From assembly GCA_903822525.1 (NCBI GenBank), contig CAIJPI010000040.1:1-38650 (forward strand): a stretch of DNA of 38,650 nucleotides, written 5' to 3'. The translations under genes and the position numbers were made by a program. Positions 1 to 38,650 of this stretch are shown in pieces; the stretch's first letter is position 1; each line of letters starts with the position of its first letter. The DNA comes from an uncultured Bacteroidales bacterium. GTDB taxonomy: Bacteria > Bacteroidota > Bacteroidia > Bacteroidales > UBA4417. Under the pieces are notes generated by a model that worked only from the letters and a program-made list of their open reading frames with translations, was not told where the DNA came from and did no database searches.

Positions 1-318
1 TAAATATCTTATATTATCCTATATCTGTTCCAATTCCAAATTTACCCTTCCGGAAGCCTGTTTTGAGGCTGCAGCAAGCCCCTATTTCGCAAAACAAATT
101 TAAACTACCCATTCTATGGCAGACTCACCGACTAAATGTATAGCATTGAATATTAATTGTTTGTGTCATATTTTATCAAAAATATATTTTCTTAATTATT
201 TTCATTTACATTCTATTTACAAACTTTTACAATTCATTTGAATAGATTTACATTTACTTTAATCGTCCATCAGAATTTCAGGTCATCTTTGCACAACTAA
301 CTTTAACAACGATAATTC
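1..318. other. AT-rich intergenic region at window edge
   Basis: No convincing coding frame is seen on either strand, and no tRNA or repeat was recognised. The last part probably holds the promoter of the DUF1573 gene: CATCTTTG at 284-291 differs by one base from the Bacteroidota -7 element TAnnTTTG and would give a leader of about 20 nt. The end of a gene lying outside the window cannot be excluded. Confidence 0.5.
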
Positions 319-747
319 ATGAAAAATTTAATTCTTATTGCTTCCTTCCTGATTTTTGGCTTCAGCCAGCTGAATGCACAAACCGTTAACCCTGTAGTGG
401 CAACTGAATCAACAACTGCTGTTAATCCGAATGCACCAAAAGCAAAATGGGATAAAACCACCAGTGATTTCGGCGAGATTGAACAAGGAACTCCAAAAGA
501 AGCCCAATTCAAACTTACCAACGAAGGGAAAGAGCCTTTACTGATTTCGCAGGCAAAAGCTGGTTGCGGCTGTACTAACCTGAAATATTCGCAGGAGCCT
601 GTTTTACCAGGTAAATCCACTATTATAGCTGCCACATACAATGCCGCAGCCATGGGTCAATTCAATAAGAGCATAACTGTTACCACCAATGCTGACCCCA
701 ATCCGGTTATGCTGATGATTAAGGGTACTGTTGTTGCTAAAAAATAA
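319..747 (+). CDS. Secreted DUF1573 domain protein
   Basis: This 142-residue protein starts with a clear signal peptide (MKNLILIASFLIFGFSQLNA, cleavage near residue 20-21). A Thr/Ala/Pro-rich linker follows, then a DUF1573 immunoglobulin-like beta domain from about residue 43 to the end. The domain is marked by the FGEIEQG segment, the GCGCT cysteine motif near residues 83-87 and a closing IKGTVV strand. DUF1573 proteins are very common in Bacteroidota. They are exported and resemble ASH/MSP-type beta domains, but no biochemical role is established for this subgroup. It is a single gene with its own terminator, convergent with the ribbon-helix-helix gene. The ATG at 319 fits both the signal peptide and the upstream promoter-like element. 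Family assignment is firm; function is unknown. Confidence 0.9.
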   Translation: MKNLILIASFLIFGFSQLNAQTVNPVVATESTTAVNPNAPKAKWDKTTSDFGEIEQGTPKEAQFKLTNEGKEPLLISQAKAGCGCTNLKYSQEPVLPGKSTIIAATYNAAAMGQFNKSITVTTNADPNPVMLMIKGTVVAKK

Positions 748-775
748 GTAACAGCAACACAGATTACCACAAAAA

Positions 776-808
776 AAAAGCGGCAGGATTTATGTTCCTG
801 CCGCTTTT
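776..808. terminator. Bidirectional intrinsic terminator
   Basis: A 13-bp inverted repeat (AAAAGCGGCAGGA at 776-788, TCCTGCCGCTTTT at 796-808) has a 7-nt loop and A/T tracts on both sides. It lies between the convergent DUF1573 and ribbon-helix-helix genes, so it can end transcripts from both sides. Confidence 0.85.
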
Positions 809-809
809 G

Positions 810-995
810 TCATTTCTTGTTATCACTCTCAGCATTTCCTGCCTGTGTGTTTGTTCTCCGGGCTTCCTTCAGAGCTTTACCAATAATCCATTCCAGTTGG
901 CCGTTGGTACTGCGAAATTCATCAGCAGCCCATCGCTCCAAAGCTGAATATACTTCTTCGTCCAGACGAAGTGCAAATACTTTCTTTTTTGACAT
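810..995 (-). CDS. Small ribbon-helix-helix (Arc-like) protein
   Basis: This is a 61-residue basic protein. Its N-terminal strand (KKKVFALRLDEEVYSALERW) followed by two helices matches the Arc/MetJ ribbon-helix-helix fold, in which the beta strand contacts DNA as a dimer. The segment WAADEFRSTNGQLEWII is characteristic of the Arc-like proteins often found next to SPFH genes. It is the last gene of a three-gene minus-strand operon. Its ATG overlaps the TGA of the upstream gene by one base (TGATG), which suggests translational coupling. A role as local autoregulator is inferred from this position, not shown. No toxin partner is visible, so a toxin-antitoxin reading is not supported. Confidence 0.8.
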   Translation of the reverse strand: MSKKKVFALRLDEEVYSALERWAADEFRSTNGQLEWIIGKALKEARRTNTQAGNAESDNKK

Positions 996-1543
996 CAGCT
1001 CATATATTTATCCTTGGCTGCATCCATCATTTTAGCTATGGCCCGCTTCATTTCATCCTGCTGGTGTGTTCCGAACAACACCTGGCTTCCATTCTTTCGG
1101 ATAACCCTTATGCCAATGTTACCACTGATATTATAAGCAGTCTTCCTGCTTATTAAACGTTTTCTCCACCCCCAGCCTCCAAATTCGAATATTGGGTTGT
1201 ATTTTCCAACTTCGGCAGAAGATATATCAGAGGTTGGAATATGCCTTATTTTCCTGATTAGCGGCGGGAATTTATACCTGATACCATCCGACCAGACTTC
1301 AGTTAACAGGTTGCCGCTCAAAATGAAAATAAAAACAACACTCATAAGCAAAATAGTCAGAACAGCAGTCCAGACTAATCCGTTATCGCTTGAAGGGTTA
1401 TTCCCAAAGGGTTTGCCAAGGTATAACTGCTGGTACAACTCAAAGCCGAATGTGCAGATTACCAGCACATATGCCGCAAGCATGATCCATACTACAAACG
1501 ATTGCCTGAAGGATTGTTCCTCTTTGTAAATAAGACGTTCCAT
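995..1543 (-). CDS. Hypothetical two-helix membrane protein
   Basis: This 182-residue protein has two predicted membrane segments, at about residues 14-36 (VVWIMLAAYVLVICTFGF) and 57-80 (LVWTAVLTILLMSVVFIFIL). A soluble C-terminal domain follows, rich in beta strands and basic residues, including a GGWGWRKR stretch. The topology resembles small bacterial PH-like membrane proteins, but no family is assigned with confidence. It lies between an SPFH protein (6-nt gap) and a ribbon-helix-helix gene (1-nt overlap), so the three are almost certainly co-transcribed and probably act together at the membrane. Confidence 0.75.
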   Translation of the reverse strand: MERLIYKEEQSFRQSFVVWIMLAAYVLVICTFGFELYQQLYLGKPFGNNPSSDNGLVWTAVLTILLMSVVFIFILSGNLLTEVWSDGIRYKFPPLIRKIRHIPTSDISSAEVGKYNPIFEFGGWGWRKRLISRKTAYNISGNIGIRVIRKNGSQVLFGTHQQDEMKRAIAKMMDAAKDKYMS

Positions 1544-1549
1544 AACTGA

Positions 1550-2416
1550 CTAATAAATTGAGCCTGCATTTACTACCGGAGATGCATCTTTATCGGAGCA
1601 CAGAACTACAAGCAGGTTACTTACCATGACAGCTTTACGCTCATCATCGAGTTCGACAATTTTCCGCTCTGAGAGCTTATTCAGTGCCATTTCGACCATA
1701 CTCACTGCACCTTCAACAATTTTGGCTCGTGCTGCCACAACAGCGGTTGCCTGCTGGCGCTTGAGCATAGCCTGGGCAATTTCAGCCGAATAAGCCAGGT
1801 GAGCTATACGGGCTTCAATAACCTGAATACCGGCAATGTGCAAACGCTCGGAAAGCTCTTTTTCTAGTACATGGTTAACCTCCTCACCACCGCCACGAAG
1901 TGTAATATCGCTTTGCTCATCGTCGAAATTATCATAGGCGTAATGACCGGCCAGCTTTCGCACGGCTGATTCACTCTGGATCTCAACAAAACGGTTGTAG
2001 TCGTCAACCTGAAAGGCTGCTTTATATGTTTCCTCCACTTTCCACACCAGAACAATGCCTATCATGATCGGATTGCCGAGTTTGTCGTTCACTTTGAGCA
2101 ACTCACTGTTAAAATTACGCGCACGCAACGATATTCTCTTTTTTACAAAGAAAGGATTGATCCAGTAAAAGCCGTTGCGTTTCAATGTGCCTTTATAATC
2201 ACCAAAAAGTGTAAGTACCGACGATTCGTTCGGATTTACAACAAGAAATCCTGCCGCCATAAACGAAGCAGTAATCAGGAAAACCGGACCGGCTATAATT
2301 CCGATAAGGTTCTGATTGAACATGACCAACATTAAGATACCCCCGATTAAAAATGCCAGGAGAATCAACAGGCCCATATAGCCTGATGAGCTTGAATCTA
2401 ATTTTTCTTTTTCCAT
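1550..2416 (-). CDS. SPFH/Band 7 domain membrane protein
   Basis: This 288-residue protein has a short polar N-terminus and two hydrophobic segments at about residues 13-33 and 38-60. An SPFH (stomatin/prohibitin/flotillin/HflK-C) domain follows from about residue 60: [18 protein letters not shown], then GFYWINPF, then a helical region around [20 protein letters not shown] and AKIVEGAV. Such proteins oligomerise on the membrane and organise membrane microdomains or regulate proteases. It is the first gene of an operon with a small membrane protein and an Arc-like protein. The upstream region, shared with the divergent HAD gene, has a poor -7 match on the minus strand (TATTATTG at 2450-2443). 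The family is certain; the specific function is unknown. Confidence 0.9.
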
Positions 2417-2509
2417 TTTATTTTAACATTATTTTGATACTACAATAATACGCATTATTTACTTATTTCCGACAAAATGAATAAAATTTTTTTTCTGAGC
2501 AGCAAGCAC

Positions 2510-2517
2510 TATTTTTG
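2510..2517 (+). promoter_or_regulatory. -7 element of HAD hydrolase gene
   Basis: TATTTTTG matches the Bacteroidota TAnnTTTG consensus, and a T-rich run lies about 19 nt upstream. Transcription would start near 2523, which favours the ATG at 2539 over upstream TTG/ATG candidates. Confidence 0.6.
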
Positions 2518-2538
2518 TATTCAATGAAAACTTTTGAA

Positions 2539-3237
2539 ATGGGTAAAACGTATAAGCATATATTCTTTGATCTTGACCATACTCTCTGGGATTTTGAACG
2601 CAATGCCGAAGAAACCAAACGTGAAATGTTCGAGACGTTAAAACTTCAGGAGAGAGGCATTGCCAGCTACGAGGCATTCAGGGAAAAATATGTGGATATC
2701 AACCAGGCACTCTGGGCATTATACCGCGAAGATAAAATTGAAAAGGACGACCTGAATTTCCGACGGTTTTATGATACACTCTGTCTGCTTGGCATCGACG
2801 ACCGTACCCTGGGACAATCCATGGCCGACGGTTTTATTGAAGGCATCTCATCAAAAACCTACCTGTTCCCTTTTGCTAAAGAAATACTTGAGTACCTTCA
2901 TCTTAAATACCCGCTTCATATTATTACCAACGGTTTTGAAGAAGTACAGTTCAGCAAGCTGAAAAATTCAGGAATGGACAGATACTTTACGAGTGTTATT
3001 ACCAGTGAAGAAGCCGGCTCGAAGAAACCGGATCCTGAAATTTTTCATTATGCATTGCGTAAAACCGGTGCCGTAGCCGATGATAGCATAATGATCGGGG
3101 ATGATCTGGAGGTAGATATAGCCGGTGCAAGGGTACTGGGCATTGATCAGATTTATGTGAATCATGATAGGAAGAAACATTCGGATCCGGTAACCATGGA
3201 AGTGTTTTCGCTTGACAAGATCATGGAGCTACTTTAG
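2539..3237 (+). CDS. YjjG-family HAD nucleotidase/phosphatase
   Basis: This 232-residue HAD-superfamily hydrolase carries motif I FFDLDHTLWDF (nucleophile Asp and general acid Asp), motif II ITNGF, the motif III lysine in KKPDPEIF, and motif IV IGDDLEVDIAGA. The cap domain lies between motifs I and II. The set DHTLWDF plus ITNGF is typical of YjjG-type pyrimidine 5'-nucleotidases, which hydrolyse (d)UMP/dTMP and non-canonical pyrimidine nucleotides. In-frame starts also exist at 2515 (TTG) and 2524 (ATG). They lie within or at the end of the promoter, and homologues begin only a few residues before FFDLDHT, so 2539 is preferred. The gene stands alone, divergent from the SPFH operon. Confidence 0.85.
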   Translation: MGKTYKHIFFDLDHTLWDFERNAEETKREMFETLKLQERGIASYEAFREKYVDINQALWALYREDKIEKDDLNFRRFYDTLCLLGIDDRTLGQSMADGFIEGISSKTYLFPFAKEILEYLHLKYPLHIITNGFEEVQFSKLKNSGMDRYFTSVITSEEAGSKKPDPEIFHYALRKTGAVADDSIMIGDDLEVDIAGARVLGIDQIYVNHDRKKHSDPVTMEVFSLDKIMELL

Positions 3238-3404
3238 ATAAGAAAACATGGAAACCTGTTTTACTGAAAAACACAACCTAAACATTATAAAGAATAGACT
3301 TTGCCCGTAGCGGTCACGATTCTCAATTTATTCAATCAATATCTTTTTAATACTTCCGACTCTGAGTAAAGGCAATTCCGCAGTATTCATTACCAAAAAG
3401 GCAT

Positions 3405-3430
3405 AAAAAAACCCGCCTGATTCGGCGGGT
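3405..3430 (-). terminator. Terminator of the Cys-rich protein gene
   Basis: On the minus strand the stem ACCCGCC/GGCGGGT (3411-3430, 6-nt loop) is followed by a run of six T (3405-3410 read in reverse). It lies about 20 nt past the stop codon at 3452. Confidence 0.85.
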
Positions 3431-3451
3431 ATTTCTTAAACTGCTAAATTC

Positions 3452-3751
3452 TTAGTCTTTCTTTGGGACTGGAACAGCTTCAGCCTTAGCATCGCCTTTT
3501 TTGCAACAGCCTTTTGCTTCAGCTTTGCTACATGATTTTTCGCAACCTGCTTTAGCTTCGCCTTCTTTGGCAGCACAAGCAGCTGTTTTAGCTTCGCTTT
3601 TTGCACAGCAGGCTTTTGTTGAAGCTTCTTTTGAGCAAGATTTTTCGGTTTTTGACTTTTCAGCTGAAGTTACTTTTTGAGCAGATACTGTATTTACAGT
3701 AAAAGCAAAAACAAGAGCAATCAGTGAAATTACAAGAGCAACTTTTTTCAT
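3452..3751 (-). CDS. Secreted Cys/Lys/Ala-rich small protein
   Basis: This 99-residue protein has a signal peptide of about 24 residues ending TVSA|Q. The mature part is low in complexity: Ala, Lys and Glu with eight cysteines as SC, CC, C, C, SC and CC, in short units such as KACCAKSEAK and KGCCKKGDAK. There is no recognised domain. Similar short exported Cys-rich Ala/Lys proteins are sporadically annotated as hypothetical in Bacteroidota. Paired cysteines on a flexible exported chain suggest metal binding or disulfide buffering, but that is inference. It is a single gene with a near-perfect promoter (3789-3818) and a strong terminator, which argues that it is real and well expressed. Confidence 0.8.
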   Translation of the reverse strand: MKKVALVISLIALVFAFTVNTVSAQKVTSAEKSKTEKSCSKEASTKACCAKSEAKTAACAAKEGEAKAGCEKSCSKAEAKGCCKKGDAKAEAVPVPKKD

Positions 3752-3788
3752 AGATATAATTGTTAAATGGTTTCAGAATTAGATAACG

Positions 3789-3818
3789 CAAAAGTATTAT
3801 CTATTGTTGGACAAGCAA
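3789..3818 (-). promoter_or_regulatory. Promoter of the Cys-rich protein gene
   Basis: On the minus strand a TTG (3818-3816) is separated by 19 nt from TACTTTTG (3796-3789). This is the Bacteroidota -33/-7 arrangement. The predicted leader is about 30 nt. Confidence 0.7.
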
Positions 3819-3850
3819 TCACTTATTTTGTTAAAAAGATGTTAAAGATT

Positions 3851-4522
3851 TCAACGCTTTTTGGCTGCCAATATAGCTATTGGAGTAATTCCACCCTTCA
3901 CTTTCTGTTCGAGTGCAACTTTTACTTCGGAATTCAGTGGCAGAAAAAGATCCACGCGGCTTCCGAATTTTATAAACCCTAATTCCCTGCCCTGTTCGAT
4001 CCGTTCGTTAGTACGTGAATAACAGACTATACGTCGGGCCAGCGCACCGGCAATCTGCCGGATCATGATAGGGCCATACGTATGATGCTCAACAACAACA
4101 GTATTGCGTTCGTTTTCGGTTGACGATTTAGGGTGCCAGGCAACCAGGAATGATCCCGGCCAGTAATTGGTATATACAATTTTGCCTGAAACCGGGTAGC
4201 GGTTAACATGAACATTATTTGGCGACATAAAAACGGAAACCTGGAGGCGACGGTCGTTAAAAAATTCATCCACCAGAACTTCTTCGATGGCGACAATTGT
4301 ACCGTCGGCTGGGCAAAGCACTATATCTGCATCCTGAATAAGTTCCCGGAAAGGAATCCGGAAAAACCTTACTACAATAGTCCAGAAAACCAATAAACCG
4401 GTGTATCCAAGGTAGTGGAAGAAAGTCTGTTCAGGGAAAAAGTAATTTGTTCCAACTACGAGTATGGCTGCCACAAAGGTTGCAGCTGCAATACTTTTGT
4501 ATCCTTCTTTGTGTATTTTCAT
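3851..4522 (-). CDS. psd: Phosphatidylserine decarboxylase proenzyme
   Basis: This 223-residue protein converts phosphatidylserine to phosphatidylethanolamine at the membrane. Two hydrophobic segments (about residues 10-28 and 34-52) anchor it. PADGTIVAIEE and the SPNNVHVNRYPVSG block are PSD-family motifs. The proenzyme processing site is the Gly187-Ser188 pair in IKFGSRVDLFLP, where self-cleavage creates the pyruvoyl group. The short length and FGSRVD form are typical of the Bacteroidota PSD type (related to archaetidylserine decarboxylase). It lies 18 nt downstream of cdsA, which makes the CDP-diacylglycerol precursor, so the two are surely one operon. The serine transferase that links them (PssA) is not in the window. 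Confidence 0.95.
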   Translation of the reverse strand: MKIHKEGYKSIAAATFVAAILVVGTNYFFPEQTFFHYLGYTGLLVFWTIVVRFFRIPFRELIQDADIVLCPADGTIVAIEEVLVDEFFNDRRLQVSVFMSPNNVHVNRYPVSGKIVYTNYWPGSFLVAWHPKSSTENERNTVVVEHHTYGPIMIRQIAGALARRIVCYSRTNERIEQGRELGFIKFGSRVDLFLPLNSEVKVALEQKVKGGITPIAILAAKKR

Positions 4523-4540
4523 TAAGTATGTGAGTATTTA

Positions 4541-5362
4541 TTACCGGCAAAAGAGCGCCAAATATACGAATACAAATGGAGCTGAGATCAAAACGGCATC
4601 AAAACGGTCGAGTAACCCGCCATGGCCGGGCAAAATATTGCCGGAATCTTTAATTCCGAGGCTACGTTTCAGCATGGATTCAACCAGATCGCCAAGGGTA
4701 CCTGTGATTACTATTATTACCGCCAGAGTCATCCAGTGTGTTACACTCAGCTGCTTGAAAATCATTGACAAGCCGTAAGCTGTTGCTAAAGCAAAAAGAG
4801 TCCCTCCGGCACTTCCTTCCCATGTTTTCCCGGGCGAAATACGTTCGAAAAGCTTATGTTTCCCTATCAGCGAGCCAACAAAATAAGCACCGGTATCATT
4901 CAACCATAAAATTAAAAGGTAGCCTAACACAATGCCATAATGATACGGTCCTGAAAGAATTACCGGATCGAAGAAATACATCATCAAACCAAACGGAAGA
5001 GCTATATACAGTATCCCTGCCAGGCTCATCGCAATGTTGGCAAAAGGATTTGTTTTGTTCCGCCATAATTCGAAGATAAAAACCAGGAAAATTACCGGGA
5101 TTACAACAAGCAGCCCTGAAATTCCTGCTAGCCCCATAGCATTTGAGGCTAAGGCTGCAAAAGTAATTGTACCTGCTGCAACAGTTGGCCAAAGTGCAGG
5201 CTGAACAGTATCGTGTGAAACAATACCAATAAACTCATTCAGGCTAAGAATAGTAATAATCAGGAGCAGTGCCGCGAAAACCATTTGCCCCAGCAGAGCC
5301 GAGCCAACTATTGCTATAACGAAGAAGACTGCAGTCAGAGAACGGGTAGCTAAGTTATTCAC
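4541..5362 (-). CDS. cdsA: Phosphatidate cytidylyltransferase
   Basis: This 273-residue polytopic membrane enzyme makes CDP-diacylglycerol from phosphatidate and CTP. About eight hydrophobic segments are visible. The C-terminal family signature runs from Ser229 through Lys232-Arg233, KDSG (238-241), PGHGG (245-249) and DRFD (252-255), whose acidic residues bind metal and CTP. An earlier WLNDTGAYFVG motif (153-163) and SPGKTWEG are also conserved. Its start overlaps the stop of the DUF2007 gene by 8 bp, and psd follows after 18 nt, so the order is DUF2007-cdsA-psd. All catalytic motifs are intact. Confidence 0.96.
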   Translation of the reverse strand: MNNLATRSLTAVFFVIAIVGSALLGQMVFAALLLIITILSLNEFIGIVSHDTVQPALWPTVAAGTITFAALASNAMGLAGISGLLVVIPVIFLVFIFELWRNKTNPFANIAMSLAGILYIALPFGLMMYFFDPVILSGPYHYGIVLGYLLILWLNDTGAYFVGSLIGKHKLFERISPGKTWEGSAGGTLFALATAYGLSMIFKQLSVTHWMTLAVIIVITGTLGDLVESMLKRSLGIKDSGNILPGHGGLLDRFDAVLISAPFVFVYLALFCR

Positions 5363-5561
5363 CTTTAAATTCGAGTATTAGTTGTTTTGCCTTAAAGGCA
5401 TCGTCAGTCGGAATGCAAACTTCAATTTCGCCGAGGTGGTATGCTGAATCCTGTTTATTCATGATCACACATTCAATATTGTTGTCGGCCATGATTTCTT
5501 TTACCATTTCAGCTTCGTAAAGCTGATTGGTACTGTAAACTACTTCCCAATTATCGAACAT
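5355..5561 (-). CDS. DUF2007 small protein
   Basis: This 68-residue soluble protein reads as a beta-alpha-beta fold: WEVVYSTNQLYEAEMVKEIM, NNIECVIMNKQDS, then EIEVCIPTDDAFKAKQLI. It matches DUF2007, annotated as a putative signal-transducing protein in Pfam and distantly ferredoxin-like in topology. The gene overlaps cdsA by 8 bp and leads the lipid-synthesis pair, so co-regulation is likely. Its biochemical role is unknown. Confidence 0.85.
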   Translation of the reverse strand: MFDNWEVVYSTNQLYEAEMVKEIMADNNIECVIMNKQDSAYHLGEIEVCIPTDDAFKAKQLILEFKGE

Positions 5562-5630
5562 ATTGTTTGTATTAAGGGATTACATTCTCAATTATGTAAA
5601 TTATATTGCGGATGTCATTGTTTACTGGTA

Positions 5631-5851
5631 ACTGTCTAAAAATGATAAAAACCACTTTCGGGCATCAAAACCCTGTATTCCTGTCATATTGAGCGAAGTC
5701 GAAATGCACTCGTTCAACGCTAAACCGAAAATATTGAGATGATTTAGTGGGCTTCGACTCCCCTTCGGCAAGCTCAGGGCAGGCTTCTCTGCCTGACAGT
5801 AGATTGAGCAAATCACTTGATAAATCACTTCAATTTCAAAATTTAGACAGT
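5631..5851. repeat. 221-bp MITE-like repeat, copy 1
   Basis: The element is bounded by a perfect 10-bp terminal inverted repeat, ACTGTCTAAA (5631-5640) and TTTAGACAGT (5842-5851). A second 221-bp copy lies inverted at 25546-25766. From about 5692 to 5836 the two copies differ at only a handful of positions; the outer left part is more diverged. The interior carries inverted segments (GAGCGAAGTCGAA near 5694, CTTCGACTCC near 5752) able to form a long imperfect hairpin, plus a small CAGGC/GCCTG hairpin. No transposase and no clear target-site duplication were found. It occupies most of the 405-nt gap (5562-5966) between the LUD gene and DUF2007-cdsA-psd. Nothing else was recognised in that gap. 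Confidence 0.8.
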
Positions 5852-5966
5852 CTTTTAGTCTTTCGTATGATACCAGAAAGATTACATTTCAGATTTCTAT
5901 CTCTTGTACATTCAGGAAGGCAAAAATAGCAAACGAAAACAATGAAGGTGTTTAAAAGTAAAACTA

Positions 5967-6617
5967 TTATTCATCTTCTGCTGAAGGCATTTCAAGCAGG
6001 ATCAAAAATAATTCGCGGGGACCATGAGCTCCCATTACCAGCGTTTTTTCAATGTCGGCTGTGCGGCTGGGACCTGTAATAACTGAAAGCAAAGATGGCA
6101 GTTTGCCTGAATATTTGGCCTGTACGGCTTCGAATGCATCTTTCAGGTCATCAACCAGTTGGTCAACATAAGCAATCACAACATGTGTCTCAGGATAAAC
6201 ATTTAGTCTTCTGCTGTTTTTCGAAGAGACCATAATGCTTCCAAGACGTGCAATTACAAATTCGCATCCGGTAATTCCAACTTTCAGTTGCTGCAGGTTT
6301 TCTTCGTCCGATTCGAAAGGGACACCAGCTTGTGTAAGCATGTACTGAAACTCGGGTTCTGCACAATAAATATTATTCCACTCGCATTCGGTATTGAGGG
6401 CTGACAATGCACTCACCGCTTCACTTTCATTTTCACAATAGATAAATACGCCACCCACTTTCGAAAACTCCTGAGCAAAATTAACATCCGGAGTTTCACT
6501 CATCGGATTGTAAACAGGCGAATCGAAATCAACCTGCGGGAAGGGATTATCGGTTTTATAAATTAATGCATGGCGTACCTTTTTCAGTACCTTTTCACGT
6601 GATGTACTTTCTTCCAT
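5967..6617 (-). CDS. LUD-domain protein (LutC/YkgG family)
   Basis: This 216-residue soluble protein belongs to the LUD family, named after lactate-utilisation proteins LutB/LutC. The diagnostic C-terminal motif GPSRTADIEKTLVMGAHGP is present near residues 178-196, with the preceding ARLGSIMVSS strand. The N-terminal part starts with the helix SREKVLKKVRHAL found in LutC. No lutA or lutB lies next to it. Instead it sits 88 nt downstream of ftsH, in the conserved Bacteroidota ftsH-LUD-cdsA neighbourhood, so a role in lactate oxidation is doubtful. The exact function is unknown. Confidence 0.88.
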   Translation of the reverse strand: MEESTSREKVLKKVRHALIYKTDNPFPQVDFDSPVYNPMSETPDVNFAQEFSKVGGVFIYCENESEAVSALSALNTECEWNNIYCAEPEFQYMLTQAGVPFESDEENLQQLKVGITGCEFVIARLGSIMVSSKNSRRLNVYPETHVVIAYVDQLVDDLKDAFEAVQAKYSGKLPSLLSVITGPSRTADIEKTLVMGAHGPRELFLILLEMPSAEDE

Positions 6618-6705
6618 TATGAGGCTGCTTTATTTACCTGACTAAATATTATGACAAGGTAAATTTATACAAATTTTATCCTGATCAAGCACTTTACAAA
6701 AAAAC

Positions 6706-8784
6706 TTATGAAGATATTTCAGGGTTAGCAGTTGGAATGGTATCGTCGGTCAGGATGGGAACTACTTCGGGAGTGGTAACCGAAGTTGCTTCAGCAAGAC
6801 GAAGTTCATTTGTTTCACCGCTGCTGTTGATCATTACATGGTCATGGTCAGCAAATGGGCGCTTACCAAATATTTTCTCCAGGTCTTCACGGAAGATCAC
6901 TTCTTTCAGAAGCAGTATCTCTGCCAGCGAATTGAGTTTTTCACGGTTATCAGTCAGCAACAGTTTAGCTTTGGAATAGCATTCTTCAACCATTTTATGA
7001 ATTTCCTCATCGATTGTACGTGCTGTTTCTTCGCTGAAGGGCTTTGAGAATGAATATTCATTCTGTCCTGACGAATCGTAGTAACTTATATTACCGATTT
7101 TCTTATTCAATCCGTAGAAAGCAACCATGGCATATGCCTGTTTGGTGACTTTTTCGAGGTCGTTCAGGGCTCCTGTCGATATTTTTCCGAACACAATTTC
7201 TTCAGCAGCGCGACCACCCAGGGTAGCGATGAGTTCGTCAATCATTTGTTCGTAGGTAGTTATCTGCCTTTCGTCGGGAAGGTACCAGGCAGCACCGAGG
7301 GCTTTTCCGCGTGGCACAATGGTAACTTTTACAAGAGGATGTGCATGTTCGAGCAACCAGCTAACAGCTGCATGTCCCGATTCGTGGTATGCAATTACTT
7401 TCTTTTCGTGCTGTGAAATAATTTTATTTCGTTTTTCGAGACCTCCAACAATGCGGTCGATAGCATCGAGAAAATCCTGTTTATCTATCATTTTCTTGTC
7501 GCTGCGGGCAGCAATCAGTGCAGCCTCATTACAGGCATTGGCGATATCGGCACCCGAAAAACCAGGAGTTTGCTTAGCGAGGAAATCAACGTTGGCAGTG
7601 TCGTCCATTTTTAAGTTACGCATATGTACTTTAAAAATAGCTTTACGTTCTTCGAGGTCAGGAAGTTCAATATAGATCTGCCTGTCGAATCGTCCTGCAC
7701 GGAGCAATGCCCTGTCGAGGATATCAGCACGGTTTGTTGCTGCCAGGATAATAACGCCGGCATTGGTCTGAAAACCATCCATTTCGGTAAGCAACTGGTT
7801 GAGTGTATTCTCGCGTTCGTCGTTCCCGCCGGTCATAGCACTTCGTCCGCGGGCACGGCCTACGGCATCAATTTCATCGATAAAAATAATGCTGGGTGCT
7901 TTTTCTTTGGCTTGTTTAAAAAGATCACGTACACGTGAAGCTCCAACACCAACGAACATCTCAACGAAATCAGATCCTGAAAGTGAGAAAAAAGGAACTT
8001 TAGCTTCGCCGGCGACAGCTTTGGCAAGTAAGGTTTTCCCGGTACCAGGAGGGCCTACCAGCAATGCACCTTTAGGAATTTTTCCTCCCAGGTCAGTATA
8101 TTTTTTAGGGTTTTTCAGAAATTCAACAATTTCCATAACCTCCACTTTAGCTTCCTGCAGGCCGGCAACATCGTTAAAATTCAGCGAAACCATGGTGTCT
8201 TTATCAAAAAGCTGTGCCTTTGATTTCCCTATATTGAAAATCTGACCACCGCCACCGGCACCGCCTTTGGTCATCATACGCATAATTAAAAACCATAATC
8301 CTACCAGCACAACAACAGGCAGAATCCAGCCCAACAGATCACCACCCCAGTTTTTACGGGTAACATTCTGTAAATATACAGGAGTGGTCACATTAAGTTG
8401 GGCTTCGCGAACATCTTTTTCGAAAGTTTCGACCGAGCCTATCTGGTATATATAATGAGGCGCTGAAGCAGCCAACGTATTAGCCGGTTTTACATCTTTA
8501 AATTTGGATAAGCCAAGTTTATCTTTCTTAATATACACCTCTGCCTGTTCTTTATTCACCAGGAGAATTTTATCAATTTCCTGGTTCACAAGCATCTCTT
8601 TCAATTCGCCCCAACCAAGCTCTTTTGGAGAAGCTCCCATATTGTTGAGGTAGAGTCCAAACAGAACTATCCCCAGCACACCGTAAATCCAGTAAAAATT
8701 GAACTTCACTTTGGGCATTTTTGGCATTTTTGGCCCACCGGAACCTTGAGAGTTATCGCTTTTGTTATTATCGTCGTTACTCAT
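6706..8784 (-). CDS. ftsH: ATP-dependent zinc metalloprotease FtsH
   Basis: This 692-residue membrane AAA+ protease degrades misassembled membrane proteins and short-lived regulators as a hexamer. There are membrane helices at about residues 30-48 and 150-170 with an extracytoplasmic domain between them. Walker A is GPPGTGKT (244-251), Walker B FIDEID (301-306), and the second region of homology with arginine fingers spans about 350-368. The zinc motif HESGH is at 467-471, with a third ligand at Asp542 ([10 protein letters not shown]). The N-terminus has an extra 27-residue polar Pro/Lys/Met tract, as in other Bacteroidota. The gene follows rsfS by 27 nt and precedes the LUD gene. Confidence 0.98.
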
Positions 8785-8811
8785 TATAGTTAGATTCTTA
8801 GAATTTTTATT

Positions 8812-9189
8812 TTAGTTAATAGCAGAGACATCTTCGCGCGGAGCATCAGCCCAAAGCTTTTCCAACTGGTAAAACCCGCGTGTTTCTGTCTGAAAGATAT
8901 GTACAACCACATCAAAATAATCAAGCAGTATCCACTCGCAGTTTTCGAACCCTTCTTTATGTGAAGGGAAACCACCTACTGCCTTTTTAACTTCAGCCTG
9001 CACCGAGTCGGCAATTGCATCAACCTGTGAGCGTGATGCGCCATGGCAGATTACAAAATAGTCAGTGATTGAATTAGGGATTCCTGATAAATTAAGCTTT
9101 ACAATATCTAATCCGAGTTTCTCCTGCATTCCTTTAACAATAATATCTGCAAGCATTCCCGAAGTTTCACTTCTTTTACGTTTCGCCAT
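8812..9189 (-). CDS. rsfS: Ribosomal silencing factor RsfS
   Basis: This 125-residue protein of the RsfS/Iojap family binds uL14 on the large subunit and blocks subunit joining when nutrients are low. Diagnostic segments are DYFVICHGASRSQVDAIADSV, the glycine-rich KEGFENCEWILLDYFDVVVHIF block and the FYQLEKLWADAP tail. It is the first gene of the rsfS-ftsH-LUD run. The ATG at 9189 matches the usual N-terminus, with a short basic extension (MAKRKRSETS). Confidence 0.95.
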   Translation of the reverse strand: MAKRKRSETSGMLADIIVKGMQEKLGLDIVKLNLSGIPNSITDYFVICHGASRSQVDAIADSVQAEVKKAVGGFPSHKEGFENCEWILLDYFDVVVHIFQTETRGFYQLEKLWADAPREDVSAIN

Positions 9190-9340
9190 TTAGGTTTTAT
9201 TAATTTCTTTTTTCAAATTTATTTTATACGCTGCAAACAGCTTTTGTCATGTTTTACCAGCAACAACTTTTAACAGCTGAAAAGGCCAGTCTGAATTATA
9301 CCAAGCCCAAAAATTCAACCGCTTCATTGACATTAAGTTG

Positions 9341-9348
9341 CAAAGTTA
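9341..9348 (-). promoter_or_regulatory. Candidate -7 element for rsfS-ftsH
   Basis: The minus strand reads TAACTTTG followed by CA, a consensus Bacteroidota -7 element, which would give a leader of roughly 145 nt. A second match (TAAATTTG, 9221-9214) lies closer to the gene. No clear -33 TTG was found for either. The 336-nt divergent gap 9190-9525 holds these and the birA promoter, and nothing else was recognised. Confidence 0.45.
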
Positions 9349-9479
9349 CGGATTATAAGTAAATGTTCTTTTGATAATAATGGTAATCGCGCAACAAACT
9401 TCAGTCCTTTTTATAAAACACGACAATATGTCATTAAGCAGGTTACGCCTTTTTGAACGCTTGAATGAGCTATTTGTTT

Positions 9480-9487
9480 TAACTTTG
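9480..9487 (+). promoter_or_regulatory. -7 element of birA
   Basis: TAACTTTG matches TAnnTTTG, 38 nt upstream of the proposed TTG start. A TTG lies 16 nt upstream, somewhat closer than ideal. Confidence 0.5.
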
Positions 9488-9525
9488 TATGTTAATAAAC
9501 ATTAATACTCAAAAAGCAAAAGCGA

Positions 9526-10263
9526 TTGAAGGCCAAACTATACCGAGTTCCGGAAACCCCTTCTACCAATTTACTTGCCCTGGAGATGCTCTCGAAAGAT
9601 CGTCCTGATGAGGGCTTTGTAATTATTACCGACCATCAGACGCTAGGCAAAGGAATGGATACTAACCAGTGGGAAAGTGAAAAGGGCAAAAACCTGACTT
9701 TCAGCCTTATACTTTATCCCCCTTTTGCAGCTGACCGGCAATTTTTACTAAATAAAGCTATTTCGCTTGGGATTTACGACTTTTTGCAATCAGAACTACC
9801 TGAACAAGAGGTTACGATAAAGTGGCCCAACGATATTTATATAGGCGATAAAAAAGCCTGCGGAATGCTGATTCAGAACTCAGTAATAGGGAATAAGCTG
9901 GAATATGTAATTGTTGGAATCGGCCTCAATGTTAACCAGACTGTTTTTACAAGCAACGCACCGAACCCGGTTTCGATGAAAATGATAACTGCAAAGGATT
10001 ATAATCAGGAAGAATTGCTCCAGGTACTACTGCAATGCATCTTTGAACGCTACAAGCAGTTAAAACACGGCTCAGGTAGAGTCATAGAAACTGATTACAA
10101 GAAAGCGCTTTATCGTATTATGGAATGGCATGAATATTTAATAAAAGGCAACCGCATAAGAGCCAGGATTAATGGCACCAACATGTATGGACAACTCATG
10201 CTTGAAACTGAAACAGACTCAATTCTGATCTGTGATTTGAAGGAAATAAAATTTAATTTTTAA
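9526..10263 (+). CDS. birA: Biotin-[acetyl-CoA-carboxylase] ligase
   Basis: This 245-residue monofunctional biotin protein ligase attaches biotin to the carboxylase BCCP domain. The catalytic core shows ETPSTNLLALEM, the biotinyl-AMP loop region DHQTLGKGMDTNQWES (GKGM in place of the usual GRGR), NLTFSLIL, KWPNDIYIGDKKACGML, and VGIGLNVNQ. A short C-terminal SH3-like part closes it. There is no N-terminal winged helix, so it cannot act as the E. coli-type repressor. The only sensible in-frame start is TTG at 9526; no ATG fits. It is divergent from rsfS, as is common in Bacteroidota. Confidence 0.92.
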   Translation: MKAKLYRVPETPSTNLLALEMLSKDRPDEGFVIITDHQTLGKGMDTNQWESEKGKNLTFSLILYPPFAADRQFLLNKAISLGIYDFLQSELPEQEVTIKWPNDIYIGDKKACGMLIQNSVIGNKLEYVIVGIGLNVNQTVFTSNAPNPVSMKMITAKDYNQEELLQVLLQCIFERYKQLKHGSGRVIETDYKKALYRIMEWHEYLIKGNRIRARINGTNMYGQLMLETETDSILICDLKEIKFNF

Positions 10264-10368
10264 GTGGCCGGTATACTGCCTTCTGTTTTTTGCTCCGGCA
10301 TTCTGCAAGATGTCTATTTCCAACCCACGATACCATCCATGTTGGAATGAAAGAATTTTGAACCTCTA

Positions 10369-11349
10369 CTATTTTCCCATTGTATTTATTTCCATACCAA
10401 TATTCCCTTTATTCACTGAAACAGGGTCGATAAGGAGAGCTGGGACTAATTTAAGCCCATTGTCAACAGTGAAGGTCGCGTAATAGATAGAATTACTACG
10501 GGCCATATCCATTGCCATGCGCGCAGCATTGGAGGCTAAATCTTCAATTGATTTGTACACTGACATAGCTTGCCAGCCTTTGACAATATTTTCGCGGGCC
10601 TGCGAATCGGCATCCTGCCCGGCTACCAGCACTTTACCTGTCAGGCCTTTTTCTTCAAGGGCTTTAATGGCCCCGCTTGCCAGTAAGTCGTTACCAGCAA
10701 TTATAGCATCAACCCTGTTATAGCGCAGGCATTCTTTTGCAGCTTCATACCCTTCTTTAAATGTCCATGATTTAACCAACTTATTGTATACGATCCTGAT
10801 ATCGCCCCGTTCGATGTACGGCTGAAATATCCCCATCTGCCCGAACTGAAGCAAAAATGAGTTCTTATCGGTATATGCGCCACCAATCAACGCAACATTG
10901 CCTTTCTGCAACCTGTTTTTAATGTAATCGGCCTGCAATTCGCCTACTTTAACATTATCGAATGAAATATAATAGTCGACATCCGCACCCTGAATCAGAC
11001 GATCGTATGAGATCAGACCTACAGATGCTTTCTTTGCCAAAACCACTATATCAGCAGCTTTTAGCAGGTCGACCGGCAAAACAACCAATATATCAACTTT
11101 TTCGTTAATAAGTTCCTTAGCCTGTTCAAGTTGTTTAGCAGGGTCGCCATTGGCCGAAAGGCATACAACTCTGCCTCCAAGTTTATTAACATGCCGGATA
11201 AAGTACGTTGTATCTTTTGCCCATCGTTCCACATTGTACTGGTCCATCAACAGACCAATAAATGGTACTTTTTCACGGGGCTTGCAGGTCTGGATCAGGA
11301 TTGACCCGGCAATCAGCATAATTATTGAAAGAAATAAGCTGGATCTCAT
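10369..11349 (-). CDS. XylF-like periplasmic sugar-binding lipoprotein
   Basis: This 326-residue type I periplasmic binding protein (Peripla_BP_4 family) is closest in pattern to D-xylose-binding proteins. Seen are PFIGLLMDQYNVERW near the start, DILVVLPVD, GLISYDRLIQGADVDYYISFDN, VALIGGAYTDKNS, DAIIAGNDLLASGAIKALEE and VAGQDAD. The N-terminus has a hydrophobic helix followed by Cys22 (ILIQTC), a plausible though imperfect lipobox. No ABC permease, ATPase or sensor gene is nearby, so it is an orphan. It could serve a distant transporter or act as the ligand sensor of a hybrid two-component system. The ligand is inferred only from family pattern. Confidence 0.85.
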   Translation of the reverse strand: MRSSLFLSIIMLIAGSILIQTCKPREKVPFIGLLMDQYNVERWAKDTTYFIRHVNKLGGRVVCLSANGDPAKQLEQAKELINEKVDILVVLPVDLLKAADIVVLAKKASVGLISYDRLIQGADVDYYISFDNVKVGELQADYIKNRLQKGNVALIGGAYTDKNSFLLQFGQMGIFQPYIERGDIRIVYNKLVKSWTFKEGYEAAKECLRYNRVDAIIAGNDLLASGAIKALEEKGLTGKVLVAGQDADSQARENIVKGWQAMSVYKSIEDLASNAARMAMDMARSNSIYYATFTVDNGLKLVPALLIDPVSVNKGNIGMEINTMGK

Positions 11350-11660
11350 GGCATGTATGTATTAAAGTTAATTGAATGTGACAATATTCACGGATAAAAA
11401 GAGCAGTTGATTCTTGACTTGATTAGTTCACCTAAAGTTAAGGTAAAATTGTAAAATTTCAAAATAGATTGGTTTTTTTATTAAAAATAATTCCACATAA
11501 CATTGCAAAACAATATCTTACTTAAAATATCTTACGTTTTGTTACTCAAATTTTAATCTACTTGTAGGGGTAAAATGCTTTTCAAGTGTCTTACTATTTG
11601 AGAATATATATTTACAAGGAAACTGAAGTAGCTTGGCAACAAAACCATAATGATACAGCT
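11350..11660. other. AT-rich divergent intergenic region
   Basis: No gene is seen in this 311-nt gap between the divergent binding-protein and T9SS-cargo genes. It holds two closely spaced copies of ATATCTTAC near 11513-11536. No perfect TAnnTTTG promoter was found for the T9SS gene; TACTATTTG near 11591 has one extra base in the spacer. Confidence 0.4.
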
Positions 11661-12509
11661 ATGAAATCGTTCCTTACAATTTTATTTGTTGCAGCCGGTC
11701 TTACACTGACAGCCCAGACTGTTTTTCCTGATAATGGAGAATGGAATCAGAAATACCATTCCATTGCCTGGGGGCATGGAGGCGTGGTACTGTGGGATTA
11801 CACTGTTTATAAGCGATATTCGATAAACGGAGATAGCATATCCGGGGATACCAGGTATATGAAACTATTTATAAATCAAAATTTTACAGGTTACCTGAAA
11901 ATTGATAGCCAGCAAGTGAGGTATGGATCAAATGCGGATTCCATGTACCTGCTTTTCGATTTTGGGCTAAACCCCGGCGATACTTTTACATTTCATGCCA
12001 GCTCATACAGCTATGGTATATTGCAGGCTACTGTTTCGGCAGTTGACACCGTAATTATTAAAGGAGAATACCGTAAGAGGATAAAATTTACTTCATTTCC
12101 AGGCTATAACACAGGTGCTGAATGGATTGAAGGAATAGGCGATGTGAATTTTGGGGGGATTGAACTGGATTATTCATATGTTGCATGGTGGGCAAATACT
12201 ACAAGCCTGGTATGTTTCAGTGAAAACGGGCAGAACATATACGGAACCTGTACTTTGGGAATTAATGACATGGAACACCAGCCAAAGGCATGGCCGAATC
12301 CGACTGACGGCATTATTGCGATAGATCTGAATTACACCGGCCAATCCATTAAAATTGAGTTGTATGATGCAAGAGGCAGTCTTGTGTTGACTGATATCTG
12401 TAATAACACGAAAGCAGTGATCGACCTCAGCGCTTTGAGCAGGGGTGTATATTATTTAGCTATTTATGAAAACAGCATTAAGTTCTGCCGGAAAATTATC
12501 AAAAACTAA
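11661..12509 (+). CDS. Secreted protein with T9SS sorting domain
   Basis: This 282-residue exported protein has a signal peptide (MKSFLTILFVAAGLTLTAQ, cleavage near 19). A beta-rich central region of unknown family contains many Tyr, Trp and Asp residues. The last 70 or so residues form a Por secretion-system (type A) C-terminal sorting domain: AWPNPTDGIIAIDL, then IELYDARGSLV, then LSALSRGVYYLAIY and a basic end KFCRKIIKN. The domain directs export by the type IX secretion system. The frame is open from 11586, but the signal peptide fixes the start at 11661. Its stop overlaps that of the convergent Hdr-like membrane gene by 4 nt. The passenger function is unknown. Confidence 0.88.
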   Translation: MKSFLTILFVAAGLTLTAQTVFPDNGEWNQKYHSIAWGHGGVVLWDYTVYKRYSINGDSISGDTRYMKLFINQNFTGYLKIDSQQVRYGSNADSMYLLFDFGLNPGDTFTFHASSYSYGILQATVSAVDTVIIKGEYRKRIKFTSFPGYNTGAEWIEGIGDVNFGGIELDYSYVAWWANTTSLVCFSENGQNIYGTCTLGINDMEHQPKAWPNPTDGIIAIDLNYTGQSIKIELYDARGSLVLTDICNNTKAVIDLSALSRGVYYLAIYENSIKFCRKIIKN

Positions 12510-14344
12510 ACACTCATCTGTCCGGCCAGCGACCTGGAGACAGTTTGTTTTATAGAAACAGTCATTCTATCGGCAACAATTTCAGCAATATCTTTTACTA
12601 TCAAACCATTACCAGTGTCGAGAGTCTTTTTGCACAAAGGGCATGCTGTCACCAGCATATCAGGATTAGATTCACACAATATACTTAGTGCCCCATCGCG
12701 GATAATATTCCGTTGTACTGCCGACATTGCCAGATCCCCGATACTACCTCCGCAGCACAGGGAATTTTCGCGATCCTGGGCAACATCAGCTACTTCGGCT
12801 ATCTGTTTCAGCACATTACGCGGTTGCTCGTAAATTCCTGAACCCCTGCCAAGTTCGCAGGGATCGTGATAAACTGCCCTGAAGGCAGCAGGTTCCAGAA
12901 CGATTTTCCCTTCCTTTACCAATGTATCGATATAAACCGAATGATGCATTACCTGCATCCCGTTCAGATTATAATCGGTGTTGAATATCTTGTAACAAAT
13001 CGGGCAGGAGGTAACTAAAATTTTTGCCTTTGTACCAAGTATCGCTTTTGTGTTTTCCGTTATCAGTTTTGATGCAGCAGTTTGCATACCTGCAAGTTTT
13101 AATGGACGGCCACAGCATATGGAACCGTCCTCGTCGAGGAAATTAAAGTCTATGCCGGCTCTTTCAAAAATTTTTATCATAGCATTTTTCACTCCGGGTG
13201 TAAGATGCCCCATGCAGCCGGCAAAATAAACTACATCAGCTTTAGTTGCAGGTACTGGCTGTTTGGCCAGGTAAGTAAAATCCGCTTCTATCTGCCTGTT
13301 ATCGACACCCCTGGCGCCAACCCTCAGTCCCAGGGTATCAATTCCAACGGGGCATGCTTCGAGGCACCTGCCACACATCATGCAGTTGGAATGCAGAAAT
13401 ACCCCGGCTTGTTTTTCGCGCAGCGAACGAATTAAATATACTGCTGAAGAACCTGTTAACCCGGCTTCGTTCATCTGGCAAACATCGATGCAAACACCGC
13501 ATCGGGGACAGGCACGAAGCTCGATCTGGCTGAAACTTCCCGGGTATTTCCCTTGTTCAATGCCTGCATTTCGCAGGAAAATAAGGACGATTTCGGTTGG
13601 AATATGCATAAACCTGCTCCATGGAAGTGTGATAAAGAAGATGCCTAACATGGATGAATAAGCCCACCATGACGGATAAACAAGGTACTTCAAGGGAAGA
13701 AATGCAGCAAAAATATGTCCCAGCGAATTTGTAAGAAATCCACCACCCTGGTATATTCCGGCAGTAAAACTTTCGGCCAGTAACCTCAGGGGGAAGATCA
13801 GCCACAGAGAGATAATGGCCCATTTATCGAAGCTATTGTGCCTGGTAGTCCGTTTCAGTCCAAACCACTTTGAGCGTGCCCGTTTAAAAAGTGCAAGCCC
13901 AAGGCCTGATAGCACAAAAAGCAGAAGCAAGTCCATGGTGAACCTGAAAAAACCGGGAAGTGTGAATATCTCGAAAGGCAATACTCTTTTATCGTGGATA
14001 AAAAATTTCAGAAATATAGGATAGTAGGGCGGATTTATATGTCCGCCGCTGTATATACGCGATTCGAGGTTGCCCATGAGTATCAGCAAAAGCCATCCAA
14101 GAGCAAAGCTCATGTGCATAAATCCGAGCAGGGGATTCTTTTTAAACATGCGGCGGTGCAAAAGACTCTCCCAAAAAATCTCTCTGATGGTTACCGGAAG
14201 GCTGGCCGAAAAGAACGCCATACCGGCTTTCACCCTATCGGATGCATCCATCATGGCTATCCAGCGGCTGTATTTCAGAAACAAAACAATGATCATGAAT
14301 AACAGACCTCCAAAAAACGGAATTACAAAAAGATCAAATGTCAT
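12506..14344 (-). CDS. Membrane HdrD/DsrK-like Fe-S oxidoreductase
   Basis: This 612-residue fusion has an N-terminal membrane domain with about five helices (residues 5-25, 72-92, 130-153, 175-192, 225-243) similar to NarI/HdrE/DsrM cytochrome b. His63, His77 and His247 are candidate heme ligands. Two [4Fe-4S] motifs follow: Cys279/282/285/289 and Cys321/324/327/331. Then come two complete CCG domains: Cys377, Cys410-411, Cys447/450; and Cys496, Cys530-531, Cys568/571. In HdrB/HdrD such CCG domains hold the non-cubane cluster pair that cleaves a disulfide. The likely role is passing electrons between a thiol/disulfide couple and the quinone pool; direction and substrate are unknown. It is the last gene of the Hdr-like cluster, overlapping the preceding HdrC2 gene by 4 nt. 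Confidence 0.88.
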   Translation of the reverse strand: MTFDLFVIPFFGGLLFMIIVLFLKYSRWIAMMDASDRVKAGMAFFSASLPVTIREIFWESLLHRRMFKKNPLLGFMHMSFALGWLLLILMGNLESRIYSGGHINPPYYPIFLKFFIHDKRVLPFEIFTLPGFFRFTMDLLLLFVLSGLGLALFKRARSKWFGLKRTTRHNSFDKWAIISLWLIFPLRLLAESFTAGIYQGGGFLTNSLGHIFAAFLPLKYLVYPSWWAYSSMLGIFFITLPWSRFMHIPTEIVLIFLRNAGIEQGKYPGSFSQIELRACPRCGVCIDVCQMNEAGLTGSSAVYLIRSLREKQAGVFLHSNCMMCGRCLEACPVGIDTLGLRVGARGVDNRQIEADFTYLAKQPVPATKADVVYFAGCMGHLTPGVKNAMIKIFERAGIDFNFLDEDGSICCGRPLKLAGMQTAASKLITENTKAILGTKAKILVTSCPICYKIFNTDYNLNGMQVMHHSVYIDTLVKEGKIVLEPAAFRAVYHDPCELGRGSGIYEQPRNVLKQIAEVADVAQDRENSLCCGGSIGDLAMSAVQRNIIRDGALSILCESNPDMLVTACPLCKKTLDTGNGLIVKDIAEIVADRMTVSIKQTVSRSLAGQMSV

Positions 14345-14688
14345 GGCTTTCCGTTTATTAGCGCTTTACTTATCTGTATGACAAGATTGCGTGTACTCAC
14401 ATTACGCGGACATACCAACTGGCATTTTCCGCAAAGCATACATTTTGAAACTTCTTTCAATAGCCCTTCAGTTTCACCTCTTTTGAGTAAGAGTATAACC
14501 TTACGAAGGCTAAAATCAGTAAATAAACCGGCCGAACAAGTTGCAGCGCATGTACCGCAGGAGATGCATAAATTCAGTGTTGGCTCTGCTACTGCAACAG
14601 CCCTGCATATTTCGTGCTTGTTGGCATCGAAATCAATCTGCCGGTCCTGTACTATGGCGTAGCCGAAATTTATGCTCTTTCGTTCCAT
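14341..14688 (-). CDS. HdrC-like [4Fe-4S] protein (second copy)
   Basis: This 115-residue soluble ferredoxin-type subunit has two [4Fe-4S] motifs, Cys41/44/47/51 and Cys83/86/89/93, each closed by a Cys followed by Ser or Pro. The spacing between the motifs is that of HdrC, which hands electrons between the flavin subunit and the CCG subunit. A 40-residue N-terminal extension precedes the first cluster. It starts 9 nt after hdrA stops and overlaps the membrane HdrD-like gene by 4 nt (ATGA), so it most likely pairs with that protein. Confidence 0.88.
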   Translation of the reverse strand: MERKSINFGYAIVQDRQIDFDANKHEICRAVAVAEPTLNLCISCGTCAATCSAGLFTDFSLRKVILLLKRGETEGLLKEVSKCMLCGKCQLVCPRNVSTRNLVIQISKALINGKP

Positions 14689-14697
14689 GACAGCCTT

Positions 14698-15711
14698 TTA
14701 TTCTTTAAGAAAAGCTTCAACTGCCAATGCGGCAGACCTTGCATCAGCAAGTGTTTCGGAAACCGATTTAGGTCCTGAACAAGTTCCAGCCACGAAAACC
14801 CCTGGCATATCGGTAAAATTCGGCTGCAAAACCTCATCAAGAGGCCGAATAAACTTGTCAGAAACATCTTTTAACCCAAGCATAGCCGTTAAGGATTTGG
14901 TTCCAGCAGCTGGCTCCATTCCTGTCATAAGCACCAGAAAATCTGTTTTGATGCGCAGGGGTTTACCCAGGAGTGTATCCTCAACCTTCACAATGATATT
15001 ACCCTCTTTGTCTTCGGTCGATTCGCTCAGTCTTCCTCGTATAAACTGAATATTGTATTTCTCCTGGGCTTCTTTATACAATTCTTCATAATGCCTTCCG
15101 AACATCCGCAGGTCCATATAAAAACAAAAAACTTCGGTTTCAGGGAACAGTTGTTTAACCTCAACAGCCTGTTTAACAGCAGTAATGCAGCACAATTTTG
15201 AACAATGAAGGTTATTCACCTTTTCGTCGCGTGAACCCACACAATGAACAAAGCCAATCCTGGCGGGATTTTTGTGATTCGAAAAAAGATTTCCCTTCGC
15301 CAAAAGTGTTTCCAGGTCAGAAGAGGTTATAACATTTTCATAAATGCCATACCCATATTCCTCTTTGCGGCGTGCATCGAAGAGTTTGAATCCGGTGGCA
15401 AGAACCACAGCATCGGCCTTTTCCTGCCATCCGTTATGCCCTGATACTGTAAAATAATCATTTACGGCTTCAAGAGCTGTAACCTGGGTATTTGTCTGAA
15501 TTTTTACGTTTTCGTCCAGGCCCTCTTTAATACTTTCAAGTGCTTTTAGTCCCGGCATATTACCAGGGAATAAGGTATGCCAGTTTTTAAGGTGACCGCC
15601 CGAGGTTTCTTCTTTTTCAACCAGCGTAACACGAAGGCCCATCTTCGACAGCTTAGCTGAAGTTTCGAGACCTGCCGGACCAGCACCTATCACAACTACG
15701 TGTTTTGCCAT
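14698..15711 (-). CDS. HdrA-like flavoprotein, short form
   Basis: This 337-residue FAD protein has an N-terminal dinucleotide motif, VVVIGAGPAGLETSAKL (Gly9-Gly14), an ATG motif in VVLATGFKLFD, and a C-terminal FAD segment GVFVAGTCSGPKS. The HdrA-specific cysteine set is Cys157 (VHCVGSRD), Cys170 and Cys174-175, with FYMDLRMFGRHYEELYKEA after it. It lacks the N-terminal domain and the C-terminal ferredoxin inserts of methanogen HdrA. In size it resembles QmoA and sHdrA. It should be the flavin centre of the complex; whether it bifurcates electrons cannot be told from sequence. A 71-nt gap upstream holds a weak TTTTAGC/GCTAAAA inverted repeat (15745-15770). Confidence 0.9.
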   Translation of the reverse strand: MAKHVVVIGAGPAGLETSAKLSKMGLRVTLVEKEETSGGHLKNWHTLFPGNMPGLKALESIKEGLDENVKIQTNTQVTALEAVNDYFTVSGHNGWQEKADAVVLATGFKLFDARRKEEYGYGIYENVITSSDLETLLAKGNLFSNHKNPARIGFVHCVGSRDEKVNNLHCSKLCCITAVKQAVEVKQLFPETEVFCFYMDLRMFGRHYEELYKEAQEKYNIQFIRGRLSESTEDKEGNIIVKVEDTLLGKPLRIKTDFLVLMTGMEPAAGTKSLTAMLGLKDVSDKFIRPLDEVLQPNFTDMPGVFVAGTCSGPKSVSETLADARSAALAVEAFLKE

Positions 15712-15782
15712 GCTATTATTTTATCAACTGACTGTTTATCTGTATTTTAGCTAAACATAAGAGGCTAAAAGGAGAAACTATC

Positions 15783-16883
15783 TTATTTAATTACTTCCGT
15801 ATTTTGCTGATCCGCATAAAACTTCAGGTATGAAGGCGATTCAGGTATTCCAAGGTATTGACCTTGTTTGCCGGTAAACTTTTGAAGAGGATCGTAGGGT
15901 ATGCCAATTTTATCGAGCAGGGGTTCGGCCGGGACCTGGTGAACCTGGAGACCTATTTCCCAAGGATCGTAGCCCATTATCATACCAGCAACCTCTTCAT
16001 ATGTAAAAACAGGAATCCCCTGCTTATTTTTACCGTAGGTTTTCCCTTCCATTTCGCTCAGTGCATATTGCCAGCGATCGAGGAACATCGGGCATCCGGG
16101 GCAATTTGTAATAATCATATCGGGTTCATAAGGCTCCATGGAATCAAATTTCTTTTTGGAGCACGATAGCGAGAATCCACGGTTTGCCTGAACAATATAT
16201 TGTCTGAACCCAAATCCACAGCAGTGACGGCGTTCGGGGTAGTCGATCACTTCACCACCCCAGGCTTCGATCATACCTGAAAGAACGTATGGATATTCCG
16301 CCCCTCCTATTCCCTTATGCGGAAACATTTTTGAATAATGGCAACCGATATGCTCAACCACCTTCAACGGATTCCCGGTTTTTTTATCCACCAGTTTGTA
16401 TTTGGCCTTTGCTGCAATCTGATGTCTTAATTTATAAACGATATCGCTGGCATGAGCCAGGTTTCGGGGTTTGTTGAATTCGCGCCCGGTTGCTTTGAAA
16501 AGATATTCCCTTATTTTAGCCTCTGTTTCGGGAAAATGATTCCAGGTATCGAGGATTTCGGTATACAGGCCGAAACTTGTAACACATGAAGCGGCATAGT
16601 TTTCGTAGCCGGCTTCAGTCATTAATGCAAACTGCCGGGCAACAACGGTCATGGTAGTATCGAAAGGTACCACATCCGAATGATAGCCAATACCTGTGCA
16701 GGATGTATGATGTTGTTCATCGTGAATATCCTTTCCCAGTTCTTCTTTAAGGATCCGCATAAAAATAGCTTCGGCGCCTGGGAAAAAAGTCTGGCGGATG
16801 CAACTGCGTGCATAGAAATAATGGTCATCGGCTATTTCTTTCTGATAATCCTGCCATATCAGCCTTTTACCTTCGAGTCTCAT
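15783..16883 (-). CDS. HdrB-like protein with altered N-terminal CCG
   Basis: This 366-residue protein has one canonical C-terminal CCG domain, Cys181, Cys221-Cys222 (HCCGFGFRQ), Cys241 and Cys261/264 (CPGC), the pattern expected for a non-cubane [4Fe-4S] site. The N-terminal CCG is degenerate: single Cys28, Cys62 (SCTG where CCG is expected) and Cys100 (SCVTSFG where CxxC is expected). A C-terminal extension of about 90 residues after the CPGC motif carries no metal motif. The gene overlaps the upstream HdrC gene by 4 nt (ATGA). It should be the disulfide or thiol-handling subunit with at most one full active site; the substrate is unknown. Confidence 0.88.
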   Translation of the reverse strand: MRLEGKRLIWQDYQKEIADDHYFYARSCIRQTFFPGAEAIFMRILKEELGKDIHDEQHHTSCTGIGYHSDVVPFDTTMTVVARQFALMTEAGYENYAASCVTSFGLYTEILDTWNHFPETEAKIREYLFKATGREFNKPRNLAHASDIVYKLRHQIAAKAKYKLVDKKTGNPLKVVEHIGCHYSKMFPHKGIGGAEYPYVLSGMIEAWGGEVIDYPERRHCCGFGFRQYIVQANRGFSLSCSKKKFDSMEPYEPDMIITNCPGCPMFLDRWQYALSEMEGKTYGKNKQGIPVFTYEEVAGMIMGYDPWEIGLQVHQVPAEPLLDKIGIPYDPLQKFTGKQGQYLGIPESPSYLKFYADQQNTEVIK

Positions 16884-17590
16884 CCGTGATTATGCTTTTG
16901 GTTATTGGCCGAATAAATATGTTGAACGTATTCGCTTCCGGTATCGGTTCCGAATTCCAGTCCCATTTCTTCAGCCTTTTGTTTCGAAAAAGATTCTATT
17001 TTATCGTAAAGATCCTGTCCGCCTGTAATTTCAAAGATTTTCTTTAACTCATCGAGGTCGCTTGCCGGAATTTTGCGTAAAGCGCCTGATCCTTCTCCAT
17101 CATAATTCGCTCCAAGTTTTTCCATAACTGGGCCAAGATTTTGGTATTCCCATTCCCAAACCGGGCCTTGCTCAGGATGCAGAGCCGGGTCGACCATGTC
17201 GGGGCGGACACAATAGCCGGATGACAGAATCTGATCTCCGATAATCCGTTTTACTGCAAGTTGCTGACGGCCTTTCTCTGATTTGGTAAAATAGCCCATG
17301 TCCTGCGACAACGACCGTAATGCCATGATCAGCAGCCCGGGAGCGTTCCCTCTGGGACAGCGTGTTTTGCACGACATGCATTCACCGCAATACCAGATTG
17401 TATCGCTGCACAGCAGTTCTCTAATTGTTTCATCATCCTGCGACTGTACAGCAGTAGCTATAACCCGGGGATCGTAATTGTAAAATTCAGCCGCCGGGCA
17501 TATTGCGGTACATGTACCACAATTTATACAGGCTTTCAGGCTTTCGACAAACCTGATATCTGCCTCAAGCCGGGAATATAGTTCTCCCAA
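16880..17590 (-). CDS. HdrC-like [4Fe-4S] protein (first copy)
   Basis: This 236-residue soluble protein has two [4Fe-4S] sites: Cys21/24/27/31 (CINCGTCTAICP) and Cys68/71/74/78 (CGECMSCKTRCP). A C-terminal helical region of about 130 residues is longer than in methanogen HdrC. The open frame starts with TTG at 17590; no ATG is available before the first cluster, and the N-terminus (GELYSRLEADIRFVESLKAC) fits the family. TACCTTTC (17611-17604) upstream is one base off the -7 consensus and may be the cluster promoter. It is the first gene of the cluster and is translationally coupled to the HdrB gene. It links the HdrA flavin to HdrB. Confidence 0.88.
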   Translation of the reverse strand: MGELYSRLEADIRFVESLKACINCGTCTAICPAAEFYNYDPRVIATAVQSQDDETIRELLCSDTIWYCGECMSCKTRCPRGNAPGLLIMALRSLSQDMGYFTKSEKGRQQLAVKRIIGDQILSSGYCVRPDMVDPALHPEQGPVWEWEYQNLGPVMEKLGANYDGEGSGALRKIPASDLDELKKIFEITGGQDLYDKIESFSKQKAEEMGLEFGTDTGSEYVQHIYSANNQKHNHG

Positions 17591-17761
17591 AATGCAATGT
17601 TTTGAAAGGTAGATATTTATTGATATAAACTACTGAATAACAACCACGTAAAGCGAATTTAGCTCTCAATGACAGCCTCCAGCCAGAATAATAAACAAAG
17701 ATATATTAAACGCACATATAGAATGATAATACAGATATTTGTTATACAGACTAAATAAAAA

Positions 17762-17783
17762 TAGCAGGTCGAAAGACCTGCTA
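17762..17783 (-). terminator. Hairpin downstream of the pyrE-SRPBCC operon
   Basis: A perfect 9-bp stem TAGCAGGTC/GACCTGCTA with a 4-nt loop is followed on the minus strand by ATTTTTATTT. It lies about 40 nt past the SRPBCC stop codon. The rest of the 234-nt gap 17591-17824 shows only the probable Hdr cluster promoter. Confidence 0.7.
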
Positions 17784-17824
17784 AAATATATTCGTTCAAT
17801 TTAATGACTGTTATGCTAATCCTT

Positions 17825-18232
17825 TTACTTTTCCATTACTTCCTTAAGTTTAACAACCAGCATGTCGATGAAATTCTGCAATGGTTTTTCAGCCATCATG
17901 GCGATATACGGATTCATATCAGCATTAATAAGCACCTGAACTTCAGTTTGTTGTGGTGATGATTCACGGATAACGGTATCGAAAGTGAATCCGAACGGAA
18001 GCTTACCTTCTCCTTTCATACTTATAAGGGAGAAAGGAGTTTTGCCTGTAATACGCAAGCCTAAAGTTGCAAGGCCTTTAACCTCAAAAACACACGAGTC
18101 GCCTGTCGATTGCCAGTTTGCAACCTGTTCAGGTAAAATATCAGCGAAATTGTCGAAATTTCCAAGGAAGTTGAATACATCCTCGGGCTTACAACTGATG
18201 TTTACTTTCCGGCTTTCGATATGTTTACTCAT
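17825..18232 (-). CDS. SRPBCC (START/Bet v1-like) protein
   Basis: This 135-residue soluble protein with the SRPBCC fold binds hydrophobic ligands in a deep cavity. Features are the initial strand ESRKVNISCKPEDVFNFLGNFDNFADILP, typical of polyketide-cyclase/CoxG-like members, a central beta sheet, and a long C-terminal amphipathic helix (PLQNFIDMLVVKLKEVM). Its start overlaps the pyrE stop by 4 nt, so the two are co-transcribed, an arrangement common in Bacteroidota. The ligand is unknown and no catalytic residues stand out. Confidence 0.83.
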   Translation of the reverse strand: MSKHIESRKVNISCKPEDVFNFLGNFDNFADILPEQVANWQSTGDSCVFEVKGLATLGLRITGKTPFSLISMKGEGKLPFGFTFDTVIRESSPQQTEVQVLINADMNPYIAMMAEKPLQNFIDMLVVKLKEVMEK

Positions 18233-18879
18233 TTATCGAGCCCCCATCCTTTTGGATTCTCACGCCATTTGATGAGCGACTGCATATCCGAATCCTGGAT
18301 ATAGTTTCTTTCCAGAGCTTTGCTAACCAGGAAATTATAATTTGTGAGTGTATGCAGGCTGCAATTTGCTGCTTTAAAACTTTCTTCTGCATCGCTTAAT
18401 CCATATGTGAATATGGCAACCATTCCTTTAACGTTGCATCCGGCATCGCGAAGGGCCTGAACTGCATTCAGACTGCTTTTGCCGGTTGAAATAAGATCTT
18501 CAACTACCACAACCGACTGTCCGCTTTCAACAACACCTTCGATCTGGTTCTCAAGTCCATGGCCTTTTTTCTCGGAACGGATGTATACGAAAGGCACTCC
18601 CAGTTCCTGGGCAACGAGGGCACCAATTGCAATGGCGCCTGTGGCAACACCTGCAATAAGGTCGACAGTACCATATTCTTCGTTTATCAGTTTTACAAAC
18701 TCCTGACGAATGTAAGTCCGAATTTTTGGATAGGACAAAGTACGGCGATTGTCGCAATAAATCGGTGATTTTATTCCTGATGCCCAAGTAAACGGGTTAG
18801 CATTATCAAGCTTTATTGCTTTAATTTGCAATAGCGATTCTGCAGTAAAAAGAGCTGTTTCTTCAAATTTTGATCTCAT
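18229..18879 (-). CDS. pyrE: Orotate phosphoribosyltransferase
   Basis: This 216-residue enzyme makes orotidine 5'-monophosphate from orotate and PRPP in pyrimidine synthesis. The PRPP loop VVVVEDLISTGKSS spans about residues 122-135, the catalytic lysines sit in RSEKKGHG (about 102-108), and the substrate region is NPFTWASGIKSPIYCDNRR near the N-terminus. Length is normal. The ATG at 18879 is the only start that keeps the family N-terminus, yet its likely -7 element (18891-18884) lies only 5 nt upstream, so the mRNA would be leaderless or nearly so. The divergent NUDIX gene starts at the same bases. Confidence 0.95.
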   Translation of the reverse strand: MRSKFEETALFTAESLLQIKAIKLDNANPFTWASGIKSPIYCDNRRTLSYPKIRTYIRQEFVKLINEEYGTVDLIAGVATGAIAIGALVAQELGVPFVYIRSEKKGHGLENQIEGVVESGQSVVVVEDLISTGKSSLNAVQALRDAGCNVKGMVAIFTYGLSDAEESFKAANCSLHTLTNYNFLVSKALERNYIQDSDMQSLIKWRENPKGWGLDK

Positions 18880-19516
18880 GATGCAAAGGTATATAGTTTT
18901 TTTGAATGATCGGTCAGTAATTATAGATCAAGATATTAACATAACCAAAAGCGGGTCGGGCAGCAAGGTAATTGAATTTACGTCAAGGTCTGCTCTTGCA
19001 AACGCTTACGAAAGTTTTTACGGCGATGCTGACTGTGAGTCACTCATCGTAAAATCGGCAGAAAATTATGTAGAAGCATGCAACGCTTTCAACAGCCTGT
19101 TTATCAGAATTGAAGCAGCCGGAGGCATAGTAAGAAACAATAAAGAGGAATATCTGTTCATCAGGAGGCTAGGCGTTTGGGACCTGCCAAAAGGCAAACT
19201 TCATAAAAAAGAAACAGCTTCAGAAGGTGCACTCAGGGAAGTTGAAGAGGAAACCGGGCTTAAAAACCTGGTTATAAACAAGGAACTACCTTCCACTTTT
19301 CATATTTATAAGGATAGGGATGGGAAAGCCATACTAAAAGAAACATATTGGTTTGAAATGATGTGCCATGATTCTCAAATCCTGGTTCCTCAGCTGGAAG
19401 AAGATATTACTGAAGTAAAGTGGTTTTCAGCCAGTGAAATAAATATCCCGGTGCAAAACACCTATGCTTCACTCCGGCATCTGCTTCAAACCTACATGAA
19501 TCTTTTAAAAAAGTAA
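18878..19516 (+). CDS. NUDIX hydrolase
   Basis: This 212-residue protein has a C-terminal NUDIX domain with a complete box GX5EX7REUXEEXGU: Gly106, then the REVEEETG segment at 120-127. AAGGIVRNNKEEYLFIRR precedes it and WFEMMCHD and EDITEVKWFSASEI follow. The N-terminal 70 residues form a separate domain common in Bacteroidota members. Such enzymes hydrolyse nucleoside diphosphates linked to another moiety; the substrate cannot be told. Starts at 18878 or 18881 (two consecutive Met codons) are possible, and both overlap or abut the pyrE start codon on the other strand. Confidence 0.88.
   Translation: MMQRYIVFLNDRSVIIDQDINITKSGSGSKVIEFTSRSALANAYESFYGDADCESLIVKSAENYVEACNAFNSLFIRIEAAGGIVRNNKEEYLFIRRLGVWDLPKGKLHKKETASEGALREVEEETGLKNLVINKELPSTFHIYKDRDGKAILKETYWFEMMCHDSQILVPQLEEDITEVKWFSASEINIPVQNTYASLRHLLQTYMNLLKK
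18884..18891 (-). promoter_or_regulatory. -7 element of pyrE
   Basis: The minus strand reads TACCTTTG, an exact TAnnTTTG match ending 5 nt before the pyrE ATG. It lies inside the first codons of the divergent NUDIX gene. On the plus strand AAATTTTG (18865-18872), one mismatch from consensus, sits in mirror position for the NUDIX gene. No -33 TTG was seen for either. Confidence 0.5.
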
Positions 19517-19768
19517 AATACCTTTGATATTATCATTGCGAGCCTGCACACCAAATTTATTTGATCGCAAGTGAGGTAATTTAATTGCCAATTGCTGTGA
19601 ATCCGGAAAATCGGAACCCGAACGCTTTGCTTCCAACAGATTTAAATACTCTCCTTTATTAGGAAGGTACTCACCCGGCAAACTCCATTTCATCCATCCC
19701 GACAATCAAACAATCAGAATAAAGAAGCACAAGCTGCATCTTTGAGTTACATATGAGAATTATGTTTT

Positions 19769-19776
19769 TATCTTTG
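19769..19776 (+). promoter_or_regulatory. -7 element of coaD
   Basis: TATCTTTG matches TAnnTTTG and ends 14 nt before the coaD ATG. The predicted leader is about 9 nt. The remainder of the 274-nt gap 19517-19790 shows no gene. Confidence 0.6.
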
Positions 19777-19790
19777 CACAAAACCATACT

Positions 19791-20246
19791 ATGAAAATCG
19801 CAGTTTTTCCGGGTTCATTCGATCCTGTTACGCGAGGCCACGAATCGATTGTAAGGCGGTCCTTGCCGTTATTTGATAAAATCGTAGTTGCTATCGGCGT
19901 GAATGCCGATAAAAGCGGGTATTTCCCGTTGGAAAAACGAATGGAATGGCTAAAGCAGGCTTTTCACGATCTGCCTCAGGTAAGTGTTGAGAGTTACAAT
20001 GGACTGACTGTTGATTTTTGTAAAAAAACAGGTGCCGACTATATAATAAGGGGATTACGTACTTCTGCCGATTTTGAATTTGAGAGGAGTGTAGCCCAGG
20101 TAAATCTGAAACTTGTTCCTGAAATTGAGACAGTTTTTCTGCTTACGCTGCCCGAATATGTAATGGTTACCTCATCCATTGTGCGCGAGGTACACAGGCA
20201 TGGAGGCAATATCGACCAGTTTATTCCGGAGCAAATATCAATTTAA
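19791..20246 (+). CDS. coaD: Phosphopantetheine adenylyltransferase
   Basis: This 151-residue nucleotidyltransferase makes dephospho-CoA from 4'-phosphopantetheine and ATP. The (T/H)xGH motif is TRGH at residues 14-17 within FPGSFDPVTRGHESI. The central IIRGLRTSADFEFE motif and the C-terminal SSIVREV motif, which replaces the usual ISSTxVR in this group, are intact. It is convergent with rsmD, only 2 nt separating the stops. Coenzyme A synthesis role is firm. Confidence 0.96.
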   Translation: MKIAVFPGSFDPVTRGHESIVRRSLPLFDKIVVAIGVNADKSGYFPLEKRMEWLKQAFHDLPQVSVESYNGLTVDFCKKTGADYIIRGLRTSADFEFERSVAQVNLKLVPEIETVFLLTLPEYVMVTSSIVREVHRHGGNIDQFIPEQISI

Positions 20247-20248
20247 GG

Positions 20249-20806
20249 CTATTCTACTTCCGTCGCGGCCGATGGATGACGGAAAAAAGTAAAATGGATT
20301 TTGCCATAGCGGCGTTCATCCCAGAAAAAAGGATTTTCTTTAAAACTCAGGTATTTATCATGTTCCATGATAAACCAGCCATCGTCGGATAGCCATTTGT
20401 TTTCGAAAATCAATAAAGGTATTTTCTCGCGATCGGCCATATCGTAAGGCGGATCAGCAAAAATTACATCATAACTCCCTGCCGGACGAGCCAGATAAGT
20501 GAAAACATTAGTCTGAATAGCCGTTAAATTTCCGAATTTCAGATCTGCAATCATTTTCGTGATATATGCAATGCATCGGCTGCTGATATCAATACTTACA
20601 ACAGCGGTTGCGTTGCGTGAAGCAAACTCCATCGAGATATTTCCCGTGCCTGCGAAGAGATCAAGCACTTTTATGTCTTCGAAATCGACATTATTATTAA
20701 GGATATTAAAGAGGCTCTCCTTTGCCATATCGGTTGTAGGCCTAACAGGCAAACCCTCTGGTGGACGAATCACCCGTCCTTTATGGCTTCCGCTTATTAT
20801 TCGCAT
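20249..20806 (-). CDS. rsmD: 16S rRNA (guanine(966)-N(2))-methyltransferase
   Basis: This 185-residue class I SAM-dependent methyltransferase shows RIISGSHKGR at the N-terminus, RPTTDMAKESLFNIL, the SAM motif DLFAGTGNIS (49-58) and the catalytic DPPY (118-121), all typical of RsmD, which methylates G966 of 16S rRNA. Its start overlaps the end of the DUF3822 gene by 10 bp, so it is the last gene of a three-gene operon. Confidence 0.94.
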   Translation of the reverse strand: MRIISGSHKGRVIRPPEGLPVRPTTDMAKESLFNILNNNVDFEDIKVLDLFAGTGNISMEFASRNATAVVSIDISSRCIAYITKMIADLKFGNLTAIQTNVFTYLARPAGSYDVIFADPPYDMADREKIPLLIFENKWLSDDGWFIMEHDKYLSFKENPFFWDERRYGKIHFTFFRHPSAATEVE

Positions 20807-21672
20807 ACAGGGATGTTAAGAAGTGTAAAATAATTATGTGGAGTAATATTATCAAAAGCCTCACCGAATTCAAGTCCGTCGGGGATTTCGGCAAACCGCA
20901 GTGATTCGCAATACATTTTAAGTTGTTCGGATATAATTGAGCTTTCCGAAATTTCACCCATCAGGGTAATTTTCTCCTCCGAGGGAACAAAACCCAGCTG
21001 TTCGAGCACAAAAATTACGTAGTAGAGAACATCGGTTGGAGCTGAATACCTGAAAGCATTCAGATATAGCAGCCGTGAACCCTGTATGACAGCAATCTCG
21101 AAAAATCCACGCTGAATATTCAGGAATACCTGACGGGCAATTAATTTTGAATGCTTACGCATTACCCCTTTTACGAACACAGCTGGAGCGCATCGTAACT
21201 TTGCTCCGGGAAATATTGCTTCACAATATTCGGAAATGTAAGCAGGAATCAGAACAGCGGTAACAGGTCCTGCCTCAAAAATGGGCTCGGCAAGTATTGT
21301 TTCTTCAGCCTTTACGGTATGAGCGGCTGACATAATGTTCATACTTCCATCAAGCTGAAAAAATTCGTGAGGTGCAATGGTCAACTTATACGAAGCAACT
21401 GCTATATCAACTTTTTGAAAAGGCAGGTGGGTAAGGTCAACTTCTTTTAGATGTTCAAAATAATCCTTTCCATGTAATGGCCATCCTCCCAGTTCAGCCT
21501 GCTGCAAATCAACATGGGCAAGCTTATACGACGCCAACTTGAGTATCTCCAGAGTACCTGAGTGGGTAACAAGGAAAGAAAAGCCATCGTGCAGAAGCAG
21601 AACGGAAAGCCTGTAATTAGATCCCTGGGTTGCATCAAACCGGGGGCTTACTTGATTAGTTATACATTCCAA
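20797..21672 (-). CDS. DUF3822 family protein
   Basis: This 291-residue soluble protein is recognised as the Bacteroidota-restricted DUF3822 family. Visible segments are LSVLLLHDGFSFLVTHSGT near residue 22, VDIAVASYKLTIAPHEFF and the strand-rich C-terminal half with LLYLNAFRYSAPTDVLYYVIFVLEQLG. The family is regularly found beside rsmD and coaD, as here. Biochemical role is unknown. It overlaps rsmD by 10 bp and follows the membrane-anchored gene by 17 nt. Confidence 0.85.
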   Translation of the reverse strand: MECITNQVSPRFDATQGSNYRLSVLLLHDGFSFLVTHSGTLEILKLASYKLAHVDLQQAELGGWPLHGKDYFEHLKEVDLTHLPFQKVDIAVASYKLTIAPHEFFQLDGSMNIMSAAHTVKAEETILAEPIFEAGPVTAVLIPAYISEYCEAIFPGAKLRCAPAVFVKGVMRKHSKLIARQVFLNIQRGFFEIAVIQGSRLLYLNAFRYSAPTDVLYYVIFVLEQLGFVPSEEKITLMGEISESSIISEQLKMYCESLRFAEIPDGLEFGEAFDNITPHNYFTLLNIPVCE

Positions 21673-21689
21673 GGATATAGAGTATTTTG

Positions 21690-22286
21690 TTATTCCCAGT
21701 TCCCATCGGTAGTAGCTTCGGTCATCGAGCCAACTCTGAGTCCGGGGAACAACGATTTGTCTTCCAATTCTTTCATTCTGTTTATCACCAACTGCCTGTC
21801 AAGGTCTTTTGTATAGGTCTCCATTCGTGCTGAAACTTCAAATACGGCAACCTCTACACCCCCTTTATTGATTTTCCCTGCTAAGATCGAGAACAGATCC
21901 CCTTTCGAAAAAGGGATTTCGTTCAGTTTATCGATAGGGTAATTCTTATGGGCAAAAATCGAATCAAAGATACTTATATACCCGATAGTATCGGAAATGG
22001 TCCGTGTAAAAGTTGTATCAGCCGGATCCGGTATAATTTTCACTTCCGGAATTTTACCATTTTTAACGAAAGTTTTTAACGAATCAAAACTGCTTGTATA
22101 CCGTCCAAACTGATAATGGAAAAGCGTTTGTGCAGTACGTATATCCTTCAGCCGGTTGATTATGGAATCGCCTCTGGTTTGGAGCGAATTTTCGAATTTT
22201 ACAGGTTTCTTAATACTGTTAACTATCAGGTATGCTAACAGCATGATAACCCCTGCAAGAATAACCTTAACTGCATTGAAGTTCAT
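21690..22286 (-). CDS. Membrane-anchored hypothetical protein
   Basis: This 198-residue protein has one N-terminal membrane helix (VILAGVIMLLAYLIVNSI, about residues 8-25). A periplasmic segment then begins with a coiled region (RGDSIINRLKDIRTAQTLFHYQFGRYTSSFDSLKTFV), which looks like the start of a pseudopilin-type globular domain. No prepilin cleavage motif is seen. The rest is rich in Thr, Ser and Asp. It is the first gene of the operon with DUF3822 and rsmD. Function is unknown. Confidence 0.75.
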   Translation of the reverse strand: MNFNAVKVILAGVIMLLAYLIVNSIKKPVKFENSLQTRGDSIINRLKDIRTAQTLFHYQFGRYTSSFDSLKTFVKNGKIPEVKIIPDPADTTFTRTISDTIGYISIFDSIFAHKNYPIDKLNEIPFSKGDLFSILAGKINKGGVEVAVFEVSARMETYTKDLDRQLVINRMKELEDKSLFPGLRVGSMTEATTDGNWE

Positions 22287-22750
22287 CTGTTACAATTTGA
22301 TTTTAAAGGGCAGAATCTAATTATTCTTGTCATATTTTATCAGAAAAGCATTCATTCGATCGCTTTACGCTGTTTTCATTCAAATTTCATATTATTTACT
22401 GTATCAAAAATGGCAATACTATCCCCGCAGTAATACAATCCTGAACTTCTAATTTTCGACCAGGAATGCAAATGTAAACATTTTCAATACATATATTTAC
22501 GGTTCAGATTCCCGGAAGGCAGAATCCAGGGCATTCACGTTCCATTTTCTGAGCCAATACATGCATATGAAAACGACGGTTTTAAATTCCGAATCATTGC
22601 GTCGGCTGCCGTTATCTGAAAGCCTCTAAACATCCTTGATTTATAGTGTTCAGATTTGCCAATGCTTTAATTTACAAATTTTTAACAAATCAGAAACCCT
22701 GATGGCCGTATGAGTTGAACAGTTATTCCTACTTTTGCATACACGATTCG
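22287..22750. other. Long AT-rich intergenic region
   Basis: The divergent gap between the membrane-anchored gene and the TPR gene holds no credible coding frame. No TAnnTTTG element was found for the minus-strand gene, and no hairpin or tRNA-like structure was recognised. The TPR promoter follows at 22751. Confidence 0.4.
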
Positions 22751-22780
22751 TTGATACAAATCTACAAATATGTATATTTG
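22751..22780 (+). promoter_or_regulatory. Promoter of the TPR protein gene
   Basis: TTG (22751-22753), 19 nt, then TATATTTG (22773-22780): an exact Bacteroidota -33/-7 promoter. It rules out the in-frame ATG at 22770, which lies inside the promoter. The leader is about 40 nt. Confidence 0.75.
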
Positions 22781-22826
22781 CAGCATAATCAGCAGCAGTA
22801 CTAAAAAACATAATCCATACAACAGA

Positions 22827-23801
22827 ATGAATAAGACAATGATCCTGGCTCTGGCCTTAACCATCCTCACAACCTTTTCAGTAAAAAATCTGAATGCCCA
22901 GACCAAAGACGAGGCTATCACTGCTTTTAATTTAGCACTTGATCTCTCTAAAACTGACATGTCAGGAGCAATTGTTAAAATGCAGGATGTATTAAAAATG
23001 TGCAATACCGTTGGCAGCGAAGCCGACACATTAAAAATGAAGATAACTTCAGTATTGCCGGCTTGGCAGTTCAATGTTGGGAATACCCTTGCGAATGAGA
23101 AGAAGATTGATCTGGCAATATTAGCCTACGAAAAAAGCGTTGTATTTGCTGACACTTATACAGATGATAATATTAAAAAACTGGCAGAAACACAATTAAC
23201 TTCACTTTATACCAACAAAGGCATCTCGCTTCAGAAAGCCGAAAGCAGCGATTCTGCAATTATGTTCCTTGACAAAGCTTTGAACCTGGACAAAGAGCAA
23301 AACAAAGCACTTTTCTATAAAGGACTTGCCTACAAGAAAAAAGGAGACAATGTGAAAATGCAGGAGAACATGGAATTAGCCATTGCTGCTGCCACTAAAA
23401 CAAACGACACTACTATGATCAAAGCATCAAAAAAAGTTATAGGTCAATACCTGTACCTTGAAGGGAAAAGTGCTAATACAAAAAAAATGTATGCTGAAGC
23501 TGTCACCAACCTGAACAACGCAATCAATTACGAATACAAGTCCAAAGATGTATACTATTATCTTGCGAAATCATACAATCCTTTGAAAAAATATGACGAA
23601 GCTATTGAGTCAGCTAATACGGGAATTTTATTAGAGGAACAGAATGACGAGAAACTTGCCCGGTTTTATTTTGAGATTGCCATGGCATTTGAAAGCAAAA
23701 AAGATACCCTGAATGCTTGCATCAATTATAAAAAATCAGCCTTCGGTGCTTTTGCCAAGTATTCGAATGATAAAATAAAGCTTGTGCTTAAATGCCAGTA
23801 A
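22827..23801 (+). CDS. Exported tetratricopeptide-repeat protein
   Basis: This 324-residue protein has a signal peptide (MNKTMILALALTILTTFSVKNLNAQ) and then helical repeats of TPR type. The clearest are AILAYEKSVVFAD, AIMFLDKALNLDKEQNKALFYKGLAYKKKGD, AVTNLNNAINYEYKSKDVYYYLAKSY and AIESANTGILLEEQ. TPR arrays mediate protein contacts. Periplasmic members are common in Bacteroidota, but the partner here is unknown. It is a single gene with a perfect promoter and a strong terminator. Confidence 0.85.
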   Translation: MNKTMILALALTILTTFSVKNLNAQTKDEAITAFNLALDLSKTDMSGAIVKMQDVLKMCNTVGSEADTLKMKITSVLPAWQFNVGNTLANEKKIDLAILAYEKSVVFADTYTDDNIKKLAETQLTSLYTNKGISLQKAESSDSAIMFLDKALNLDKEQNKALFYKGLAYKKKGDNVKMQENMELAIAAATKTNDTTMIKASKKVIGQYLYLEGKSANTKKMYAEAVTNLNNAINYEYKSKDVYYYLAKSYNPLKKYDEAIESANTGILLEEQNDEKLARFYFEIAMAFESKKDTLNACINYKKSAFGAFAKYSNDKIKLVLKCQ

Positions 23802-23821
23802 AACAGGTATAGCAATTATTT

Positions 23822-23847
23822 AAAAGCCGGAGTTTCCGGCTTTTTTT
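23822..23847 (+). terminator. Terminator of the TPR protein gene
   Basis: A 10-bp stem AAAAGCCGGA/TCCGGCTTTT with a 3-nt loop is followed by further T. It lies 20 nt past the stop and may also serve the convergent HSDR_N gene. Confidence 0.88.
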
Positions 23848-23864
23848 ATGCCAGGCATTCAACG

Positions 23865-24323
23865 TTACAATGCTTTCAGATCGTCGAAATGAGGTATTTC
23901 TTCAATAAAGATATACTGCTTATTGTTGTAATCGATGCGACAGGTATAATGATCAAGCCCATTGGTGATCAGGAAGTATTCAGCTTTCAGAAGCATATTG
24001 TAACGGGCGGCCTGGTCGAATGTTTTTTCGGTGATTTCAACACCTGGGGCCTTGCACTCAACCAATAGCAGCGGACTTCCATTTCGGTTGTAGATAACCA
24101 GATCGAAACGTTTTGGCAACTTATTCAGTATCAGTTTTTTTTCGACCCCTATCATTGAAAGAGGATAACCTTTTATTAAGGTAAGAAATGAGATTAGATG
24201 CTGGCGAACCCACTCTTCGGGGGTTAGAGAAACATATTTATGCCTGACAGGGTCAAATATTTCCTGCCGCTTATTCAACGTATGTATCTTAAACTCAAAA
24301 GGAGGGAAATTTAACTGCTGCAT
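23865..24323 (-). CDS. Stand-alone HSDR_N-type nuclease-fold protein
   Basis: This 152-residue protein matches the type I restriction enzyme R protein N-terminal domain (HSDR_N_2), a PD-(D/E)xK nuclease fold. Active-site candidates are Asp74 (RFDLVIY), Glu89 and Lys91 (LLVECKAP), with Gln104 in the following helix (FDQAARY). There is no helicase, HsdM or HsdS gene, so it is not a working restriction system. Stand-alone copies of this kind are a widespread Bacteroidota protein, often near AMP nucleosidase or holA. Catalytic residues look intact, but the substrate is unknown. Confidence 0.85.
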   Translation of the reverse strand: MQQLNFPPFEFKIHTLNKRQEIFDPVRHKYVSLTPEEWVRQHLISFLTLIKGYPLSMIGVEKKLILNKLPKRFDLVIYNRNGSPLLLVECKAPGVEITEKTFDQAARYNMLLKAEYFLITNGLDHYTCRIDYNNKQYIFIEEIPHFDDLKAL

Positions 24324-24674
24324 CTTATTCTTTAATAATCTTAGTTCAAAATCCTTGTAATCAGTTTACTCCGACCGAATCCCACTTGTTTTATTAAACC
24401 CGTAAGAAAGATTCATTAACCCGGACTTTCAACTTGTCCCAACCTCAAAAATCAAAAAAAACAGGAATGAACTCCATATAATAGGAACAGGTTTTTTCTA
24501 TTTTATCAACAATTAAGTAAAACATGGTCTAAACCACTGCAAAGATGGCTTAAAAAATCTAAATTTGCCATTATTCGTAATTTACCTGCCGAAAGCAGCT
24601 TAAATTGGCACAAAGTGGGTTTTACAAAATATAAAGCCTGAGTGATGAATCAGATTCGGGCCTGATGCAAAATA
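24324..24674. other. Intergenic region, no gene seen
   Basis: The divergent gap between the HSDR_N gene and AMP nucleosidase has no open frame or repeat that stands out. It is AT-rich with scattered A runs. Confidence 0.4.
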
Positions 24675-24682
24675 TAAGTTTG
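24675..24682 (+). promoter_or_regulatory. -7 element of AMP nucleosidase gene
   Basis: TAAGTTTG fits TAnnTTTG and would give a leader of about 40 nt. The -33 region is not clear. Confidence 0.5.
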
Positions 24683-24728
24683 TTAAGAATGTATTGCCAG
24701 GTAGCAAAAAATTAACAAAAACGATTGT

Positions 24729-25499
24729 ATGAGAACCAAGAAAGAAATAGTTGAGAACTGGTTACCACGGTATACAGGCACGCCCATGGAAGAATTTGGC
24801 GAGTATATACTTTTAGTTAATTTCGGAGCCTATCTCGAAACATTTGCCCGGCTCAACAATGTTGAGATAAAAGGGAAAGAACGTTCGATGCCTAGTGCAA
24901 CCGCAGGTAATATTACCATGATTAAATTTGGCATGGGCAGTGCCAATGCAGCAACGGTAATGGATCTGTTGAGTGCCATCAACCCCAAGGCATGCCTGTT
25001 TTTGGGTAAATGCGGAGGACTTAAACATATTAATGCGTTAGGCGATTACATCCTGCCTATTGCAGCTATAAGAGGTGAAGGTACTTCGGACGACTATTTT
25101 CCACCTGAAATTCCGGCACTTCCTGCATTTAACCTGCAGAAAGCTATTTCCACAACTATACGTGAAATGGGGCTCGATTATTATACGGGTACCGTTTATA
25201 CCACCAACCGCAGGGTTTGGGAACACGACGAAGAATTCAAACAATACCTTCAGGCTACAAGGGCTATGGCCATCGACCTGGAGACTGCCACTATTTTTAT
25301 TGTGGGTTTTGCCAATTTTATCTCCACCGGTGCCCTGCTTCTGGTATCCGACCAGCCTATGATCTCGAGCGGAGTAAAGACAGAACAGAGTGATAAAATA
25401 GTTACCGAAAATTATATGGAAGATCATGTAAAAATCGGGATTGAATCACTCAAGCAGCTTATTGAAAAACGTGTAACGGTAAAACACCTGAAATTTTAA
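24729..25499 (+). CDS. amn: AMP nucleosidase
   Basis: This 256-residue member of the nucleoside phosphorylase/nucleosidase (PNP_UDP_1) fold is of the short Bacteroidota AMP nucleosidase type, which cleaves AMP to adenine and ribose 5-phosphate. Seen are ITMIKFGMGSANAATVMDLL, the LFLGKCGGL glycine motif, GTSDDYFPPEIPALPAF, and the DLETATIFIVG segment with the catalytic acidic residue, followed by LLVSDQPM. Length fits this group; the enterobacterial enzyme is longer. It is a single gene flanked downstream by the second 221-bp repeat. Confidence 0.9.
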   Translation: MRTKKEIVENWLPRYTGTPMEEFGEYILLVNFGAYLETFARLNNVEIKGKERSMPSATAGNITMIKFGMGSANAATVMDLLSAINPKACLFLGKCGGLKHINALGDYILPIAAIRGEGTSDDYFPPEIPALPAFNLQKAISTTIREMGLDYYTGTVYTTNRRVWEHDEEFKQYLQATRAMAIDLETATIFIVGFANFISTGALLLVSDQPMISSGVKTEQSDKIVTENYMEDHVKIGIESLKQLIEKRVTVKHLKF

Positions 25500-25545
25500 C
25501 ATTCAGCTGTTTACCTGATAGTGCCGGCTACTATTCATTTAAGAG

Positions 25546-25766
25546 ATTGTCTGAATTTTAAAATTTGAAGTGATTTATCAATTGATTTGCTCAATCTACT
25601 GTCAGGCAGAGAAGCCTGCCCTGAGCTTGCCGAAGGGGAGTCGAAGCCCACTAAATCATCTCAATATTTTCGATTTAGCGTTGAGCGAGAGCATTTCGAC
25701 TTCGCTTAATGTGACAGTAAACAGGTTATTCCCATCTGAAAGTAGTTAAAATCATTTTTGGACAGT
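25546..25766. repeat. 221-bp MITE-like repeat, copy 2 (inverted)
   Basis: This is the same element as at 5631-5851 in opposite orientation and of equal length. Its ends are degraded: ATTGTCTGAA at 25546-25555 against the intact ACTGTC end at 25766, read on the minus strand as ACTGTCCAAA. The long central part is nearly identical to copy 1. It lies in the 443-nt gap (25500-25942) between AMP nucleosidase and holA; the rest of that gap shows nothing recognisable. No transposase frame and no target-site duplication were found. Confidence 0.8.
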
Positions 25767-25942
25767 TTCTAAGTAAAAGATCCAAAAACGGCTATTAATA
25801 ATAAACTCAGAAATAAGCTCAGATAAAGTAATTTAATATCCAGAATACCCGGAATAAAGTAAACAATATAGAATTAAGGTGAGAATCCAGCATTCAACCT
25901 TTTTCCATAGCTAGTCACCATCAAAGAAGTGCTTTCCGAACC

Positions 25943-26962
25943 ATGACATCTACTTATTTTCAGTTAATTAAGGATTTTCAAAAAAGATCTTTCGCCAGCA
26001 TATACCTGTTTTATGGCGAAGAACCCTATTATATTGATGAATTATCGGATTACCTAACCGAGCATGTACTGAATGATATTGAAAAGGAGTTTAACCAGGT
26101 TGTTTTATATGGCCGTGATTCAACAGCAGCAAATGTTGTTAACTATAGCAAGCAATTCCCTATGATTGGCGAAAAGCAGCTGGTAGTACTACGTGAAGGC
26201 CAGGATATGGACATCAAGAAAGAAGAGAATCTTGGACTGTTGTTATCCTATATTAATCATCCGCAACCATCAACTATCCTTGTAATCTGCTATAAGTACA
26301 AAACTCCACCTGCAAAACTTATAAAGGCGGTAACAGCATCTGACAAGTCAATACTTGTAGAATCGAAACGGAAATACGAAAATGAAATGCCTGCATGGAT
26401 TACCACTCAGGTTAAAAGCAGTGGGTATAGTATTTCGGATAAGGCTGCCAATATGTTGGTTGAATTTCTGGGTACAAACCTCGAAAAGATAAACAACGAG
26501 CTTGGGAAACTTTATATAAATCATCCCAAAGACAAAACCATTTCGGAAGATGTAATCGAAAAGTACATTGGAATCAGCAAGGACTATAATATTTTTGAAT
26601 TTCAGCGTGCCTTAGCCCAAAAAAAAATACTGAAAGCTAACCAGATTGCACATCATTTCGCTCTCAACCCGGGGGAAAATCCGCTTTTCAAGACTATCCC
26701 CATGCTGTTTTCGTTTTTCAGCAAGGTATTGCTTATACATTCGCTGCCCGACAAATCAGAATCATCTATCCTGAGCAAAACAAAACTAACATCCTTTAAC
26801 AAACAGGATTATATTGATGCATACCGGAATTATAATGCCAGGAAAGTACAGGATATTATCGGCTGGCTTCGCGAATGCAATGTAAGGGCATTGGGTATCG
26901 AAAATTATTCGGTCGACCAGGGCGAATTGCTAAGAGAGCTGGTTTTTAAGATATTGCATTAA
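25943..26962 (+). CDS. holA: DNA polymerase III subunit delta
   Basis: This 339-residue clamp-loader subunit opens the sliding clamp as part of the replicative holoenzyme. The N-terminal FASIYLFYGEEPYYIDELSDYL segment, VVLREGQDM, a helical SDKAANMLVEFLGTNLEKINNELGKL block and the DYNIFEFQRALAQ region are typical. The divergent Walker A-like region is non-functional in the delta family, as expected. The gene stands alone downstream of the repeat and is convergent with the acyl-CoA ligase gene. Confidence 0.92.
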   Translation: MTSTYFQLIKDFQKRSFASIYLFYGEEPYYIDELSDYLTEHVLNDIEKEFNQVVLYGRDSTAANVVNYSKQFPMIGEKQLVVLREGQDMDIKKEENLGLLLSYINHPQPSTILVICYKYKTPPAKLIKAVTASDKSILVESKRKYENEMPAWITTQVKSSGYSISDKAANMLVEFLGTNLEKINNELGKLYINHPKDKTISEDVIEKYIGISKDYNIFEFQRALAQKKILKANQIAHHFALNPGENPLFKTIPMLFSFFSKVLLIHSLPDKSESSILSKTKLTSFNKQDYIDAYRNYNARKVQDIIGWLRECNVRALGIENYSVDQGELLRELVFKILH

Positions 26963-26969
26963 TAAGCAA

Positions 26970-27001
26970 TGGATGGTGGCACTTATAATTTTCACCATCC
27001 A
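26970..27001. terminator. Weak hairpin between convergent genes
   Basis: A 9-bp stem TGGATGGTG/CACCATCCA has a 14-nt loop. It lies between holA and the acyl-CoA ligase gene. There is no T tract on either strand, so termination there is uncertain. Confidence 0.35.
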
Positions 27002-27024
27002 GACTGAAATGAAGGCATATCCGC

Positions 27025-28806
27025 TTAATCGTCCTGCCTGTTAAAGAGCTTATCGATAGTTGTTTTATACCTTTCGCTTATCAGCGACCTGCGAAGTTTT
27101 AAAGTAGCAGTAAGTTCACCTGAATCGACAGTCCATTCGGAATCAAGCAACTCGAAGGATTTGATCTGTTCGGTTGCACCCAGGTGCTTGTTGTATTTAT
27201 GAATTTCCTTATGGTATCTTTTCTGAATCCGTTCCAGGGCAATGACTTCTGTATTTGTGGTATATGGCACTCCTTTTATCTGGCACCAGGAGCGTAAGTG
27301 ATTAAAATCGGGAACAATAATGGCTGCAGCGTATTTCTGATTTTCGCCAACCACCATCAAGGCATCAATAAAAGCTGACTCTTTCAGGTTGTTTTCAACC
27401 ATTTCGGGACTTACATATTTACCAAATGATGTTTTGAAGATCTCCTTTTTTCTTCCGGTAATTTTGAGTTGACCTTCAGGCTCAATGCAACCCAGATCAC
27501 CGGTATGGAACCAGCCTTCGCTGTCAATGGCATCGGCAGTGAGTTGAGGCTCCTTATAATATCCCTGCATAAGACCAGGCCCTTTGCAAAGGATTTCATG
27601 ATCTTCAGCAATTTTCACTTTGGTATTATTAATTACCGGGCCAACAGCTCCGAATTTTACTCCGTTTTTCTCGAATGTGCTGATAGAAATTACCGGTGAA
27701 GTTTCTGTAAGCCCATATCCTTCGAGTACCGGTATTCCAGCTGCCCAGAAAATATGTGCCAGACGGGGCTGCAAAGCAGCTCCGCCGCTGGCGATAACTT
27801 TAAGGTTTCCGCCTAATGCTTCCTGCCATTTACTAAAAACCAGTTTGCGGGCTATTTTTAACTTCAGGGAATAATAAGGTCTCCAACCAGCATTCAATTT
27901 ATAATGCATGCCGACATTAACAGCCCAGAAAAAGATCATTTTCTTTACTCCTTTCAGTTTACGGCCGGAACCTATAATCTTTTCGTAAACTTTTTCGAGC
28001 AGGCGTGGCACGGTGCTTAGAATATTCGGTTTTATCTCCCTGAGGTTATCTCCGACGGTAGCAGGATTTTCGGCATAGTACACCGAGATACCGAGATACT
28101 GATACAGATATACCAGCATGCGCTCATATATATGACAGAGAGGAAGATAACTGAGAGCTCTTCCTTCCTCACCCATAGGGGGGATATCCTTTACCGCTTT
28201 AAAATTTGAAATAATGTTATCGTGCGATAACATTACTCCTTTTGGATTACCGGTGGTTCCAGAGGTATATATGATGGTTGCCAGATCTTCAGGTTTTATC
28301 GATGCTTTTATTCCATTTATAAGCTCCGGCTGAGCATTTTCCTCTCCTAATGAAATGAGTTCAGTCAACAGTTTGACACCTTCCGTTTCCTTGAATGCAA
28401 ATACGGCAATCAAACCCTTCAGATCACTTACCAGATGTTCAATCTTGCGATAGGTATCACGCCCTGAAACAAAAATGACTTTAACTTCAGCGTGCTCAAG
28501 GATGTATTTATAATCGTTCTCGCTGATAGTTGGATAAATAGGTACGTGAATGGCACCTGACTGCAGTATACCCATATCAACGATGTTCCATTCCGGACGG
28601 CTACCCGATATTGTAGCTACGTTATCGCCCGGTTTAACTCCCAGTTTCAGTAAGCCATAGCTGATATTTTCAGCTTGAGAAATATAATCACTGATGGAGT
28701 ATTTAACCCAGACACCATTATCTTTACCGGCAAGTACATCATCCTTGGGTTTAAAGGAACTGGCATGGTATGGCAGAATGTCGAATAATCGGGTAACGTC
28801 TTGCAT
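27025..28806 (-). CDS. Long-chain fatty acid-CoA ligase
   Basis: This 593-residue AMP-forming acyl-CoA synthetase activates long-chain fatty acids to acyl-CoA through an acyl-adenylate. The ATP/P-loop motif IIYTSGTTGNPKG is at 178-190, GYGLTETSPV marks the adenine-binding loop, EGWFHTGDLG the hinge region, and KITGRKKEIFKTSFGKYVSP the linker with the catalytic lysine region near the C-terminus. Length and order fit the FadD15/AMP-dependent long-chain group. TATCTTTA (28844-28837) upstream is one base off the -7 consensus. Chain-length preference cannot be read from sequence. Confidence 0.93.
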   Translation of the reverse strand: MQDVTRLFDILPYHASSFKPKDDVLAGKDNGVWVKYSISDYISQAENISYGLLKLGVKPGDNVATISGSRPEWNIVDMGILQSGAIHVPIYPTISENDYKYILEHAEVKVIFVSGRDTYRKIEHLVSDLKGLIAVFAFKETEGVKLLTELISLGEENAQPELINGIKASIKPEDLATIIYTSGTTGNPKGVMLSHDNIISNFKAVKDIPPMGEEGRALSYLPLCHIYERMLVYLYQYLGISVYYAENPATVGDNLREIKPNILSTVPRLLEKVYEKIIGSGRKLKGVKKMIFFWAVNVGMHYKLNAGWRPYYSLKLKIARKLVFSKWQEALGGNLKVIASGGAALQPRLAHIFWAAGIPVLEGYGLTETSPVISISTFEKNGVKFGAVGPVINNTKVKIAEDHEILCKGPGLMQGYYKEPQLTADAIDSEGWFHTGDLGCIEPEGQLKITGRKKEIFKTSFGKYVSPEMVENNLKESAFIDALMVVGENQKYAAAIIVPDFNHLRSWCQIKGVPYTTNTEVIALERIQKRYHKEIHKYNKHLGATEQIKSFELLDSEWTVDSGELTATLKLRRSLISERYKTTIDKLFNRQDD

Positions 28807-28953
28807 AGCGGAACATTGAGTTGATGGTGAGAGTGGTAAAGATAATCATATTATTAAATATGACATTCATGTTGCATGCAAGAACTTATGAACAATTTTC
28901 CGGATGAATTCGGTATAATATTCAGACAGGTGAAATTGAATTAAACATCAGTA

Positions 28954-29715
28954 TCAGAGTATCTTATGTATATTTCTGGGACTTGCCTGTGCTGTAGGCA
29001 TAATGACCATATCGTTAATATTGACATGTGCAGGTAGCCCAGTAATCCAGATAACAGCTGCAGCTATATCCTCTGCCTGCAGAGGAGTAAACCCCTTATA
29101 CACATCGGCGGCAGCATTCATGTCACCCTTGAACCTTACCTGCGAGAACTCAGTTTCAGCAGCTCCGGGAGCAACCTGGGTTACTTTTATTCCGTGGCTG
29201 AGCATGTCAATACGCATTCCGCGGGTTAGGGCATCAACAGCAAATTTGGTAGCGCAATATACATTTCCGTTCGGATAAACCTCTTTTCCTGCTATGGATC
29301 CCAGGTTTACGATATGAGGACATTCGCTCTGTAATAAAAGAGGAAAAATGTTTTTTGTTACGTAGAGCAATCCTTTCACGTTAGTATCGATCATTGCCTC
29401 CCAGTCGTCGATATTACCATCCTGTAGCGGATCGCTGCCAGCAGCCAGGCCCGCATTATTCACCAGAATATCGATATTCCGCCACCCAGCCGGTATGCTT
29501 TCAACAGCCAACTGAACTCCTTTACGGTCGCGTACATCAAAATTCAGGGTAAGCACCTCGATAGAATATTTTTCGCGCAGAATTCCGGCTTCCTTTTCCA
29601 AGCGATCCAAGCGGCGACCAGTAATGATAAGGCGATGATGATCCATTGCAAAAGCGTAAGCGCAAGCCTTGCCAAATCCGCTGGTTGCTCCGGTAATAAA
29701 TATTGTCTTCTGCAT
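28954..29715 (-). CDS. SDR family NAD(P)-dependent oxidoreductase
   Basis: This 253-residue classical short-chain dehydrogenase has the cofactor motif TGATSGFG (8-15), NNAG near 87, and the catalytic Ser140, Tyr153 and Lys157 (YCATK). It resembles the YdfG group of 3-hydroxy acid dehydrogenases. Residues RRLDR after the second strand suggest NADP preference, which is inferred. It follows the SMR transporter gene by 45 nt in the same direction. Confidence 0.9.
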   Translation of the reverse strand: MQKTIFITGATSGFGKACAYAFAMDHHRLIITGRRLDRLEKEAGILREKYSIEVLTLNFDVRDRKGVQLAVESIPAGWRNIDILVNNAGLAAGSDPLQDGNIDDWEAMIDTNVKGLLYVTKNIFPLLLQSECPHIVNLGSIAGKEVYPNGNVYCATKFAVDALTRGMRIDMLSHGIKVTQVAPGAAETEFSQVRFKGDMNAAADVYKGFTPLQAEDIAAAVIWITGLPAHVNINDMVIMPTAQASPRNIHKIL

Positions 29716-29760
29716 ATTCTAATATATTCTGTTATAATAATTTTATAAAATTTCCTTTAT

Positions 29761-30078
29761 CTACCGTGCCAGAATTTTCAAGCCTACAATACCACAAATA
29801 ATGAGCAAGATACAAACGATCCTGAGAATATCAGTTGGTTCCTTTAAAAAAAGAATACCATAAATAACCGTTCCAATAGTTCCTACGCCTGTCCAAACGG
29901 CATAAGCCGTACCTATTGGAATATTCCGGAGAGCCAGCGAAAGCAGATAAAAGGATGCGGCCATAGCAAATAATGTTAGCACGGCAGGCCATAAACGTGT
30001 CCAGCCTTCGGTATATTTAATACCAACTGCCCATACCACTTCAAATAAACCGGCAATAAAAAGGATGAACCAGGACAT
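29761..30078 (-). CDS. SMR transporter, SugE/Gdx type
   Basis: This 105-residue protein has four membrane helices and belongs to the small multidrug resistance family. Glu13 in GLFEVVWAVGIKYTEG is the essential membrane carboxylate. The WAVGIKYTEGWTRL and GTAYAVWTGVGTIG segments match the SugE/Gdx subgroup, known for guanidinium export, rather than EmrE. Only one SMR gene is present, so it should act as a homodimer. Upstream there is no room for a guanidine riboswitch; instead a 35-bp heptamer repeat abuts the ATG. Confidence 0.9.
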   Translation of the reverse strand: MSWFILFIAGLFEVVWAVGIKYTEGWTRLWPAVLTLFAMAASFYLLSLALRNIPIGTAYAVWTGVGTIGTVIYGILFLKEPTDILRIVCILLIICGIVGLKILAR

Positions 30079-30113
30079 GGGATTGCGGATTGCGGATTGT
30101 GGATTGCGGATTG
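30079..30113. repeat. Five-unit heptanucleotide tandem repeat
   Basis: Five 7-bp units of consensus CGGATTG (plus strand) run without gap directly against the SMR start codon: GGGATTG, CGGATTG, CGGATTG, TGGATTG, CGGATTG. On the coding strand this reads as CAATCC units just upstream of the ATG, in the place of a ribosome-binding site. Confidence 0.9.
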
Positions 30114-30145
30114 GGCGAATACCGGATCTAATTTTGCAAATGAAT

Positions 30146-30853
30146 TTATTCAGCCAGTGAAAGTGCCAGTTTTGTCATATTGGTAAAGTTATATTGCCTT
30201 TCCTCTGCACTAACATGTTCTCCGGTAAGGAGATGATCGCTGACAGTAAGTATCGAAAGAGCTTCGACGCCCAGGCGTGAGGCCAGCATATAAAGTCCGG
30301 CTGACTCCATTTCGACAGCCAGCGTTCCATAATTACGCCAGAGCTCATAGGCATCACCTTCTTCAGGAAAATGATAGAAAAGATCCGACGAAAGGACATT
30401 TCCAGCTTTTAAATGAATATTCATCAATACTGCATTGGCTGAGGCAAGCTGCGCCAACCTGAAACTTGCCGTCGGGGCAAATGACATGGCAGGGAAATAA
30501 CGGGTAACAGCTGACGAATCCGTTGATGCACTAATAGCAAGCACAACATCCCGAACTTTCACTTCTTCAAGTAATCCGCCGCAGGTACCAATCCTGACAA
30601 GGGTTTTAACCTTATAGTCGTTTATAAGTTCGCTGACATAAATCATGTGAGAAGGCAGGCCCATGCCTGTGCCCTGAACCGAAACGCGTTTCCCGTTATA
30701 ATATCCGGTGTATCCAAGCATTCCGCGGACATTATTGTAGCATACTGCGTCTGTAAGCAATGTTTCAGCAATATATTTTGCCCGTAGGGGATCACCCGGA
30801 AGTAAAACGAAATCTGCTATTTCGCCTTGTTTTGCTTCAATATGAATACTCAT
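30146..30853 (-). CDS. deoD: Purine nucleoside phosphorylase, DeoD type
   Basis: This 235-residue hexameric-type phosphorylase splits purine (deoxy)nucleosides into base and ribose 1-phosphate. Motifs are IHIEAKQGEIADFVLLPGDPLRAKYIAE at the N-terminus, GMGLPSHMIYVSELI, VRIGTCGGL, AVEMESAGLYMLA and the catalytic Asp in LTVSDHLLTGE. The frame extends upstream to an ATG at 30895, but that ATG lies upstream of the -7 element (30881-30874) and adds residues foreign to the family, so 30853 is chosen. The SMR gene follows 67 nt downstream. Confidence 0.95.
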   Translation of the reverse strand: MSIHIEAKQGEIADFVLLPGDPLRAKYIAETLLTDAVCYNNVRGMLGYTGYYNGKRVSVQGTGMGLPSHMIYVSELINDYKVKTLVRIGTCGGLLEEVKVRDVVLAISASTDSSAVTRYFPAMSFAPTASFRLAQLASANAVLMNIHLKAGNVLSSDLFYHFPEEGDAYELWRNYGTLAVEMESAGLYMLASRLGVEALSILTVSDHLLTGEHVSAEERQYNFTNMTKLALSLAE

Positions 30854-30873
30854 TCTGATAAAATTTAAGGGGG

Positions 30874-30881
30874 CAAAGATA
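30874..30881 (-). promoter_or_regulatory. -7 element of deoD
   Basis: The minus strand reads TATCTTTG, an exact TAnnTTTG match 20 nt before the proposed deoD ATG. It supports the shorter protein. Confidence 0.6.
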
Positions 30882-31065
30882 CGGATAATAGACAATCAGT
30901 GAGAGAGGAGAAAATGGCAGAGGAAATATGCAAACAGAAATTTGAAATCATTCAATTTAAAAAATTAACTTTTACAGGAGTCCATCAGATGCGTTATTCC
31001 TTCCGGAAATTGAAATCAGAGGATTAATTGGAGAACAAGCGCATTTTCAGATTGTATATTTAAGC

Positions 31066-31073
31066 TAACTTTG
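31066..31073 (+). promoter_or_regulatory. -7 element of the secreted esterase gene
   Basis: TAACTTTG fits TAnnTTTG, with a T-rich TTTT run 19 nt upstream. Leader is about 27 nt. Confidence 0.6.
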
Positions 31074-31105
31074 CCCGTTACTAAAATCTAACCATTTGAA
31101 AAACA

Positions 31106-32023
31106 ATGAAAACATTCCCTTTTATTTTCATGCTTATGTCGTTTATTACCAGTAGTTACGCCCAGGTTGAAACTGTTTTTCTTTACCAGGGGATTGTCCC
31201 CGGCTCTAGAGGAGTTAAAATTGCGGAAGACTCACAAACTTCGGATGGGATTACACGTGTTAAAGATATTTCAAATCCATGCCTTTATGTTTACCAGCCA
31301 AAGGCGAAAACTTCGGATGCGGCGGTAATTATTTGCCCGGGTGGAGGCTACGGAATTCTGGCAATAGACCACGAGGGATACGACATTGCAGCATGGTTTA
31401 ATGACAGGGGCATAACGGCTTTTGTCCTGAAATACCGTTTACCGCAGGATGAATTATTCGACAATGCTGAAATCAGGCCTCTTCAGGATGCCCAACAAGC
31501 CATCAGAATAGTGCGGAAAGATGCTGTTAAATTTGGAATCTCGCCTGATAAAATTGGAATCATGGGCTTCTCGGCCGGCGGACACCTGGCTTCGACGGCT
31601 TCGACACATTTCCAGTCGCAGGTTGGTGAAATTATAGATCCATCAATGAGTGTACGACCTGATTTTTCGATACTGATTTACCCGGTTATTACTTTTGGTG
31701 AAGCAAATACACATTCCGGCACACGCGAAAATCTCATTGGCAAAGATCCTCCAGCTGATAAAACCGAGCTTTATTCGAGTGAATTGCACGTATCTGCTAA
31801 AACACCACCCACATTTCTGATCAGCACAACCGACGATGCAGTTTCGCCCGAAAACAGCATTTTATACTTCGAGGCATGCCGGAAAAATAATGTGCCGGTC
31901 GAAATGCATATATATGAAAAAGGAGGGCATGGGTATGCTCTTAAGAAAAAAGGTTTAGGACCGGTTGAAACCTGGCCCGCCCGCATGGAAGACTGGATGA
32001 AGGAAAGGGAATTAATGAAATGA
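31106..32023 (+). CDS. Secreted alpha/beta hydrolase (esterase)
   Basis: This 305-residue protein has a signal peptide (MKTFPFIFMLMSFITSSYAQ, cleavage near 19-20). The alpha/beta hydrolase fold shows an oxyanion-type CPGGGYG (77-83), nucleophile Ser156 in GFSAGGH, Asp243 or Asp244 in STTDDAVSPEN and His275 in GGHGYAL. This is the pattern of the BD-FAE/acetylxylan-esterase-like group, which removes acetyl groups or feruloyl esters from plant polysaccharides. No other carbohydrate-active genes lie beside it, so the substrate is open. It is convergent with purL across a perfect palindrome. Confidence 0.88.
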   Translation: MKTFPFIFMLMSFITSSYAQVETVFLYQGIVPGSRGVKIAEDSQTSDGITRVKDISNPCLYVYQPKAKTSDAAVIICPGGGYGILAIDHEGYDIAAWFNDRGITAFVLKYRLPQDELFDNAEIRPLQDAQQAIRIVRKDAVKFGISPDKIGIMGFSAGGHLASTASTHFQSQVGEIIDPSMSVRPDFSILIYPVITFGEANTHSGTRENLIGKDPPADKTELYSSELHVSAKTPPTFLISTTDDAVSPENSILYFEACRKNNVPVEMHIYEKGGHGYALKKKGLGPVETWPARMEDWMKERELMK

Positions 32024-32050
32024 AAAGTGCGGCTGCAGCCGCACTTTTCA
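32021..32050. terminator. Perfect 30-bp palindromic terminator
   Basis: The 30 bases are a complete inverted repeat: arm TGAAAAGTGCGGCTG and its exact complement. It begins at the last codon of the esterase gene and ends 7 nt before the purL stop. The A and T runs in the arms suit termination in both directions. Confidence 0.8.
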
Positions 32051-32057
32051 TGCTCTT

Positions 32058-35000
32058 CTATTTTGAAGTAGCTTTAAGCCATTCACGGGCATTCACAAAT
32101 GCTTCGATCCAGGGCGACACCTGGTCAGCGCTACGCGAACCTGGATACAAAGGCCATTGCCAGGGCAGTAGTGAACGTTCGAGATGAGGCATCATTACCA
32201 GGTGGCGGCCATCATCACTCGAAATACATGCAGCATTATACATGGAGCCGTTAGGGTTGCCAGGATAATCACTGTAGGAATATTTGGCAGCAATATTATA
32301 ATTTTCTTCAGCATATGGGAAGGCAAACAATCCTTCACCATGGGCAACCCAGATACCTAATTTGCTTCCGGCAAGCGATTTCAGCATAACCGAATCGTTT
32401 TCAAGAATATCAACCGTAAGGAAACTCGATTCGAATTTCCCGGAAGCATTATGCAGCATTTTTGTTTTCAGCTGATGATCAGGGTTTACAAGTCCAAGTT
32501 CAATCATAACCTGACAGCCGTTGCAAACACCCAGGCTCAGTGTATCTTTTCTTGCATAGAATTTCTCAAGGGCAATTCTGGCATTGTCATTGTATTTAAA
32601 AGCACCTGCCCAGCCTTTGGCCGAACCCAGTACATCAGAATTGGAGAACCCACCGACAAAAACAATCATATGGATATCCTCGAGGGTTTCGCGTCCGCTC
32701 ATCAGGTCGGTCATATGAACATCCTTTACATCAAGCCCGGCTAGGTGCATGCTCCAGGCCATTTCGCGATCGCCGTTCACGCCTTTTTCGCGGATAATGG
32801 CAGCCTTGATTCCTGAACGGATTTTTCGAACCGGATCAATAACAAACTGGCTGTACTTACCTGTGAATCCCTGGGGGAAAATAAATTTACGCTCCTGAAC
32901 AGCGTAATTATCGAACCTTTCCTTTGCTTTAAACTCGCCGCATTGTTTGCGATCCAGGAGGTACGAAGTGCGGAACCATTTATCGCGACAGTAATGAATA
33001 TCAAATGAATAATTCTGTCCGAGGTATGCAATACTTAACGTATTACCTGCAGCAGGGCTGCCGATTACGTTAAATCCGACTCCCTTCTCATGCAGGTAGA
33101 TACTCACAAAATCAAGATCGTTTACCTGAATAACTATACCGGGCTTCTCGCTGAAGAGAAGCCTGACAATATCATTCCCGCCTAATCCGTCGAGTTCGAG
33201 GTTCATCCCCAGTTTGATATGACTGAAAGCCATTTCGAGAAGTGTTGTAATCAGTCCGCCGGCTGAAATATCATGCCCGGCAAGTATCATATCCTTCCGG
33301 ATAAGATCCTGAACAGATTCAAAACACAGCCGGAAATACGCGGCATCCCTTACTTCAGGAGGACTTCCGCCCAATTTATTAAGTGCCTGGGCAAATGAGC
33401 TTCCTCCAATATTTGAATCACTTTGTGAGAAATCGATGTATAGTAGTGATGAGGTAAAGCTTTCTTTCAGAACCGGGCTGATCACTTTACGGATATCAGT
33501 CACCTCCCCTACTGTTGAAATGATAACTGTTCCGGGTGCCATAACTGTATCGCCGCCGGGGTATTTCTGAGTCATCGAAAGAGAATCTTTGCCGGTAGGG
33601 ATATTAATTCCCAATTCAATGGCAAAATCACTTACTGCTTTAACAGCTTTGTAGAGCCGTGCATCTTCTCCTTCGTTGCGGCAGGGCCACATCCAGTTGG
33701 CGCTAAGCGAAACACCACTCAATCCCTGCTCAATGGGTGCCCATACAAGGTTGGTAAGGGCTTCGGCAACCGAAAGTACCGATCCTGCTTCAGGATCAAT
33801 CAAACCTGCAACAGGCGAATGGCCAATTGAAGTTGCGATGCCTTTAATACCCAGGTAATCGAGTGCTACCACTCCCAGGTTATTCAACGGAAGTTGCAGC
33901 GGCCCGGCCGTTTGCTGATGTGCAATGCGGCCTGTAACCGAGCGATCCACTTTGTTGGTGAGCCAGTCCTTACAAGCAACGGCTTCTAGCTGTAAAACCT
34001 GTTCAACATAATGTGTTAATAGCGATTGATCGTATGACGGCTGCTGAAAAGCTGATTCAATAGCCTTGTCGCGCATAAATGTACGCGGCGGTTTACCGAA
34101 AAAATATTTAAGAGGAAGATTGATGGGAGCATCACCGGTAAGCGGGTTTTTAAATGAAAAATTCATATCACCGGTTATGTCGCCTGCAACATAAAACGGG
34201 GCACGTTCGCGTTCGGCTACTCTTTGCATTTTGGCCACATCATCAGCGTGCAAAACCAGTCCCATGCGCTCCTGTGATTCGTTGCCAATAATTTCTTTGC
34301 CCGACAAGGTTGGATCGCCAACCGGAAGCTTTGTGATGTCAATGGCACCGCCTTGCTCTTCAACGAGTTCAGATAAGGAATTTAAATGGCCGCCGGCACC
34401 ATGGTCGTGTACCGAGATAATTGGATTATCGACACTCTCTGCCATTGCGCGGATAGCGTTATACACCCGTTTCTGCATTTCAGGATTCGAACGCTGAATC
34501 GCATTCATCTCAATCCCACTGTGGTATTCGCCGGTAGCAACGGATGAAACTGCTCCGCCACCCATACCGATGCGGTAATTATCGCCTCCCATTACAATTA
34601 CTTTGTCGCCGGGTTGAGGGTGTCCTTTTAAACTGTCAGTCTTTCGGCCGTATCCAATGCCACCAGCCTGCATGATCACTTTATCGTAACCGTATCTTTT
34701 ATCGTTTTCAGAATGTTCGAATGTAAGGACCGATCCACATATCAGCGGCTGTCCGAACTTATTGCCGAAATCGCTTGCTCCGTTTGATGCTTTGATCAGA
34801 ATTTCCTCAGGAGTTTGATAAAGCCATGGACGGGGTTTATTATCTGCTTCCCATTCACGGCCTTCACCGGTGCGTGGATACGAAGTCATGTAAACAGCGG
34901 TACCGGCTATTGGCATGGAGCCCTTGCCACCAGCCATGCGGTCGCGGATTTCACCTCCCGATCCGGTAGCAGCACCATTAAATGGCTCAACAGTGGTCGG

Positions 35001-35750
35001 GAAATTGTGTGTTTCAGCTTTAAGCGAAATAACGGTATCAATATCCCGTGTCTCGAAATAATCAGACTTATCCTGTGTGGCTGGTGCAAACTGCTCGGCT
35101 ACAGGCCCTTCAACAAAAGCAACATTATCAGTATAAGCTGACACAATCCGTCCCGGATGTTGTTTAGAGGTCTTCTTTATCAGTTGGAAAAGGCTATCCG
35201 GTTTTTCTTCTCCATCAATTACAAATGTGCCATTAAAAATTTTGTGCCTGCAATGTTCCGAATTCACCTGTGAGAACCCGAAAACTTCGCTATCGGTAAG
35301 TTTGCGTCCCAGTTTAAGGCTTACCTCATCCAGGTATTCAATTTCTTCATCACTCAGCGCCAGTCCTTCTTTTTTGTTATAGGCAGCAATATCTTCAATC
35401 ATGACAATAGGTTCCGGTTGTTTCAGGATGGTGAACATATCCTGGTCGAGACCGGTATATAAACGCTGCAGCATGGGATCATAAGAAGCATGATCATGGG
35501 CAACTTCAGTAAATTCCTCGATACGGGCGATGCCTTCGATGCCCATATTCTGGGTTATTTCGACGGCATTGGTGCTCCAGGGAGTGATCATTTCGCGGCG
35601 TGGACCAACAAAAAACCCGGCTATTTTGCTTTCGCTAATCTGCCGGGCTTCACCAAAAAGCCATTCCAGTTTTGGGATATCATTACTGTTTATATCAGTT
35701 TGATGATGTACCGTGTACACCGTTTTGTCCTTGCGAAAGTAGTGAATCAT
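32058..35750 (-). CDS. purL: Phosphoribosylformylglycinamidine synthase, single chain
   Basis: This 1230-residue large-type PurL makes formylglycinamidine ribonucleotide in purine synthesis. In order: an N-terminal PurS-like region, the central ATP-binding AIRS-type halves (SEHCRHKIF, KAETHNFPTTVEPFNGAATGSGGEIRD, SVHDHGAGGHLNSLSELVE, then DISAGGLITTLLEMAFS), and a C-terminal glutaminase domain with nucleophile Cys in SLGVCNGCQ and His/Glu in MPHLERS. It is therefore the fused form that needs no PurS or PurQ. The frame is open to 35804, but the upstream bases overlap the -7 element at 35779-35772, so the ATG at 35750 is used. Confidence 0.96.
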   Translation of the reverse strand: MIHYFRKDKTVYTVHHQTDINSNDIPKLEWLFGEARQISESKIAGFFVGPRREMITPWSTNAVEITQNMGIEGIARIEEFTEVAHDHASYDPMLQRLYTGLDQDMFTILKQPEPIVMIEDIAAYNKKEGLALSDEEIEYLDEVSLKLGRKLTDSEVFGFSQVNSEHCRHKIFNGTFVIDGEEKPDSLFQLIKKTSKQHPGRIVSAYTDNVAFVEGPVAEQFAPATQDKSDYFETRDIDTVISLKAETHNFPTTVEPFNGAATGSGGEIRDRMAGGKGSMPIAGTAVYMTSYPRTGEGREWEADNKPRPWLYQTPEEILIKASNGASDFGNKFGQPLICGSVLTFEHSENDKRYGYDKVIMQAGGIGYGRKTDSLKGHPQPGDKVIVMGGDNYRIGMGGGAVSSVATGEYHSGIEMNAIQRSNPEMQKRVYNAIRAMAESVDNPIISVHDHGAGGHLNSLSELVEEQGGAIDITKLPVGDPTLSGKEIIGNESQERMGLVLHADDVAKMQRVAERERAPFYVAGDITGDMNFSFKNPLTGDAPINLPLKYFFGKPPRTFMRDKAIESAFQQPSYDQSLLTHYVEQVLQLEAVACKDWLTNKVDRSVTGRIAHQQTAGPLQLPLNNLGVVALDYLGIKGIATSIGHSPVAGLIDPEAGSVLSVAEALTNLVWAPIEQGLSGVSLSANWMWPCRNEGEDARLYKAVKAVSDFAIELGINIPTGKDSLSMTQKYPGGDTVMAPGTVIISTVGEVTDIRKVISPVLKESFTSSLLYIDFSQSDSNIGGSSFAQALNKLGGSPPEVRDAAYFRLCFESVQDLIRKDMILAGHDISAGGLITTLLEMAFSHIKLGMNLELDGLGGNDIVRLLFSEKPGIVIQVNDLDFVSIYLHEKGVGFNVIGSPAAGNTLSIAYLGQNYSFDIHYCRDKWFRTSYLLDRKQCGEFKAKERFDNYAVQERKFIFPQGFTGKYSQFVIDPVRKIRSGIKAAIIREKGVNGDREMAWSMHLAGLDVKDVHMTDLMSGRETLEDIHMIVFVGGFSNSDVLGSAKGWAGAFKYNDNARIALEKFYARKDTLSLGVCNGCQVMIELGLVNPDHQLKTKMLHNASGKFESSFLTVDILENDSVMLKSLAGSKLGIWVAHGEGLFAFPYAEENYNIAAKYSYSDYPGNPNGSMYNAACISSDDGRHLVMMPHLERSLLPWQWPLYPGSRSADQVSPWIEAFVNAREWLKATSK

Positions 35751-35771
35751 GCCGAATATATTTTTCAGGTG

Positions 35772-35779
35772 CAAAGATA
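35772..35779 (-). promoter_or_regulatory. -7 element of purL
   Basis: The minus strand reads TATCTTTG with TTTG 16 nt upstream (35799-35796). The predicted leader is about 15 nt. This sets the start of purL downstream of 35765. Confidence 0.6.
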
Positions 35780-35804
35780 GGAAATCCAAAAGAGACAAAA
35801 ACAA

Positions 35805-36115
35805 ACTACTTTTTACGGTTTATTAACCAAATTGTAATTTATACTCAAAACTAATAGTTATCACTGACCTTAGCTCAACCAGGCTCATTCCAGACAGGCT
35901 AATCCTAGATTTTCATACTATTTCTCGATTATACTCTAAATTTGTTATGATTTCCAGCCTAATCGTGCACAACCGGCTTATATATGTGGCAATTGAAACT
36001 TCATCGCTGATCATTATCCGGATAAATTGGATAGTGATATTGAAAATCTCAACACTAAAAATCAATAAACTCCACATTATTAACCACTTCATGTTATTTG
36101 GTAGGTAAATAAGAG
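35805..36115. other. Divergent purL/deaD intergenic region
   Basis: No coding frame or structured RNA was recognised here. The region is AT-rich. A long leader for the helicase is not expected, because its -7 element lies at 36116. Confidence 0.4.
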
Positions 36116-36123
36116 TACCTTTG
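36116..36123 (+). promoter_or_regulatory. -7 element of the DEAD-box helicase gene
   Basis: TACCTTTG matches TAnnTTTG, with TTTG at 36097-36100, 15 nt upstream. The leader to the ATG at 36147 is about 18 nt. Confidence 0.6.
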
Positions 36124-36146
36124 CCGGCTTAATCTTAAACCTTTTA

Positions 36147-38096
36147 ATGAATACATTTGACGAATTAGGCTTACAGGAAAACATCCTAAAAGCAATCAAA
36201 GAACTGGGGTTCGAAAACCCTATGCCCGTGCAGGAGGCCGTTATCCCGCGAATAATTGAAAACAACACCGACATTGTTGCCCTGGCGCAAACAGGAACAG
36301 GAAAAACCGCAGCTTTTGGATTACCGCTGCTTCAGCTTATCGATCCTGACAACAAAAAAACACAGGCACTCATTCTGAGCCCTACACGCGAATTGTGTAT
36401 GCAGATAGCAAGCGACCTGAATTCTTACTCAAAATATATGCCCAATATTAAAGTTACCGCTGTTTACGGCGGTGCAAGTATTGAGGCACAAGCAAAACAG
36501 CTTAGAGCCGGCACACAAATCATCGCCGCTACCCCTGGCCGTATGCTCGACATGATCATGCGTAAATACGCTGATTTGTCGGAAGTACGTTTCCTGGTGC
36601 TCGACGAAGCTGACGAAATGCTGGATATGGGTTTTGAGGAAGATGTTCAATCAATTATTGAAAGTACTCCCAAAGACCGCCACACATTCCTTTTCTCGGC
36701 TACCATGCCGGCGGATGTTGAAAAAATTGCCCGGCGGTATATGAAGAACCCTGAAACATTAAGTATGGGTCAGCGGAATGTTGGTGCAACCAACGTGAAG
36801 CATATGTATTACCTCACACATGCCCGCGACCGTTACACGGTTCTGAAGCGTGTTGCCGATTTTCATCCTGAAATGTATGCCATTATTTTTTGCCGCACAC
36901 GCCAGGAAACACAGGAAATTGCAGATTCACTCATTCGCGACGGTTACGATGCTGATGCTTTGCATGGCGATTTATCGCAATCGCAGCGCGACCATGTAAT
37001 GAAGAAATTCCGCGAAAAGCACCTTAACATGCTTGTAGCTACTGATGTGGCAGCACGCGGAATCGACGTAAGCGACCTTACCCATGTTATTAATTACCAG
37101 CTGCCCGACGATAGCGATAACTATATCCACCGTAGCGGTCGTACTGGCCGTGCAGGGAAAGATGGAGTCAGTATTTCCATCATCAATATGAAGGAGAAAG
37201 GCCGTATCAAGATGCTCGAAAGGCAGATTGGAAAACCTTTCAGCGCCGGTAAAATACCTTTAGGACGCCAGGTTTGTGAAAAACAGCTTTATCACCTGAT
37301 CGACCGTATGGAAAATGTAAATGTAATTGAAGACGAAATCAATGATTTCCTTCCTGTCATTTACAAGAAACTGGACGCGATGAGCAAAGAAGAAATTATC
37401 AAACGCTTTGTTTCAATCGAATTCAATAGTTTCCTCGAATACTACCGTGATGCTAAAGACTTGAATGTTGACGAATCGCGTGAGCGTGGCGACCGTTCTG
37501 ATAGCGGTTCATTTACCAGGCTTTTCATGAGTATTGGCCGCAAGGACGGATTAACAGTTCCGAAACTTCTCGGAATGGTCAACGAATTTACCAATAGCCG
37601 TGATTTAAAAGTCGGCAGGGTTGAGTTGGGCGACACTTTTACTTTTATTGAAGTAGACACCAAATATTTACCTTTGTTTATGGCTTCGTTTAAAGACCAA
37701 ACCATGAACGAAAGACCAATTAAAGTTGATGTTGCAGAAGATCAGTCATCATCGGAACGGCCTGGTCGTTCGTCGTATGGTGGCGGAAGAGGTGGAGATC
37801 GTGGCGGTGACCGTGGTGGTGACCGGGGCGGTTATAGAGGTGGTCGCAGCGGAGGTGGAGATCGTGGTGGTTATAGCGGTGGAGACCGTGGCGGCTCAGG
37901 CGGCGGCGGCTACAAAAAGCCTTATGGCTCAGGCAGCGACAGACCAGCTTATAAAGGTGGTGGTGACCGCAAATCCGACTCAAGCCGTTCAGCAACCCGT
38001 TCGGATTCGGACAGAGGTGGCAGCCGGCCTTCAGGAGGAGAACCATGGTATAAAGAACAAGCCGGAAAACCGGGAAAGAAGAAGAAAAGATTCTAG
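36147..38096 (+). CDS. DEAD-box RNA helicase with RGG tail
   Basis: This 649-residue ATP-dependent RNA helicase is of the DeaD/CsdA type. The Q motif region is GFENPMPVQ (21-29), motif I AQTGTGKT (47-54), motif II DEAD (153-156), and motif III SAT (184-186). The second RecA domain has ATDVAARGIDV and HRSGRTGRAG. A DbpA-like RNA-binding domain follows (LFMSIGRKDGLTVPKLLGMVNEF to YLPLFMASF). The last 110 or so residues are a disordered Gly/Arg/Asp/Ser tail with eight RGG triplets and a basic end GKKKKRF. It should remodel structured RNA in ribosome assembly or at low temperature. It is a single gene followed by a repeat array. Confidence 0.94.
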   Translation: MNTFDELGLQENILKAIKELGFENPMPVQEAVIPRIIENNTDIVALAQTGTGKTAAFGLPLLQLIDPDNKKTQALILSPTRELCMQIASDLNSYSKYMPNIKVTAVYGGASIEAQAKQLRAGTQIIAATPGRMLDMIMRKYADLSEVRFLVLDEADEMLDMGFEEDVQSIIESTPKDRHTFLFSATMPADVEKIARRYMKNPETLSMGQRNVGATNVKHMYYLTHARDRYTVLKRVADFHPEMYAIIFCRTRQETQEIADSLIRDGYDADALHGDLSQSQRDHVMKKFREKHLNMLVATDVAARGIDVSDLTHVINYQLPDDSDNYIHRSGRTGRAGKDGVSISIINMKEKGRIKMLERQIGKPFSAGKIPLGRQVCEKQLYHLIDRMENVNVIEDEINDFLPVIYKKLDAMSKEEIIKRFVSIEFNSFLEYYRDAKDLNVDESRERGDRSDSGSFTRLFMSIGRKDGLTVPKLLGMVNEFTNSRDLKVGRVELGDTFTFIEVDTKYLPLFMASFKDQTMNERPIKVDVAEDQSSSERPGRSSYGGGRGGDRGGDRGGDRGGYRGGRSGGGDRGGYSGGDRGGSGGGGYKKPYGSGSDRPAYKGGGDRKSDSSRSATRSDSDRGGSRPSGGEPWYKEQAGKPGKKKKRF

Positions 38097-38103
38097 GAAA
38101 CTG

Positions 38104-38148
38104 GAATCTGGAATCTGAGAATCTGGAATCAGAGAATCTGGAATCAGA
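38104..38148. repeat. Three-unit 15-bp tandem repeat
   Basis: Three 15-bp units follow the helicase stop codon: GAATCTGGAATCTGA, then GAATCTGGAATCAGA twice. Each unit is itself an imperfect 7-8-bp doublet, suggesting slippage. The repeat ends 18 nt before the terminator. Confidence 0.85.
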
Positions 38149-38166
38149 CCTACTTCAAATGAAGAT

Positions 38167-38193
38167 AAAACGCCTCGTTTCGGGGCGTTTTTT
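38167..38193 (+). terminator. Terminator of the DEAD-box helicase gene
   Basis: Stem AAAACGCC paired with GGCGTTTT across a CG-rich loop is followed by T residues. It is also the first of three similar hairpins in the array to the window end. Confidence 0.8.
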
Positions 38194-38650
38194 GTTTGAC
38201 CTCATCCCCTTCCCTTCTCCTGTAGGAGAAGGGCGATCAATTGTACTAAAATTCAAGATCAATGTTTTGTATTTGAATTGTTTTCAATTGTCTGGTATTG
38301 AGCATAAAAAAATATAGAGCATAAAAAAACGCCTCGTTTCCGGGGCGCTTTTTTGTTTGACCTCATCCCCTTACCCTTCTCCTGTAGGAGAAGGGCGATC
38401 AATTGTACTAAAATTCAAGATTAATGTTTTGTATTTGAATTGTTTCCAATTGTCTGAAATTAAACAAATAAAAATATAGAGCATAAAAAAACGCCTCGTT
38501 TCCGGGGCGTTCTTTGTTTGACCTCATCCCCTTCCCTTCTCCTGTAGGAGAAGGGCGATCAATTGTACTAAAATTCAAGATTAATGTTTTGTATTTGAAT
38601 TGTTTCCAATTGTCTGAAATTAAACAAATAAAAATATAGAGCAAAAAAAA
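38167..38650. repeat. Tandem array of ~160-bp terminator/REP units
   Basis: At least three head-to-tail units start near 38171, 38330 and 38492 (spacing 159 and 162 bp), and the sequence at the window end (38640-38650) looks like the start of a fourth. Each unit has a CGCCTCGTTT...GGGGCG hairpin with T tract, a perfect 9-bp hairpin CCCTTCTCC-TGTA-GGAGAAGGG (38212-38233, 38374-38395, 38534-38555), and an AT-rich part with AATTCAA/TTGAATT arms. No gene is present; short frames in it are by-products. The array is cut by the window edge. Confidence 0.85.

Follow-up and report, generated by a model that had tools for sequence, protein, structure and literature searches.

What does an Hdr-family gene cluster that ends in a membrane protein do in Bacteroidales? 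The locus that raises this question lies in the window, a stretch of 38,650 nucleotides from an uncultured Bacteroidales bacterium. The ORF listing shows five adjacent minus-strand ORFs in the order C1-B-A-C2-D (window 12506-17590).

The five-gene locus and its conservation

The features of the locus are as follows.

16880..17590, minus strand: C1, 236 aa with a TTG start; two-cluster [4Fe-4S] protein, sHdrC1/HdrC-like
15783..16883, minus strand: B, 366 aa; sHdrB1-type subunit with one recognised CCG domain
14698..15711, minus strand: A, 337 aa; short HdrA-like FAD protein with C157, C170, C174 and C175
14341..14688, minus strand: C2, 115 aa; small two-cluster [4Fe-4S] protein
12506..14344, minus strand: D, 612 aa; membrane-fused HdrD with a 4Fe-4S dicluster and two CCG domains
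17762..17783, minus strand: terminator-like hairpin of 9 pairs with a T tail, in the interval that separates C1 from the SRPBCC gene upstream of it; a consensus match only

The computed junctions comprise a 4-nt overlap (C1/B), a 71-nt gap (B/A), a 9-nt gap (A/C2), and a 4-nt overlap (C2/D). An earlier note on this DNA had described five minus-strand genes with these four junctions, and the recomputed ORF coordinates match it exactly. 4Fe-4S dicluster motifs were found in C1 and C2 by domain search. Judged from its sequence, the hairpin would put the operon on a separate transcript; terminator-like sites in the region number 6, against 5.8 in shuffles, and a promoter scan gives 16 sites against 13.7. 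In agreement with the earlier note, the ORF list for window 8000-22000 shows no LbpA, MvhD, or hydrogenase gene. Nor are the lipoate assembly genes sLpl(AB) and LipS1/S2 recognised in the ORFs that were read.

The operon is conserved in Bacteroidales and is not a chance arrangement. It is present in 66 of the 198 sampled genomes of Bacteroidales, where six genomes in which D is split in two (G036, G047, G072, G097, G101, G112) are scored as cluster-positive. The C1-B-A-C2-D order, which had been said to mirror that of the sHdr cluster, is kept in 117 of 135 distinct loci. The 18 deviating loci comprise nine at a contig end, six in which some of the cluster is absent or lies elsewhere, two rearranged, and one with a diverged C2 that was overlooked by the scan and later found. 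Among 60 loci from other Bacteroidales genomes, 52 have the five genes in identical order and 2 have the order C1-C2-D-B-A. The residues invariant in aligned orthologs are eight Cys in C1 (55/55 sequences), eight Cys in C2 (60/60), C157/C170/C174/C175 in A (58/58), and H63/H77/H247 plus 18 Cys in D (61 sequences).

Subunit relationships

The C-terminal CCG site of B is complete (C181, C221, C222, C261, C264). The N-terminal site has three Cys (C28, C62, C100), and 3 of 5 Cys are present there in 55/55 orthologs. The motifs SC, T(S/T)C, C-x-T-S-(F/Y), and CCGFGF are common to B and three sHdrB1-type sequences, and are absent from classical HdrB. An LbpA-like gene lies near two of these three sequences (L248, L105). 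By its motifs, B carries the signature of sHdrB1 and not of classical HdrB, and it is likely the sulfur-binding catalytic subunit. In the B tree, a fork (100/100) separates B and the sHdrB1-type sequences from classical HdrB and cyanobacterial B2. The sHdrB1 references in this tree are only three, one of them a lone plasmid copy, and the window family lies beside and not inside them, with a long-branch warning.

A is the short form of HdrA, as had been claimed. Its alignment with sHdrA 6tjr, the Hyphomicrobium protein, covers the full length of A, whereas against methanogen HdrA chains the alignment breaks into two segments separated by a long stretch. This short form argues against a flavin-bifurcating HdrABC complex that would also yield reduced ferredoxin, a very improbable reading to which the homology to HdrA, HdrB, and HdrC lends some support. 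Genes for MvhD, Flx, and hydrogenase, which would suit bifurcation, are not recognised in the neighbour lists read. The A tree is uninformative and partly contrary, with two sHdrA rows joining the long Ilyobacter HdrA and not the window family (97/95).

A search with the GcvH of the window's own genome and a pair of LbpA queries finds LbpA in 0/141 loci, which bears out the earlier claim that no lipoate-binding protein is present. The LbpA query is sensitive, because it recovers three GcvH-domain proteins of the window's own genome, all on other contigs. Reference locus L249 has no LbpA within its 14 kb, and an sHdrH-like match is absent from the 141 loci. Since an association with LbpA was looked for and LbpA is absent from these loci, membership in sHdr is not claimed.

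D contains two cubane sites and two complete CCG sites. Its model has five long N-terminal helices bearing H63/H77/H247, with hydrophobic stretches in the sequence, and aligns over the whole chain with EtfD of the mycobacterial ETF:menaquinone oxidoreductase (PDB 9ojn). The membrane domain previously assigned to the final CCG protein is thus supported. EtfD is described as menaquinone-reducing, with His78 and His241 as heme ligands. The invariant H77/H247 of D stand at similar sequence positions, a likeness of position and not of residue-by-residue alignment. D is a predicted menaquinone-reactive arm.

The whole-chain match would also suit a generic conduit that carries electrons from ETF or another soluble donor to menaquinone, in the manner of EtfD/EMO. 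This is quite unlikely. It leaves B, C1, A, and C2 unaccounted for, and a pure EtfD role is rejected by the lack of EtfD's non-catalytic substitutions in D. EtfD is reported with Thr539 and a capping His583 where D has C411 and Ile449, and the CCG site of D therefore looks catalytic and HdrD-like. Etf-like genes occur in the flanks of 1/141 loci, but this counts for little, since an ETF could well be encoded at a distance. EtfD has lost both complete CCG motifs, whereas D keeps the two in 61/61 sequences. These motifs and the catalytic appearance of the site would fit a thiol/disulfide-menaquinone oxidoreductase without sulfite chemistry, as the earlier note had proposed, whose substrate might be a low-molecular-weight disulfide or lipoate bound to a protein. 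Such an enzyme is an unlikely answer, and it does not account for the sHdrB1 signature of B or for the cysteate synthase neighbours and co-occurrence pattern described below. The interpretation given in the earlier note is supported in part.

Cysteate synthase and the proposed function

Cysteate synthase consumes sulfite, and its link to the cluster is new here. It adjoins the cluster in 11/135 loci. These loci belong to two clades in the operon tree, and the enzyme is of two different types. One of the TIGR03844 type follows D at a distance of 17-99 bp, in the same orientation, in 7/135 loci; two of the seven were scored, at 484.8 (L171) and 442.6 bits (L093), with a cut-off of 324.9 bits. 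A cysteate-synthase-like enzyme of the L092 type, below the cut-off, lies upstream of the cluster in 4 other loci, with a BioF/SPT-family gene in 4/4 and an SDR gene in 3/4. In the other 124/135 loci, the flanks covered contain no cysteate synthase. CapA-type cysteate synthase (NF053679) is rejected as an alternative consumer, with 0/198 genomes over the cut-off and 2 below it at E <= 1e-100.

The usual sulfite source is PAPS reductase. Its presence was scored as PF01507 (CysH/CysD) at E < 1e-25, and weaker matches were scored absent for the Fisher tests (G017, G034, G059, G109, G113, G133, and G144 in the first set; G600, G601, G609, G614, and G617 in the second). PF01507 occurs in 148/198 genomes and NIR_SIR in 13/198. 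Among PF01507-free genomes, cysteate synthase is present in 15/18 with the cluster versus 4/32 without it (p = 1e-6, Fisher test). A weak cysteate synthase match (84.5 bits) in G064 and its second copy G592 was scored as absent, and the partial match of G110 (311.9 bits, just under cut-off) as present. Counted from the cysteate-synthase genomes, the cluster occurs in 15/19 without PF01507 versus 19/72 with it. A second set of cluster-positive genomes has cysteate synthase in 14/17 without PF01507 versus 6/33 with it. This set comprises 50 of 80 loci (contiguous block L130-L179), tallied by hand, and L133 and L154 repeat first-set genomes, both with PF01507. Excluding its PF01507-free genomes of <=1.6 Mb, which may be incomplete (G594, G616, G635), gives 12/14. 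The cluster and cysteate synthase are unassociated across all 198 genomes (34/66 versus 57/132, p = 0.29) and across the PF01507-positive ones (19/48 versus 53/100, p = 0.16). Possible confounders of the co-occurrence are gut lifestyle and genome incompleteness. In the window's own genome, two cysteate synthases stand beside a PAPS reductase, so the displacement argument does not directly apply to it.

The commonness of PF01507 beside the rarity of NIR_SIR would also suit the reverse direction, a siroheme-free sulfite reductase in which sulfite derived from PAPS is reduced by menaquinol to sulfide, which is then used to make cysteine. Locus L127 has a CysH-like ORF just upstream of C1, and C1-B of L144 is flanked by cysteine synthase and an apparent cysteine desulfurase. 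Both PF01507 and cysteate synthase are missing in 3/66 cluster-positive versus 28/132 cluster-negative genomes, which also favours reduction. However, the cluster is unassociated with PF01507 (48/66 versus 100/132, p = 0.73) and shows no anti-correlation with NIR_SIR across the 198 genomes, and 94/100 cluster-negative PF01507-positive genomes also lack NIR_SIR. With menaquinol as the donor, the reduction runs uphill at standard potentials, and 15 cluster-positive genomes with cysteate synthase lack PF01507. A sulfite reductase is thus improbable.

The preferred reading, given roughly an even chance, is a membrane-anchored, LbpA-free sHdr-type complex that oxidises reduced sulfur to sulfite, passes the electrons to menaquinone, and feeds the sulfite to cysteate synthase. 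It builds on the observed gene content and conservation, the sHdrB1 signature, the EtfD-like model, and the adjacency and co-occurrence of cysteate synthase. A carrier encoded elsewhere would bring sulfane or persulfide sulfur to the complex, as no sulfur carrier is encoded in the operon, a point against the reading, and this sulfur would be oxidised to sulfite at the sHdrB1-like B. Electrons would pass from C1 to A (FAD), C2, and the Fe-S clusters of D, and from there through heme b to menaquinone in the membrane; we infer direction, substrate, electron path, heme, and quinone alike. Oxidation of sulfide to sulfite with menaquinone has an energy of about -24 kJ/mol from redox potentials. In anaerobic Bacteroidales that do not assimilate sulfate, cysteate synthase would take up this sulfite, which would thereby feed the formation of sulfonolipid (capnine) or other sulfonates. 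Across many Bacteroidales of gut and sediment, the complex probably makes sulfite for sulfonated compounds, with electrons going to menaquinone. A more tentative claim, held at somewhat under even chances, is that of a third sHdr type, which is membrane-anchored, lipoate-protein-free, O2-independent, menaquinone-linked, and sulfite-forming (possibly reversible), and serves cysteate/sulfonolipid biosynthesis and not energy-yielding sulfur oxidation.

Alistipes and Odoribacter are described as sulfonolipid producers in the gut, and the main text of two published accounts of their sulfonolipid biosynthesis does not mention sulfite. If the proposal is true, the operon supplies sulfite for cysteate in such anaerobes, the quinone pool is joined to sulfonate synthesis, and sHdr-type chemistry operates without LbpA. 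The puzzle of common PAPS reductase family genes and rare siroheme sulfite reductase is also made testable.

Comparison with known systems

Methanogen HdrABC and HdrDE differ from the window in that its curated NCBIfam Hdr scores are far under cut-off (e.g., HdrB 150.9 of 450 bits), the N-terminal site of B is incomplete, and A is short. Classical HdrABC, which needs two complete CCG sites in HdrB, is rejected on the same features. QmoABC and DsrMK are quinone-linked complexes with HdrA/HdrD-like parts. The former needs two HdrA-like subunits and QmoC, whereas the window has one HdrA and C1 scores 45 of 300 bits for qmoC; the latter is rejected as D scores 66.9 of 400 bits for DsrK. D resembles EtfD in its membrane domain, dicluster (cubane motifs), and two CCG domains but, unlike EtfD, shares an operon with Hdr subunits.

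sHdr-LbpA types I and II (Hyphomicrobium, Acidithiobacillus; local reference L248) are similar in the order C1-B1-A-...-C2-B2, a short HdrA with the FAD motif and C..CSxxCC (58/58 A orthologs), and a B subunit with the sHdrB1 signature. In contrast, the operon in the window ends with a membrane protein that has a dicluster of its own, whereas sHdr is a soluble cytoplasmic complex. The window C1 is 34% identical to C1 of an sHdr type II locus. At the C-terminal CxxC, the window B retains NCPGC, and the three sHdrB1-type sequences have DTGC. The plasmid cluster of Picosynechococcus sp. PCC 7003 (NZ_CP016476, L104) comprises C1-B-A-C2-B2 followed by a sulfide-quinone reductase homologue, an arrangement that speaks for the preferred reading. 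Its identity to the window is 50% for C1, 42% for B, and 44% for A, and its soluble B2 and sulfide-quinone reductase homologue stand in place of the window's membrane protein.

Operon structure and distribution

According to the ORF listing and the junction computation, the earlier note was exact on the five minus-strand ORFs and the four junctions between them, and a domain search confirms the domains that it gave to the five proteins, which are HdrC1-like (C1), sHdrB1-type (B), short HdrA-like (A), small [4Fe-4S] (C2) and membrane-fused HdrD (D). The window genome (4.1 Mb, 354 contigs, 93% complete) contains a single copy of D at full length. Across a 198-genome sample of the order, which includes the window's own genome, D is present in 66, comprising 60 with one near-full-length piece and 6 with two pieces. 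Up to 19 kb was retrieved around 60 of the 65 D matches in other genomes; the canonical order C1-B-A-C2-D was found in 52 of these 60 loci, and C1-C2-D-B-A in 2. Together with the window and the 80 best loci obtained by scanning named genomes, among whose carriers is Butyricimonas synergistica, the retrieved loci give 135 distinct loci, and 117 have the canonical order. The best-conserved subunit is B, with a median identity of 68% (56 matches) versus 46-59% for the others. In a phylum sample of 395 genomes (E <= 1e-20), B matches only its own genome and, at 32%, two genomes with sHdr type II-like loci.

Cysteate synthase and a proposed sulfite supply

In the flanks of the 135 loci (median 5.3 and 5.8 kb), cysteate synthase adjoins the operon in 11, and in each of them it shares the operon's strand. 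Seven of these enzymes are of the TIGR03844 type, lie 17-99 bp downstream of D and have 61-100% identity to that of locus L171; the two that were scored both exceed the cut-off. The other four are threonine-synthase-like (L092 type; 107.9 of 324.9 bits, and 148.7 of 303 bits against the PRK08197 threonine synthase). A BioF/SPT-family gene is near the L092-type enzyme in 4/4 loci and a short-chain reductase gene in 3/4, and this company suggests a cysteate synthase role. The BioF/SPT-family gene, with BioF/SPT scores below every cut-off, is taken for a cysteate fatty acyltransferase. Cysteate synthase, acyltransferase and short-chain reductase make up the known sulfonolipid set (PMC11211663, PMC9304779). 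In the operon tree (114 loci), the seven fall in one 12-tip clade and the four in one 4-tip clade, and the 11 adjacencies thus represent two lineages, not eleven events.

Sulfite is a substrate of cysteate synthase, and its usual source is PAPS reductase, whose family PF01507 also includes CysD. PF01507 is found in 148/198 genomes at E < 1e-25 (155 at 1e-10), whereas no more than 13/198 have siroheme sulfite reductase (NIR_SIR). The TIGR03844-type enzyme is present in 52/198, counting one partial match below the cut-off, and the L092 type in 39/198. The operon and cysteate synthase show no association over all 198 genomes (34/66 with the operon vs 57/132 without, p = 0.29), nor in PF01507-positive genomes (19/48 vs 53/100, p = 0.16). 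Among PF01507-negative genomes the two are strongly associated, with cysteate synthase in 15/18 operon-bearing genomes vs 4/32 others (p = 1e-6). A hand count thinned to one genome per family at completeness >= 90%, with three of low or unknown completeness left out, gives 11/14 vs 3/13 (p = 0.007). Among cysteate synthase genomes, 15/19 without PF01507 carry the operon vs 19/72 with it (p = 8e-5). A second set of 50 operon-bearing genomes has cysteate synthase in 14/17 without PF01507 vs 6/33 with it. Most simply, these patterns would mean that the complex provides sulfite to genomes' hosts that lack sulfate assimilation. Two genomes of Butyricimonas, a relative of Odoribacter, exemplify the PF01507-negative pattern of operon plus cysteate synthase (G601 and G609). 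Pure cultures of Odoribacter, and of Alistipes (PMC5591296), are documented to contain sulfonolipids.

The window genome encodes a PAPS reductase alongside two cysteate synthases of the TIGR03844 type, and a profile search found no NIR_SIR in it. Since PAPS reductase is also present, the complex could here be an alternative sulfite source, run in reverse or have another role. The operon encodes no sulfur carrier. Elsewhere in this genome, at a site not near the Hdr cluster (L242, contig C42, 3293-7885), genes named by reading as HybA-like and NrfD-like adjoin those of two GCV_H-domain proteins. One of these two proteins has a membrane-like segment; they are a possible lipoyl carrier.

Other neighbours

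A methionine gamma-lyase-like gene lies 57-87 bp downstream in four loci, and SulP follows cysteate synthase in three. PiT-type permeases occur near the operon in two loci, and a TauE-like permease (named by reading, with no NCBIfam match) and a CysH-like ORF in one each. On the 10-kb contig of L144 (888-6666), a lone C1-B is flanked on one side by a cysteine desulfurase-like gene (by reading) and a small Fe-S protein, and on the other by a response regulator and cysteine synthase; no A-C2-D was found on this contig.

Close upstream of C1, for example in L047, L091 and L100, are a histidine kinase and a NarL-type response regulator, named by reading, which possibly sense sulfur or redox state; upstream counts in the 135 loci are 16 for the regulator cluster and 14 for the kinase cluster. 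In loci L077 and L160, some 2.4 kb upstream of C1, there is an HdrA of full length (657 aa) that has ferredoxin-like Cys motifs of its own and might let electrons enter at a second point.

Relation to sHdr

A literature search, mainly of open-access papers, recognised no paper on this operon or its cysteate link in the text it covered. PMC6067878 describes LbpA as inevitably associated with sHdr genes, and PMC10332631 as accompanying them with very few exceptions. Queries able to detect GcvH proteins found LbpA near none of 141 loci, and the operon is therefore regarded as a new type related to sHdr and not filed as sHdr. Another family of the phylum has sHdr type II-like loci: L248 (159-9595) is complete, LbpA included, and no LbpA was found in the 14 kb of L249. 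The plasmid of Picosynechococcus sp. PCC 7003 (NZ_CP016476.1, L104, 14242-19982) has C1-B-A-C2-B2 and, directly after it, a gene whose product matches structurally known sulfide-quinone reductases. This cluster is a soluble relative of the complex in the window and is linked to sulfide oxidation.
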